Shown: in pieces, positions 1 through 57,882 of the stretch
Layout of the letters: each line of letters begins with the position of its first letter
Numbering within the stretch: the stretch's first letter is position 1
Assembly: GCA_016183775.1 (NCBI GenBank)
Contig: JACPDY010000022.1
Coordinates: 1 to 57,882, forward strand
Source: Bacteroidota bacterium
GTDB lineage: Bacteria; Bacteroidota; Bacteroidia; JABDFU01
Direction of reading: 5' to 3'
DNA: 57,882 bases
Made by a program: the position numbers and the translations under genes
Notes under the pieces: model-generated
Databases searched by the model: none
Told to the model about the DNA's origin: nothing
What the model saw: only the letters and a program-made list of their open reading frames with translations

Positions 1-1
1 G

Positions 2-1873
2 GGGAATTCCGGAGATGAGACATTGGAGTATCCCGGCTATTATCAGAATGTATTGGGAGTGGCTTCAACTGATGCTGCCGATAAAAAATCGGGGTTCTCG
101 AGTTATAATTATCGTGTCCGGATCTGTGCCCCCGGCAGCTCAATTTATTCCACTTATACCGGCACAAACGGATATTCCACTTTAAGCGGCACATCCATGT
201 CAACTCCATGTGTTGCAGGCGCTGCAGCAGTTGTCCGTTCATATTTTCCCGGCTATAGTGCTTTACAAGCCGCTGCTAGATTGTGTGTTACCGCAGATGA
301 TATTTACGCTCTTAATTCCACTACTTTAAAAAACAAGCTTGGTTCCGGACGTGTAAACCTGTACCGTGCATTAAGTGATCCCGCGATGCCCTCTGTATCG
401 ATGACCACCAGGAATATCACCGATGGAAATGATGACGCTATTGTTGCCAATGATACGGTTAGTGTAACCGGCATTTACACTAACTTTTTGGCTCCCACAA
501 CCAATCTTACCGCAACCCTTTCAATTGTTGCCGGAACAGGGGCTGTAACCCTGCTAACCACCGGCCCGATAACCCTGGGAGCAATCCCAACTTTAGGAAC
601 CGCGAACAACAACAGCATCCCCTTTAAGATCCGGATCAAACCAACAGCCGGATTAAACACTGCCGTTACCTGCAAGATAACTTATAACGATGGCACATAC
701 ACATCATTTGAAACATTTGAGATCGTAGTGAATGTTGATTACCTGAATGTAACGGTGAATGACATTGCCACATCTGTTACCAGCAAAGGCATGGACGGCT
801 GGAACAACAGCCCTCCCTCACAGGGACTGGGCTTCAAATACGGCGGAACCAACCTGATGTATGATGCCGGATTTATGATCGGGGTTCCTGATTCAGCCGT
901 ATCTGATGTGATCAGGGGAATGGCAGGCACTCCGGACAAAGATTTTAACTCTGTGGTCAATATTAAGCGAATAATAACAGGGGCCATTTCCGATTTCGAC
1001 ACAGAAGGCCTGATGAATGATGCAGCCGCGTTTAAACCATTAAATGTACTTATACGTCATAAGTCATATGCGTGGTCAACCCCGGCAGATAAGAAATATA
1101 TAATGTATAAATACATTATTAAAAACAACGGAAGTTCTACCCTGAGTAACATGTATGCCGGCATTGCTGCCGACTGGGATATACAGGGTGTCGGAGGCGA
1201 CAGCAACAAAACTTCGTTTGACGCTGGTACGAAAATGGGCTACACGTATTATACCAAAGCAAACGGTTATTACGCAGGCATAAAATTACTGAGCAAAACA
1301 GCTCCGGTAAATGCATACGCCTTCGATAACATTGACGGTGGCACAGGCATCAACCCCAATGCGGGCTTTAGCAATAAGGAAAAGTACATCGGGTTATCGA
1401 CCATGCGCACGGATGCAGGCTTGATCAAACCTCCCGGGAATGATGTATTGAGCCTGGTAAGCACAGGTCCGATCACCCTACCCATCGGCGACAGTGTTGA
1501 AGTGGCTTTTGCACTGATAGCCGGTGATAACCTGGCGGATCTGAAAACCAGCGCCATCAATGCGCAAATAAAGTACGATCTGTTCACTTCTGTTCCTTCA
1601 ACTCATCCATCGGATTCTTACTCTTTACGATCATATCCTAACCCTTCGTCAGGAAATACAACTATTGAAGTTAATTTGCCACAATCCGGGCGCATGGAAC
1701 TTAAATTGTATAATATGATTGGCCAGGATATCACTATTATAGCGGCGGGCGAATTTACATCGGGCAGGCACCAGTTCAATTTAGATGCATCGAGGCTTAA
1801 CAGCGGAGTTTATTATTACCGGCTTATTGCGGGTGATAATAAAATTGTACGTAAACTTGTTGTTTCAAAATAA
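2..1873 (+). CDS. Subtilisin-like S8 serine protease with T9SS sorting domain (5' partial)
   Basis: The reading frame is open to the window edge. Codons before the first possible start (TTG at 23) read GNSGDET, matching the AAAGN-GDE stretch of the two paralogues downstream, so this is the 3' part of a longer gene and not a gene starting at 23. The catalytic Ser lies in GTSMSTPCVAGAAA (Ser codon 194-196). The Asp and His parts of the triad are outside the window. After the protease domain come beta-rich repeats and a last segment of about 80 residues with YPNPSSG and ending KLVVSK, a type A T9SS C-terminal domain. It is therefore expected to be exported by Sec, moved across the outer membrane by T9SS and anchored or released there. 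It is first of three tandem paralogues on the same strand, with a 54-nt gap to the second. The substrate is unknown. Confidence 0.9.
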   Translation, partial: GNSGDETLEYPGYYQNVLGVASTDAADKKSGFSSYNYRVRICAPGSSIYSTYTGTNGYSTLSGTSMSTPCVAGAAAVVRSYFPGYSALQAAARLCVTADDIYALNSTTLKNKLGSGRVNLYRALSDPAMPSVSMTTRNITDGNDDAIVANDTVSVTGIYTNFLAPTTNLTATLSIVAGTGAVTLLTTGPITLGAIPTLGTANNNSIPFKIRIKPTAGLNTAVTCKITYNDGTYTSFETFEIVVNVDYLNVTVNDIATSVTSKGMDGWNNSPPSQGLGFKYGGTNLMYDAGFMIGVPDSAVSDVIRGMAGTPDKDFNSVVNIKRIITGAISDFDTEGLMNDAAAFKPLNVLIRHKSYAWSTPADKKYIMYKYIIKNNGSSTLSNMYAGIAADWDIQGVGGDSNKTSFDAGTKMGYTYYTKANGYYAGIKLLSKTAPVNAYAFDNIDGGTGINPNAGFSNKEKYIGLSTMRTDAGLIKPPGNDVLSLVSTGPITLPIGDSVEVAFALIAGDNLADLKTSAINAQIKYDLFTSVPSTHPSDSYSLRSYPNPSSGNTTIEVNLPQSGRMELKLYNMIGQDITIIAAGEFTSGRHQFNLDASRLNSGVYYYRLIAGDNKIVRKLVVSK

Positions 1874-1927
1874 CAGATAATAGAAAAATTAAATTTATTT
1901 TATTTAAAAAAGCAAAAATCATCTTCT

Positions 1928-4658
1928 ATGAATAAACACTACAAGTTTGCTACGGCTGCGGCGTTTGCAGCGGTCTTCATATTTACCGGCGCTGCCGCTC
2001 AGTACAACCTGAAGTCAACAACCCCACGCTACGAAATTGCTGCCGATGCCCGTGATGGCCAGGACTACATGAGCAAAGCCATCATTTTTAAAATGAAGCC
2101 TCAATACCGCTCCCTGTGCACAACTGAGGACGTTAATTACGCTCCGCTTAAAGCGCTTATGCAGCAAATGGGTGTTCAATGGTTCGGCAAAATATACCCC
2201 AACGAAGAACAGCCTATCCGGCCATATAATGGAAGAGGCGAAAAACTGGTTGACCTTTCATTAATGTATGAATATGTTTATACAGGCGAATTGTCATTAC
2301 AACAGGCACTGGATAAAGTTGCCTCTTTGGGTGTTTTTGAATATACCCAACCATCCTGATCTGAAAAATAACATCAAGCATAATTATGCTGACCCGATCG
2401 GTGGAGGTGATAACGACGGAGACGGGTATATAGATAATTTCAGCGGATGGGATGTGGGAACATCTGTTTTTGGGGGAAGTAATGGAGACAATGATCCTAC
2501 CTGGCAGGGTGATGCACATGGCGTACATGTTAGCGGTATCGCCGCTGCTTCAACCGATAATAGTACGGGTATTGCAGGCGTTGGTTTTAAATGCAAATTC
2601 ATGCCTGTTAAAATTGCTGATGCTACAGGTAAACTTACTTATTCCTATACAGGTATACAATATGCTGCTGCTCATGGCTGCAAAGTGATTAGTTGTTCAT
2701 GGGGCGGTACAGGAGGCGGTCAATACGGACAGGACATTATTAATTTTGCAACTTTCAATAACAATGCGTTGGTTATTGCAGCTGCCGGAAATGACGGAGA
2801 TGAAAGAATATATTACCCTGCGTATTATATGAATGTGATGGGTGTGGCCAACACCACATCAACCGACGTCAAGAACAGCACATCAAATTATAATTACCGT
2901 GTTCGCATTTGCGCCCCTGGAACTTCCATTTATTCCACATATAGTGGCACCTCATATACTTCACTTACCGGCACCTCAATGTCAGCTCCTTGTGTTGCAG
3001 GTGCCGCCGCAGTTGTCCGTTCACATTTTCCAACTTATTCGGCATTACAAACTGCTGCCCGTTTATGCGTTACAGCCGATAATATTTATTCTCCAATCAA
3101 TTCATCTACTTTAAATAATAAGCTTGGATCAGGACGCGTAAACCTATACCGTGCCGTGAATGATCCGGCCATGCCTTCAATATTAATGACCACCCGGAAT
3201 ATGACCGATGGGAATGATGACGCTTTTGTAATAAACGATACAGTTAAGGTAACGGGTATTTACACTAATTATTTAGCTCCTACTACAAACCTTACCGCTA
3301 CAATGACGATAGTCGCAGGCACAGGAGCTGTTACCTTGCTCACTACCGGAGCTATCCCATTGGGCGTAATTTCAACTATGGGAACCGGAAATAACAACAG
3401 CACTCCTTTCAAGATCCGAATTAAACCCACTGCCGGATTAAACACTACAATTACATGTAAAATAACCTATAACGACGGTACATACACGTCATTTGAAACA
3501 TTTGATATTGTTGTGAATGTTGATTACCTGAATGTATATGAAAATGATATTTCAACATCGGTAACCAGCAAAGGAATGCAGGGCTGGAACAACAGTCCTC
3601 CTACACAAGGCCTGGGTTTTAAATATAATGGAGTTAACCTTATGTACGATGGCGGATTTTTGATCGGCGTGCCCGACTCTTCTGTATCTGACGTACTCAG
3701 GGGCATGGCAGGTACCCCTGACAAAGATTTTAATTCAGTAGTTAATATTAAGCGCGTAATGACAGGTGCTATTTCCGACTTTGATACAGAAGGCCTGATG
3801 AATGATGCAGCGGCGTTAAAACCGTTAAATGTACTTATACGTCATAAATCATTTGCCTGGTCAACCCCGGCAGATAAGAAATACATCATGTATAAGTATA
3901 TCATTAAGAATAACGGAACATCTACTTTAAGTAATTTATTTGCAGGCATTGGTGCCGATTGGGATATACAGGGTGTTGGAGGTGACAGCAACAAAACATC
4001 ATATGATGCAGGTACCCGAATGGCCTATACTTATTATACGAAGGCGAGTGGGTATTATGCGGGTATAAAATTATTGAGCCATACTGCCCCTGTAAATGCC
4101 TATGCCTTTGACAATATTGATGGAGGAACAGGCATCAATCCGAACGCCGGATTCAGCAATCTCGAAAAATACGCCGGTCTTTCAACCATGCGCACAGATG
4201 CCGGTTTAATTAAACCTCCAGGGAATGATGTATTGAGTATGGTAAGTACAGGACCAATTACCTTACCTGTCGGCGACAGTGTTGAAGTGGCTTTTGCACT
4301 GCTTGCGGGCGATAACCTGGCGGATATAAAAACCAGCGCGAATAATGCTCAAATAAAGTATGATCTGTTTACTTCAGCTCCTTCAACCCAGGCATCGGAT
4401 TCATACTCTTTACGATCGTATCCGAATCCTTCATCAGGGAACACAACTATTGACGTTAATTTGCCACAATCCGGGCGTATGGAACTTAAATTGTATAATA
4501 TGATCGGTCAGGATATCGTCACTATCGCAGTAGGTGAATTTACATCGGGCAGGCACCAGTTCAATTTAGATGTTTCCAGGCTTAACAGCGGAATTTATTA
4601 TTACCAGCTTATCGCGGGAGATAATAAAATTGTACGCAAATTAGTGGTTTCAAAGTAG
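1928..4658 (+). pseudogene. Disrupted subtilisin-like S8 protease with T9SS domain (deletion/frameshift)
   Basis: The first part (1928-2359) encodes a signal peptide and propeptide region almost identical to the intact copy at 4974, then stops at TGA 2357. The same protein resumes in another frame just upstream of 2360 and runs to 4658. Lined up with the intact copy, about 155 nt are missing at 2345 (equivalent to about 5391-5545). The loss is not a multiple of three, so it shifts the frame, and it removes the segment carrying the catalytic Asp (VDTG motif). The His (HGVHVSG, codon 2517) and Ser (GTSMSAPC, codon 2976) segments and the C-terminal sorting domain (YPNPSSG...KLVVSK) are intact. 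In the intact copy the hexamer gagcct occurs at both edges of the missing segment, so slippage between short repeats is a plausible cause. The 3' part has internal starts but no signal peptide, so export as a working enzyme is unlikely. An assembly error is the alternative. Confidence 0.85.
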
Positions 4659-4782
4659 AATTGACCAATAATGATTTAAGTCTTATTCTACAGACCATCG
4701 TAGTAGTTTTTATTGATATCCAATCCTATGTACTCATTGGATATTTATGACCCAAAGGCCCGTTTCCCCTTTTTTGATTGAA

Positions 4783-4824
4783 CCTGTCAAAGCCCTTCTC
4801 ATTTCGGAGAAGAGCTTTGACAGG
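4783..4824. terminator. Long hairpin between subtilase copies 2 and 3
   Basis: An 11-bp perfect stem (4783-4793 with 4814-4824) continues inward after one mismatch for six more pairs around a 6-nt loop (4801-4806). It sits 125 nt after the stop of copy 2 and 150 nt before the start of copy 3. There is only a weak T-rich tail (tatctttaat), so it may be an intrinsic terminator or an mRNA-stabilising stem. It implies that copy 3 has its own promoter. Confidence 0.6.
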
Positions 4825-4973
4825 TATCTTTAATACCTCCCATATAGGTTCATCTACAAACTTATTCATTTATTGACCCCTAATGATCTATAATAATTGA
4901 TTAGTTTATTGGAAGATGGATGGCGAAATTTGGTACACAAATACCTTTAACACCATTTCAAAAACCATCTCTC

Positions 4974-7832
4974 ATGAATAAATACCACCAAATTAATATG
5001 GTTGCTGCGTTTGCAGCAATATCAATGTTTACCGACGTTACTGCTCAGTATAATATTAAGTCCGCCACCCCCCGTTTTGAACTTCCCGTCAATATGCGTG
5101 ATGGTGAAGATTATATAAGCAAAACGATCATTTTTAAAATGAAACCACAATACCGCTCCCTATGCACGATCGAGGACATTAATTATACTCCGTTAAAGTC
5201 AGTTATGATGCAAATGGGTGTCCGGTCGTTCAGTAAAATATATCCAAATGAAGAGCCCCCGATCAGACCATATAATGCCATGGGTGAAAAACTGGTTGAC
5301 CTTTCATTAATGTATGAATATGTTTATACAAGCGAATTATCGTTACAACAGGCACTGGATAAAATCGCAGCATTGGGCGTTTTTGAATATGTCGAGCCTC
5401 ATGTTATTCCGAAGTTATTATACAATGTAAATGACCCATCAGCCTCAAGCCAGTATCACATCGCAAAGATCAGCGCGCCCCAGGCATGGAATATATCAAA
5501 AGGTGATACAAATGTGGTTATTGGAATTGTTGATACCGGAACAGAGCCTAACCATCCCGATCTGAAAAACAACATAAAACACAATTATGCCGATAAAATT
5601 GACGGGATTGATAATGACGCAGACGGATATATTGATAATTTTAGCGGATGGGATATAGGTATGGGCGATAATGATCCCACGTGGCAAAGCGAGCCGCATG
5701 GCGTGCATGTTAGCGGTATAGCCGCTGCCTCAACCGATAATAGTACGGGTATTGCAGGTGTTGGATTTAAATGCAAATTTTTACCCGTTAAAGTGTCTGA
5801 CGCGTCAGGAAAATTGACAGGTACCTACATTGGCATACAATATGCCGCCGCACATGGCTGTAAGGTAATCAGCTGTTCCTGGGGAGGGACTGGTGGTCAA
5901 TACGGACAGGACATTGTAAATTACGCAACCATAAATAAGGACGCTTTGGTAGTGGCGGCTGCCGGAAATACCGGAGATGAAGCATTACTTTATCCTGCAT
6001 ATTATCCGAATGCACTGGGTGTAGCCGGAACTACATCAAGCGACACTAAAGCAGCTTTTTCAAGTTATAATTATCGTGTTCGTATCTGTGCCCCCGGTGC
6101 CTCTATTTATTCCACCTACAGTGGCGGCTCATACGTTTCAATGAGTGGAACATCCATGTCCACGCCATGCATTGCGGGTGCGGCTGCAGTTGTTCGTTCG
6201 TATTTTCCAGGCTATTCGGCGTTACAAACTGCCGCACGCCTATGTGTTACTGCCGATGATATTTACGCGCTTAATTCTTCCGCATTAAAAAATAAACTTG
6301 GCTCGGGGCGTGTAAATCTATATCGTGCATTAAATGATCCGGCAATGCCTTCGATATCAATGACTACCCGAAAAATGACAGATGGAAATGATGATGCCTT
6401 TGTGATAAATGACACGGTTAGCGTAACCGGCATTTACACCAATTTTTTGGCTCCTACAAACAATCTTACCGCCACTCTGTCAATTGTGGCCGGAACAGGT
6501 GCCGTTACACTACTAACTGCCGGACCTGTAAATTTGGGAGCAATTCCAACTTTGGGAACCGGAAACAATAACGGTCTTCCTTTCAAAATCAAGATAAAAC
6601 CAACTTCCGGATTAAATACGGTAGTTACATGTAAAATAACTTACAGTGACGGCATATACACTTCATTTGAAACATTCGACATTGTGGTAAATGTTGATTA
6701 TCTGAACGTATATGAAAATGATATATCTACATCTATTACCAGTAAAGGCATGAACGGCTGGAATAACAGTCCTCCGACTCAGGGTTTGGGGTTTAAATAT
6801 AATGGAGTTAACCTCATGTATGATGCCGGCTTAATGATCGGAGTTCCGGATTCAGCTGTATCGGATGTGATACGTGGAATGACCGGTATCAGCGATAAAG
6901 ATTTCAAATCGAGGGTTAATATAAAAAGAATAACAACGGGTGCTTTATCTGATTTTGATACGGATGGCTATATGAGCGATAGCCTGGCCCTTAAACCATT
7001 GTGGGTGGGTATCCATCATAAATCGTATGCATGGTCAACCCCGGCAGATAGGAAATATATAATGTATAAATACATTATTAAAAACAACGGAGTTTCTACT
7101 TTGAACAACCTTTTTGCCGGAATCGCGGCCGATTGGGATATACAAGGTGCGGGGGGTGATAGCAACAGAACATCTTATGATAATGTTAACAGGATGGGCT
7201 ACACTTACTATACGAAAGCCAATGGCTATTATGCCGGTATAAAATTATTAAGCTATTCGGCTCCTGCCAGTGCCTATGCGTTTGACAATATTGATGGTGG
7301 AACCGGGATAAACCCTAACGCGGGTTTCAGTAACCTCAAAAAATATACAGGGCTTTCAACCATGCGTACCGATGCAGGCCTGATTAAACCGCCAGGAAAT
7401 GATGTAATGAGTCTGGTAAGCACCGGGCCTATCATGTTACCTCCAGGCGATAGTGTTGAAGTGGCTTTTGCACTGCTTGCGGGGGACAATTTAGCTGACC
7501 TGAAAACCAGCGCGAATAATGCTCAAATAAAGTATGATCTGTTGACCGCCGCCCCTGATTTGAGATCAATAAAGGAATATAACTTGCGGTCATATCCTAC
7601 CCCTGCTTCGGGTACTACAACTATTGACATTAATTTGCCAAAGGCCGGGCGTGTGGAACTTAAATTGTATAATATGATCGGTCAGGATATCGCCACTATC
7701 GCAGCAGGTGAATTTACATCGGGCAAACACCAGTTCAATTTAGATGTTTCCAGGCTTAACAGCGGGGTTTATTATTACCAGCTTATTGCAGGCGACACTA
7801 AAATTGTACGTAAAATGGTGGTATCAAAGTAA
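4974..7832 (+). CDS. Subtilisin-like S8 serine protease with T9SS sorting domain (intact copy)
   Basis: This is the complete member of the trio, 952 residues from the chosen ATG. The ATG at 4974 was preferred over one at 4920 because it gives MNKYHQ plus a hydrophobic signal peptide (about residues 1-24, ...DVTAQ) and matches the start of copy 2 (MNKHYK). The propeptide region (about 25-130) is followed by the S8 domain. The triad is visible: Asp187 in GIVDTGT, His242 in HGVHVSG and Ser394 in GTSMSTPC. A beta-rich middle region follows, and a T9SS C-terminal domain of about 80 residues ends KMVVSK. Its first motif is YPTPASG where the paralogues have YPNPSSG, a slight degeneration. It probably acts as a secreted or cell-surface endopeptidase. 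The calcium and substrate specificity cannot be told from sequence. A rho-independent terminator follows at once. Confidence 0.93.
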   Translation: MNKYHQINMVAAFAAISMFTDVTAQYNIKSATPRFELPVNMRDGEDYISKTIIFKMKPQYRSLCTIEDINYTPLKSVMMQMGVRSFSKIYPNEEPPIRPYNAMGEKLVDLSLMYEYVYTSELSLQQALDKIAALGVFEYVEPHVIPKLLYNVNDPSASSQYHIAKISAPQAWNISKGDTNVVIGIVDTGTEPNHPDLKNNIKHNYADKIDGIDNDADGYIDNFSGWDIGMGDNDPTWQSEPHGVHVSGIAAASTDNSTGIAGVGFKCKFLPVKVSDASGKLTGTYIGIQYAAAHGCKVISCSWGGTGGQYGQDIVNYATINKDALVVAAAGNTGDEALLYPAYYPNALGVAGTTSSDTKAAFSSYNYRVRICAPGASIYSTYSGGSYVSMSGTSMSTPCIAGAAAVVRSYFPGYSALQTAARLCVTADDIYALNSSALKNKLGSGRVNLYRALNDPAMPSISMTTRKMTDGNDDAFVINDTVSVTGIYTNFLAPTNNLTATLSIVAGTGAVTLLTAGPVNLGAIPTLGTGNNNGLPFKIKIKPTSGLNTVVTCKITYSDGIYTSFETFDIVVNVDYLNVYENDISTSITSKGMNGWNNSPPTQGLGFKYNGVNLMYDAGLMIGVPDSAVSDVIRGMTGISDKDFKSRVNIKRITTGALSDFDTDGYMSDSLALKPLWVGIHHKSYAWSTPADRKYIMYKYIIKNNGVSTLNNLFAGIAADWDIQGAGGDSNRTSYDNVNRMGYTYYTKANGYYAGIKLLSYSAPASAYAFDNIDGGTGINPNAGFSNLKKYTGLSTMRTDAGLIKPPGNDVMSLVSTGPIMLPPGDSVEVAFALLAGDNLADLKTSANNAQIKYDLLTAAPDLRSIKEYNLRSYPTPASGTTTIDINLPKAGRVELKLYNMIGQDIATIAAGEFTSGKHQFNLDVSRLNSGVYYYQLIAGDTKIVRKMVVSK

Positions 7833-7854
7833 GATAAACCATAATATTTAATGC

Positions 7855-7885
7855 AGGCGCCCAAAATCAGTTGAGCGCCTTTTTT
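7855..7885 (+). terminator. Rho-independent terminator after the subtilase cluster
   Basis: Stem aggcgc (7855-7860) pairs with gcgcct (7875-7880) around a 14-nt loop and is followed by a run of T to 7885. It lies 22 nt after the stop of the third subtilase. Confidence 0.8.
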
Positions 7886-7916
7886 ACCGGATATCGTTTA
7901 ACCCTATACAGGAGGT

Positions 7917-7947
7917 TTTGCAGCTTGCTCAAAAATCATTACGTTTG
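7917..7947 (+). promoter_or_regulatory. Bacteroidota-type promoter for the DUF5606 gene
   Basis: TTTG (7917-7920), a 19-nt spacer and TACGTTTG (7940-7947) match the Bacteroidota primary sigma consensus TTTG-N19-21-TAnnTTTG exactly. It is 22 nt upstream of the ATG at 7970, so the leader would be about 15 nt. Confidence 0.7.
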
Positions 7948-7969
7948 CGTATAAATAACAAAACTGATC

Positions 7970-8518
7970 ATGGATTTAAGCGGTATTATTTCGATTGCAG
8001 GAATGAGCGGGCTATACAAAGTAGTTGCTCAAACAAAAAACGGGTTGATCGTTGAATCGATCGTTGAAAAAAAACGGGTTCCCACTTATTCTACCCAGCG
8101 TATAAGCGCATTGGAAGATATCAGCATTTTTACCACAGGTGAAGATATGCCCCTTAAAGATGTCCTGAAAAAAATTTCGGATAAATTAACAGGAGGATTT
8201 GCCCTTGATCATAAAGCGGCTGATGACGCATTGAAAGCTTTTTTTGCTGAGGCTGTGCCCGAATATGACAAAGAGAGGGTATATATTTCCGATATCCGAA
8301 AAGTGATTAATTGGTACAATGTTCTTCAAAAGAATGATCTTCTTAAAGAAAAGGCAAATAGCAATGATGCTGATCCCGAAAAAACAAAAGTAAAAATTGC
8401 AGCCGAGGAAAAAGCGAAAACATACAGCAAACCTGTAGTTAAAGACTCTATGTCCAAACCCCTGAAAACGGCAGCACCAAAGAAAACCCAAACCACAAGA
8501 AAAACCGGTGCCGCATAG
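7970..8518 (+). CDS. DUF5606-type conserved Bacteroidota protein
   Basis: 182 residues. The N-terminal stretch of about 75 residues (LSGII.I.G..GLYKVVAQTKNG, then SALEDISIFT) is the pattern I recognise as the small DUF5606 domain, conserved in Bacteroidota and of unknown function. The middle is helical and charged. The tail from about residue 130 is a Lys/Thr/Ala-rich, probably disordered extension (SKPLKTAAPKKTQTT). There is no signal peptide or membrane segment, so it should be cytoplasmic. Such basic tails often contact nucleic acid, but that is only a guess. The next gene starts 29 nt downstream, so co-transcription with the M3 peptidase is likely. Confidence 0.8.
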   Translation: MDLSGIISIAGMSGLYKVVAQTKNGLIVESIVEKKRVPTYSTQRISALEDISIFTTGEDMPLKDVLKKISDKLTGGFALDHKAADDALKAFFAEAVPEYDKERVYISDIRKVINWYNVLQKNDLLKEKANSNDADPEKTKVKIAAEEKAKTYSKPVVKDSMSKPLKTAAPKKTQTTRKTGAA

Positions 8519-8547
8519 CCCGTTTTCGTACCGCTATTTATCTATAG

Positions 8548-10275
8548 ATGAATCACCCGGACACAGTCCCTATCAAACTCAGGCGCCAGTTACTGCCTCA
8601 GCAATTCAAGGTTGAAACCTGGGAACAACTTGCACCTTATTTTAAAGAGTTAAAAGAACGACCTGTTCATGCTGTTGACGAACTCGAAAAATGGCTGTTG
8701 GACCTCAGTGAAATCACAGCCATCCTGAGTGAAGAGAGAGCCTGGCGTTATATCCGTATGACCTGCGATACAGCAAATAAAAAATACAGGGAAGCCTACA
8801 CCTTTTTCTGTGAAGAAATATCGCCTCACATTGAATTATATTCCGATTCATTTAATAAAAAGCTGATGGATTCCCCCTACCGGGATCAGTTGGATAAAGA
8901 GAAGTACAGGATATATTTAAGAGACGTTCAAAACGACCTGGAATTATTCCGGGAACGAAACATCCCCCTATATACCCAGCTTGACATTGAAGAACAAAAG
9001 TATGCTGCATGGTCGGGTGAGATGACAATTAACTTTGACGGGAAAGAACTCACTTTACAACAAGCAGTAGTTCACTTAAAGAACAATGACCGTCCAAAGC
9101 GCGAAAGAGTATACTTGCTTATACATCAGCGAAGGATGCAGGATCGCGAAAGGATGGATGAATTATTTAACGGGCTTATAAAACTGCGGCAGCAGATAGC
9201 AACGAATACCGGCTTTGACAACTTCCGCGATTATATGTTCAAAGCGATGGGGCGCTTTGATTATACCATACAGGATTGTTTCGGCTTTCATGATGTCATC
9301 AGAACCGAGGTAGTTCCTTTGATCGCTCAGATGGACGAACAACGCAAGAGAAAACTGAACCTTAACAGCCTCCGTCCATGGGACCTGGACGTGGATCCCG
9401 GGCAGTTGGAACCTCTTCATCCGTTCAATGACGCTGCAGACCTGATAAACAAGTCCATTCAATGTTTTTATAAAGTGCGCCCGTTTTACGGCCAATGTCT
9501 TGAAACAATGAAAGACCTCGGCCGGCTTGACCTGGATTCACGCAAAGGCAAGGCTCCAGGCGGTTACAACTATTCGCTGAACGAAACAGGTGTGCCTTTT
9601 ATTTTTATGAACGCGGCCGGCGTTCACCGTGACCTGGTAACAATGGTACACGAAGGCGGCCATGCGATACATGCATTTTTAACCAATCACCTCGAACTTA
9701 ACTCATTTAAAGATTATCCGTCCGAAGTGGCCGAACTCGCTTCCATGTCTATGGAACTTATATCGATGGAACACTGGGATGTTTTCTTTAACAATGTGAA
9801 TGATTTAAAACGTGCCCGCAGGGAACAGCTTGAAAAGGTTATCCGCATGCTCCCCTGGATAGCTGTAGTTGACAAGTTTCAACATTGGATATATACAAAC
9901 AAAGATCATACAACGGAGGAGCGCACAGCTGCCTGGGAGTCCTTACTTAAGGACATGAGCAGCTCCGTAGTTGACTGGACCGGCATTGAAGAATATCGCG
10001 CGCACAGTTGGAAAGCGCAACTGCATATATTTGATTCGCCCTTCTATTATATTGAATATGGCATGGCACAATTGGGTGCGGTAGCTATGTGGAAAAATTA
10101 CAAAACCAACCCTGAGAAAGCCCTTGATGGCTATGAAGCGGCTTTAAAACTAGGTTATACCCGGTCAATACCTGAAATTTACGCGGCCGCGGGGATCAAA
10201 TTCGATTTCTCAAAACAATATGTACACGAGCTGCTTGAATTTGTGAAGCAGGAACTCAAAAATTATACAGAGTAG
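8548..10275 (+). CDS. M3 family oligoendopeptidase
   Basis: 575 residues, close to the normal length of the oligopeptidase F-like branch of family M3. The zinc site is MVHEGGHAIHAF (His368, Glu369, His372), followed by EVAELASMSMEL, which supplies the third ligand (Glu) as in the family. A second conserved stretch near the C-terminus reads YYIEYGMAQLGA, typical of M3 substrate clefts. There is no signal peptide, so it should degrade short peptides in the cytoplasm. It lies 29 nt after the DUF5606 gene and 35 nt before a DinB-like gene, so a small operon is likely. Family is certain. Specificity (PepF versus a Bacteroidota-specific subgroup) is not. Confidence 0.92.
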   Translation: MNHPDTVPIKLRRQLLPQQFKVETWEQLAPYFKELKERPVHAVDELEKWLLDLSEITAILSEERAWRYIRMTCDTANKKYREAYTFFCEEISPHIELYSDSFNKKLMDSPYRDQLDKEKYRIYLRDVQNDLELFRERNIPLYTQLDIEEQKYAAWSGEMTINFDGKELTLQQAVVHLKNNDRPKRERVYLLIHQRRMQDRERMDELFNGLIKLRQQIATNTGFDNFRDYMFKAMGRFDYTIQDCFGFHDVIRTEVVPLIAQMDEQRKRKLNLNSLRPWDLDVDPGQLEPLHPFNDAADLINKSIQCFYKVRPFYGQCLETMKDLGRLDLDSRKGKAPGGYNYSLNETGVPFIFMNAAGVHRDLVTMVHEGGHAIHAFLTNHLELNSFKDYPSEVAELASMSMELISMEHWDVFFNNVNDLKRARREQLEKVIRMLPWIAVVDKFQHWIYTNKDHTTEERTAAWESLLKDMSSSVVDWTGIEEYRAHSWKAQLHIFDSPFYYIEYGMAQLGAVAMWKNYKTNPEKALDGYEAALKLGYTRSIPEIYAAAGIKFDFSKQYVHELLEFVKQELKNYTE

Positions 10276-10310
10276 AATTTTACAATCCCGTTCAACAAAC
10301 AGCTATTTCT

Positions 10311-10826
10311 ATGATCAGACGTCCTCAACCCGCCGATCATCCGGCCTATTACGAAGCTTATATAAAACTGGTGAAAGAAGATGATGCATTAAAAGCCCTT
10401 GACAATGGTATATTTAAAATGCCTGCTCTTTTATCCGAAATTGATGAAGAAAAAGAAGACTACGCGTATGCACCTGGCAAATGGACCATTAAAGAAGTAA
10501 TAGGACACATTATTGATACCGAACGCATAATGGCCTACCGTGCGCTTTGCTTTGCACGTGACGATGCCCAGGAGCTGCCAGGTTTTGATGAGAACAACTA
10601 TGTGAAAAATGCCAACTTTTCAAAACAACGGCTCATTGACATGGGACATGAGTTCAGTGTGCTGCGTAAATCAAACATCTATCTTTTCAAAAGTTTTGAT
10701 GAAGGTGAGCTAGACAGGAAAGGTATCGCGAATAAAAACAAAATGAATGTACGTTCTCTCATCTACGTTATTGCCGGCCACCAATTGCATCACATGAATG
10801 TAATCAGGGAGAGGTATTTAGAATAA
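10311..10826 (+). CDS. DinB/YfiT-like four-helix putative metalloenzyme
   Basis: 171 residues with the DinB-like pattern: YAPGKWTIKEVIGHIIDTER in the second helix (first His ligand in GHIID) and GHQLHHMNVIRERY near the C-terminus (two further His). These three His normally bind a divalent metal. The superfamily includes damage-inducible proteins and bacillithiol/mycothiol-dependent S-transferases, so the reaction cannot be assigned. It ends 27 nt before a bidirectional terminator and is probably last of the 7970-10826 operon. Confidence 0.85.
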   Translation: MIRRPQPADHPAYYEAYIKLVKEDDALKALDNGIFKMPALLSEIDEEKEDYAYAPGKWTIKEVIGHIIDTERIMAYRALCFARDDAQELPGFDENNYVKNANFSKQRLIDMGHEFSVLRKSNIYLFKSFDEGELDRKGIANKNKMNVRSLIYVIAGHQLHHMNVIRERYLE

Positions 10827-10853
10827 GGTGGATATTCTGTTCACGCTAATAAA

Positions 10854-10882
10854 AAAAGGATAAGAGTTGTTCTTATCCTTTT
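10854..10882. terminator. Bidirectional terminator between convergent genes
   Basis: A perfect 11-bp inverted repeat (10854-10864 with 10872-10882) has a 7-nt loop and A/T runs on both sides (aaaa...tttt). It can serve the DinB-like gene on plus and the T9SS protein on minus. Confidence 0.85.
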
Positions 10883-10901
10883 CATCCAAAAAAAACACTA
10901 T

Positions 10902-11507
10902 TTACTCTATTATCAGTTTCTGATTATATATCTGTTCGGCTGAACAAAACTTTATTAAATATATACCCTTACTGAGCCCTGTTGCCTGAACAGGTAATGT
11001 ACTCATCTTTTTAACCGAATTGTTATAAACCAAATGCCCGGCAAGGTCATAGATCTCAAGTATTCCGGAAGTTTCCTTGCTGAACTCCATTGTAAAGAAT
11101 CCCCTGGCCGGGTTTGGGTAAATACTGAACAGATCGTTGCTTAAATGATCGTAAACACCAGTACTGTTGGCTACCTGAAAAGTTGGCCCTTTTACAAATA
11201 TTGAATCATACTTATCGCAACACATAAAATAACTATCGTAGGTACCAATGGCCAAACTATTAGAAAATGTTTTTGTCCCGTTACCGGAATTAGGAACATA
11301 GTTCCAGGTTTCATAATTAGCCCCCTGGGGCGTAATCCCTTGGTTGTATATACCGATCCAGTCTGTTGTGGATACCGCATTTGTATAGGTAAATACAATC
11401 TGTACACCCGGAGCATAAACCGATTTGTCGCATGTAAGCGTTTTCTGAGCCGTTGCACTCAAAAAAGGGGAGGTCAGCAATAAGCTAAATAGTAGATTTT
11501 TTTTCAT
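10902..11507 (-). CDS. Small secreted T9SS protein with one Ig/SKICH-like domain
   Basis: 201 residues. Signal peptide at about 1-20 (MKKNLLFSLLLTSPFLSATAQ). The mature part has one beta-sandwich-like domain with the pattern Y.PG..I.F.Y.NA....DWIGIY, W.Y, G.Y, which resembles the SKICH/Ig-like modules found at the front of Bacteroidota phosphoesterases. Here no enzyme domain follows. The C-terminal third is a type A T9SS sorting domain (SIYPNPARG...GIYLIKF...KLIIE). It is likely a small surface or secreted binding protein. Ligand unknown. Confidence 0.8.
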   Translation of the reverse strand: MKKNLLFSLLLTSPFLSATAQKTLTCDKSVYAPGVQIVFTYTNAVSTTDWIGIYNQGITPQGANYETWNYVPNSGNGTKTFSNSLAIGTYDSYFMCCDKYDSIFVKGPTFQVANSTGVYDHLSNDLFSIYPNPARGFFTMEFSKETSGILEIYDLAGHLVYNNSVKKMSTLPVQATGLSKGIYLIKFCSAEQIYNQKLIIE

Positions 11508-11665
11508 TTGTAGCTGGTTTTATGTGTTCAAATACCGATAACAAGGCATATTGTTTCTATTTGCTCTAACGTTATCTAAAACAAATATAATCTGTTTGCT
11601 TGAATGAAGCAACCTCAGTAAAATAGTATTGCGGGGTATTTATAAAAAAACAGGTGTTTCAGAAA

Positions 11666-13579
11666 TCACCTTTTTCTTACCTGCTGTTGGCGTTGCTTAG
11701 CCATTTCCTCAAGGCGTTTCTGGAAACTGCTTTGCTTAACAGGCTTACGCTTATTCTCCTGTATTTTAGCATGCAGTGCTTTTTCATCAACAAATTTGCG
11801 CATCACATACGTTTGTCCGAAAGTGATCATGTTGGCCAGAAAGTAATAATAACTTAAGCCTGCGGAATAATTATTGAACACCCCTAAGAAAATAACCGGC
11901 ATGGCATACATCATAAATTTCATTCCGGGCATTTGTTCAGTTGAACCCATCAACTGGCTGTTGGAGTATGTATAGAGTATTGTAGATACCGTCATGAGCA
12001 ATGTAAATAAACTAACGTGATCGCCATAAAATGGTATTTTGAAAGCAAGATCATATATAGAGTCGTAAGTTGAAAGATCGGTGGCCCATAAAAAACTTTG
12101 CTGGCGCAATTCGATCGCGGATGGAAAAAAGCTGAAAAGAGCTGCCAGGATAGGCAACTGAAGAAGCACAGGTATGCAGCCTGCCAAAGGGTTCACCCCT
12201 GCCTGTTTATATAAAGTCATGGTAGCCTGCTGCTTTTTCATGGGATCGTCCGTTCCGAATTTTTTATTTATCTCATCTATCTCCGGTTTAAGTATCCGCA
12301 TCTTGGCAGATGACAGGTATGTCTTGAAAGCGATAGGGAACAAAATTATTTTAATGAAAATGGTAAGCAGCAAAATAATGATCCCGTAGTTCATGTTAAA
12401 CTGACTCAGGAAATTAAAAGTTGGGATAACGATCCATTTATTCACAAACGCGAAAATGCTCCAGCCCAGGTAAATTTGCTTCTCCAGGTCATGGCCATAG
12501 CTTTTAAGGGTTTTATAATGATTAGGACCAAAATAAAACTGCATATCAAAACCTTCAGCGGGCATATGGTTGAATGGAATACTCAGGTCGGCTGTGAAGG
12601 TTTTTATCCGGGTAGTTGATGCAGCGTCACCAAGTGTTTCAATATCTGTTGGCTTTTCAAACCCCTTTTCAGCCATCAGCACCGAGGTGAAAAATTGCTG
12701 CTTGAAACCCACCCACTCTATCTTTGCCTCAAGTGATTTCTTCTCATCCGCAGTCTGGTTAATATAATCCACTTCATCATCAAGGTATTTAAAGTAAATG
12801 GTAGATGCATTCCGTTGCGTTTCAGGGTCTTTTTCCTGCGAAGGTGTTTTCATACTCCACTTCAGGTTGACTTCTGAAGCATTCGCGGCCACAATGTCAT
12901 TCATACCTTTAAAATTCACATCATACTTTAACAGGTAACTATTTCCTTTCAGGCTATATACATACTCAATGTATTTCAACTTATCATCCGAATACAGCCT
13001 CAGCACAAGCGAACCGGAGTCCCGCCCGCTTACAATTACCGGCTTTGTTTCAGGGGTAAAATAAAAATCGTTCGTCGAAAAGAGATGAGAGTTCGCTGTA
13101 TTAAATTCCAGTGCCTGGATAGTAGAGTCTTCCGTGAAAAGCACAAGCGGCTTACCTGCAGAGGTTTTATACTTCTTTAAAACCACACTCGCAACATATC
13201 CACCATGTGTTGATACTGTGGCCTTCAATAATTCATTCTCTATTGTCAGTTCCTTTTTTTCGCCCTGAGAAGCAGCTGCAAAAACGCCGTAGCGTTGTTT
13301 GATCTGAAGAGCTTCTAAAGAATCGGGGTTGATTACGACACTGTCTACAGTTGCCATACTGATCGTAGCAGGGGCTAAAGTCTTTATAGAATCCTTACCG
13401 GAAGCTATCTTTGCAGCCAGGTCTTTTTGCCTAGCCTCTTCCTTACTCTGCACAAGTTCAATTGAATCGCGTAATTTTTTCTGGCGTTCAAGCTCTTCTT
13501 TTGATGGCTGGCTCATAAGCATCCAACCCAGCATTATTCCAGTAATAAGTACCAGCCCAATAATCGAATTTCTATCCAT
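11666..13579 (-). CDS. yidC: Membrane protein insertase YidC
   Basis: 637 residues, the length expected for Bacteroidota YidC. The N-terminal membrane anchor (NSIIGLVLITGIMLGWML) is followed by a large periplasmic beta domain (about 60-360) and the C-terminal insertase core. The core begins at WIVIPTFNFLSQFN, has the conserved cytoplasmic loop with KKFGTDDPMKKQQ and the helix AGCIPVLLQLPILAALF, and ends in a basic tail (KRLEEMAKQRQQQVRKR) that can contact ribosomes. It inserts inner-membrane proteins with or without SecYEG. It lies 189 nt downstream of pyrG on the same strand, a common pair in the phylum. Confidence 0.97.
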   Translation of the reverse strand: MDRNSIIGLVLITGIMLGWMLMSQPSKEELERQKKLRDSIELVQSKEEARQKDLAAKIASGKDSIKTLAPATISMATVDSVVINPDSLEALQIKQRYGVFAAASQGEKKELTIENELLKATVSTHGGYVASVVLKKYKTSAGKPLVLFTEDSTIQALEFNTANSHLFSTNDFYFTPETKPVIVSGRDSGSLVLRLYSDDKLKYIEYVYSLKGNSYLLKYDVNFKGMNDIVAANASEVNLKWSMKTPSQEKDPETQRNASTIYFKYLDDEVDYINQTADEKKSLEAKIEWVGFKQQFFTSVLMAEKGFEKPTDIETLGDAASTTRIKTFTADLSIPFNHMPAEGFDMQFYFGPNHYKTLKSYGHDLEKQIYLGWSIFAFVNKWIVIPTFNFLSQFNMNYGIIILLLTIFIKIILFPIAFKTYLSSAKMRILKPEIDEINKKFGTDDPMKKQQATMTLYKQAGVNPLAGCIPVLLQLPILAALFSFFPSAIELRQQSFLWATDLSTYDSIYDLAFKIPFYGDHVSLFTLLMTVSTILYTYSNSQLMGSTEQMPGMKFMMYAMPVIFLGVFNNYSAGLSYYYFLANMITFGQTYVMRKFVDEKALHAKIQENKRKPVKQSSFQKRLEEMAKQRQQQVRKR

Positions 13580-13768
13580 TGTATTATTCTAAATTTCTTT
13601 TACCTGTTTTCAAAACCGCATTCCACCCTTAACAACGAACAGCTAAACGGTATATTCCTTGGTTGGCAAAGATACTTGTTTATACTAAATGCCATCGGGT
13701 CGATTAAAATATTAATACGACAGGCCGGGGTTGCCTTATTGCTATGAATTCCATAAATAAATGCAGAG

Positions 13769-15412
<1,644 letters not shown>

Positions 15413-15415
15413 TCA

Positions 15416-15423
15416 CAAAAATA
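15416..15423 (-). promoter_or_regulatory. Possible -7 element for pyrG
   Basis: On the minus strand this reads TATTTTTG, matching TAnnTTTG, 27 nt upstream of the pyrG ATG. No good TTTG was found at the expected -33 distance, so only the -7 half is supported. Confidence 0.4.
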
Positions 15424-15865
15424 CGAATATTTTTGGGGGACTGTAATAAAAATACAGGGGGTTTTACCGGCAGCTAAATAGTTTATTATCAACAAACTAA
15501 GCAGCCATGTTAATATTTGCCCAATATTTGAAGCTGCTCTACCCTTCAGTATTATACCGATCCGGTGATCGTCTCCAGCAATTGCTTCAGTTCGGGATAC
15601 ACATCAAACTCGTTACTTCTCAAGGCTAATTCATCTTGTATTTTCTGTTTATCCTTTACAGAAAAAGAGCGAAGTCGATTTCCCTGTCTGGAAAATCGAC
15701 TTCTGCACATACAGCTTCTTGGTCCAAAAAATAAGTGAGGACTTCAGACACTTTAATTCAAAATAAGTCTGCTACTATTGGTAATAACAACTTCATGCAC
15801 AAATAATACCGATGTGATATCTGTAATGGTCCAATTTCATTGGCCCAAACAGCTATCCGATCGGC

Positions 15866-15913
15866 ATTATACCAATATTGATTGGACTAAAAGTTAAATC
15901 AAATTGGTATAAT
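15866..15913. repeat. Inverted repeat attataccaat/attggtataat
   Basis: Two perfect 11-nt arms (15866-15876 and 15903-15913) are separated by 26 nt. A related attataccgat occurs at 15551. This looks like a small palindromic element or the relic of one. No coding capacity. The AT-rich stem and lack of a T run make a terminator less likely, though it does lie downstream of the minus-strand gene ending at 15941. Confidence 0.55.
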
Positions 15914-15940
15914 ATTCTGCCCTATAAGCCAGAAAAATTA

Positions 15941-16444
15941 TTAATGGTTATGGGGATGGTTATGCCCATCGTGATTATGACCATCATGATTCAACTCTTT
16001 TTTCTCCGCCTGATTTTCTTTTTTGTCGTTTTTAAGCTCCTGTTTGGCATTTTTAACTGCTTCTTTATCTTCTTTCATCTCCGCTTTATGCTCGGCTTTC
16101 ATTTCTTTTCTATTCTGATTGATCTCTTTTTTTTCCGCCTTTACTCCTTTGCCATAGTTGTTTGGCTGCTGACTTTGACCATTCGCGGGCTGAGCTGCAG
16201 GGGCTGCCGGTTGAGCCACAGGAGCCGGCTGAGCAGAACCAGGATTTGGCTGAGCAGGAACAGCGCTTGGTTGAATATTGGGTTGAGCAGGAACAGGAGT
16301 CGGCTGAACTTCAGGCCGGGCAGGAACAGGAGTTGGTTGCTCATTAGACTGAGTCGCAGGCTGCACTACCGGAGCAGAACTGCGCTGAGCAAACATTACT
16401 GATGTTACAACAACCGTAGCTGTTAATAGAATGATCTTTTTCAT
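15941..16444 (-). CDS. Exported Pro-rich/charged protein with His-rich C-terminus
   Basis: 167 residues from the ATG at 16444. Longer frames upstream are dismissed because MKKIILLTATVVVTSVMFAQ is a clean signal peptide. Residues about 20-95 are Pro/Gln/Ala-rich with near repeats of PTPVPA(R/Q)P. Residues about 100-150 are a highly charged Lys/Glu helix (KEMKAEHKAEMKEDKEAVKN), probably coiled. The end is HDGHNHDGHNHPHNH, a likely metal-binding tail. It is 110 nt downstream of a TonB-dependent receptor gene on the same strand, so a role in periplasmic metal handling is reasonable but inferred. No named family is recognised. Confidence 0.75.
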   Translation of the reverse strand: MKKIILLTATVVVTSVMFAQRSSAPVVQPATQSNEQPTPVPARPEVQPTPVPAQPNIQPSAVPAQPNPGSAQPAPVAQPAAPAAQPANGQSQQPNNYGKGVKAEKKEINQNRKEMKAEHKAEMKEDKEAVKNAKQELKNDKKENQAEKKELNHDGHNHDGHNHPHNH

Positions 16445-16554
16445 GTTTATGGATTTTGGTTTGTAAAAATAATTCAAATATAATGCCAATTGCATCAAGC
16501 TAAAGTTATGAAATAAATTGTGATCTGGCAGCAGCAATTTACGTTATACCCTGC

Positions 16555-18894
16555 TTAAAACGTAAGATTTGCACTTATACTTGGCAATATGGGGAGTTGA
16601 TTCACCCGTTTGTACAGAACCCTGTCAAAATAAAAAATATTCTCGCGGTTATAAATATTAGTGGCTCCCGCGCTAATTTCCATGGTTGAACGTTCACTTA
16701 ATTCAAACCTGCGCTTAATATTCATATCGAAACGATGGTAGGCCGGAAGTCGTTTGGAATTTATGTCGCCATACAAGAGACCAAGTTCACCTCCGGTTGT
16801 GGTATAATTAGTATTGATGCCACCTGAAAAATTAAGCTTTTCGTAAAATCCACCGGTTGGTGTAAAAGGAAAACCCGATCCGAAATTCCAGCGCGCGTCA
16901 ATTTCCCAATTCAGATTTTTGCCAAAAGTATACGAGGCCACCAGGTTAACATTATGTCGCCTGTCGAAAACAGGATTATATGTTATAGTGCCATCCCAGC
17001 GGTCAACATAGGTAAGTGAGTATACAGCCCAAAAATAGAAACGCTTGTAATCATATTTTAGCGTAACATCAATACCCTGGGCTTTACCTGTTTCAATTAT
17101 GAAATCTTTTTTCATGTTATCAGGCTTGGTCACATTATCGGGATCCGAGTTATCTTCATAAAGCTTATTGCGGTTAAGATTGGTAAGCTGTGTGAAATTT
17201 TTACGGTACGCTTCAATATTAAGTTCTAAATGTTTGAACAGATCAAATTCAAACCCGGCTATCATGTGGTTGGCCTTTTGTAAACGTGAACTAACGTCTC
17301 TCACATCTCCATCCTTCTCTGTAAACTGTGCCTGGAGATTATCCGGCCCGCTCAAAAATCCATAAAACAGGTTTACCACATCTCTGTCGGACGTAGCACT
17401 GATCAGGTTTTGCGAGTACCAGCCGCCCGCAAATTTAAACCGCAACCTGTCGGCTATGTTATACTTACCATCAATACGCGGTTCGGGCGAGAACTCGGAT
17501 AGCGAGGCATAATATTGTGTTCTCAAACTGGGTTCGAGAACAAGTTTTTCGTTTTTCGAAAGGAATTTATAACTCAGGTATCCTCCGAGTTCGGTTGTAT
17601 TTTCCTGCTGGGTAATTTCCCTATTAACTGAATTGAAAAAATTAAAATTCGTTGTAAAGCCGACCACTTCTATGCCATACCTGAATGAATTTTTCCGGTT
17701 AAGAAAATAGGTAAGATCGATACCCATATTAAAGCCGCCTATATTACTGCTACGTGCATGATCGTCGGACGCGCTGGTCAGATCAACCGTGTAATTTGAA
17801 TAGGCGAAATTACCCTGGATAAGTATGGGCGAGGCACTCGGCACCAATACAAAATTACTTCCCACTCCACCCGTCACCCATTTAAAATCCGAAACGGTCT
17901 GGTACTTCACATGGTCATCGAAATGAAACCCGAATACATTCAGCTTGCTTCCGTTAGCAGAACTCAGGGATATTTTTCCATATAGGTCATTAAAGCTGAA
18001 TGGGAGACCATTCGGGTCGATGTATGAATACAAAAATTTGGATGTGGTTGGCAGGTAGGATGTTTTTGCCGACAATACAAATGAAGAACTCCCTCCCTCT
18101 TCCGTTTTAGCCTTAAAAATTGGGCCTTCCAGAAGCATGCGACCCACAAAAGGACTGGCGGACACTTTTCCGCTGTAACGTTTTTTATTGCCATCACGTG
18201 TTGTGAAATCCATAATGGATGAAATACGCCCGCCAAATGGCGCGCCAAAACCACCGGTGTAAACATCGGCATGACGAATAATATCCATATCAAATACCGA
18301 AAAAAGTCCGATAGAGTGAAACGGATTGTAAATGATCATTCCGTCCATTAAAACTTTATTCTGAACCGGTGAACCTCCGCGAATATACAATTGCCCCCCC
18401 TGGTCGCCCGTAAAAATAACACCCGGCAATACCTGCAGGTACTGAGCGATATCAGGTTCACCTCCAACAGACGGGATCTTGTTTATTTCTTTAGGAGTAA
18501 TTGTATTCACAGACACTCTGGCATCTGTTTTCTTAGCCTCTGTTTCAGCTGACACTTCAACGGTGGTAAGCTGCACACTCGACTTAACGAGATAAAGCTT
18601 TTTTGATAATATATCATTGGCTTTAACCGATATTGTTTCCCGGATAGTATCAAAGCCAATTGAAGTAACCATCAGGATGTAATTTCCGGGAGGGACCTTG
18701 GAGATAGAATAATAACCATTTACATCCGAAGTAGCCCCAAGCGTTGTACCCCTTAAATAAACTGTAGTAAATATGGCAGGTTCTCCATTGTCCCTGGTAT
18801 AAACAAAACCGCGGATGCTGGCCGTTTGGGCAAGAGCTTCAACTGAAAAAATAATCGCAATTAAAAGGGTAATATTCTTAACAAAACGCATCAT
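16555..18894 (-). CDS. TonB-dependent outer-membrane receptor with CarboxypepD_reg-like N-terminus
   Basis: 779 residues. Signal peptide about 1-22 (ending EALAQ). Residues about 25-110 form a carboxypeptidase-regulatory-like beta domain (GFVYTRDNGEPAIFTTVYL..G....G.Y), typical of Bacteroidota receptors. The plug follows (about 130-240: LPGVIFTGDQGGQLYIRGGS, VLMDGMIIYNPFH) and then the barrel. The last residues are ISANLTF, with the terminal Phe typical of outer-membrane barrels. There is no partner SusD gene, so it is not a classical Sus pair. The substrate could be a metal chelate, given the His-rich exported protein next to it. A start one codon later is possible (MMR). Confidence 0.93.
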   Translation of the reverse strand: MMRFVKNITLLIAIIFSVEALAQTASIRGFVYTRDNGEPAIFTTVYLRGTTLGATSDVNGYYSISKVPPGNYILMVTSIGFDTIRETISVKANDILSKKLYLVKSSVQLTTVEVSAETEAKKTDARVSVNTITPKEINKIPSVGGEPDIAQYLQVLPGVIFTGDQGGQLYIRGGSPVQNKVLMDGMIIYNPFHSIGLFSVFDMDIIRHADVYTGGFGAPFGGRISSIMDFTTRDGNKKRYSGKVSASPFVGRMLLEGPIFKAKTEEGGSSSFVLSAKTSYLPTTSKFLYSYIDPNGLPFSFNDLYGKISLSSANGSKLNVFGFHFDDHVKYQTVSDFKWVTGGVGSNFVLVPSASPILIQGNFAYSNYTVDLTSASDDHARSSNIGGFNMGIDLTYFLNRKNSFRYGIEVVGFTTNFNFFNSVNREITQQENTTELGGYLSYKFLSKNEKLVLEPSLRTQYYASLSEFSPEPRIDGKYNIADRLRFKFAGGWYSQNLISATSDRDVVNLFYGFLSGPDNLQAQFTEKDGDVRDVSSRLQKANHMIAGFEFDLFKHLELNIEAYRKNFTQLTNLNRNKLYEDNSDPDNVTKPDNMKKDFIIETGKAQGIDVTLKYDYKRFYFWAVYSLTYVDRWDGTITYNPVFDRRHNVNLVASYTFGKNLNWEIDARWNFGSGFPFTPTGGFYEKLNFSGGINTNYTTTGGELGLLYGDINSKRLPAYHRFDMNIKRRFELSERSTMEISAGATNIYNRENIFYFDRVLYKRVNQLPILPSISANLTF

Positions 18895-19006
18895 CCCGAA
18901 TTAGGCGTGAAAAGTACTAATTAAAGTTCTATTTTTTTCGTTTTTCGGGCATATTCATTTAAGTGGTTGGAATTGGGGGATCAGCGGTTGGAAATGGAGA
19001 AATGAT

Positions 19007-19041
19007 AAAAAACAGACTCTTTGAATTAAAAAGTCTGTTTT
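19007..19041 (-). terminator. Rho-independent terminator for the exported protein at 19073
   Basis: A 10-bp perfect stem (19009-19018 with 19032-19041) has a 13-nt loop. On the minus strand it ends in a T run. It lies 32 nt after the stop codon at 19073. Confidence 0.75.
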
Positions 19042-19072
19042 CACATTCATGATCCTTTAATACTATTAATAT

Positions 19073-19633
19073 TTATTCACGGGTATATGTTTTAGCGAAA
19101 GTATTACCAGTGTTTTTCCTTATCTCTTTCACAATATGCTTTGTATATTTTCGGCTATAGTCAAATTTATCTTTAATGCCATTATAAGAGATCAATGCGA
19201 TAGGAAAATCCATGTAATAAGTGTCGATTCCCTTTTTTTGCTTTACGAGGTCAAAGTCGAGGTCGTACTCATATACATAACCATCATCAAGATCCGCATC
19301 AGATGGCATAAAAGTAGAAACACTTACCAGTTTACTAAAGTACCCCTCTTTCGACACCTCAATTGTATAATGTTCATTTACGTTGAGAGATATTTTTTTC
19401 CTTGAAATATTATTGATCTCAAAAACAACTTCATTGCCAAGATATACTTTAAGAGTAATGTCGCTAAGCGAATGAGTTTTTTCACTTGCTTTAACAATTA
19501 CATCAAGACATTTGACATTACGCATTACCACCATTTTTGAAGTATCAGTACCCGAATTACCTGCGAATCCGATTGCTGCTGAAAGTGTCATTAGTATAAA
19601 TGCACTCACTAATTTTTTTGCTGAAGTTTTCAT
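19073..19633 (-). CDS. Exported protein of unknown function, single beta domain
   Basis: 186 residues. Signal peptide about 1-24 (KKLVSAFILMTLSAAIGFAG). The first half of the mature protein has the pattern LKVYLGNEVVFEINN, ...LNVNEHYTIEVSKEGYFSKLVSVST, common in small Bacteroidota exported proteins that look like one PEGA/carboxypeptidase-regulatory-like beta sandwich. The second half is acidic and then basic (DLDDGYVYEYDLDF, KHIVKEIRKNTG). There is no T9SS domain and no lipobox, so it is probably periplasmic. Function unknown. It has its own terminator. Confidence 0.7.
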   Translation of the reverse strand: MKTSAKKLVSAFILMTLSAAIGFAGNSGTDTSKMVVMRNVKCLDVIVKASEKTHSLSDITLKVYLGNEVVFEINNISRKKISLNVNEHYTIEVSKEGYFSKLVSVSTFMPSDADLDDGYVYEYDLDFDLVKQKKGIDTYYMDFPIALISYNGIKDKFDYSRKYTKHIVKEIRKNTGNTFAKTYTRE

Positions 19634-20029
19634 GGCCTTTTGATTTTGTATCTATAGAACAAATATCGGACGTCCATTAACAGATAACTGCTTAACAATT
19701 TACCTTACATTACCCATGTAAGATTATGGGTGATTTTGTATATATGTTTGAAAATTTAACGGGAATAGCGGGGTGTGTATTCTATGAGGGAAACTACACG
19801 ATGGTTCTAAAATACAAACATCTGTTTATGAAGGCTTTAGAAAAATATTGAGAGTAAACGCTGAGTATAATTATATCAATCTTTTCTTCGCAAAATCCCT
19901 ACCCGATCCGGATTTTAAATCCTTCTCAAATTCAAACGCTTTGTATTTATCTGAAATTAAGGTATGTGATCAATTGAACAGGAAGGCGGGAAGAAGTATA
20001 GTGAACCTGACCCTTACTATGTCTTTCTG
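19634..20029. other. Interval downstream of the displaced ssrA end
   Basis: About 400 nt without a confident gene. On the plus strand a 60-codon frame (19848-20030, TTG start) reads NAEYNYINLFFAKSLPDPDF... and could be a gene fragment. It has no recognisable start region and no homology I can name. The rest is AT-rich leader DNA of the minus-strand gene at 19073-19633. Confidence 0.4.
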
Positions 20030-20052
20030 AAAAAGAGCTTCGGCGGGCGAAG
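20030..20052 (-). terminator. Orphaned original ssrA terminator
   Basis: On the minus strand the stem cttcg/cgaag (plus positions 20048-20052 and 20038-20042) with a 5-nt loop is followed by CTCTTTTT. It begins immediately after the 3' end of the displaced tmRNA fragment at 20053-20121. This is where the terminator of an undisrupted ssrA would be, so it is read here as the ancestral ssrA terminator left behind by the insertion. Confidence 0.7.
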
Positions 20053-20121
20053 GTGGAGCTGCTGGGATTTGAACCCAGGTCCAACAGACAATCGAAGAGC
20101 TTTCTACATGCTTATCCTGCT
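20053..20121 (-). repeat. Displaced 3' end of ssrA (attR-like direct repeat)
   Basis: This matches 21246-21314 at 67 of 69 positions; 61 nt (20061-20121) are identical. It is the 3' tail of tmRNA: part of the last helix, the T arm and the acceptor 3' strand. The two changed bases fall in the acceptor strand, which here would pair less well with the ssrA 5' end (GGGGTCG) than the copy in the intact gene does. Similarity stops abruptly at both edges. It is not a gene by itself. Confidence 0.85.
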
Positions 20122-20173
20122 GGCGACCTATGGAGTGAAGATGCCTGAGGTATCCGAATAAGTCTCTTAATAA

Positions 20174-21169
20174 TTAGAGTTTCTCATTAAGCGTTTCATT
20201 TAAAAACTCTGCACAAGACAAGTATTTAAATTGGGCAGTTGGTACTACAGATCTGACTTTTGTAGCCATAGCTCTTCTGTAAACAAACTCATCATCATTA
20301 TACGGATGGATATTTACTATCAATTCTGTATTATCCCTATATAGTTCCCGAAGCCTAAGTAGATTATAATTTAACATATCCCAACTGAATCCCAGAGTGA
20401 AAACTTCTACATGTGGCCTCCAATGCAGCCAATTAAATACTTTGTCTTCAACTTCATCAGTCATTCTGTTTTTATACATTATTTTGATAGCATCTTTATT
20501 AGCTAGAATTTTTTTCCAATCGTTATTATCTTCCCCATAATCAAAAAATTTAGAAGGATTCTGCCATTTTAGGTCTCCTACTTTTCCATAAACATGAACA
20601 ATAGATTTATTTATAAACGCACTAATTTGGTGTTGGCGTTCTTTAAATCTGTCGTGTGTATATAGTAAGTGTTCAATATTACGATCATAGTTGAATGTAA
20701 TAATGTTTAATCGCCTTTCATTAGGAGTTAAACATATTCCCTTTTCATCTATAATTTTGGCAAGAGTGTCTATCCAGGTTTCTCCATTTATCGGCCTTTT
20801 TTTAATAGCTCCCTCATAACCTAAAATATTGAACAAGATTGAGAAGTATCCGATTGTTTCAAATTTGGTTCTGACAGCAATAAATTCTGGATAAGTATCG
20901 GTCTCATTTAAAAACTCATCAATACTTGCGGGCTTTACTCTACGCCTGTACTCATCTAAATGATGAACAAAGTCCCAGCATACGGAAGTATTAATACCCT
21001 CCTCTTTAAGTTCTAACAATAAGTTTGATAGATAACGATCATGAGGTGATGTTCTATCAGTAACCCTATCGGAAATATGCTGTATCAGGTGAGAACCCAA
21101 TCCAAATTCAGGATGCAAATCATGAGATGCTCCTGCTCCAATAATCAAAACAATTGGTTTTGCTTCCAT
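20174..21169 (-). CDS. SIR2-like (NAD+-binding) protein, putative defence effector
   Basis: 331 residues from the ATG at 21169. A longer frame would run into the tmRNA gene and is rejected. SIR2-like motifs in order: IVLIIGAGAS (6-15, nucleotide-binding loop), ASIDEFL (81-87), ITFNYD (157-162, with the Asn used by NAD-cleaving SIR2 proteins), VHVYGKVGD (191-199, candidate catalytic His192) and TLGFSWDMLN (258-267). This set is typical of prokaryotic SIR2-like proteins of phage defence (the class found in Thoeris ThsA, DSR and short-Argonaute partners), most of which destroy NAD+. It is not a zinc-type sirtuin: there is no Cys4 module. The last 70 residues have no recognised sensor domain, and no partner gene lies in the element. 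The defence role is inferred from family and island location. Confidence 0.8.
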   Translation of the reverse strand: MEAKPIVLIIGAGASHDLHPEFGLGSHLIQHISDRVTDRTSPHDRYLSNLLLELKEEGINTSVCWDFVHHLDEYRRRVKPASIDEFLNETDTYPEFIAVRTKFETIGYFSILFNILGYEGAIKKRPINGETWIDTLAKIIDEKGICLTPNERRLNIITFNYDRNIEHLLYTHDRFKERQHQISAFINKSIVHVYGKVGDLKWQNPSKFFDYGEDNNDWKKILANKDAIKIMYKNRMTDEVEDKVFNWLHWRPHVEVFTLGFSWDMLNYNLLRLRELYRDNTELIVNIHPYNDDEFVYRRAMATKVRSVVPTAQFKYLSCAEFLNETLNEKL

Positions 21170-21208
21170 AGAAATAAAAATACAACATTTATTTTCTATA
21201 TATAAACA

Positions 21209-21234
21209 ACAAAAACCCCCATTTCTGAGGGTTT
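21209..21234 (-). terminator. Terminator of the present ssrA gene
   Basis: On the minus strand AACCCTC pairs with GGGGGTT (one wobble) around AGAAAT and is followed by a T-rich run. It lies 13 nt past the tmRNA 3' end. It is inside the inserted element, so the element supplied a replacement terminator. Confidence 0.75.
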
Positions 21235-21245
21235 CTGTGTATTCA

Positions 21246-21314
21246 GTGGAGTCGCTGGGATTTGAACCCAGGTCCAACAGACAATCGAAGAGCTTTCTAC
21301 ATGCTTATCCTGCT
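21246..21314 (-). repeat. ssrA 3' end, attL-like copy
   Basis: This is the partner of 20053-20121, 1193 nt away. It is the copy joined to the rest of tmRNA. Its acceptor strand (CGACTCC) pairs fully with the 5' GGGGTCG, one pair being G-U, so this copy is the functional one. Confidence 0.85.
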
Positions 21315-21609
21315 TTTGGTTTTCGATATGCTTTGGCAAACGGGCGGGCCATCAGCATACTTAGCTTCTTTAGTTTCGCTGCAAATCGAAGCGCTTTGCA
21401 ACTATCCTCACATTTTCCGTGCTTCAACAGGGACGCAGTAAGGAGGAGCTTCCCGTGAAACATTGCTAATTAATACTTGGTATTAAGCAGCAAGAGCGTA
21501 CGTATTAGCGTCGCTTAGAATTTGAGAATTGGGATTAACGGGTCACGTTCACAACACCCGGCATGCTTACAAATCAATTTCACCTGCTGTCAAAAAGCCT
21601 GTCGACCCC
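21247..21609 (-). ncRNA. ssrA: Transfer-messenger RNA (tmRNA)
   Basis: 363 nt. The 5' end GGGGUCGACAGG and 3' end with the T arm (CUGGG-UUCAAAU-CCCAG) and CGACUCC-A form the tRNA-like part. Discriminator A is at 21247, and CCA is not encoded. The mRNA part ends in GCU CUU GCU GCU UAA (plus 21483-21497), giving a tag ending YALAA. Reading back in frame gives DANTYALAA (21486-21512), so the full tag would be (A)DANTYALAA if GAC is the resume codon. Starting at the next codon gives ANTYALAA. The resume codon is inferred from the preceding UAAGC and from the 9-residue length of other Bacteroidota tags. With SmpB it rescues stalled ribosomes. The 3' end serves as an integration site. Confidence 0.95.
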
Positions 21610-21731
21610 ATATGTTTGTAATACTTTACTAAGTTATGGATAATTAGCAAAAACTGTACCTTTATTAAGTTAAATTGGTTTCAGGTTTCAGGTTAATAAT
21701 CCTCTAAAACCTGAACCTAAAACTATTGCAC

Positions 21732-22928
21732 ATGAAATTTGGCATCCTACGCGAAGGCAAAACACCCCCAGATAAGCGCGTACCCTTTACTCCATTACAA
21801 TGCAAGGAATTATTAAAAGAATACCCGGAGCTCGAAATATATATTCAACCAAGTCCGATACGCTGCTATACGGATGACGAATACCGGTCTTTGGGACTGA
21901 CATTGCAGGAAGACATCAGCCATTGTGACATTCTGATAGGTATCAAAGAAGTGCCTGTTGATGCCTTAATTCCAGGAAAAAAATATTTGTTTTTTTCGCA
22001 TACCATTAAGAAGCAGCCGCACAACCAAAAGCTCATGAAGGGGCTTATTGCCAAAAAAATCACGATGGTTGATTACGAATGTCTTACCGACATAAACCAT
22101 AACCGCATCATAGGATTTGGACGTTATGCCGGAATTGTTGGTGCCTACAATGGCATTTTAGGTTATGGAAAAAAATATAATTTATTTGATATCAAGCCTG
22201 CAAACCTTTGCCATGACAGGGCTGAAATGGAAGAGGAATTAAAGAAGGTTCGTTTGTCGAATATTAAAATATTACTTACGGGCGGCGGACGTGTGGCGAA
22301 TGGCGCTATAGAAACACTTGGTGCTTTAAAAATAAGAAAGGTAACACCCTTCGAATTTTCGCATTGCCTGTATCGCGAACCTGTATACTGCCAGCTGCAC
22401 TCAAAAGATTATTTTGAAGCGAAAGATGGCTCGGCATGGAACTCCAGGGATTTTTATTCTCACCCGGAAAATTATATGCCGAAATTTTTGCCCTACGCGA
22501 AAAATTGCGATCTGCTTGTAGTGGCTCATTTCTGGGATCCACGATCGGCACATTTTTTTACAAAGGAAGATATGAAGTCGCCCGACTTCCGCATCAGTGT
22601 TATTGCCGACATTACCTGCGACATTGAAGGCTCCATACCAAGTACAATACGCGCAAGCTCAATACCGGAACCATTTTATGGTTACAACCCGGCAACAGAA
22701 AAAGAAGACGCTCCATTCAGCGCAAACACCATTACTATAATGGCAGTTGATAATTTACCCTGCGAATTGCCGCGCGATTCATCGGAGGATTTTGGCAAAG
22801 AACTTACAGAAAGGGTTATCCCGGCCCTGTTTGGAAAGGACACAACAGGACTTATTGCAAGAGCTACAATTTGTGAGAATGGCAAGTTAACTTCTCAATA
22901 TAATTATTTAACGGAGTACGCCTTTTGA
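21732..22928 (+). CDS. Saccharopine/alanine dehydrogenase-like NAD(P)-dependent oxidoreductase
   Basis: 398 residues from the ATG at 21732 (an upstream TTG at 21726 is unlikely). The N-terminal half (FGILREGKTPPDKRVPFTP, then IGIKEVP) is the AlaDH/PNT-type N-terminal domain. The middle has a Rossmann loop (LLTGGGRVANGAIETL). The C-terminal half (VIADITCDIEGSIPSTIRAS) resembles NAD-dependent saccharopine dehydrogenase (lysine-forming) and its bacterial relatives. It likely oxidises an amino acid or opine in the cytoplasm. The sequence cannot separate lysine metabolism from another substrate. No partner lysine gene is nearby. Confidence 0.82.
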   Translation: MKFGILREGKTPPDKRVPFTPLQCKELLKEYPELEIYIQPSPIRCYTDDEYRSLGLTLQEDISHCDILIGIKEVPVDALIPGKKYLFFSHTIKKQPHNQKLMKGLIAKKITMVDYECLTDINHNRIIGFGRYAGIVGAYNGILGYGKKYNLFDIKPANLCHDRAEMEEELKKVRLSNIKILLTGGGRVANGAIETLGALKIRKVTPFEFSHCLYREPVYCQLHSKDYFEAKDGSAWNSRDFYSHPENYMPKFLPYAKNCDLLVVAHFWDPRSAHFFTKEDMKSPDFRISVIADITCDIEGSIPSTIRASSIPEPFYGYNPATEKEDAPFSANTITIMAVDNLPCELPRDSSEDFGKELTERVIPALFGKDTTGLIARATICENGKLTSQYNYLTEYAF

Positions 22929-22943
22929 ATTATTGAGTTGAGC

Positions 22944-22988
22944 TATAGATTTGTTGATTTCAAAATTCCTCGATTCAACAAATCTATA
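22944..22988. terminator. Bidirectional hairpin between convergent genes
   Basis: Perfect 14-bp inverted repeat (22944-22957 with 22975-22988) with a 17-nt loop, between the stops of the dehydrogenase (plus) and the ABC permease (minus). It is AT-rich and lacks a long T run but is well placed for both. Confidence 0.7.
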
Positions 22989-23002
22989 ATTCTTCATTTT
23001 TT

Positions 23003-24250
23003 CTAATTACTCCTGATCGCCTCTACAGGATCCAGTCGCGACGCGGTATAGGAAGGCACAAAGCCGGATATCACACCGATAACCCCTGATATAATGAGTC
23101 CCATCATAATATTTCCAAAAGATAAACTGATATCCATTATATCCATATATCCAACAATGAGGGTTCCGGCATATACCACCACAAGGCCTACTATCCCGCC
23201 GATCACGCTGAGCACAACGGCTTCCGTTAAAAACTGCATCAATATAAAATATCGCTTCGCGCCCAATGCCTTTTGAATCCCGATTATAGGAGTACGTTCC
23301 TTTACAGATACAAACATAATGTTCGCTATTCCGAAACCGCCAACCAATATTGAAAAGCCTCCTATTATCCAACCCACAACTCCAACAATATCAAACAAAC
23401 TATCAAACTGTTTTGATATGAGGCTGCTTTGGTTCAGCGCGAAATCATCGTCCGCTTTGGGCTTTAACTTACGCACCGCGCGCATGATCCCGCGGAGCTC
23501 ATCTATCAACTGATCATTACTCACTCCTGCTTTAGCTTTCACCATAATAGAGGGGTCAATATTATCACTATTGATATCAATTATGCTTCGCACAAAATTG
23601 ATCGGCAAAATAACCTGGTTATCCGTTGTGCCAAAAATATTGATGCCTTCTCCCTGCTTTTTAATAATACCAATGATCATAACATTCCGTCCGGCAATTT
23701 TCACCTCTTTACCCATTGCATTACCGCCCGGGAACAATCCCTCTGCAATAGCAGCTCCTACCACTGCTATGTTCCGGCCCCCGGCCGATTCGATATCAGT
23801 AAAATACCGGCCCTGTTCCAGGTCGAGGAATTTAACTCTGTCGTAATCATGCGAAACGGCCACTATTTCGGCATTTGCGACACTGCTGCTCTGGTACTTC
23901 ACCGTTCTCCGGCCCGATATAGTAAGGGTAGCAGCATCCGTACACTTCGATTTCCGTTGTATGAACCCGAGTTCGTTCACGCGAGGCAAAGGCCGGTTGA
24001 TGTATTTCCACCAGGGGTAATTGGGACCAAACGTCCAGGGCCACTTTTGGACAAAAACAACATTATCGCCAAGTGATGAAACACTTTTTCTGAGTCCTGT
24101 TTCAAGGGAGTCGACTACAGTAAATACGCTGATTATAGCGAATATCCCTATAGTGATCCCCAGCAGCGACAAGAACGTACGAAGCTTGTTTACCACCAAT
24201 GCGTGGATCGCGAAAAGAACACTCTCCTTGAAAATAGTTAAGAATAACAT
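23003..24250 (-). CDS. ABC transporter permease, MacB/FtsX type
   Basis: 415 residues. First membrane helix at about 20-45 (LRTFLSLLGITIGIFAIISVF), a periplasmic MacB_PCD-like domain at about 50-270, then three helices of the FtsX domain (about 285-405), ending ASRLDPVEAIRSN, the usual C-terminal signature of this family. It should work with a separate ATPase (and often a periplasmic adaptor), which is not next to it here. Export of a peptide, lipid or lipoprotein is possible. Substrate unknown. Confidence 0.93.
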   Translation of the reverse strand: MLFLTIFKESVLFAIHALVVNKLRTFLSLLGITIGIFAIISVFTVVDSLETGLRKSVSSLGDNVVFVQKWPWTFGPNYPWWKYINRPLPRVNELGFIQRKSKCTDAATLTISGRRTVKYQSSSVANAEIVAVSHDYDRVKFLDLEQGRYFTDIESAGGRNIAVVGAAIAEGLFPGGNAMGKEVKIAGRNVMIIGIIKKQGEGINIFGTTDNQVILPINFVRSIIDINSDNIDPSIMVKAKAGVSNDQLIDELRGIMRAVRKLKPKADDDFALNQSSLISKQFDSLFDIVGVVGWIIGGFSILVGGFGIANIMFVSVKERTPIIGIQKALGAKRYFILMQFLTEAVVLSVIGGIVGLVVVYAGTLIVGYMDIMDISLSFGNIMMGLIISGVIGVISGFVPSYTASRLDPVEAIRSN

Positions 24251-24420
24251 TTGAACAAAAGTACCAAAATCAGTAAAGGAGATTTTAAAAATCGGATGAA
24301 TGAATCTTTAAATTGAAAAGCAAAAAACAGTTGTTAAACTTTCCCAATATTCCATGCTTACGGCTTTCCTTTTTGCTCAACATTATGAACAATCAATAGT
24401 TATCAACAATGCTCATTATC

Positions 24421-24452
24421 TTGATTTTAGCTCTAAAAAACGCATAATTTTG
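24421..24452 (+). promoter_or_regulatory. Bacteroidota-type promoter for purH
   Basis: TTG (24421-24423), a 21-nt spacer and TAATTTTG (24445-24452) match the consensus, with the ATG 19 nt further on. The whole purH-mreBCD-mrdA-rodA block may start here. Confidence 0.65.
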
Positions 24453-24471
24453 TTTATCAATAATCGGACAC

Positions 24472-25998
24472 ATGAGTGGATTAAAAAAGATCAAAAACGC
24501 GTTAATTTCCGTCTATTACAAAGATAATTTAGAACCGATCATTCATAAGCTGAGTGAACTTGGAGTGAAAATTTTCAGTACAGGAGGTACACAGGAGTTT
24601 ATTGAAAAGTTAGGTGTTACTGTTACACCCGTTGAAAACCTTACCAGCTACCCATCTATTTTGGGTGGTCGTGTTAAAACATTACACCCGAAAATTTTCG
24701 GCGGCATACTTGGCCGGCGCGAATTACAAAGCGACCTGCTACAGCTTGAAGAATACGAAATACCTGAACTCGACCTGGTGATCGTTGACCTCTACCCTTT
24801 TGAGGAAACTGTCGCTAAAACAAACGACGAAGCCACGATCATTGAGAAGATTGACATTGGCGGCATCTCTCTTATCCGTGCAGCCGCTAAAAATTTTAAA
24901 GATGTTGTTATTGTTTCATCACGTGATCAATATACGCACCTGTTGAAATTATTGAACGACCACAAAGGTTCAACCACGCTTCCCGATCGGAAACAATTGG
25001 CTGCACAGGCATTCAACACTTCCTCGCATTACGACACAAACATTTTTAATTATTTCAACACAACTGAAAAGCTGAATGTTTTTAAACAAAGCATTACAGC
25101 TTCCAAAATACTCCGCTACGGCGAGAACCCGCACCAACAAGGTGTTTTCTATGGCAAGATGGATGAACTGTTTGAAGTTTTGAACGGAAAAGAACTTTCG
25201 TACAACAACCTGCTGGATGTTGACGCTGCTGTTCACCTAATTGCTGAATATACAGATACAACTTTCGCCATACTTAAACACAACAATGCCTGCGGACTTG
25301 CTTCCCGTCCGAAATTAGTTGATGCCTGGAAAGACGCGCTGGCGGGAGATCCCGTATCGGCCTTTGGGGGAGTGCTTGTAACAAACGTAAAGCTTGATGC
25401 TGAAACGGCAAGCGAAATAAATAAACTCTTTTTTGAAGTTATCATCGCGCCCGATTATGATGCTAAAGCAATTGAACTGCTGAAGCAAAAACCAAACCGC
25501 ATTATTTTAAAACAAAAACAAGTGAAACTGGCGGTCAAAACATTCCGCACTTTATTGAATGGGGTTATTGAACAGGACAAAGATCTGAAAACCGAAACTG
25601 TTTCCGACATGAAAGTGGTGACAAAACAAAGCCCAACTGACACTGAAAAAACCGACCTTGAATTCGCGAACAAACTGGTGAAACATACCAAATCAAATAC
25701 AATTGTACTGGCAAAAAACAAACAGCTTTGCGCAAGTGGTGTAGGACAAACATCGCGGGTTGACGCTTTGAAACAGGCTATACAAAAGGCTACTGATTTT
25801 AAATTCGATCTGAAAGGCGCGGTAATGGCATCTGATGCATTTTTTCCATTCCCCGATTGCGTGGAGATCGCCGGCAAAGCGGGTATCACAGCTGTTATTC
25901 AGCCCGGAGGATCAATAAAAGATAAAGACTCTATTGCCTATTGCGATGCACATGATATCGCTATGGTAATGACTGGAACAAGACACTTTAAACATTGA
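24472..25998 (+). CDS. purH: Bifunctional AICAR formyltransferase/IMP cyclohydrolase
   Basis: 508 residues, standard length. The N-terminal MGS-like cyclohydrolase domain shows IFSTGGTQEFIEKLG and GGRVKTLHPKIFGGIL. The formyltransferase domain shows LRYGENPHQQG, LKHNNACG, DAFFPFPDCVE and IQPGGSIKDKD, and the protein ends MTGTRHFKH, the normal C-terminus. It catalyses the last two steps of IMP synthesis in the cytoplasm. It lies 81 nt upstream of mreB, as is common in Bacteroidota. Confidence 0.98.
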   Translation: MSGLKKIKNALISVYYKDNLEPIIHKLSELGVKIFSTGGTQEFIEKLGVTVTPVENLTSYPSILGGRVKTLHPKIFGGILGRRELQSDLLQLEEYEIPELDLVIVDLYPFEETVAKTNDEATIIEKIDIGGISLIRAAAKNFKDVVIVSSRDQYTHLLKLLNDHKGSTTLPDRKQLAAQAFNTSSHYDTNIFNYFNTTEKLNVFKQSITASKILRYGENPHQQGVFYGKMDELFEVLNGKELSYNNLLDVDAAVHLIAEYTDTTFAILKHNNACGLASRPKLVDAWKDALAGDPVSAFGGVLVTNVKLDAETASEINKLFFEVIIAPDYDAKAIELLKQKPNRIILKQKQVKLAVKTFRTLLNGVIEQDKDLKTETVSDMKVVTKQSPTDTEKTDLEFANKLVKHTKSNTIVLAKNKQLCASGVGQTSRVDALKQAIQKATDFKFDLKGAVMASDAFFPFPDCVEIAGKAGITAVIQPGGSIKDKDSIAYCDAHDIAMVMTGTRHFKH

Positions 25999-26079
25999 TG
26001 AATTACAAATAAAAATTATAATTAACAGGTTACGATTTATTAAATCCTAAATCGCAAATCCTTAATCCTAAATAAAAAC

Positions 26080-27102
26080 ATGGCCTTTAATTTTTTAACC
26101 GAAGAAATAGCGATTGACCTTGGCACCGCGAACACCATTATTATTCACAATGATAAAGTGGTGGTTGATGAGCCTTCGATCGTGGCAATTGACCGTAATA
26201 GCGGAAAAGTGATAGCTGTCGGCCGCCAGGCGCAACAAATGCATGGTAAGACCCATGAGAATATAAAAACGATACGCCCGCTGAAAGACGGGGTAATTGC
26301 CGACTTCCACGCCGCTGAAGAAATGATCCGTGGAATGATAAAAATGATCCACCCCGGCAGACGCTTGTTTACACCTTCTTTACGGATGGTGATTTGCATT
26401 CCATCGGGCATCACAGAGGTAGAAAAACGGGCGGTACGTGACTCTGCCGAGCACGCAGGCGCAAAAGAAGTTTACCTGATACATGAACCAATGGCAGCCG
26501 CTATCGGTATCGGCATTGATGTTGAAGAACCTATGGGTAACATGATCATTGACATAGGTGGCGGCACCAGTGAGATCGCCGTTATTGCGCTTGGAGGTAT
26601 TGTGTGTGATAAATCGATACGCACCGCAGGTGATGAATTCACAAGCGACATTGAGGAATATATGCGCAGACAGCATAATATTTTAATCGGCGAACGCTCC
26701 GCTGAACGTGTAAAAATTGAAGTCGGAGCCGCTATGACTGAGATTGATAATCCTCCACCAGACTACGCTGTACATGGACGGGATCTGATGACCGGTATTC
26801 CAAAAGAAATTTATGTTTCATACGTTGAAATCGCACATGCCCTCGACAAATCGATCTCAAAAGTTGAAGAAGCTATTTTGAACGCCCTTGAGATGACGCC
26901 TCCTGAGCTTTCGGCCGACATTTATCGTACCGGCATATACCTGGCAGGCGGAGGATCCATGCTGCGCGGCCTGGATAAACGAATTTCATTAAAAACAAAG
27001 CTGCCTGTACATGTTGCGGAAGACCCGCTTCGTGCGGTAGCCCGTGGAACAGGTATCGCATTGAAAAACATTGACAAGTTCAAGTTCCTCATCCGTTCAT
27101 AA
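26080..27102 (+). CDS. mreB: Rod shape-determining protein MreB
   Basis: 340 residues. Actin-fold nucleotide motifs: IDLGTANT (phosphate 1), DIGGGTSEIAV (phosphate 2) and LAGGGSMLRGLD (adenosine). The N-terminal MAFNFLTEEI is a short amphipathic start that can hold the filament on the membrane. It organises the elongasome with MreC, MreD, PBP2 and RodA, all encoded immediately downstream. The 81-nt gap from purH holds near-repeats of taaatcc/aaatcgc. Confidence 0.97.
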   Translation: MAFNFLTEEIAIDLGTANTIIIHNDKVVVDEPSIVAIDRNSGKVIAVGRQAQQMHGKTHENIKTIRPLKDGVIADFHAAEEMIRGMIKMIHPGRRLFTPSLRMVICIPSGITEVEKRAVRDSAEHAGAKEVYLIHEPMAAAIGIGIDVEEPMGNMIIDIGGGTSEIAVIALGGIVCDKSIRTAGDEFTSDIEEYMRRQHNILIGERSAERVKIEVGAAMTEIDNPPPDYAVHGRDLMTGIPKEIYVSYVEIAHALDKSISKVEEAILNALEMTPPELSADIYRTGIYLAGGGSMLRGLDKRISLKTKLPVHVAEDPLRAVARGTGIALKNIDKFKFLIRS

Positions 27103-27144
27103 TTAAATTTGATCCTGTGCTGTATGCACCACTATATTTAAACC

Positions 27145-27984
27145 ATGCGCAACCTCGTATTATTTTTATGGAAAAATAATTTTACGCTGTTGTTTGTTTC
27201 CCTTGAGGTCATCTGTGTGTTTTTTCTTGTTCAGAATAATGCATACCACCGAACCAGTTTTATCAATTCAACAAATAAAATAAGCGGGGGTATCTTTCAG
27301 ATGTATGCCGATGTTAATGACTACTTTAATCTGAAATATACGAATGAACAATTGTCGCGTGAAAATGCATTACTTCATACGCTCTCAACATCTTCTTTCA
27401 TCAACACTTCCGCGAATCACTATACGGTGAATGACAGTTCCCGTAAGCAAAAATATGAATACATCAGCGCGCGCGTGGTTAACAATTCTACCAATCGCCG
27501 GAACAACTATTTAACCCTCGACCGGGGAACTTTACAAGGTATAAAACCCGATATGGCGGTAGTATCTACCGACGGGGTGGTTGGTGTAGTAATAAGCGTA
27601 TCGCAAAACTTCAGTTCAGTAATGTCGCTCCTTCACAAAGATTCAAGAATAAGCGCAATGCTTAAAAAGGACGGCAGCTTCGGGCCTCTTGCATGGGAAG
27701 GTGATGATTACAATTACGCTACATTAACGGATATTCCTAATCATGTGAAGTTGAAAGCAGGTGATACAATTGTAACCAGTCCGTATGGCTCAACTTACCC
27801 CAAAAATATTCTGATCGGCACAATAGACAAATTTGAGATCAGATCTGGTGAGCCTTTTTTTACGATCAGGGTCAAATTGTCTACCCAATTCAAAAAATTA
27901 TCATATGTGTATATCGTTAACAACACTATGAAAGCTGAGCAAGACAGCCTTGAGGCTGTATCACAAAAAGATAAGAAAGACTAA
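27145..27984 (+). CDS. mreC: Rod shape-determining protein MreC
   Basis: 279 residues. One N-terminal membrane helix (about 10-30: FTLLFVSLEVICVFFLV), a coiled coil (about 55-80) and the two beta-barrel domains of the family, with NYLTLDRGTLQGIKPDMAV and GVVGVV. Most of the protein is periplasmic and binds PBP2, switching it on. 42 nt after mreB and 2 nt before mreD. Confidence 0.95.
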   Translation: MRNLVLFLWKNNFTLLFVSLEVICVFFLVQNNAYHRTSFINSTNKISGGIFQMYADVNDYFNLKYTNEQLSRENALLHTLSTSSFINTSANHYTVNDSSRKQKYEYISARVVNNSTNRRNNYLTLDRGTLQGIKPDMAVVSTDGVVGVVISVSQNFSSVMSLLHKDSRISAMLKKDGSFGPLAWEGDDYNYATLTDIPNHVKLKAGDTIVTSPYGSTYPKNILIGTIDKFEIRSGEPFFTIRVKLSTQFKKLSYVYIVNNTMKAEQDSLEAVSQKDKKD

Positions 27985-27986
27985 CA

Positions 27987-28505
27987 GTGCTAAACGAGAT
28001 CACAAGAAATACCATTCGCTTTATCCTGTTGTTGCTAACACAGGCACTCATCATTAAAAATGTTGAGCTGGGGCGTTTCATAAATCCGTTTGTTTATGTA
28101 CTCTTCATTATCTCCCTTCCATTCGAAACACCCAAGCCATTGTTATTGATATTGGGCTTTATCATGGGACTTGCGGTTGATATGTTCTATGACACACCCG
28201 GAATGCACACGGCAGCCTCAGTTTTTATGGCCTTTTCCAGGCCCGTTGTTTTTAAATTTTTTGCGCCGCGTGAAGGATACGAGGTCGGAATGCAGCCAAC
28301 AATACGATACATGGGTACTCCGTGGTTCATTTCCTGCGCAGGAGTCCTGATCATATTGCATCACCTTGTATTATTTTACATTGAGGTTTTTCGTTTAACT
28401 GAATTCTTTTCTACATTTTTCAGGGTCATCATGAGCAGCCTGTTTACATTGGGATTATGCATACTGATCCAATACTTCTCAACCAAGAGCAGGAAAGGTG
28501 AATGA
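27987..28505 (+). CDS. mreD: Rod shape-determining protein MreD
   Basis: 172 residues, a small integral membrane protein with about five or six helices (FILLLLTQALIIKNV at the front, LILGFIMGLAVDMFYDTPG in the middle). The GTG at 27987, two bases after the mreC stop, is the only start that leaves the first helix complete. It overlaps mrdA by four bases (ATGA), pointing to translational coupling. Identified mainly by position between mreC and mrdA and by its hydrophobic pattern. Confidence 0.9.
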   Translation: MLNEITRNTIRFILLLLTQALIIKNVELGRFINPFVYVLFIISLPFETPKPLLLILGFIMGLAVDMFYDTPGMHTAASVFMAFSRPVVFKFFAPREGYEVGMQPTIRYMGTPWFISCAGVLIILHHLVLFYIEVFRLTEFFSTFFRVIMSSLFTLGLCILIQYFSTKSRKGE

Positions 28506-30361
28506 ATAACCAGCTGGCAGATAGAAAATATATTGTTATCGGTATTATTGTTTTTATTGGTATTGTATACATTTTCCGGTTATTCTACCTGCAGATCATT
28601 GATGAAAGCCTGAAACTCGATGCCAAGAACCAGGCCTTCCGCTATGTCACACAATATCCTCCGCGCGGCTATATATTTGACCGCAAAGGAAAATTGCTTG
28701 TCTTTAACGAGGCGGCATACGACCTGATGGTCTTACCCAAACAGGTCAAAAATATCGACACTGCTCTGTTATGCAGAATCATTGGGATAGACAGGGAATC
28801 CTTTATGCGAAGAATGAAGAAAGCAGTGGAAAAGCCAAACTCCCCGCGCAAGCCTTCCATTTTTGAAAAGCAGATATCGGCCGAAACCTATGCCGCTTTG
28901 CAGGAAAAACTGTACCGCTTCAAAGGGTTCTTTGTGCAGTCACGTACCCTGAGAAAATATCCGTATCCCACAGCCGCGCATCTCCTCGGATATGTTGGTG
29001 AGGTAGACAAAGCGATTACTGATGCAAACCCTTATTACAAGGATGGTGACTATATTGGTATCAGCGGCATTGAAAAATCATACGAAGAAGAGCTCCGCGG
29101 TAAAAAAGGCGTTAAGATAATGATGGTGGATGTACACAACCGCGAAAAAGGAAGTTTTATGAATGGTATATACGACACCCTTTCCATTCCCGGCAAAGGG
29201 CTCACCTGTACACTCGACCGTGAGTTGCAGCGATACGGCGAACTGCTTATGCAAAATAAATTCGGCAGTGCTGTTGCAATTGAGCCTTCCACCGGCGAAA
29301 TACTGGCGCTTGTTACCAGTCCTACTTATGATCCAAACCTGCTGGTCGGCCGTACACGCTCGAAAAATTATGCTAAACTTGCACTTGACACAATTGCTGT
29401 CCCACTGTATAACCGCGCATTAATGGCCTCCTACCCACCCGGTTCAACATTTAAACTGATCGATGCCCTGATCGCCCAACAGGAAGGTGTGCTTAACCCG
29501 GAAACACGTTATCCATGCGCAAGAGGTTATCCTCCCCTGGGTGGCAAACCAAAGTGTCACCCACACAGTTCGCCTCTGGCCTTATACGAATCTATTTCTC
29601 ATTCCTGCAATTCTTATTATTCTTATGTATTCAAAAGCATTGTTGATAATGATAAATACCATTCAACTACGGAAGGCTTTGAAGCCTGGCGCAATTATGC
29701 GCTTAGCTTTGGGGTGGGCCGCAAGCTGAACACCGACTTACCAAACGAACTACGTGGACTTGTGCCAACAGTAAAATATTACGATAAGGTTTTCGGGAAA
29801 GGCTCATGGAAATCATCAACTGTTATTTCGCTGGGAATTGGACAGGCGGAATTATTGATAACACCTCTTCAGAATGCAAATGTGGTAGCGACAATCGCCA
29901 ACCGTGGATTTTATTATATTCCGCACATCATTAAAGCCATCAATAACAATCCTGACCACCCTAAGCTTCAACGCTTCAAACAAAAACAATTTCCTTTGGT
30001 AACCGACACAGCCTATTTCAATAATGTAGTCAAGGGAATGGCATTCACAGTTGAAAGCGGCACAGGAGCTTCTGTTAAAATAAAGGATATTACCATGTGC
30101 GGCAAAACCGGTACTGCTCAAAACCCGCATGGAAAGGACCATTCGGTATTTGTAGCCTTCGCGCCAAAGGATAACCCAAAGATCGCTGTCGCCGTATTGG
30201 TTGAGAACGCGGGCTTTGGGGCGGCATGGGCCGCCCCCATTGCCAGTCTGATGATCGAAAAATATATCAGGGGATACATAACGCGACCCGATATGGAAAA
30301 GAGAATGTTTGAAGGAAATCTGATCGAAAATGTAATGCAAACAAATAAAAAGAAGAATTGA
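28502..30361 (+). CDS. mrdA: Penicillin-binding protein 2 (elongasome transpeptidase)
   Basis: 619 residues. N-terminal membrane helix (about 10-30), pedestal domain with PPRGYIFDRKGKLL, then the transpeptidase. Ser315 is in YPPGSTFKL (SxxK), followed by SHSCNSYY (SxN) and CGKTGTAQN (KTG, Lys535). It cross-links peptidoglycan during elongation together with the RodA polymerase encoded next. The start overlaps the mreD stop. Confidence 0.96.
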   Translation: MNNQLADRKYIVIGIIVFIGIVYIFRLFYLQIIDESLKLDAKNQAFRYVTQYPPRGYIFDRKGKLLVFNEAAYDLMVLPKQVKNIDTALLCRIIGIDRESFMRRMKKAVEKPNSPRKPSIFEKQISAETYAALQEKLYRFKGFFVQSRTLRKYPYPTAAHLLGYVGEVDKAITDANPYYKDGDYIGISGIEKSYEEELRGKKGVKIMMVDVHNREKGSFMNGIYDTLSIPGKGLTCTLDRELQRYGELLMQNKFGSAVAIEPSTGEILALVTSPTYDPNLLVGRTRSKNYAKLALDTIAVPLYNRALMASYPPGSTFKLIDALIAQQEGVLNPETRYPCARGYPPLGGKPKCHPHSSPLALYESISHSCNSYYSYVFKSIVDNDKYHSTTEGFEAWRNYALSFGVGRKLNTDLPNELRGLVPTVKYYDKVFGKGSWKSSTVISLGIGQAELLITPLQNANVVATIANRGFYYIPHIIKAINNNPDHPKLQRFKQKQFPLVTDTAYFNNVVKGMAFTVESGTGASVKIKDITMCGKTGTAQNPHGKDHSVFVAFAPKDNPKIAVAVLVENAGFGAAWAAPIASLMIEKYIRGYITRPDMEKRMFEGNLIENVMQTNKKKN

Positions 30362-30386
30362 TCGTGTAAATTACGAACCATCAGAT

Positions 30387-31652
30387 ATGCCAACCAGAAG
30401 TACAAACAGACTTTTCGCAAACGTGGACTGGATAACAGTCGGGATTTACCTTGCGCTCATTTTAATGGGTTGGGGAAATATTTATGCCGCTGTTTACAAT
30501 GAGGATCACGCAAACATTTTTGACATAAGCCAGAAGTATGGAAAACAAATGCTTTGGATCTGCACCGCCTTTGTCATTGCAATCATTATCCTCATCATTG
30601 ACTCAGAGTTTTATACGGCCTTTTCATTTCCTGTTTACGCTATCTCTATTCTCTCTCTTTTACTGGTATTGGTCATTGGCAAAGAAGTGAAAGGAAGTAA
30701 ATCATGGATATACTTTGGTAATACAGGTGTTCAACCCGCTGAATTTGCCAAATTTGCGGTCAATCTCGCGCTGGCAAAATTCCTCAGCCGGATGAACATC
30801 AAAATGACCGATCTGTCGACCAAGATCTATTCAACAATAATAATTCTCTTGCCCATGCTGATAATAATATTGCAGCACGAAACAGGTGTTGCGCTTGTTT
30901 ATGCTGCTTATATTTTTGTTTTATACCGGGAAGGCTTGTCGGGTAACTTTTTGTTGCTTGGCGTTTCCGCCATCATACTCTTTATTGTTTCATTGCTTTT
31001 CAATAAATATTATGTTATTGCGGCATTAGCGGTTCTGGCTATTATTGCGTTCTTATTAGTGAAGAAAAAAAGAAATAATATCCTGGTAATTATTGTAAGC
31101 CTTATCATTACCAGCGGCATTGTGCTGGGTACCGATTTCGCTTTCCGTAAACTGGAAGGCTATCAAAAAACACGCATCAATGTTTTTCTTGGAAAAGAGA
31201 TGGACAAAAACAAAACCGGCTATAATGTAAACCAGGCTAAAATTGCAATTGGCTCAGGCGGCTTTTTGGGAAAAGGCTACCTGGAAGGAACGCAAACCAA
31301 ATTTGATTTTGTACCGGAACAGGATACCGACTTTATATTTTGCACGGTCGGGGAAGAATGGGGGTTCCTTGGGTCGACCGCCATAATAGGATTATTCATT
31401 ACGTTAATCATACGTATTATTTTTATGGCAGAGCGGCAACGTTCACCATTCAGCCGTATTTACGGATATGGAGTCGCCTCTATCTTCTTTTTTCACCTGA
31501 TGATAAACGTAGGGATGACAATAGGTTTGGCGCCGGTAATAGGAATACCACTTCCCTTTTTCAGTTACGGCGGATCTTCGTTATGGTCGTTCACGATCCT
31601 CCTGTTCATTTTTATCAAACTGGACTCACACCGCTTACAAGTGTTCCGCTAA
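30387..31652 (+). CDS. rodA: Peptidoglycan glycosyltransferase RodA (SEDS family)
   Basis: 421 residues with about ten membrane helices. SEDS signatures: GSKSWIYFGNTGVQPAEFAK, YNVNQAKIAIGSGGFLGKG, EQDTDFIFCTVGEEWGF and GIPLPFFSYGGSS. It polymerises lipid II at the inner membrane in complex with PBP2. It is last in the purH/mre block. It converges on gap with a 4-nt overlap of the two stop regions and no terminator between them. Confidence 0.96.
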   Translation: MPTRSTNRLFANVDWITVGIYLALILMGWGNIYAAVYNEDHANIFDISQKYGKQMLWICTAFVIAIIILIIDSEFYTAFSFPVYAISILSLLLVLVIGKEVKGSKSWIYFGNTGVQPAEFAKFAVNLALAKFLSRMNIKMTDLSTKIYSTIIILLPMLIIILQHETGVALVYAAYIFVLYREGLSGNFLLLGVSAIILFIVSLLFNKYYVIAALAVLAIIAFLLVKKKRNNILVIIVSLIITSGIVLGTDFAFRKLEGYQKTRINVFLGKEMDKNKTGYNVNQAKIAIGSGGFLGKGYLEGTQTKFDFVPEQDTDFIFCTVGEEWGFLGSTAIIGLFITLIIRIIFMAERQRSPFSRIYGYGVASIFFFHLMINVGMTIGLAPVIGIPLPFFSYGGSSLWSFTILLFIFIKLDSHRLQVFR

Positions 31653-32644
31653 GAAATACGCTGAATGAGATCAGCCAGCCGGTTGGAGTAACCCGCTTCA
31701 TTGTCATACCAGCCCATAACCTTAACCATATTACCTACAACCGAAGTAAATTCGGAATCATACACACAGGAATGAGGGTTCCCTACAATATCTATTGAAA
31801 CAATAGGTTCATCGCAATAGGCAAGTATTCCTTTAAGGCTGCTCTCGGAGATTTTTTTAAACGCCGCATTTATTTCATTAACGCTTGTTGGTTTTGCCAA
31901 TACACAGGTAATATCGGTTATGGAACCATTAGGAACCGGCACGCGAATGCCACAGCCTCCTACTTTCCCTTCAAGATGGGGAAAAATTTTGGTCACCGCC
32001 TTGGCGGCACCTGTTGAAGTAGGAATAATGGAAAGTGCTGCCGCACGGGCCCTGCGCAGGTCTTTGTGCGGCGCATCATGCAAACGCTGATCACCGGTGT
32101 AGGAATGAATCGTTGTAACATAACAATCTTCTATTGTCCACAGATCATCCAGTATTTTTATCATAGGCGCGGCGCAATTCGTGGTGCACGAAGCGTTTGA
32201 GAACAACACATCACTCTTTTCAATCAGGTTGTCATTCACGCCCAGCACGATGGTTTTCACATCACTATCGGTTGAAGGGGCCGAAATGACAACCTTTTTC
32301 GCGCCAGCCTGCAAATGTTTTGACGCACTTGCCCTATCGAGATTATGGCCGGTGGCCTCGATCACCACATCCACTCCGTGTTTTTTCCAGGGTAAAACGG
32401 ATGGATCTTTTTCGGCATATACGTTTATTTTGTTCCCGTTAACTATTATATACTGGCCTTCACTTCCGATCACAGCATCAATGATCCCATGCACAGAATC
32501 ATACTTAAGCAGGTGCGCAAGCGTTTTACTGTCTGCCAGATCGTTTATAGCGACAACTTCAATTGAGGGCCTTTTCATCAATGCCCTGAAAGTTGTGCGG
32601 CCAATGCGGCCAAAACCGTTTATTGCAACTTTAATTTTTGTCAT
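31649..32644 (-). CDS. gap: Glyceraldehyde-3-phosphate dehydrogenase
   Basis: 331 residues. Rossmann start INGFGRIGR, NAD-type INDLAD (Asp35), catalytic Cys153 in SNASCTTNC, then TTIHSYTGDQ and WYDNEAGYSNR at the end. It is the NAD-dependent enzyme of glycolysis, cytoplasmic. The stop overlaps the rodA stop on the other strand by 4 nt, so convergent transcripts overlap. Confidence 0.97.
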   Translation of the reverse strand: MTKIKVAINGFGRIGRTTFRALMKRPSIEVVAINDLADSKTLAHLLKYDSVHGIIDAVIGSEGQYIIVNGNKINVYAEKDPSVLPWKKHGVDVVIEATGHNLDRASASKHLQAGAKKVVISAPSTDSDVKTIVLGVNDNLIEKSDVLFSNASCTTNCAAPMIKILDDLWTIEDCYVTTIHSYTGDQRLHDAPHKDLRRARAAALSIIPTSTGAAKAVTKIFPHLEGKVGGCGIRVPVPNGSITDITCVLAKPTSVNEINAAFKKISESSLKGILAYCDEPIVSIDIVGNPHSCVYDSEFTSVVGNMVKVMGWYDNEAGYSNRLADLIQRIS

Positions 32645-32665
32645 TTTGCAGAACTATTTATTTAT

Positions 32666-32673
32666 CAAAGGTA
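32666..32673 (-). promoter_or_regulatory. Possible -7 element for gap
   Basis: The minus strand reads TACCTTTG, matching TAnnTTTG, 21 nt upstream of the gap ATG. No clear TTTG at the -33 distance. Confidence 0.4.
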
Positions 32674-32850
32674 GTCAGAGTCTGTTTATGTTTGATATTT
32701 TTTCTACTCTTCATTTCGCCCTCCTAAATCGCAATGTCATTAAGTTAAGCCCTTCGGACTTATCTCAACAAACCATTACTTTTAATTTAACGACTTGGCC
32801 TAAATCGCCCAATGGAAATTCGCATTTAGGCAATTTAGGGGGCAAAGCAA

Positions 32851-32880
32851 AAGGGCATCCTTATAATTAAGAATGCCCTT
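32851..32880 (-). terminator. Terminator of the M43 protease gene
   Basis: aagggcat (32851-32858) pairs with atgccctt (32873-32880), with four inner pairs (ctta/taag) after a mismatch. On the minus strand it is followed by a T-rich run, 21 nt after the M43 stop codon. Confidence 0.8.
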
Positions 32881-32901
32881 CACCGTTAAACTTCAAAACA
32901 A

Positions 32902-35052
32902 CTAATCCAACAAAATAAACTTTTTTACAGCAATATTTTTATTATCAATATTCAGGCGGATGAAATACATTCCCTTAGCTACACTTTGCTTACTTATTTT
33001 ATACGCATAATCCCCATCATCCTGCATTTGATCTACCAGCGTTTTTACTTTGTTTCCTAAAATGTCATAAAGGCTTAACTCAACATCCTGCTTTTGATCG
33101 ATGTGATAAGTGATGGTAGCTGATTCATTGGCCGGATTCGGGTATACCGAAAGTGAATTAACAGAATTCTCATTTTCAATAACTCCAACTTTGCGATCCG
33201 CACTGATATTTATATCATCAATATATAAATTGTTTGAATAAGGGCTACTGTTATATTGAAATTTAAACCGGATATTACCTTTCGCAATTGACGGAGACAA
33301 TAGCACACTCTTTATCTTCCACAATGATGCATTATTGGGTACGTAGGACGTGCTGACACTTCCGCCAGTAAGGAACGACGCACCACTCAGAGTTGTATCT
33401 AATGTCCAGTTTTTCCCACAATTAGAGGAGAAATATATTTTAAGAGATTCTGTTATGTCAGCCGATTTAAAGGCCTTTGTCGCATAAGAATACCAGAAAT
33501 TAAGGTATATCGGATTAACTCCTGTTAAATCAATTGAAGGAGTTATAAATTCATCTACATCGCCGGAACCACTGCTGAAAGGGAAATTAGGATACCCACT
33601 CGGGAAGAATGAATTAAGCATAATTGATTTTGAACCTGAATGTGAAGCTGTGTTTGTCAATTGCCAGCTGGAAGAGTTGTTGATATCAACCGGCTGATTA
33701 ATAACAAACCAATCTGAATCAAACTCGGCGGCATTTTCAAAATCTTCAACAATTGTACCTGTGCGCTGGCTTGCAACAGGATCACTGATAAATACCTGTT
33801 TGGTAACTGTTTTTGTATCCGATCCATTTGTATTTGAAACAGTAAGACTGACTGTTTGCCAGCCTGTAGTGTTAAATACAACACTTTCATTTTGCAGGGT
33901 TGAAGTGGATGGAGTTGCGTTACTAAATGTCCATGTACGGTTATCAACCTGGCCATTCCAGGATACATCATAAAAAAGGAAATTAACCCCGCTGCAGCCA
34001 TAATTTCCGAACGAATAAAAATCGGCTATGGGGGCACAGGTCGTAGTAACAGAACCATCAACCCCTGTAGCAGCTAAGTTGGCAGGTGTCCACAAATTAC
34101 TTCTTCCGGCCACAGAGCTGTTTAATGTTGCTTCCATTGCAGCCTGTTGGCCAAGTGTAAACATTTTTCCGCAATAGGAGTAATCCATATAATTTTCTAC
34201 ATTTTCTTTTATCCCTATAGTACAAATATCCGTAATAGATGGACAAGTTGTAAATCCTTTTGTTATAGGAGTGTCACTGATTCCATCATCACCACATGTC
34301 ACACCTGCCGTTTCTCCGGAGGAGTTCCAGGGATGAAATAAACTTAACCAGTGCCCTATTTCGTGGGTTAATGTTCTTGATTTATAAGCACTTGAAGTAC
34401 CAATGCTTCCAACATAATCACTTAGCGACATAACTCCATCTAATGGGCCGTAAAAACCATCCGAAGAAGTCGGAAACTGAGCATATGCAGCAGCACCTGG
34501 CCTATCTTTAAGCACAGCGGCGGTCCATATGTTAAGGTATTTTTCTTTAGGCCATGCATTAAGTTTCGCGGCACTACCTCCAGCATAAGTTTGCAACGAT
34601 TGAATCCGCTCTATCCCATTTGTACATTTTCCATCAGGATCTTTTTTCGCAAGGCGGAACTCAAATTGGCAATTTGCAATTAACGGCTTAAATTCAGCTT
34701 GAACAGTGGCTGTATCAGCATTCAGCTTTTGAAAATCACGGTTAATAACGGCTATCGCGTCATTGATCTGCGCGTCAGAAATATTCTCAGCCCCATAATT
34801 GTGAATAACATGGAATACAACCGGAATTATATATTTAGCAACAGAAGATGTTTTGGCAGCAGCGCGTTTCTGAGCAAAATCAGCCTGATATTTCTGAAAC
34901 TCTTCCATTTGCTTCAGGAGCTCCGGGTGTTCCTTTATTTGCTTCTCAAGTAATTCAGAAGTACCGCATGGATTAATATTCTGAGAATGTACAATGCCAA
35001 CATTTAAACAAAATGCAACACTTACAGCAGCAAAAAGCAACTTTGATTTCAT
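32902..35052 (-). CDS. M43 (pappalysin/cytophagalysin) family secreted metalloprotease with PKD and T9SS domains
   Basis: 716 residues. Signal peptide about 1-23, propeptide, then catalytic domain. The zinc site is HEIGHWLSLFH (His230, Glu231, His234, His240), with the Met-turn ENYMDYSYC later. Family members normally have Gly two residues after the Trp (HWLGL); here it is Ser, an unusual substitution in an otherwise complete site. Cys residues around TCGDDGISDTP and CPSITDIC fit the disulfides of the family. A PKD-like domain follows at about 340-430, a jelly-roll-like segment at about 430-620, and a T9SS C-terminal domain (SVYPNPANES...KKFILLD). It should be a secreted endopeptidase. Confidence 0.92.
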   Translation of the reverse strand: MKSKLLFAAVSVAFCLNVGIVHSQNINPCGTSELLEKQIKEHPELLKQMEEFQKYQADFAQKRAAAKTSSVAKYIIPVVFHVIHNYGAENISDAQINDAIAVINRDFQKLNADTATVQAEFKPLIANCQFEFRLAKKDPDGKCTNGIERIQSLQTYAGGSAAKLNAWPKEKYLNIWTAAVLKDRPGAAAYAQFPTSSDGFYGPLDGVMSLSDYVGSIGTSSAYKSRTLTHEIGHWLSLFHPWNSSGETAGVTCGDDGISDTPITKGFTTCPSITDICTIGIKENVENYMDYSYCGKMFTLGQQAAMEATLNSSVAGRSNLWTPANLAATGVDGSVTTTCAPIADFYSFGNYGCSGVNFLFYDVSWNGQVDNRTWTFSNATPSTSTLQNESVVFNTTGWQTVSLTVSNTNGSDTKTVTKQVFISDPVASQRTGTIVEDFENAAEFDSDWFVINQPVDINNSSSWQLTNTASHSGSKSIMLNSFFPSGYPNFPFSSGSGDVDEFITPSIDLTGVNPIYLNFWYSYATKAFKSADITESLKIYFSSNCGKNWTLDTTLSGASFLTGGSVSTSYVPNNASLWKIKSVLLSPSIAKGNIRFKFQYNSSPYSNNLYIDDINISADRKVGVIENENSVNSLSVYPNPANESATITYHIDQKQDVELSLYDILGNKVKTLVDQMQDDGDYAYKISKQSVAKGMYFIRLNIDNKNIAVKKFILLD

Positions 35053-35240
35053 GTGTATTATGTTTTAATAAGTTTTAAATACGTCAGGTAACTTCATGCC
35101 TTATTTCTAAGGGTTTTAAAAATACAAATTAATTTAAGATTACAACAAATCTGGCCTTGTTTTTAATGCAAATTATTTAACGGTTGGTTTAAGCCCATGA
35201 ATTGCGAAAACGTTGAGTAAACGGAGAAAAGTCTCTGTTT

Positions 35241-36122
35241 TTAAAACACATGCCTTTCAGCATGGTAAGAAGAGCGCACGAGCGGGCCGCTTTCAACATA
35301 TATAAAACCCTTTTCATGAGCAATCTGCCCGAGGCGAGCAAAGATATCGGGGTGAACGAACTCAGTAACAGGCAAATGCTTTTTGGTAGGTTGAAGGTAT
35401 TGTCCGAGGGTTAAGACATTGCAATCAACACTTCTCAGGTCATTCATCGTTTCAATTACTTCGGTTTCAGTTTCACCCAAACCAAGCATAACACCACATT
35501 TTGTACGCAACCCGGCTTCTTTGGCTCTTTGCAACACCTCCAGGCTCCTGTCGTATTTTGCCTGTACCCTCACCTGCCTTGTCAACCGCCTTACTGTTTC
35601 CAAATTATGAGATAATATATCCGGTTTGGCATCAAGCACCACCTGAAGATTCTCCCAGTTTCCCCTGAAATCAGGTATTAATGTTTCAAATTTTGTTTCG
35701 GGACTAACCTTACGGATGGCATAGATGGTCTCAGCCCAAATATGAGCACCACCATCCTCCAGGTCATCGCGATCAACCGAGGTAATTACACAGTGTTTTA
35801 CATTCATTAACCGCACCGATTCCGCAACCCTGGCGGGTTCATTTTTATCGACGGGCAAGGGTTTTCCTGTTGCTACTGAACAAAATCCACAGGAGCGGGT
35901 ACATATATTTCCCAGTATCATAAAAGTAGCCGTACCCGCACCCCAGCATTCGCCCATATTCGGGCAGTTGCCACTCTCACAAATAGTATGCAGCTTGTGT
36001 GTTTCAACTATTTTACGAACATGCAGATATTCTTTGCCGATCGGGAGTTTCACTCTCAGCCAATCGGGCTTTTTGCGGGCAGGGACTTCCTGAACAGAGG
36101 TATTGTCAACTAATTCGGCCAT
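35241..36122 (-). CDS. lipA: Lipoyl synthase
   Basis: 293 residues. Both clusters are visible: the auxiliary cluster Cys48, Cys53, Cys59 ([12 protein letters not shown]) and the radical-SAM CxxxCxxC Cys74, Cys78, Cys81 (CTRSCGFC). The C-terminus [10 protein letters not shown] has the conserved Ser that ligates the auxiliary cluster. It inserts two sulfurs into octanoyl groups on E2/GcvH proteins. The gene begins 6 nt after the stop of the upstream outer-membrane-type gene, so they are co-transcribed. Confidence 0.97.
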
Positions 36123-36128
36123 CGGTCA

Positions 36129-36890
36129 TTAAAACCATTTTTTACCGTATATGAGACTGATGTATATGGAAGGGAACAGCTGGTAGTTATTTGTATATGC
36201 CATTATAGGCACTACTTTAGGATAAGCGTCAAGCGTGATTCCTGTTTCTATGACTTTAATATCATTACGCAGATCGGCATACTCAAAACTGAGTGCAAAT
36301 TTAGCATATCCGCCCGGGAAGAATTTCGTCTCATCGAATCCTTTAAAGTAAGGGGCGCGGCCATATATCTTATCGAATGTATGTTCATTCGGATCATATT
36401 TTTCCGTTGACAAATTAAACTCACTGTTAATATTTGTCTGGTGGAGTATTTCAAGATAAACGGGCTTGGCTAAAGCAATAGAAGCTCCGAGATAAGTAGA
36501 GTAGCGTATCTCAACGCTTTTTCGCTCCGCTTTGCGGAACAGCACATTCTGAAAACCAATACCAAAACGGGGAATGATAATTGAATTAAGTTTCCCATAG
36601 TAAAACCCTTTTGAGTTTTCAAAATAGGGATTAACGCTCTTTATTTCTTTAGGATGACTCATATTCACAAGCTCCACTTCCAATACGCGTTTACGTGTAC
36701 CGGTTACGTGTTTTGCCCTGCGATAGGTCATTCCAAACCCATTGGAATGGGCCAGCAAACCAAACACCGCTTCATTGCGATACATCACATTGATATCTAC
36801 CCCGCTTTGAACCAATGTTGTTGCATCCTGGGCAAAAATAAAGCCGGAAACAAACAGCGAGACAGAAGTAATTATGATTTTCCGAAACAT
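36129..36890 (-). CDS. Predicted exported beta-barrel-like protein of unknown function
   Basis: 253 residues. Signal peptide about 1-20 (IIITSVSLFVSGFIFAQ). The rest is rich in alternating hydrophobic/aromatic strands (GFGMTYRRAK, RKRVLEVELVNM, KLNSIIIPRFGIGFQNVLF, PSIYISLIYGKKWF), ending in Phe, as expected for a small outer-membrane barrel. No named family is recognised. The 6-nt spacing to lipA shows a shared transcript, but a shared role is not evident. Confidence 0.7.
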   Translation of the reverse strand: MFRKIIITSVSLFVSGFIFAQDATTLVQSGVDINVMYRNEAVFGLLAHSNGFGMTYRRAKHVTGTRKRVLEVELVNMSHPKEIKSVNPYFENSKGFYYGKLNSIIIPRFGIGFQNVLFRKAERKSVEIRYSTYLGASIALAKPVYLEILHQTNINSEFNLSTEKYDPNEHTFDKIYGRAPYFKGFDETKFFPGGYAKFALSFEYADLRNDIKVIETGITLDAYPKVVPIMAYTNNYQLFPSIYISLIYGKKWF

Positions 36891-36915
36891 CGGTATACCT
36901 TTACAATTAGACTAA

Positions 36916-36947
36916 CAAATATATTAAAATAACACCTCAATACCCAA
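36916..36947 (-). promoter_or_regulatory. Promoter of the barrel protein-lipA operon
   Basis: On the minus strand TTG (36947-36945), a 21-nt spacer and TATATTTG (36923-36916), 26 nt before the ATG at 36890. Good agreement with the Bacteroidota consensus. Confidence 0.55.
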
Positions 36948-36955
36948 TTAATACC

Positions 36956-37363
36956 ATGCAAACTTCTGTCATAAAATACCTCGGCAACCTCAGGACTGAA
37001 GCCATCCACAGGCAATCGGGCAAGCAGCTGATCACGGATGCTCCGACCGATAACCAGGGTAAAGGAGAAGCGTTTTCACCCACAGATCTTTTGAGCACTT
37101 CGCTGGGATGCTGTATGTTAACAATTATGGGAATTATAGCCAACCGTCATGCCATTGACATGACCGGTACACAGGTTGAAATAACTAAGATCATGAAATC
37201 TGATCCAAGGCGGGTCGGTGAAATTATTGTAAAAATGATCTTGCCAAAAAACTACAGCTTGAAAGAAAAGGAATTACTTGAGAATGCAGCCCGTACCTGC
37301 CCTGTTGCGAAAAGCCTGCATCCCGATCTTAAACAAACCTTAGACTTTGTTTATCCGGGATAA
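36956..37363 (+). CDS. OsmC/Ohr family protein
   Basis: 135 residues. Family pattern: GEAFSPTDLLSTSLGCCMLTIM (first Cys pair at 52-53) and ARTCPVAKSLHP (Cys115), the two redox cysteines of peroxide-reducing OsmC proteins. It probably reduces organic hydroperoxides in the cytoplasm. The OsmC branch (YhfA/YeaK-like) cannot be fixed by eye. Monocistronic, with a strong terminator downstream. Confidence 0.9.
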   Translation: MQTSVIKYLGNLRTEAIHRQSGKQLITDAPTDNQGKGEAFSPTDLLSTSLGCCMLTIMGIIANRHAIDMTGTQVEITKIMKSDPRRVGEIIVKMILPKNYSLKEKELLENAARTCPVAKSLHPDLKQTLDFVYPG

Positions 37364-37391
37364 ATTTAACGGATCGGAAATGCCAAAAAAC

Positions 37392-37426
37392 AAACGACCA
37401 TGATCCGTATAGAATCATGGTCGTTT
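37392..37426. terminator. Bidirectional terminator
   Basis: Perfect 13-bp inverted repeat (37392-37404 with 37414-37426) with a 9-nt loop, between the convergent osmC-type gene and the small lipoprotein gene. Confidence 0.85.
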
Positions 37427-37445
37427 ACAATAAGTTTATTATCTC

Positions 37446-37583
37446 TCAGGAATTTTTCACCAAAGCCTGATCATTAATATTTGGTGCTTTAGTATAAGCC
37501 GGGCATTTTTCGTGTGTTTTACAAGAGCTTAAGAAAACAATGAATAACACCGCAATAGCTGCAATAACAGTTATCTTTTTCAT
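37446..37583 (-). CDS. Small lipoprotein, 45 aa
   Basis: Translation begins MKKITVIAAIAVLFIVF and continues LSSC, a good lipobox (Cys21), giving a mature lipoprotein of 25 residues that includes KTHEKCPAYTKAP. Short lipoproteins with CPAY near the front are known to me from other Bacteroidota genomes, always without a function. The signal peptide, lipobox and clean stop make it a real gene despite its length. It is isolated: ung is divergent 260 nt away, and the terminator at 37392-37426 lies 20 nt past its stop. Confidence 0.75.
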   Translation of the reverse strand: MKKITVIAAIAVLFIVFLSSCKTHEKCPAYTKAPNINDQALVKNS

Positions 37584-37844
37584 ATATATCTTTTGTTTAA
37601 TTTTTAAAGTTAATGATTATTTACAAACAGCATGCCACATTCACTTCCAATCAATAATCCATCAGTTGTATGGGCATTTTATTTGTATAAAGAATTGGAC
37701 TTTATATATGAAATTCAATTAATGTACTTTGCAAATATTGTGAAATATATTTAAAAACACAATAGCCTGCACTTTATTTTTTAATATTTTTATGTTCCTC
37801 ATATACATAACAATACTTTATTATTTGAAACTAATTAATTACCT

Positions 37845-38543
37845 ATGACGAACACCGTTACAATAAGTCCTTCCATCGACGAAAGCTGGAAAATTGCCCT
37901 GCAAAATCAATTTGAGGCCCCTTATTTTTCAGATTTAAAACGGTTTTTAGTTGAAGAAAAGAAGAAAAACATAGTTTATCCTCCCGGACCAAAGATATTT
38001 TCGGCATTTAACCATACACCATTTGATAAAGTAAAGGTTGTTATTATCGGTCAGGATCCTTATCACGGCGCCGGGCAAGCGAATGGACTTTGCTTTTCTG
38101 TGAGCCCTGGTATTAAACAACCTCCATCTTTGGTCAATATTTTTAAAGAAATTAATTCAGATCTGGGTATACCAATTCCGGAAAGCGGTAATCTTGAACC
38201 CTGGGCCGACCAGGGAGTATTATTGCTCAATGCCACTTTAACTGTCCGTGCCAATAACCCCGGATCTCATCAGAACAAAGGCTGGGAAATTTTTACTGAT
38301 GCTGTTATCAAATACCTATCGGAGAACAAAAAAGGACTGGTGTTTTTATTGTGGGGCAGGTTCGCACAGGCAAAAGAAGTTTTAATTGACAGCGCTAAAC
38401 ATTATATTTTAAAAGCCGCCCATCCTTCTCCCTTTTCGGCATATAATGGTTTTTTCGGATGCAAACATTTTTCAAAAACAAATGAACTGTTGCGGAAACA
38501 AGACCTGGCTGAAATTAATTGGAATCCCTCTCCGGCCCTTTAA
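37845..38543 (+). CDS. ung: Uracil-DNA glycosylase
   Basis: 232 residues, family 1 length. Water-activating loop IIGQDPYHGAGQANGL (Asp71), uracil-specificity segment VLLLNATLTVR and Leu-loop HPSPFSAYNGFFG (His193; the usual LSA is FSA). It removes uracil from DNA. 24 nt upstream of the next gene, so possibly co-transcribed. Confidence 0.97.
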   Translation: MTNTVTISPSIDESWKIALQNQFEAPYFSDLKRFLVEEKKKNIVYPPGPKIFSAFNHTPFDKVKVVIIGQDPYHGAGQANGLCFSVSPGIKQPPSLVNIFKEINSDLGIPIPESGNLEPWADQGVLLLNATLTVRANNPGSHQNKGWEIFTDAVIKYLSENKKGLVFLLWGRFAQAKEVLIDSAKHYILKAAHPSPFSAYNGFFGCKHFSKTNELLRKQDLAEINWNPSPAL

Positions 38544-38567
38544 CTTGAGACATGAGTATTTAACTAC

Positions 38568-40574
38568 ATGAACAAAAAAAAGCAAAAAGAAAAAGTACAG
38601 CAACATTCTTCGGCAACAATTCCGGAATTGGCAAGTAACTCTTTTAACCTTACACGGGTTCTTGGGTTTTTCCTTTTTGCATTTACATTCATTCTATACA
38701 CTAATACCATCAACCATGATTACGCTCTTGATGATGTAGCCTGCATTCAGCAAAATAAATTTACAAAGATGGGCTTCGCCGGAATACCAAGCATGCTTAA
38801 AACATTTTACTGGCAGGGCTATTGGGATCAGAATTCGGGTGTATACAGGCCATTGTCGATGATAACGTTCGCTATAGAATACCAGTTCTTTAAGGACAAT
38901 CCGCATATCAGTCATTTTATCAGCGTTATGCTTTACGCGTTGACAATTGTATTGTTGTTTCATGTTTTACGCCGCTTGTTCACCGACCGATCAGTGATAT
39001 TTCCATTTGCAATAACTCTTTTGTTTGCGACACACCCCACTCATACAGAAGTAGTGGCGAATATTAAAAGCCGGGACGAGTTGCTGTGTTTTATTTTTTT
39101 CCTGCTCACATTGTCAAACATTCTTCTCTATGTTCAAAAAAACCTGAACAAAAATTTAATATTGGCACTTGTTTGCTTTTTCCTGTCATTGTTTTCAAAA
39201 GAAGGAGCATTGGTATACTTAGGCATCATACCGCTTACACTTTATTTTTTCATGACAGCCGACAATAAAAAGATAATCCGCATAACAGCTCAGCTTGGCG
39301 CTGTGGCGCTTGCATTTATCGTGCTTCACGAATATGTTATTTCACACGGTCCCCCGACACACACCTACTCCTATCATGATAACGCGCTCGTGGCCGCACC
39401 AAACCTGGCAAGCCGCTTGGCTACCGCGATATTGATCTTAGGGCACTATCTAAAGCTGCTGTTCATACCACATCCGCTATCGTATGATTACTCATTCAAC
39501 CAGTTTCCGGCCACGGGATTCAGTAACCCTATTGTATTACTTAGTTTACTTATTCATGTCGGACTTTTTATTTATGCGTTAAAGTCGTTCAAGCGGAAAA
39601 ATATGTATGCCTACATTATACTATTTTATTTAACCGGTATGTCAATGGTATCGAATGTTTTCATGCTTATCGGCGCTACAATGGCCGACCGGATGCTTTA
39701 TGCTCCATCTCTTGCATTCAGCATTGGGGTTGCCTGGTTCATTTTAAATTACACCAAAAGTGATCTCCGGGAAAAACCATTTTCATCAATCGCAGATTTT
39801 TATAAAAGCTATTCAAAACCATTACTAACGATCCTTGTTATAGTATTAGCTTTCTCGGCTAAAGTTTTTACACGCAATGCCGACTGGGAAAATAACTTTA
39901 CGCTATTTGCAAAAGATGTAACAGCGTCGTCCGGCAGTTCGCGTACACATTATAACTACGGAACAGAACTGATGTTCAGAAAAGCCTTTACAGAAACTGA
40001 TTCGTTAAAAAAGATGGACGTACTGGATGAAGTGATAAAGGAGTTGGAAATATCCGCGCATATTGACTCTATTGACCCCGGTACATATCTTAATTTAAGC
40101 ACAGCTTATTACCAGCGAAAAAATTATCCGAAAGCGATCGAGACCGCTTTGCTCGCCACGCGATACAATCCCAGCGATGGCAAAGCCTATTCAACACTTG
40201 GCAACTCCTATTACCGTACCGGCAATTACGACCTGGCTATTGAAAGCCTGAGATCTGCAATTGCCAAAGGATTTGGCGAACAGGAAGCCTATAACACAAT
40301 TGGTGTTTCATACTTCGGCAAAAAAGATTACGTGAACGCTATCGAAGCGTTTAAAAAATCGACTGAAATAAACCCGAAAGACATTACAGCGCTGAACAAT
40401 TTAGGGAGCGCTTACGGGTTAACCGGGAATTACAACATGGCCATTGAAACTTTCCGCAAAAGCTACGCGGTTGATTCATTGAATAAAACAACTCTTTATT
40501 ACCTCGCAATTACTTATCAGAATGTGAAGGATACAGCGAATGCGAGAGTGTTTACGGTGAAATACAAGAAATAA
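38568..40574 (+). CDS. TMTC-like polytopic membrane protein with C-terminal TPR repeats
   Basis: 668 residues. The N-terminal two thirds have about ten membrane helices. The opening loop NHDYALDDVACIQQNKF, the YRPLSMITFAIEYQFF motif and HPTHTEVVANIKSRDELL are the signatures of the TMTC/GT-C mannosyltransferase-like family. DD and E-rich loop positions suit a GT-C active site. From about 490 to 660 there are at least four TPR units (YLNLSTAYYQRKNYPKAIE, YSTLGNSYYRTGNYDLAIE). It likely transfers a sugar from a lipid carrier to exported proteins, but this is inferred. Confidence 0.8.
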   Translation: MNKKKQKEKVQQHSSATIPELASNSFNLTRVLGFFLFAFTFILYTNTINHDYALDDVACIQQNKFTKMGFAGIPSMLKTFYWQGYWDQNSGVYRPLSMITFAIEYQFFKDNPHISHFISVMLYALTIVLLFHVLRRLFTDRSVIFPFAITLLFATHPTHTEVVANIKSRDELLCFIFFLLTLSNILLYVQKNLNKNLILALVCFFLSLFSKEGALVYLGIIPLTLYFFMTADNKKIIRITAQLGAVALAFIVLHEYVISHGPPTHTYSYHDNALVAAPNLASRLATAILILGHYLKLLFIPHPLSYDYSFNQFPATGFSNPIVLLSLLIHVGLFIYALKSFKRKNMYAYIILFYLTGMSMVSNVFMLIGATMADRMLYAPSLAFSIGVAWFILNYTKSDLREKPFSSIADFYKSYSKPLLTILVIVLAFSAKVFTRNADWENNFTLFAKDVTASSGSSRTHYNYGTELMFRKAFTETDSLKKMDVLDEVIKELEISAHIDSIDPGTYLNLSTAYYQRKNYPKAIETALLATRYNPSDGKAYSTLGNSYYRTGNYDLAIESLRSAIAKGFGEQEAYNTIGVSYFGKKDYVNAIEAFKKSTEINPKDITALNNLGSAYGLTGNYNMAIETFRKSYAVDSLNKTTLYYLAITYQNVKDTANARVFTVKYKK

Positions 40575-40584
40575 CAGCAATTTG

Positions 40585-41259
40585 TTAAAAATCCGGAATA
40601 TAAACCGGCGAATTACAATCCATATCTTTTTTGCTTTTGCCGAATACACGTTTTACGCCTACGCGTAACTCAAAGGCATTGTTTTTAATGTGAAGTCCGC
40701 CAACACTGTATGCCTTCATAATATCGGGATTATAAAAAGCTTCGGTAAAAAATTTATACGGACCGTAGGCAACAAACTCATTTCCCACCCCTATCGCCAA
40801 ACTAACATGTAAGGGTTTAAAAGCCCCTGTTACACGGGGATTATCGCTCCCACCCGACAATTTATACTCCAAGCGCGGGCCGATCAAAAAGTATGGTATT
40901 ATGCTTACTAATTCGGTGCGAAACTTTAAATAATTATTAAAACAGATATAATTCAGTTTGGTACTGTAATTTGCCGCACTTGTTTTTTCAGCACTCCCCT
41001 TTTGGTTAAACTGAAACTCAGACACCCATCTAAAATAATCATCACTGAAAAACTCTGCCAGTACACTGCCATTAAACCCCAATATATACTTCTTTCTTTC
41101 GCTGGTCTTCAAGTTGTCGTCGGTCCAGCGTTCATTACCGTAAGTTACGCCGACTGTAACGCCAAGCGCATTGAAGAACTGAGCGTGCAAGGGAATTAAA
41201 AATGTAGAATTAAAAATTAAAAATGAGAGAAGTATCAGGATTTTCAATTTGCGTTTCAT
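40585..41259 (-). CDS. Predicted outer-membrane beta-barrel protein
   Basis: 224 residues. Signal peptide about 1-26 (ILILLSFLIFNSTFLIPLHAQ). Alternating strands (GVTVGVTYGNERW, YFRWVSEFQFNQKG, IIPYFLIGPRLEYKL, AFELRVGVKRVF) resemble the PorT-type small barrels of the phylum. It converges on the TPR membrane protein with only 10 nt between stops and no terminator. Function unknown. Confidence 0.75.
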   Translation of the reverse strand: MKRKLKILILLSFLIFNSTFLIPLHAQFFNALGVTVGVTYGNERWTDDNLKTSERKKYILGFNGSVLAEFFSDDYFRWVSEFQFNQKGSAEKTSAANYSTKLNYICFNNYLKFRTELVSIIPYFLIGPRLEYKLSGGSDNPRVTGAFKPLHVSLAIGVGNEFVAYGPYKFFTEAFYNPDIMKAYSVGGLHIKNNAFELRVGVKRVFGKSKKDMDCNSPVYIPDF

Positions 41260-41298
41260 ATTTATTCTGATAACAAGTTCCTAACATAATAAAAATCA

Positions 41299-41389
41299 GT
41301 GTCATTCCGGGCATAGCGAGCAATCGGGTTGTGCGTAAGCTTATCTCCCCCCTCAAATGCCAGATTCCTCGCCATGCTCGGAATGACAC
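41299..41389. repeat. Palindromic repeat (tgtcattccg... type)
   Basis: Two 27-nt arms (41299-41325 and 41363-41389) are inverted copies with three mismatches, around a 37-nt centre. Arms begin gtgtcattccg and carry a cgag core. This looks like a small dispersed extragenic palindrome. It lies in the leader between two genes transcribed leftward and may act as a terminator or RNA stem. No coding capacity. Confidence 0.7.
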
Positions 41390-41420
41390 AAATCCTGGAA
41401 CAATAAATTCCTGCCAATTA

Positions 41421-42305
41421 TCACGCGCTCACCGCTTCTATATCCTTATTCACCTTTTTCACCAATCCCTGCAACACTTTTCCGGGGCCAACCTCAACAA
41501 AAGAAGTGGCACCATCGGCGATCATTTGCTGTATTGTCTGAGTCCATTTTACAGGAGCGGTTAATTGAGATATTAAATTTTTCTTTATTTGTTCCGGATC
41601 TGAAACTGCATTCGCAGTCACGTTCTGATAAACCGGACAAATGGGCTTACTAAATAAAGTCGAGTTGATCGCGGCCTCCAGCTCAATGCGCGCCGGTTCC
41701 ATTAAGGGCGAGTGGAATGCACCGCCTACAGGCAACAGCAACGCACGTTTTGCACCTGCTGCCTTTAATTTTTCACAGGCAATAGTTACACCATTTGTGG
41801 TGCCTGATATTACAAGCTGCCCGGGGCAATTGTAATTGGCAGCTACAACAACTTCCCCGCTTGCAGTTATTTCAGCGCAGATCGTCTCAACAACTTTATC
41901 ATCGAGGTTTAAAATAGCAGCCATGGTTGAGGGTTTCGCTTCGCAGGCTTTTTGCATAGCCATCGCACGCTTTGACACCAATACCAGCGCATCTTCAAAC
42001 GTAAGTGTTTGATTAGCCATCAACGCCGAAAATTCTCCCAGGGAGTGCCCCGCCACCATATCGGGCATAAATGATACGCCCAATGCTTTTGCCAATATTA
42101 CAGAATGTAGAAAAATGGCAGGCTGCGTCACTTTCGTTTGCTTCAGCTCCTCCTCAGTTCCTCCAAATAAAATATCGGTGATGCGAAAATCAAGAATGCT
42201 ATTGGCTTTTTCAAACAGTTCTTTTGCCTGAATTGATGTTTCATAAAGCTCTTTGCCCATTCCGGGAAACTGTGAGCCTTGTCCGGGGAAGATGTATGCT
42301 TTCAT
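41421..42305 (-). CDS. fabD: Malonyl-CoA:ACP transacylase
   Basis: 294 residues. Start FPGQGSQFPGMGKEL, nucleophile Ser88 in AGHSLGEFSAL, second catalytic residue in AFHSPLMEPA, and Q-rich oxyanion stretch TQPAIFLHS. It loads malonyl onto ACP for fatty acid synthesis. It is downstream of folE on the same strand (46 nt). Confidence 0.97.
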   Translation of the reverse strand: MKAYIFPGQGSQFPGMGKELYETSIQAKELFEKANSILDFRITDILFGGTEEELKQTKVTQPAIFLHSVILAKALGVSFMPDMVAGHSLGEFSALMANQTLTFEDALVLVSKRAMAMQKACEAKPSTMAAILNLDDKVVETICAEITASGEVVVAANYNCPGQLVISGTTNGVTIACEKLKAAGAKRALLLPVGGAFHSPLMEPARIELEAAINSTLFSKPICPVYQNVTANAVSDPEQIKKNLISQLTAPVKWTQTIQQMIADGATSFVEVGPGKVLQGLVKKVNKDIEAVSA

Positions 42306-42320
42306 TTTCGTTTGTTTCAG

Positions 42321-42346
42321 GTTTCAGGTTGAGTTTAACCTGAAAC
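42321..42346 (-). terminator. Hairpin between folE and fabD
   Basis: Perfect 10-bp inverted repeat gtttcaggtt/aacctgaaac with a 6-nt loop. It is placed just after the folE stop and before the fabD start, so it may attenuate or end the folE transcript. The left part extends into gtttcaggtttcaggtt (42314-42330), which also occurs at 21678-21694. Confidence 0.5.
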
Positions 42347-42351
42347 TATTT

Positions 42352-42951
42352 TCAATGTAACTTAGATGATATCAATGTGATAAACTCCTTTCGTGTCGTC
42401 TCCTTCAAAAATTCCCCGGTAAATGCCGATGTAGTTGTTACCGAATTTTGCTTTTGCACACCCCGCATTTGCATACACAGATGCGTGGCTTCAATTACAA
42501 CAGCTACGCCAATAGGATTAAGGGTCGCATGTATACAATCCCGTATTTCAACCGTAAGACGTTCCTGCACCTGAAGTCTGCGTGCAAACGCATCAACTAC
42601 CCGTGGTATTTTGCTCAATCCAACAATGTGCCCGTTTGGAATATAGGCTATATGCGCCTTACCTATGAATGGCAATAAATGATGTTCACAAAGCGAATAC
42701 ACCTCAATATCCTTTACAATCACCATTTGTTTATACTCATCTTTGAACATTGCCGATCGCAGGATCGCCGCCGGATCAATACAATGACCGTGAGTTAAAT
42801 ATTGTAATGCCTTTGCAACACGGTAAGGCGTCTTTTCAAGGCCTTCACGTTTTGTATCTTCACCCAGCTTCTCCAGGATATCTTTATAATATTCCGCGAT
42901 TTGTTCGGTTACACCGGAATTGTATTCTTCTGTTTTTTTATAGTTAGCCAT
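42352..42951 (-). CDS. folE: GTP cyclohydrolase I
   Basis: 199 residues. Zinc ligands Cys88 and His91 ([10 protein letters not shown]) and Cys159 ([10 protein letters not shown]), substrate-binding [13 protein letters not shown]. It makes 7,8-dihydroneopterin triphosphate from GTP, feeding folate and, through queD encoded 550 nt upstream, queuosine-type deazapurines. Confidence 0.97.
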
Positions 42952-42998
42952 GTAATTGGTTGTCCGTTCTCAGTTGTTAGTTGTTGGTATTGAACTGA

Positions 42999-43472
42999 CT
43001 ATTTACTTTTAAAATATGACATAAGGAGTTCGTATAGCTTTTTTTCTTCGCCGGGTGAACCAGAATAAAATGATGTCGCCGGTGTTTTTATCGAATCTTC
43101 ATAATACTCAAAATAGCTGCTTGCCGTATTATCAAGCGTTATTATCACTTTTAATACAGCCACATCCCCCATCTTTATCATCATATCGCCTTTATCAGGC
43201 AATTTATTCAACAAAGAAATGATCTCTCCCAAAACTTCCTTATCATTTATTTCCCTGACCAGTGGAGGTATTCCATCCCTTGAGTCAGATATTTTTTTAT
43301 AAAAGTGAAGAGTTATTTTTTCACATTTGTTTATTTTAAATGTTTCTATGTATTTCATGTTAGCTTCCTTTGTTTTGTATTGATTTACATTCACTCCCTG
43401 TGCATAATGATCGGGATTAAATAATAACAAGCTAATAAATAAGGTAAAATATTGTATAGCACTGTTACACAT
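42999..43472 (-). CDS. Hypothetical exported protein
   Basis: 157 residues from the ATG at 43472, preferred because MCNSAIQYFTLFISLLLF...YAQG is then a signal peptide and overlap with queD is avoided. A start at 43523 would overlap queD by 23 nt. Mature part is small, with KYIETFKINKCEKITLHFYK and KLYELLMSYFKSK. No family recognised. It lies between queD and folE on the same strand, but its exported nature argues against a role in pterin synthesis. Confidence 0.6.
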   Translation of the reverse strand: MCNSAIQYFTLFISLLLFNPDHYAQGVNVNQYKTKEANMKYIETFKINKCEKITLHFYKKISDSRDGIPPLVREINDKEVLGEIISLLNKLPDKGDMMIKMGDVAVLKVIITLDNTASSYFEYYEDSIKTPATSFYSGSPGEEKKLYELLMSYFKSK

Positions 43473-43500
43473 AGACCATTTATTGTGAAAGAAGTCCGAA

Positions 43501-43914
43501 CTAATTGCCAAAATATTCAACATAATTATTCTCCGTTTCCACCAATTTCACACAATGTAATTTACAACCAAGTTTATTGATATGCGGCTCCAGTTGCTTC
43601 CAGATTTCGATGGCAACGACTTCCGTGGTAGCCATTTTTCCTTTCATAAAATCAACGTCAAGATTAATATTTTTATGATCCAGCTTATCCACTACATATT
43701 TTTTGATAACCGAACTTATGTCTATTAAATTAGCGCAATAACCGGTTTCAGGGTCAACAGGTCCCTTAACTGTTGTAAGTAATTCATAATTATGCCCATG
43801 CCAGTTGGGGTTGGCACACTTTCCGAATTTTTCCAGATTTTTTTCGTCATTCCAATCGGGCCGGAATAATTTATGCGCCGCGCTAAAGCGTTCTCTTCGT
43901 GTTATATAAACCAT
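43501..43914 (-). CDS. queD: 6-carboxy-5,6,7,8-tetrahydropterin synthase (QueD/PTPS family)
   Basis: 137 residues. Zinc ligands His14 (FSAAHKL), His39 and His41 (NWHGHNY), catalytic Cys33 (GKCANPNW), and the Glu of VETENNYVEYF near the end. It turns dihydroneopterin triphosphate into 6-carboxytetrahydropterin. folE nearby provides the substrate. A 6-pyruvoyl-tetrahydropterin synthase activity is the alternative within the same family. Confidence 0.9.
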   Translation of the reverse strand: MVYITRRERFSAAHKLFRPDWNDEKNLEKFGKCANPNWHGHNYELLTTVKGPVDPETGYCANLIDISSVIKKYVVDKLDHKNINLDVDFMKGKMATTEVVAIEIWKQLEPHINKLGCKLHCVKLVETENNYVEYFGN

Positions 43915-43933
43915 TTCAATAAAATATATAATG

Positions 43934-43941
43934 CAAACCTA
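43934..43941 (-). promoter_or_regulatory. Possible -7 element for queD
   Basis: The minus strand reads TAGGTTTG, an exact TAnnTTTG, 19 nt upstream of the queD ATG. No TTTG at the best -33 distance. Confidence 0.45.
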
Positions 43942-44134
43942 CAAGATTTTTTCCCAAATAAACATAAACAAAGATTAAAAATCATCTGGGTTCCTCCTCA
44001 CCATTAAAATAGTCAATTCGTCCGGGAGAAATATAACTTTATTGTTACCCTCTAAAAACAAATTTGAATGACCGGATCAAAATAATGAAACAATGTATCA
44101 AAATCTGCATCATTCCAATATTCCATCATAGATT

Positions 44135-44164
44135 TTTGCAAATAGGCGTATTATTATAGCTTTG
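44135..44164 (+). promoter_or_regulatory. Bacteroidota-type promoter for mqnB-mqnD
   Basis: TTTG (44135-44138), 18-nt spacer and TAGCTTTG (44157-44164), followed after 22 nt by the mqnB ATG. The spacer is one base short of the usual range. Confidence 0.6.
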
Positions 44165-44186
44165 TATTGCTTAACTTAAACTACAT

Positions 44187-44843
44187 ATGAATATTTTAAT
44201 TGCATCGGCAACATTCACAGAGATCGAGCATTTATTGGATAAGGTTGAGGTTTATCAGAATTACAATAACACTATTCTTGAGGCCGGTTATAACACTGTT
44301 GATATTAAATTTTATGTAAGCGGCGTGGGCATGTCGGCCATGGGTTATGCAATGGGAAAGGCGCTGAACGACGGTTATGACATGGCTTTGAACATTGGCA
44401 TTGCCGGTTCCTTTTCAAAAAAAACCGAACTTGGACAAGTAGTAAATGTTACACACGATATTTTTTCTGAACTGGGAGCCGAGGACGGGGATAAATTTTT
44501 AACACTTCATGAGCTGAACCTGATCGGCACCAATGAAGTCAATAACAACTCTACCCTTAAAAATAAAGTGATCGACCAACTTCCAAAGGCAAAAGGCATA
44601 ACTGTGAACACTGTTCATGGTAACGAGCAAAGTATAAAAAAAATAGTTCAACGCCTCAATCCGGATATTGAAAGCATGGAAGGTGCCGCCTTTATGTTCG
44701 CCTGCAAAAAAGAAAGTTTACCTTTTGCACAGATCAGATCCATTTCAAATTATGTTGACCGAAGAAATAAAAACAACTGGAACATACCTCTTGCACTCGA
44801 AAATTTAAGCAGCGCTATCATTAAAGTGCTGGATGCCTTCTGA
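44187..44843 (+). CDS. mqnB: Futalosine hydrolase
   Basis: 218 residues, nucleoside phosphorylase-like fold. GVGMSAMGYAMG, ALNIGIAGSF and ESMEGAAFMFACKKESLPFAQIRSISNYV match the 5'-methylthioadenosine/futalosine hydrolase group. The directly following mqnD (3-nt gap) decides for futalosine hydrolase. It removes hypoxanthine from futalosine in the alternative menaquinone pathway. mqnA and mqnC are not in this window. Confidence 0.93.
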   Translation: MNILIASATFTEIEHLLDKVEVYQNYNNTILEAGYNTVDIKFYVSGVGMSAMGYAMGKALNDGYDMALNIGIAGSFSKKTELGQVVNVTHDIFSELGAEDGDKFLTLHELNLIGTNEVNNNSTLKNKVIDQLPKAKGITVNTVHGNEQSIKKIVQRLNPDIESMEGAAFMFACKKESLPFAQIRSISNYVDRRNKNNWNIPLALENLSSAIIKVLDAF

Positions 44844-44846
44844 TAA

Positions 44847-45695
44847 ATGAGCACACTACTAACTTTAGGCTTCTCACCCTGTCCTAACGATTGCTTTATA
44901 TTTGACGCAATGATCCATGGGAAAATTGACACAGAGGACCTTGTGTTCGATGTAACAATGACTGATGTAGAAAACCTGAACAAAAAGGCTTTTGAAGGGA
45001 CCATTGATATCACCAAACTTAGCTATCATGCGTATGCTTATTTAACTGATAAATACGCTTTATTAAATTCAGGTAGTGCTTTAGGAAAGGGCTGCGGGCC
45101 GCTATTAATTTCCAAATTCCAGGTCTCAAATCTCAAATCTCAAATCTCAAATCTCAAAATAGCTATTCCGGGAAAATATACCACTGCCAATTTATTATTC
45201 AGTCTTGCCTACCCAAATGCGAAAAATAAAGTTGAAATGGTCTTTTCTGAAATTGAAGATGCTGTCTTAAATGGCAGGGTTGATGCGGGTGTTATTATTC
45301 ACGAAAACCGCTTTACTTATGAAGCAAAAGGATTAAAAAAGATCATTGACCTGGGAGAATATTGGGAACAACATACACAATACCCTATTCCGTTAGGAGG
45401 TATTGTGGTGAACCGTCGCATAGACAAACCTATTCAACAAAAAATAAATCGTGTATTAAGAAAGAGTATTGAATATGCATTTGCAAATCCCGCAGATAGT
45501 CGGGCTTTTGTGAAAGCCAATGCCCAGGAAATGAGCGATGAAGTGATCCAAAAACACATTGACCTTTATGTAAATAATTATACCATTGAACTTGGTAAGG
45601 AAGGGAAAAAAGCAATTCATTTACTTTTTGAAGAAATAAAGAAACTCGGCATTGTTCCAAATACAAATCTCATTCCTCATTTCATTATTGAATAA
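44847..45695 (+). CDS. mqnD: 1,4-dihydroxy-6-naphthoate synthase
   Basis: 282 residues. Start LGFSPCPNDCFIFDAMIHGKI, then TKLSYHAYAYL, GSALGKGCGPLL and IAIPGKYTTANLLFSLAYP are signatures of MqnD, a periplasmic-binding-protein-fold enzyme that turns cyclic dehypoxanthinyl futalosine into 1,4-dihydroxy-6-naphthoate. Between GPLLISK and IAIPGKYTT the protein has an extra loop of about 20 residues with a 7-residue period (SNLKSQI). It is encoded by five perfect 7-nt repeats (45124-45158). The frame is open with five copies. Confidence 0.94.
   Translation: MSTLLTLGFSPCPNDCFIFDAMIHGKIDTEDLVFDVTMTDVENLNKKAFEGTIDITKLSYHAYAYLTDKYALLNSGSALGKGCGPLLISKFQVSNLKSQISNLKIAIPGKYTTANLLFSLAYPNAKNKVEMVFSEIEDAVLNGRVDAGVIIHENRFTYEAKGLKKIIDLGEYWEQHTQYPIPLGGIVVNRRIDKPIQQKINRVLRKSIEYAFANPADSRAFVKANAQEMSDEVIQKHIDLYVNNYTIELGKEGKKAIHLLFEEIKKLGIVPNTNLIPHFIIE
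45124..45158 (+). repeat. Five tandem tctcaaa heptamers inside mqnD
   Basis: Copies at 45124, 45131, 45138, 45145 and 45152 are perfect. Seven is not a multiple of three, so gain or loss of one or two units would shift the mqnD frame; three units would keep it. Confidence 0.95.
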
Positions 45696-45748
45696 TCTTA
45701 AAATTCTCACGGTATCACGCTGTATATGTTGATTTTTAGTCGGGCACC

Positions 45749-45870
45749 TTTGCCACAAAAACACTAACCTGCCTGCCAAAGTAAGGGGGAGCAGCGCCTC
45801 GGCAGGCAGGAACACGAAAGCCCGCAAAAAATTTAGTGAAATTTCGCGCTTTCGTGTTTTGGTGGCGAAA
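45749..45870. repeat. Nested palindromic element before hldD
   Basis: Three nested inverted repeats: outer gccac-aaaacac (45752-45764 with 45854-45866), then cctgcctgcc/ggcaggcagg (45768-45777 with 45801-45810), then aacacgaaagc/gctttcgtgtt (45811-45821 with 45848-45858). It fills most of the 216-nt gap between mqnD and hldD and carries no gene. Probably a dispersed palindromic repeat. It could also end the mqnD transcript. Confidence 0.65.
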
Positions 45871-45911
45871 AAACAGAATTCAATTTGTAATTTAGCGCAA
45901 ATTCTTATCCA

Positions 45912-46877
45912 ATGATAGTTGTTACAGGTGCGGCAGGTTTTATAGGTAGTTGCCTGGTAGGCAAACTAAATGCCGAAGGGTATAAGGACATTGTAATAGT
46001 TGATGATTTTTCGGCTAAGCAAAAAATGCCAAACCTTGAAGGCAAAACCTTTTCACACAAGATACACCGCGATGATTTTCCAAAATGGTTGCGGGATAAT
46101 CACCGTTTCACACAATTCATATTTCACATTGGTGCGCGAACCGACACTACGGAATTTAATAAAGAAATTTTTGACCGGCTGAATTTAAATTATACCAAAG
46201 AGCTTTGGAACATTTGTGTTGAATTCGGTTTACCCTTTGTATACGCTTCATCAGCCGCTACCTACGGATTGGGAGAACTTGGCTATAATGATGATCATGA
46301 TGTGGTTGAGAAACTAAAACCATTAAATCCATACGGAGAATCGAAAAACGAATTTGACAAATGGGCATTGAAACAACCGTCCAAACCATACTTTTGGGCG
46401 GGCCTGAAATTTTTTAATGTGTACGGTCCGAACGAATACCACAAGGCCCGCATGGCTTCAGTAGTATTTCACGCGTTTAACCAGATAAAAGATAAAGGAT
46501 CTGTAAAACTATTCAGGTCGCACAATCCCAAATATAAAGATGGCGAACAACTGCGCGATTTTGTATATGTGAAAGATGTGGTGGAAGTGTGCATGTTTTT
46601 GATGCAGCACCGTAAGGACTCCGGCCTTTATAATTTAGGCTCCGGCAAAGCGAGGACTTTCCTTGACCTGGTCAATAACACTTATCATGCGCTTAACAAA
46701 CAACCAAAAATTGAATTCATTGATACTCCTGTTGACATACGCGACAAATACCAATACTTTACCGAGGCCAATATGAATAAGCTGAGGTCGATCGGCTACA
46801 GCAAAAATTTTCACTCGCTTGAAGAAGGGATAAAGGATTATGTGGTAAATTATCTTGCCGATGGCAAGTATGCCTGA
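45912..46877 (+). CDS. hldD: ADP-L-glycero-D-manno-heptose 6-epimerase
   Basis: 321 residues, short-chain dehydrogenase fold. VTGAAGFIGSCLVGKLN (NADP loop), IGARTDTTE, ASSAATYG, NPYGESKNEFD (YxxxK) and FFNVYGPNEYHKARMASVVF are characteristic of HldD/RfaD. It converts the D-glycero to the L-glycero form of ADP-heptose for the LPS inner core. Its stop is one base from the end of a convergent gene. Confidence 0.95.
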   Translation: MIVVTGAAGFIGSCLVGKLNAEGYKDIVIVDDFSAKQKMPNLEGKTFSHKIHRDDFPKWLRDNHRFTQFIFHIGARTDTTEFNKEIFDRLNLNYTKELWNICVEFGLPFVYASSAATYGLGELGYNDDHDVVEKLKPLNPYGESKNEFDKWALKQPSKPYFWAGLKFFNVYGPNEYHKARMASVVFHAFNQIKDKGSVKLFRSHNPKYKDGEQLRDFVYVKDVVEVCMFLMQHRKDSGLYNLGSGKARTFLDLVNNTYHALNKQPKIEFIDTPVDIRDKYQYFTEANMNKLRSIGYSKNFHSLEEGIKDYVVNYLADGKYA

Positions 46878-49667
46878 TCACGGTGCGGTGAGGTTAACAT
46901 TTACGCTGCACCCGCTCTTGTCTGTCACTTTTACGTTATATGCTCCCGGACACAGCCCATTCCGGTACCGTTTGTCGTACCCATCGGGCCATTGGTAGCT
47001 GTAGGGCTCTGTTCCATCTTTGCCGGTTACCATTATCCATTCTTTGCAGCCGTTCGTTTTGCAATCGGGACAATTGGAAGTACCTTTTACAAATTGGGCA
47101 TTTAAGTTACATGTTGAGCAAAGCGATATAACTACATTAATAAGCTTCTCCGCGCTATCGCAAGCTGTTTTGGCCTTGAGGGTTACTGTATAAGTGCCGG
47201 GCGATGGGTATACAATACCGGTGGGATTTTGCGCAGTTGAATTTGAAGGGGTGGCTCCGGGGAAACTCCATAAATAACTTGCCGTGTTACTTTCGCAGCT
47301 AACGGAAAAATTACCGGTAAAATTCAATGGCGTATTATTGCACAGGCTGCCGGTGGGCACTGTGGCCGACAAGGCAGTGGTTTTATCAAAGCCACAGCTG
47401 CTTTTATACAACTGCGCTACAAAAGCATCCAAACCTCCTCTATAAACTGTTTGATGCGCGCCCGGTGTAACAGGGTAGGAACCTCCGGTATACCCTGTCA
47501 TATAAACGTAGCAGCCGTGTAGAGCAATACTGCAATATTCATCATCAGACGTTCCAGGTCCTCCCACATAAGAAGAACAGACTATTTTACCATCGGGTTT
47601 GAAATGCGCGACAAAACTATCTTCGGAAATTCCACCGGCCAGATTTTTTTGCCAGGCACAGGAAGTTATAGGGAAATTCAGGCTGTAAGTATCGCCCGAC
47701 ACAAACACATCATTGTTGTCAGGATCCACAACGAGTGATAAACCGTAATCAACGGAGGCTCCCCCTAAATATGTGGCCCATACGCGGAGGCCAGAGGAAG
47801 TAAATTTTACTAGAAAAGCATCTTCCCCACCACCAAGTACATTTTGAAAACCACCTGAAGCAATACCTGTTACACTATTTGTCCGGCCAGACAGATATAT
47901 TATATTTCCGGCTCCATCAACATCTGTGCTATGGCCACTATCATCGCCTGTTCCTCCATAGTAAGTCGCCCAAACTCTATTACCCCCCGGATCGAATTTG
48001 ACTAGGAAGGCATCCGATAGACCACGAAGTACATTCTGGAAGCCACCTGAAGCAATACCTGTTACACTAGCTGTCAGTCCTGCCAGATACACATTGCCGG
48101 TCACATCTATAGCAACACTCCTTCCATCGTCGTATCCGGATCCTCCATAGTATGTAGCCCATATCCTTGCACCCCCCGGATCGAATTTAACTAGAAAAGC
48201 ATCTCCATCACCATCGCCATATAAATTCTGAAAGCCACCCGAAGCAATATTGGTTGAGCCTCTTGTTAAGCCTGCCAGATACACGTTTCCAGCTCCATCA
48301 GCGGTAACGCCATAACCATAATCAAAGCCAATTCCTCCATAGTAAGTTGCCCAAATTCTACTACCCCCCGAATTAAACTTAACCAGAAAGGCATCATAAT
48401 TACCACCAAATACATTCTGAAAGCCACCTGAAGCAATACCAACTATACTACCCGCACCCGCAGATCCTGTAAGATAGGCATTGCCAACTCTATCAACTGC
48501 AACACTATAGCCTGCATCGGCTCCGGCTCCCCCGTAGTAGGTTGCCCAGATTCTACTGCCTCCCGAATTAAACTTGACCAGAAAGGCATCATAACTACCA
48601 CCAAATACATTCTGAAAGCCCAATGAAGTTATTTGGGATGTGCTGCCGGTCTGCCCAGTTACATACACATTGCCAGTTTCGTCAGTGGTAATGTCTGCTC
48701 CCATATCGAAACCTGTTCCACCATAATAAGTAACCCAGGGATCGATGATTAAAGGGTGTTCCGGGCTCCAGGTTCCAAGTTCAAAAGTTACAAGCCCTTC
48801 TCCGACTCTCCCCTTCGGGGAGAGAGTTAAATTGTAGTTAGCTTTTACATCAATAATTTTTCCATTTATGTTTTGGTAAACTTTGGGCAGGGTTTCGGTA
48901 AATTCGTTTACGCCGGTTTTAATTACCAAAGTTCCTTCATGATTTATGCTTATGTGATCGGCACCTTTCCATCGGAACTTTATTTGATGAGGGTCGGCTC
49001 CGGGGTGTACGATGATGTCGTACTTCAACCCTCCCTCTTTTCCTCCAAAGTATTTTATGTCGATACCTTTGTAAATATTGCTTTGTGTTACGCTGTTATA
49101 GGAGTAAACATTTGTTATTCCCTGCGGGCAGTGCGCGTAATAATAATTAGTATATCCTTCGGCCTGCTCATTGCCTGTCGCTTCCGAATACAGGTTGGCT
49201 CTTTCGAAATCCATATCCAGTCGATGAACTTTCAGCAATGCTTTACTTAGTAACTCCTCTTTTAGTTTTTGCTTTTTGTCTTCGGATATTTTTTCGGCCT
49301 TCTCTTTTTCCTCCACTTCCTCTTCTATCCCATGCATCACTTCGGCCATATTGCTTTGCACATAACTTATTCCTGTTTTACGTATGTATACGTCCGCTCC
49401 TTCAGTTGCTCCTTTGAATAATATGTCGGGGCGCAGTTTACCTTTCATATCGGCTATTTGTCCTTTATTGGGGGTAAAGCTCATGCCCGAACCCCGAAGT
49501 GAGTGCGGGTTATCTGTTGCCAGCGGAACGGCTTGTGAATTTTGCGCGCGAAAATCAGTGCTTGCAAAAATAATTAAGACAGTGCTTGTGCAAAATTGGA
49601 TTAACCAATCTGCGCTGAAAGTGCGGAGGTTTGAAAACGCGAGAATAAAACTCTCACCCGATGTCAT
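46878..49667 (-). CDS. Large exported SBBP beta-propeller protein with PKD and SprB-like C-terminus (copy A)
   Basis: 929 residues from the ATG at 49667; a TTG at 49688, preceded by GGGAGGG, would add seven residues. A membrane/signal segment (about 30-43, IQFCTSTVLIIFAS) precedes FRAQN. Residues about 60-310: GMSFTPNKGQI domain, a Glu/Lys-rich coil (EEEVEEKEKAEK) and beta strands up to HPLIIDPW. Then seven SBBP units of about 60 residues, each opening WATYYGG and containing GNVYL(A/T)G, a likely seven-bladed propeller. Then a PKD-like domain and a Cys-rich SprB-like repeat ending SGCSVNVNLTAP. No T9SS C-terminal domain is seen after it. Paralogue of the gene at 52727. Surface adhesion is a guess. 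Confidence 0.85.
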   Translation of the reverse strand: MTSGESFILAFSNLRTFSADWLIQFCTSTVLIIFASTDFRAQNSQAVPLATDNPHSLRGSGMSFTPNKGQIADMKGKLRPDILFKGATEGADVYIRKTGISYVQSNMAEVMHGIEEEVEEKEKAEKISEDKKQKLKEELLSKALLKVHRLDMDFERANLYSEATGNEQAEGYTNYYYAHCPQGITNVYSYNSVTQSNIYKGIDIKYFGGKEGGLKYDIIVHPGADPHQIKFRWKGADHISINHEGTLVIKTGVNEFTETLPKVYQNINGKIIDVKANYNLTLSPKGRVGEGLVTFELGTWSPEHPLIIDPWVTYYGGTGFDMGADITTDETGNVYVTGQTGSTSQITSLGFQNVFGGSYDAFLVKFNSGGSRIWATYYGGAGADAGYSVAVDRVGNAYLTGSAGAGSIVGIASGGFQNVFGGNYDAFLVKFNSGGSRIWATYYGGIGFDYGYGVTADGAGNVYLAGLTRGSTNIASGGFQNLYGDGDGDAFLVKFDPGGARIWATYYGGSGYDDGRSVAIDVTGNVYLAGLTASVTGIASGGFQNVLRGLSDAFLVKFDPGGNRVWATYYGGTGDDSGHSTDVDGAGNIIYLSGRTNSVTGIASGGFQNVLGGGEDAFLVKFTSSGLRVWATYLGGASVDYGLSLVVDPDNNDVFVSGDTYSLNFPITSCAWQKNLAGGISEDSFVAHFKPDGKIVCSSYVGGPGTSDDEYCSIALHGCYVYMTGYTGGSYPVTPGAHQTVYRGGLDAFVAQLYKSSCGFDKTTALSATVPTGSLCNNTPLNFTGNFSVSCESNTASYLWSFPGATPSNSTAQNPTGIVYPSPGTYTVTLKAKTACDSAEKLINVVISLCSTCNLNAQFVKGTSNCPDCKTNGCKEWIMVTGKDGTEPYSYQWPDGYDKRYRNGLCPGAYNVKVTDKSGCSVNVNLTAP
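47700..48760 (-). repeat. In-gene DNA repeats of the SBBP propeller units
   Basis: The blade-coding units are near copies at DNA level. Phrases such as tacattctgaaagccacctg and ccatagtaagt.gccca recur about every 180 nt, strongest between 47800 and 48620. Slippage or recombination could change blade number. Confidence 0.75.
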
Positions 49668-49710
49668 GAAAAATATTTGACGTTTCAATATAACCCTCCC
49701 ATTTTAAACA
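49500..49710 (-). repeat. 5' block shared with the SBBP gene copy B
   Basis: This stretch is nearly identical to 55445-55664: the first 50 or so codons of the gene plus about 22 nt of noncoding leader. The identity continues up to a few bases short of the stop codon of the gene upstream in each case, then ends. Confidence 0.8.
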
Positions 49711-49715
49711 GTTGC

Positions 49716-52658
49716 TTAGTGTTGTATAATAATCATTTTCCGCATATCGCCTGCAAGTTCATCAATCAGTTTTAGGATATACATCCCCGATTGGACATTG
49801 GTTAAGTTAAGGGTAGATTTGCCGTCGATAATATCGCCGTTGCATAACACTTTACCATCGATAGTGAACACTTCATATTTAGCGTTTTGACCAACATCTT
49901 TCATTGTTAACTCACATATACCTGTCGATGGATTCGGGAACACGTTGAACAATGACAAATTATTATTCGTAATCTTCGAAATAGATGTAACGGCATCCGT
50001 AGTAATGGTGACTGTGTCTGAAATAACGTTAACTCCACAATTACTTGTGGTAATGCAACGATATAAGTGAGTACCAACAGAAAGACCATTAATCACTAAG
50101 TTTTCCGTTGCCTGAGTATTGTTATAAGCTGCTCCTGTAGGAATGTTGTCGTCCACGTCAATCCATGTTCCGGATAGCTGGTATTGCCATTTGTACGTAG
50201 CAACGTTGGTTGCTTCGACAGAAACATAAGCTTTGGCGCCAACTGGAATACTAGACGATACCGGTTGTGTAATAATTGATGGAGGCGCATTAATTTTTGC
50301 TATCACATCCACTCTTGCACTCGTGTTTCCAAATACGGTTTGGCTAACATAATAATGTTGGTTATTTACTAAAACAGTAGCTAAATTGGTATACTGGTTT
50401 CCATTGGTTAACGAATCCCACCATTTAATTTCAGTTCCGTTTGCCATTAAATCGGCAATAGTGGCTCCTGTGCATAGGTATTGTTTAAAACTGGCTGTAG
50501 GTAATCCAATACGATGAAAGACGTTCATGTTTTTATCATACGCAACAGTATAAGTTGATGTTCCTTGGACTTCTTTTAAATTAAAGCAGCCTGAAGCTAT
50601 TTGCGATGATTTAATTGTTGAAACAAACACATTTGTACTGGTATTCACTTCAACCAATCCGCGGTTATTTACAATATTAATGTTCCCTGATAGACAAAAA
50701 AGTCTCACATTGTCCGAATTGCTAATAGACAGCGGAAGTGCCTGGCCATCGGAAGCGTTGGCTTCCGACTTTAAATAGTATATTTCAACATCGGATGAAT
50801 TTTTAATCTCGAATTGTATAGTGCTGTAAATTCTTTCTGAATTATATGCATAGAAACGAATTGGTTCTTTTGTATTATCAATTTTGACGGCTCTGTAATT
50901 CGCATTTCCCGTAATTTTTTTTATTGCATTATTTTCGGCAGTAAAGCCGTAAAAATGACCTCCTGCAGTGCTGCCTGAAAGTTTTAACAAATGATGATCT
51001 ATCGATCCAATAGTTGTAGAAGAAAGGGTGGCGCCAATCATTACGTCCCGAATCATTGAATTACGGCCTGCTAACCAGGTAATACGACTCATATCCTGGT
51101 ATATATCGGGGTCTGTTTCGAGCATAAGAAACGACATACTTGTTGTAGCACCTGCATCGGCAACTGTAGTAATCATTGTTTTGTTTGTTGGAGAATTCCA
51201 AGAACTGGTAACAGGTCTAATTACAGTGTAGGTTTTCCCTGCACCTAACAATTGGGTATTGCTTCCTAAAACAAGGGGTTGGCTAATGTAGTATGTTCCT
51301 TTAGGTAGAAAAACTTTATTGTAAGAGTTTATCACATCTTGTAATTTCTGATAATCGTCGGAAGCATCATTAGCTTTAATAACTCCACCAAAAGCAGCCA
51401 TCTTTGCAACATCATTTACAACATCAATAAAATCGGGATCATTTGCATTCTCAATTGATATAAAATCAGATGAATCCCAGACAATGTGCTTACCGGTGAT
51501 TGTGGCAGCTACCGGTTGGGGCACATTATCTGTTTTCGCCAGGTGGTAGGTATTGGCTCCTATGGTTTGTCCGTCAATCAGGCAGGCTCCATTTGTACCG
51601 GTATACCGATAATCTAAAACCTGGGTCCAATTAATCGGAATTAATGCTGATCCTGTACTGCCGGAAACAATGAAATTACATTTTTTAAAATACACATTTT
51701 TGATGTACAGATTATTTGCCGGAACAGGAAGTGCGTATGATGCGGTTGATCCGGTATATTCAATAATTCCATCGACAAGACTAATACCACCAGCTGTTGG
51801 CCATGATGTGATAACCGGGTCGGTGTTTGCTTTTTTAAAACTGAAGCCGGTTATTAGTATTGGGCGTTGAGTTCTTTGCGAGGGATTAATTCTGATTATT
51901 TCGGCAGTCTGATCAGTACAGGTTATACCAACCAATGTAACAAACCTCGATTCATCATCATAAAGATCCCATGCATGCTGTCCCCCAATCACCTCCACAT
52001 TGTATGTTCCTCCTCCCTGGCCAGGAGCACCTAAAAACCCTGAGTAAGCATTAGTTGCTGTAACTTTAACATCTTCAATGGTTGATCCCTGTGCTCCTAC
52101 GAAATCAAGTCCAACCGCCCCTGTGTTTGTGCTGCCATTCAAATCTAAGTCAATGTTTCTGAACACCAAATTAAACGCAATATTCGATCGATATATATTA
52201 TCGGATTTAGAATAAGCGCTAATTAAAAACATTGGTTTGGGATTTGCAGGATCGTTGAAACCACTTGAATTCGCTTTTAAAGTAATCGTTGGACGCGGAT
52301 TAGCTCCAACAATATAAACGGGCTCTCTTCTATCAGTAGTGTAGTCATTCACATTCGTATTCCATGTCATTGGCATTAAGCCTTCAATGGTGCTGTTAAT
52401 GATGTAATTGCCGGATGGGAAGTAACAAACAAGCTTGTTTGCTTGTGCATCACTTACTGCCGTTTGAATTGCAGCGGTAGCTATAGTGATATCTGTATTG
52501 TGTACATCGTATAAACTCACGTCCAAATATCCTTTTTTGTAAAAGGCATTTGCACTTATTCCTGCGGGCAAAGTAGCATAAGAGTATAAACACGCAGAGA
52601 CGAATAATAAAACGACAAATTTAAATTTGTGAATCATTGAATTAGATAGAGTTTCCAT
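49716..52658 (-). CDS. Secreted right-handed beta-helix (pectate-lyase-like) protein with T9SS domain
   Basis: 980 residues from the ATG at 52658 (alternatives at 52700 and 52637). Signal peptide ends near ACLYSYA. Two parallel beta-helix regions: the first (about 35-350) opens with YDVHNTDITIATAAIQTAVSDA and YFPSGNYII; the second (about 430-720) with DASDDYQKLQDVINSYNKVFLPKGTYYI, both classic starts of pectate_lyase_3/GH28-type helices. An Ig-like domain follows (about 800-890) and then a T9SS C-terminal domain (FNVFPNPSTG...KMIIIQH). It probably binds or cuts a polysaccharide at the surface. Catalytic residues cannot be assigned by eye. It sits between the two SBBP paralogues, 27-48 nt from copy A. 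Confidence 0.85.
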   Translation of the reverse strand: METLSNSMIHKFKFVVLLFVSACLYSYATLPAGISANAFYKKGYLDVSLYDVHNTDITIATAAIQTAVSDAQANKLVCYFPSGNYIINSTIEGLMPMTWNTNVNDYTTDRREPVYIVGANPRPTITLKANSSGFNDPANPKPMFLISAYSKSDNIYRSNIAFNLVFRNIDLDLNGSTNTGAVGLDFVGAQGSTIEDVKVTATNAYSGFLGAPGQGGGTYNVEVIGGQHAWDLYDDESRFVTLVGITCTDQTAEIIRINPSQRTQRPILITGFSFKKANTDPVITSWPTAGGISLVDGIIEYTGSTASYALPVPANNLYIKNVYFKKCNFIVSGSTGSALIPINWTQVLDYRYTGTNGACLIDGQTIGANTYHLAKTDNVPQPVAATITGKHIVWDSSDFISIENANDPDFIDVVNDVAKMAAFGGVIKANDASDDYQKLQDVINSYNKVFLPKGTYYISQPLVLGSNTQLLGAGKTYTVIRPVTSSWNSPTNKTMITTVADAGATTSMSFLMLETDPDIYQDMSRITWLAGRNSMIRDVMIGATLSSTTIGSIDHHLLKLSGSTAGGHFYGFTAENNAIKKITGNANYRAVKIDNTKEPIRFYAYNSERIYSTIQFEIKNSSDVEIYYLKSEANASDGQALPLSISNSDNVRLFCLSGNINIVNNRGLVEVNTSTNVFVSTIKSSQIASGCFNLKEVQGTSTYTVAYDKNMNVFHRIGLPTASFKQYLCTGATIADLMANGTEIKWWDSLTNGNQYTNLATVLVNNQHYYVSQTVFGNTSARVDVIAKINAPPSIITQPVSSSIPVGAKAYVSVEATNVATYKWQYQLSGTWIDVDDNIPTGAAYNNTQATENLVINGLSVGTHLYRCITTSNCGVNVISDTVTITTDAVTSISKITNNNLSLFNVFPNPSTGICELTMKDVGQNAKYEVFTIDGKVLCNGDIIDGKSTLNLTNVQSGMYILKLIDELAGDMRKMIIIQH

Positions 52659-52726
52659 AGGTTTTGTTTTAATTAGGTTTTGTTTTTTTATAGTTGCCAT
52701 GTTGTTGTTTTCATTGATGCGGTTTA

Positions 52727-55621
52727 TCAGGGTGAGGTTAAGTTAAGGTTTACACTGCACCCGTTTTTATCAGTAACTTTTACATTGTATGCTCCCGGGC
52801 AAAGCCCGTTCCTGTATCGTTTGTTATACCCGTCGGGCCATTGGTAGCTGTAAGGTTCAGTACCATCTTTGCCGGTTACCATGAGCCATTCTTTGCAGCC
52901 GCAATTTACGCAGTTGGCAGTGCCTTTAGTGAATAGAGTGCTTAAGTTGCAATTGCTGCAGGGGGCACTTACTGTAAATTGTTTTGTTATGCTGTCTTTT
53001 TTGCAGAGCGTAGTTAGCACCAATTTAACGCTGTAAGTACCTGGACTGTTATAGCTTACAACAGGATTTATTTCAGTTGATGAAACTGGAATACCGCCTT
53101 GAAATATCCATTGGTATTTATAACCTGCAGTATCGCATGATGAGGCAATGGATGGAGTTAATGTTAAAGGACAATTACCCGTGCCAACAAAATCAACTCC
53201 AAGTGTTTTTCCCTCACAGATGTTAATGCAGAGCTGAACCACAAAGGCATCCCAGGCACCTCCGCCATAAATGGTTTGTGCAACCCCGGCTGTTACCGGG
53301 TAGCTTCCATCGGTCATTCCGGCTATGTATAGTGAGTTATCAAAAATAGCTATCATCCCATGAGAAGTTTCGAGTTCATCTTCCCCGGTTCCTCCCACAT
53401 AAGTAGCACAAAGTTTTTCCCCAATGGGGCTATATTTCACTATTGTTTGGTCTTCCACCGGACGACTAGGGCCGTTAGTGTTTATAGCGGAACCTCCGTT
53501 AAAAACAGGTTGCCACGAGCAAGCGTCAATAAGGGTACCCGAAGCTACATCTTCGCCTTCAAAAAGTGCATAAATATAATTATCAGCGTCGCAAGCAATA
53601 CTCCCATATTGAAAATTTGCTCCTCCTCCACAATAAGTTGCCCAAAGTCTTGCCCCTATAGGACTAAACTTTGCAACGAAGACATCTCCTCCTGTCGGAA
53701 TAGCCTGCTGTACAATATTGGATGCTACTGCTCCAACAGGGAACGATACGCCGGGATTCCCAATAATCGCCACATTGCCATCATTATCAGTAATTATTCC
53801 ATGGCTAAAATCGGATCCGCTTCCCCCGAAAAAAGTAGCCCAAAGTCTTGATCCGATTGGGCTAAATTTTGCAACAAAAAGATCAGTCATTCCTCCTCCA
53901 AAAGACGCTTGTTGCACTATATTTGTTCCAAATGCACCCGCCGGAAAACTTCCACCATATGTATCCCCTGTAATCAACACATTATCTGACTTGTCAACAT
54001 CAAGAATAACATCACTTTCAACTTTATTTCCACCAAAAAAAGTAGCCCAAAGCCTTGATCCAGCGGGACTAAATTTTACAACGAAACCATCCAAAGCTCC
54101 CCCAAAAACAGCTTGCTGCACTACGTTTGCCCCCACAGAAGCTATCGGAAAACTTCCACCATATGTTTCCCCTGCAATCAGAATATTGCCGGAATTATCC
54201 GTTTGGATAGATGTGGCATTTTCACTTTTGTCACCTCCGTAAAAGGTGGCAAAAAATCTTGATCCAGCGGGAGTCAATTTGACAACAAAAGCGTCCATAG
54301 CTCCTCCAAAAAGCAATTGTTGAACTATATTTGCTCCAGTAGCCCCTAACGGAAACGACCCGCCCTGTGTATATCCGGCAATCAGCACATTGCCGGCATT
54401 ATCAGTAGCGACAGAGCTGGAGCCATCGTTTTTATCACCTCCGTAGAAGGTGGCCCAAAGTCTGCCACCAGCAGCATTAAACTTAACTGTGAATGTATCC
54501 CAAAGTCCTCCAAAAGTTGTTTGTGCTACTGAGCCAGGACCAACCGGAAACGCTACATCATTTGAACGTCCTGAAATCAACACATTTCCGGTATCGTCGG
54601 TGGTGATGCCCTCAACGTACTCCGATATATTCCCTCCGTAATAGGTTGCCCAGGGATCAATAATCAATGGGAAATTGTGATCATATGTTTCGAGCCTGAA
54701 AGTCACTTCGTAATTACATGATTTAATAACTGAAACGTGAGTGTGGTTGATGTTTGTTCTGAAACCTGATGTTTCATTTCTCTTATTTAACTTATACTCC
54801 GCTTTTATATCCACAATTTTCCCATTTATATTCTGGTATACTTTGGGCATGTATTCGGTTATCGTGTTCAGTTCCGTTTTTATGATCAGCCGGCCTGACT
54901 CATCTATGTGTATGCTTTCGGCACCTTTGTAGCTTAGTTTTATCTGGGATGGATCGGCATGAGGGTGTACCACAAAGTCGTATTCAAGGCCGTTTTGTTT
55001 GTTCCCAAAATACTTTACATCAATGCCTTTGTAAATGTTTTTTTGTGTTACTGTATTATACGAATAAACATTGGTAATTCCCTGCGGACAATGACCGTAG
55101 TAGTAATTTGTATATCCTTCAACCTGCTCATACATTTCTATTTCCGTTAGTTGATTTATGTTAACAAAATCCACGTCTAACCGGTGTATTTGTATTTGCG
55201 CTTGCATTTCAAGCTCCTGTTTCAGCTTTTCCACTTCATGTTGTTGCAGTTGTCCGTTGTGCTCTTTTTCCTCCACTTCTTCCTCAATTTCGTGCATCAC
55301 TTGGTTCATGTCGCTTAGCACGTAGCTTATACCTGTTTTGCGAAGGTATATGTCGGCTCCGGGTGTTTCACCCTTATACAATACATCGGGGCAGGGCTTG
55401 CCGTTCATGTCGGCTATTTGTCCTTTGTTAGGGGTAAAGCTCATGCCCGAGCCGCGGAGCGAGTTGGCGGTTGCCAGCGGAAGGGCTTGGGGATTTTGCG
55501 CGCGAAAATAAGTGCTTCCAAAAATAATTAAGATCGCGCTTGTGCAAAATTGGATTAACCACTCTGCGCTGAAAGTGCGGAGGTTTGAAAACGCGAGAAT
55601 AAAATTCTCACCCGATGTCAT
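52727..55621 (-). CDS. Large exported SBBP beta-propeller protein with PKD and SprB-like C-terminus (copy B)
   Basis: 964 residues from the ATG at 55621 (TTG at 55642 possible, as in copy A). Same layout as copy A: membrane/signal segment ending FRAQN, GMSFTPNKGQI domain, Glu-rich coil, then seven propeller units opening WATF(F/Y)GG with GNVLI(A/S)G, PKD-like domain and the SprB-like end SGCSVNLNLTSP-type (here NGCSVNLNLTSP). The two copies are close at both ends and diverge in the middle. Copy B has an extra stretch (KRNETSGFRTNINHTHVSV) where copy A has a short palindrome-encoded segment. No T9SS C-terminal domain is seen, so the export route is uncertain. Confidence 0.85.
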   Translation of the reverse strand: MTSGENFILAFSNLRTFSAEWLIQFCTSAILIIFGSTYFRAQNPQALPLATANSLRGSGMSFTPNKGQIADMNGKPCPDVLYKGETPGADIYLRKTGISYVLSDMNQVMHEIEEEVEEKEHNGQLQQHEVEKLKQELEMQAQIQIHRLDVDFVNINQLTEIEMYEQVEGYTNYYYGHCPQGITNVYSYNTVTQKNIYKGIDVKYFGNKQNGLEYDFVVHPHADPSQIKLSYKGAESIHIDESGRLIIKTELNTITEYMPKVYQNINGKIVDIKAEYKLNKRNETSGFRTNINHTHVSVIKSCNYEVTFRLETYDHNFPLIIDPWATYYGGNISEYVEGITTDDTGNVLISGRSNDVAFPVGPGSVAQTTFGGLWDTFTVKFNAAGGRLWATFYGGDKNDGSSSVATDNAGNVLIAGYTQGGSFPLGATGANIVQQLLFGGAMDAFVVKLTPAGSRFFATFYGGDKSENATSIQTDNSGNILIAGETYGGSFPIASVGANVVQQAVFGGALDGFVVKFSPAGSRLWATFFGGNKVESDVILDVDKSDNVLITGDTYGGSFPAGAFGTNIVQQASFGGGMTDLFVAKFSPIGSRLWATFFGGSGSDFSHGIITDNDGNVAIIGNPGVSFPVGAVASNIVQQAIPTGGDVFVAKFSPIGARLWATYCGGGANFQYGSIACDADNYIYALFEGEDVASGTLIDACSWQPVFNGGSAINTNGPSRPVEDQTIVKYSPIGEKLCATYVGGTGEDELETSHGMIAIFDNSLYIAGMTDGSYPVTAGVAQTIYGGGAWDAFVVQLCINICEGKTLGVDFVGTGNCPLTLTPSIASSCDTAGYKYQWIFQGGIPVSSTEINPVVSYNSPGTYSVKLVLTTLCKKDSITKQFTVSAPCSNCNLSTLFTKGTANCVNCGCKEWLMVTGKDGTEPYSYQWPDGYNKRYRNGLCPGAYNVKVTDKNGCSVNLNLTSP

Positions 55622-55664
55622 GAAAAATATTTGACGTTTCAATATAACCCTCCCATTTTAAACA
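55445..55664 (-). repeat. 5' block shared with the SBBP gene copy A
   Basis: Counterpart of 49500-49710. Both copies contain GGGAGGG five nt before a TTG and then the ATG 21 nt later. Confidence 0.8.
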
Positions 55665-55669
55665 ACTTC

Positions 55670-56077
55670 TTAGTTTGACCCTTTACTCCTATATGTTTCC
55701 GGAGGGTCCGGAGTTTCTAAGGAGCGCGTATATCTCGATTTGGCCACCAAAGAATTCAAAATATAATTTTCTGTTCTTATATCAAATCGTTCAACATCTA
55801 CTTCCCAACGATAATCATCTTCAAAGGATATAAGTACTCTCCTTCCACTATGCAACTCATTTTTTAACTCTTCAATGTTTAAATCATAAAGCCTATATTC
55901 AGCTGGCAAGGATAGTGTCGCATCTCCAATAATTGGATTATCAGTTATTCTTTTTCCTTTAACTTCTATCCAACGTCCTTGAGTATTTTGCGAATTAATG
56001 AACTGTGATAAACACATTAGAACCAGGAAAATAACCGATCCAGGCAAACGAGTGACAGCTATTGCTTTCGTCTTCAT
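55670..56077 (-). CDS. Short exported protein of unknown function
   Basis: 135 residues. Signal peptide about 1-29 (SVIFLVLMCLSQFINSQ). The mature part (ITDNPIIGDATLSLPAEYRLYDLNIEELKNEL, read in two pieces, then RVLISFEDDYRWEVDVERFD) resembles the propeptide-like front domain of larger secreted Bacteroidota proteins (for example reprolysin-type proteases), but stops after one domain with PDPPETYRSKGSN. It may be a truncated remnant of such a protein or a free-standing small domain. It is first in the minus-strand cluster and 27 nt upstream of the TTG of SBBP copy B. Confidence 0.6.
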   Translation of the reverse strand: MKTKAIAVTRLPGSVIFLVLMCLSQFINSQNTQGRWIEVKGKRITDNPIIGDATLSLPAEYRLYDLNIEELKNELHSGRRVLISFEDDYRWEVDVERFDIRTENYILNSLVAKSRYTRSLETPDPPETYRSKGSN

Positions 56078-56190
56078 AATATCCGGTTTCTAAATTGGTT
56101 GCAGTACAATATTAGGAAATCACATCATGCGCTGCTTACCTATTTTAATATATGTTCAATTGTCCAAAGCTTCAAAAAAACGGGAATTCA

Positions 56191-56222
56191 TTTGTTTTTT
56201 GATGATATGTTTTATATACTTG
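56191..56222 (+). promoter_or_regulatory. Possible promoter for the gene at 56242
   Basis: TTTG (56191-56194), 20-nt spacer and TATACTTG (56215-56222; one mismatch to TAnnTTTG), 19 nt before the ATG. Confidence 0.45.
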
Positions 56223-56241
56223 GATAGATTACGAATAGTCC

Positions 56242-57798
56242 ATGACCCCTTCTCCCGAACTGTTTCAATTAGTAAAATCATTAAACAAAAATGAAAAGCG
56301 GTACTTCAGGCTCTTCGCCAACAGGCATGTTATAGGTAAACAAAATACTTACCTGATTCTTTTTGACGCTATTTGCAGACAAAAGGAGTATGATGAGACT
56401 GCTATAAAAAAGATATTTCATGGCAAGCGGATGGGAAAGAACCTGTCGACGGAAAAAAGCAGGTTATTTAATTTAATACTCAAAAGTTTAGCCGAGTTTC
56501 ATTCAAACATCACTATCGAAGCCATATTGGGTGAGCATATTCGCCGGGTAGAAATACTTGTTGAAAAGCAGCTGTTATCTCATGCGCTCAAACTTATCAA
56601 AAAGGCAAAAAATATAGCGGCGGAACACGGTAAGTACCCTTACTTTTTAGAACTGACAAGATGGGAAAGGCGAATTATTAATTTTGATCAACAGCAAGCA
56701 GATTTTGACCAAAAAAATAAAATTCTTTTTGACGAAACGTGCTTATGGATCGATAAATACAAGCAGTTTGTCGAACTTGAAAACCTCCATAATAAGATGT
56801 TGGGGTTGCAGCGAGTCTATGGCACCGTACTGAAACATGAAAACGAAAAAAGAATTTTATCCAGAATAAAAAAGCAAATCACTGAAATTGATGCCGACCA
56901 ACTTGACAGAGCACAAAAAATATTCTATTATACCTCCGCATCAGTATGCTTCCGTTATACCGGGAATCCCAAAAAATCTCTCTTTTTTCTGGTGAAGTTT
57001 CTCTCGTTATACAAAACACTCCCCACTGATATAATGGATATGTACAATTACATCTCCGGCCTAAATAACATTATAATTTTACTATTAGAAATGAGGAAGT
57101 TTCCTGAGGCCTTAATGTACTTGCAAAAAATAAAAGAGGCGGAGGCAAGTAAACTTATCAACAAATCAGGTAGCCTAAAAATATTATTTCTAAAATCAAT
57201 CATACAAGAGTTGATGATTCAATTACTTACCGGAAAATTCGATGAAGGCGTTCGTACATTCAAATTTATAAGCGAAAAGTATGAACTAAACGAAGCTGTT
57301 TTAGGGACTTCTTTTAATTTTACGGTTTGGTATTGCTGTGCATGTATACATTTTGGTGCTGGTGAGTACAGGCAGTCATTAATCATATTAAATAAAATCA
57401 TAAATCATCCTGAACAAGAAATACGAAAGGACATACAAGCATTTTCCAGAATAGTCCGACTTCTAGTTCTTTTCGAACTGCAGAATGAGTTGAATCTTCA
57501 TTATTATATAAGATCCACTGCCTATTATCTTTTAAAAAGACAGCGCGTATTTAAGTTGGAATCGTACATACTGGATTTTCTTCGTAAGAAACTTCCTAAG
57601 TTAAAAACAACGAAAGAGTTTAAAGAAGCTTTCATTACTCTTAGAATTGAGCTTCTATCCCTTAATAAAAAGGAGAAGGAGGTATTTGAATACTTTGATA
57701 TCATTTCATGGCTTGAAAGTAAAATATATAATAGGCCATTCGCAGAAATCGTAAGAAACAAAGCGCGGCAGGTGACACTTGATCAGGGAAGAGAATAA
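56242..57798 (+). CDS. Alpha-helical TPR-like protein of unknown function
   Basis: 518 residues, no signal peptide and no membrane helix. It starts SPELFQLVKSLNKNEKRYFRLFA, an opening I recognise from a large Bacteroidota family of helical solenoid proteins without known function. The rest is all-helical with weak TPR-like pairs (FPEALMYLQKIKEAE, AGEYRQSLIILNKIIN). Likely a cytoplasmic scaffold or regulator. The last 84 nt of the window after it show no gene. Confidence 0.7.
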   Translation: MTPSPELFQLVKSLNKNEKRYFRLFANRHVIGKQNTYLILFDAICRQKEYDETAIKKIFHGKRMGKNLSTEKSRLFNLILKSLAEFHSNITIEAILGEHIRRVEILVEKQLLSHALKLIKKAKNIAAEHGKYPYFLELTRWERRIINFDQQQADFDQKNKILFDETCLWIDKYKQFVELENLHNKMLGLQRVYGTVLKHENEKRILSRIKKQITEIDADQLDRAQKIFYYTSASVCFRYTGNPKKSLFFLVKFLSLYKTLPTDIMDMYNYISGLNNIIILLLEMRKFPEALMYLQKIKEAEASKLINKSGSLKILFLKSIIQELMIQLLTGKFDEGVRTFKFISEKYELNEAVLGTSFNFTVWYCCACIHFGAGEYRQSLIILNKIINHPEQEIRKDIQAFSRIVRLLVLFELQNELNLHYYIRSTAYYLLKRQRVFKLESYILDFLRKKLPKLKTTKEFKEAFITLRIELLSLNKKEKEVFEYFDIISWLESKIYNRPFAEIVRNKARQVTLDQGRE

Positions 57799-57882
57799 TT
57801 TTTTTGTTTGGGCTCAGCTTTTTTATTTTGTATGATGACCGATCTTGTATAGGCATTCTCTATTTTTACGGTGTTTTCGATA

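Follow-up and report, generated by a model that had tools for sequence, protein, structure and literature searches.

A deletion has probably inactivated the middle copy of a tandem T9SS subtilase array in a Bacteroidota bacterium

Results and discussion

Three subtilase genes lie in tandem at the contig start

The window, i.e. the whole stretch of DNA that was analyzed, is the 57,882-nt contig C22 of an uncultured Bacteroidota bacterium whose genome comprises 4.54 Mb in 164 contigs. At the start of this contig three S8 subtilase genes lie in tandem on the + strand, all with S8 and T9SS sorting domains, and the initial annotation was thus right in placing the gene of interest in the middle of three tandem subtilases. 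An HSDR_N-type protein and a putative holA-like gene are found upstream of the array, and a DUF5606 protein and a putative M3-like peptidase downstream of it. The genes of the locus are:

C82:1-1119, - strand: copy 1, 5' part, on a separate contig with an exact 124-nt overlap with C22
1-1873, + strand: copy 1, 3' two thirds, with Ser, oxyanion Asn and sorting domain
1928-4658, + strand: copy 2
4974-7832, + strand: copy 3, intact subtilase of 952 aa from the ATG at 4974; the longest ORF begins at 4920
7970-8518, + strand: right neighbour of the locus, a conserved DUF5606/DUF6852 protein

The same neighbours recur around a single intact subtilase copy in genomes G001 and G005, and the upstream neighbours also adjoin two subtilase copies in G003. 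G003 belongs to the same genus and has two or more copies in tandem at this locus (L013 859-4765), the second being cut by the contig end. Promoter and terminator scans gave no telling excess over shuffled sequences, and a plasmid search with the protein (506 records) yielded distant S8 matches only, none covering 80% of the query.

Copy 1 forms a complete ORF of 955 aa once C82 is joined over the exact 124-nt overlap. Copies 1 and 3 both carry a signal-peptide-like start, a propeptide, an S8 domain and a sorting domain, together with the complete catalytic triad in the motifs VDTG, HGVH and GTSM (read across C82 and C22 for copy 1). By sequence, the closest solved structure to the catalytic domain of copy 3 is thermitase (1thm); the structure model of copy 3 was poor (mean pLDDT 45.6) and was used only for the agreement of propeptide elements. 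The genes on each side of copy 2 had been described as intact near-copies: intact they are, copy 1 once C82 is added, but near-copies they are not, the nucleotide identity between copies being only 76-78%. It is within copy 1 that C22 and C82 are separated, and the overlap (window 1-124 and L032 1-124) is of the kind expected from a branching assembly graph.

Loss of 155 nt shifts the frame of copy 2 and removes its catalytic Asp

Alignment of copies 2 and 3 in this one assembly revealed a single gap of 155 nt in copy 2, the two genes being otherwise largely co-linear. The features around this gap are as follows:

2344/2345, + strand: junction of the deletion in copy 2, where 155 nt are absent relative to copy 3 in the alignment
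5391-5545, + strand: copy 3 counterpart of the missing piece, with the Asp codon at 5532-5534 (VDTG)
1928-2359, + strand: copy 2 ORF A, 143 aa, signal-peptide-like start and propeptide, ending at TGA 2357-2359
2268-4658, + strand: copy 2 ORF B of 796 aa, read in the shifted frame; homology to copy 3 begins at about 2345
2346-3134, + strand: remnant S8 domain in ORF B, Asp missing (PF00082)
4419-4649, + strand: copy 2 T9SS type A sorting domain (PF18962, residues 718-794; TIGR04183)

The missing piece comprises the last part of the propeptide, the linker and the beginning of the catalytic domain, including its Asp. Since 155 is not divisible by three, the reading frame changes at the junction: ORF A runs into TGA 2357-2359, and ORF B continues to 4658. 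PF00082 matches residues 27-289 of ORF B over profile positions 15-288 of 288 (E 4.9e-38), and the His codon (2517-2519, HGVH) and the Ser codon (2976-2978, GTSMSAP) can be read from the sequence; a complete Asp-His-Ser triad in one frame is absent from copy 2, its Asp segment lying in the missing 155 nt. The alignment with copy 3, the ORFs and the Pfam matches therefore bear out the earlier description of copy 2, in which about 155 nt are absent, the frame is shifted and VDTG is gone while His, Ser and the sorting domain are still open. Within copy 2, a signal-peptide-like start, as judged by eye, is found on ORF A only and the sorting domain on ORF B, in which no such start was seen. Without a signal-peptide-like start and without the Asp, ORF B would be neither exported nor active, and ORF A would at most give rise to a secreted propeptide. 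Programmed frameshifting as a rescue of copy 2 was rejected, because no frame provides the lost Asp segment. A whole-genome search detected the missing piece in copies 1 and 3 only, and the idea of an excised or movable cassette was rejected on this ground.

The initial annotation had noted GAGCCT at both edges of the missing piece in the intact paralogue. The pair is indeed present in copy 3:

5394-5399, + strand: first GAGCCT of copy 3, starting 3 nt inside the missing piece
5544-5549, + strand: second GAGCCT of copy 3, 150 nt from the first and straddling the right edge of the missing piece

However, the two motifs lie only near the edges, and their spacing is 150 rather than 155. Copy 1 carries GAACCT and GAACCC at these places, so that the exact pair is not kept, and copy 2 has neither GAGCCT left. 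A loss between the two motifs would have preserved both the frame and one GAGCCT; given that neither is preserved in copy 2, slippage or repeat-mediated loss at this pair was rejected as the cause of the deletion. Other short homology may have been present at the deletion in the ancestral copy 2 sequence.

Comparable breaks are rare among the homologues listed

A query with the propeptide only matched 155 of 395 class genomes, and the 150 matches listed were counted by hand. Open frames of less than 500 aa occurred in 7 of them, six running into contig ends and the seventh being copy 2; no other internal break was found among these 150 matches listed in the survey of 395 class genomes. Of 9 loci obtained by scanning contigs of named genomes, one, L057, showed a comparable break. 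L057 (JAIOQD010000524.1) comes from a Lake Pavin MAG and carries, at 3596-5549, a subtilase of roughly 50% identity in which 116 nt of the Asp segment are missing relative to the intact, 90%-identical L079, with a frameshift and a 2-nt AC microhomology. The end points of its deletion differ from those in copy 2, and the corresponding TGA ends the ORF A of L057. A search of its genome found no intact second copy, which makes L057 unfit as a case of a repairable silent copy.

In the order of G024, 24 of 25 matches were intact, the exception being L057's own contig; with this count and with no other internal break among the 150 matches listed, a recurrent deletion hotspot or a programmed loss was rejected. 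The deletions in copy 2 and L057 are both 3n+2 long and share the same boundary; the two breaks are unrelated, and the shared boundary is an unexplained coincidence. Our literature search found no description of a broken copy in a T9SS subtilase array.

Copy 2 is probably old, and its break is probably recent

Pairwise comparison of copies 1-3 gave pS values of 0.60-0.64, dS values of 1.2-1.4 and dN/dS values of 0.09-0.105, while copy 2 and its closest relative in G002, a genome of the same genus, differ with a dS of 0.86 and a dN/dS of 0.048 over 417 codons. For five flanking genes, the dS between this genome and G002 ranges from 0.51 to 1.18. Taken together with the divergence between the copies, these values place the tandem duplications probably before the split from the G002 species. 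The dN on the copy 2 branch was 0.0095 (95% interval 0.0038-0.0164) when copy 1 served as outgroup; with copy 3 in that role it was 0.0288 (0.0159-0.0437). The 770 codons past the junction are free of stops, although 293 of 6930 single changes would create one; assuming equal rates and ignoring indels, this bounds neutral change since the break at about 0.03 per site. The ORFs, the dN/dS values and the stop-free run thus agree with the original reading of a short internal deletion that took the catalytic Asp and left the remainder of copy 2 undecayed. Copy 2 carries this deletion with its effect on the frame, is flanked by intact copies, and was under purifying selection until recently.

The low dN/dS and the 770 stop-free codons indicate that the break is recent or else an artefact of assembly or strain. 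In the latter case most of the population would have an intact copy 2, and the contig would show a minority allele or a misjoin. The absence of further decay in copy 2 would fit such an artefact, as would the fragmented assembly of 164 contigs with its break inside copy 1 at the exact 124-nt overlap, which shows that the assembler struggled in this region. The other case, L057, likewise comes from a MAG, and many purported bacterial pseudogenes are assembly errors, according to the available text of one report (PMC11017572). However, the window contains 0 N, copies 2 and 3 differ at several positions in the 60 nt preceding the junction, and the junction is not flanked by an exact repeat over which a k-mer assembler could have skipped 155 nt; the longest exact matches between the two copies within 600 nt have 45 nt (at 2240) and 29 nt (at 2550). 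As far as the accessible part of a Salmonella study goes, the spontaneous rearrangements confirmed there all had short repeats at their ends (PMC3411829), which makes the absence of a clear repeat at copy 2 mildly odd and keeps the artefact alive as an explanation. On balance, we consider a minority allele or misjoin unlikely.

Sequence exchange between copies and the reversibility of the break

The initial annotation had suggested that copy 2 may be a reversible silent copy, which gene conversion could restore. For such a switch, of which the break would be one state, copy 1 or 3 would have to serve as donor. A mosaic runs test was significant for all sites (p 0.0002) and for third positions only (p 0.002), and codon sharing between copies is in excess in two tracts:

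2219-2344, + strand: tract up to the junction in which copies 2 and 3 share codons in excess, 30/36 (columns 100-141)
4443-4610, + strand: tract of excess codon sharing with copy 3 7617-7784, in the sorting domain, 46/47 (columns 927-982)

In columns 100-141, the top region for copies 2 and 3 outside the sorting domain, these copies use the same codon for 30 of 36 shared amino acids, as against 16/33 and 16/29 for the pairs with copy 1; the Fisher p of 0.0005 is too favourable, because the region was picked after the data had been seen. For copies 1 and 3, the top sharing window starts at column 188, just right of the deletion. In columns 927-982 the corresponding figure for copies 2 and 3 is 46 of 47 codons, compared with 35 of 48 for copy 2 and its G002 relative (Fisher p 0.0008). 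Several amino acids differ between copy 2 4443-4610 and copy 3 7617-7784, and codon choice there looks more conserved than the protein.

The mosaic signal and the two tracts are what a silent copy repaired by its neighbours would offer in its favour, and they make past sequence exchange between the copies plausible. Recent conversion is nevertheless doubtful, because it would have erased the amino-acid differences that persist in both tracts. Break-point tests at third positions were weak (p 0.02 to 0.67). The third-position patterns are close to an even three-way split (160:142:163), which also speaks against a silent copy. Nucleotide identity between the copies is 76-78% and their synonymous divergence is nearly saturated, with differences at about 60% of synonymous sites. 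No more than 600 nt from the junction, copies 2 and 3 share exact matches of at least 20 nt at 2240 (45 nt), 2297 (21 nt), 2550 (29 nt) and 2718 (21 nt), and the run of 45 nt is the longest exact copy 2/copy 3 match. In addition, only one copy is broken, it has its own start codon, there is no cassette of the missing piece, and no recombinant was observed in this single assembly. None of these observations demonstrates reversibility, and we regard a reversible silent copy as highly improbable.

The pilE/pilS system is characterized by silent cassettes that are without a start and highly identical to their donor. In contrast, the present locus has no cassettes without a start, identity between its copies is low, and long stretches of high identity to a donor of the pilS type are not found. 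What the locus does have in common with the Neisseria system, as presented in the available parts of the sources, is related copies close together and possible past exchange (PMC12871193, PMC3899283).

ORF A is predicted to end where the propeptide fold ends

In the AlphaFold model of ORF A, strands span residues 50-56, 83-88, 113-118 and 137-142 and helices residues 58-63, 72-81 and 124-132, with block-mean pLDDT values of 82-92 beyond residue 50 (propeptide 50-142). The model depicts a beta-alpha-beta domain with the same order of elements as the copy 3 model, and ORF A is predicted to stop at the last strand of the propeptide. A fold search returned generic ferredoxin-like matches in the PDB, and the VIA list was generic as well (best Z 7.3); no clear subtilase prodomain match was found for this fold, a site-one protease chain ranking 36th with an E of 0.27. 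A Pfam search of ORF A gave no match. PF16361 (Peptidase_S8_N) matched 3 of the 10 members of set A3, with a best E of 0.00049, and the profile of set A3 gave one chance-level match among PDB sequences (E 0.16).

The end of ORF A coincides almost exactly with that of the propeptide fold, all strands of which are modelled, and intact target proteases are encoded next to it. This raises the idea that the break made something new: ORF A would be secreted as a propeptide in its own right and would act on the copy 1 and copy 3 subtilases as an inhibitor or a chaperone. Plasmodium offers a precedent in SUB1-ProM, described in the available text as a stand-alone propeptide-like inhibitor encoded beside subtilisin-like genes (PMC6993865), which makes an effect of ORF A on copies 1 and 3 in trans conceivable. 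In both cases a propeptide-only ORF lies beside subtilase genes; SUB1-ProM, however, is conserved and tested according to the same text (PMC6993865), whereas ORF A is a recent remnant with a putative inhibitory activity. Apart from the unrelated event in L057, no surveyed relative keeps such an ORF, the break is too recent to show selection, the fold matches are generic only, and ORF B is likewise still undecayed, which a propeptide role leaves unexplained. Such a role for ORF A is therefore very unlikely. If ORF A did inhibit its sisters, it would illustrate a one-step origin of stand-alone protease inhibitors from their own enzymes. The broader version of this idea, in which the deletion released a secreted, folded propeptide that regulates two intact sisters in trans and L057 is a second such birth, is slightly less likely still.

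Copy 2 as a recently inactivated member of the array

We conclude that copy 2 is likely an ordinary gene copy that was inactivated recently, within a tandem array of T9SS-exported S8 subtilases that is itself old. The event would have been a single illegitimate deletion of about 155 nt, with hardly any homology, if any, visible at the junction. Through it the propeptide would have lost its end and the catalytic domain its first part, including the catalytic Asp; the linker would have gone as well, and the frame would have shifted. The cell appears to tolerate the loss of one of its three copies. In support of a fresh pseudogene, the flanking copies are intact, dN/dS is low, such breaks are rare among the matches listed, and the single copies of G001 and G005 are intact; counted against it are the contig break inside copy 1, the coincidence with L057 and the two codon-sharing tracts. 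The ORF A remnant is the only mildly intriguing part of this otherwise ordinary fresh pseudogene. A fresh pseudogene is of limited importance outside the genome that carries it; it suggests that this Bacteroidia genus can do without any single one of its old tandem subtilase copies.

T9SS subtilases have been studied in Bergeyella cardium, whose SpBcA and SpBcB resemble the present proteins, as the available text has it, in being paralogous S8/CTD proteins in one genome (PMC11982257). Unlike these, copy 2 is without the Asp and an intact frame, and a tandem array does not appear in the accessible part of the report on Bergeyella cardium (PMC11982257). Elsewhere in the window, an M43 peptidase with a T9SS sorting domain is encoded at 32902-35052, and a pectate-lyase-like T9SS protein lies between two DUF7948/SBBP/PKD proteins on the minus strand at 46878-55642.
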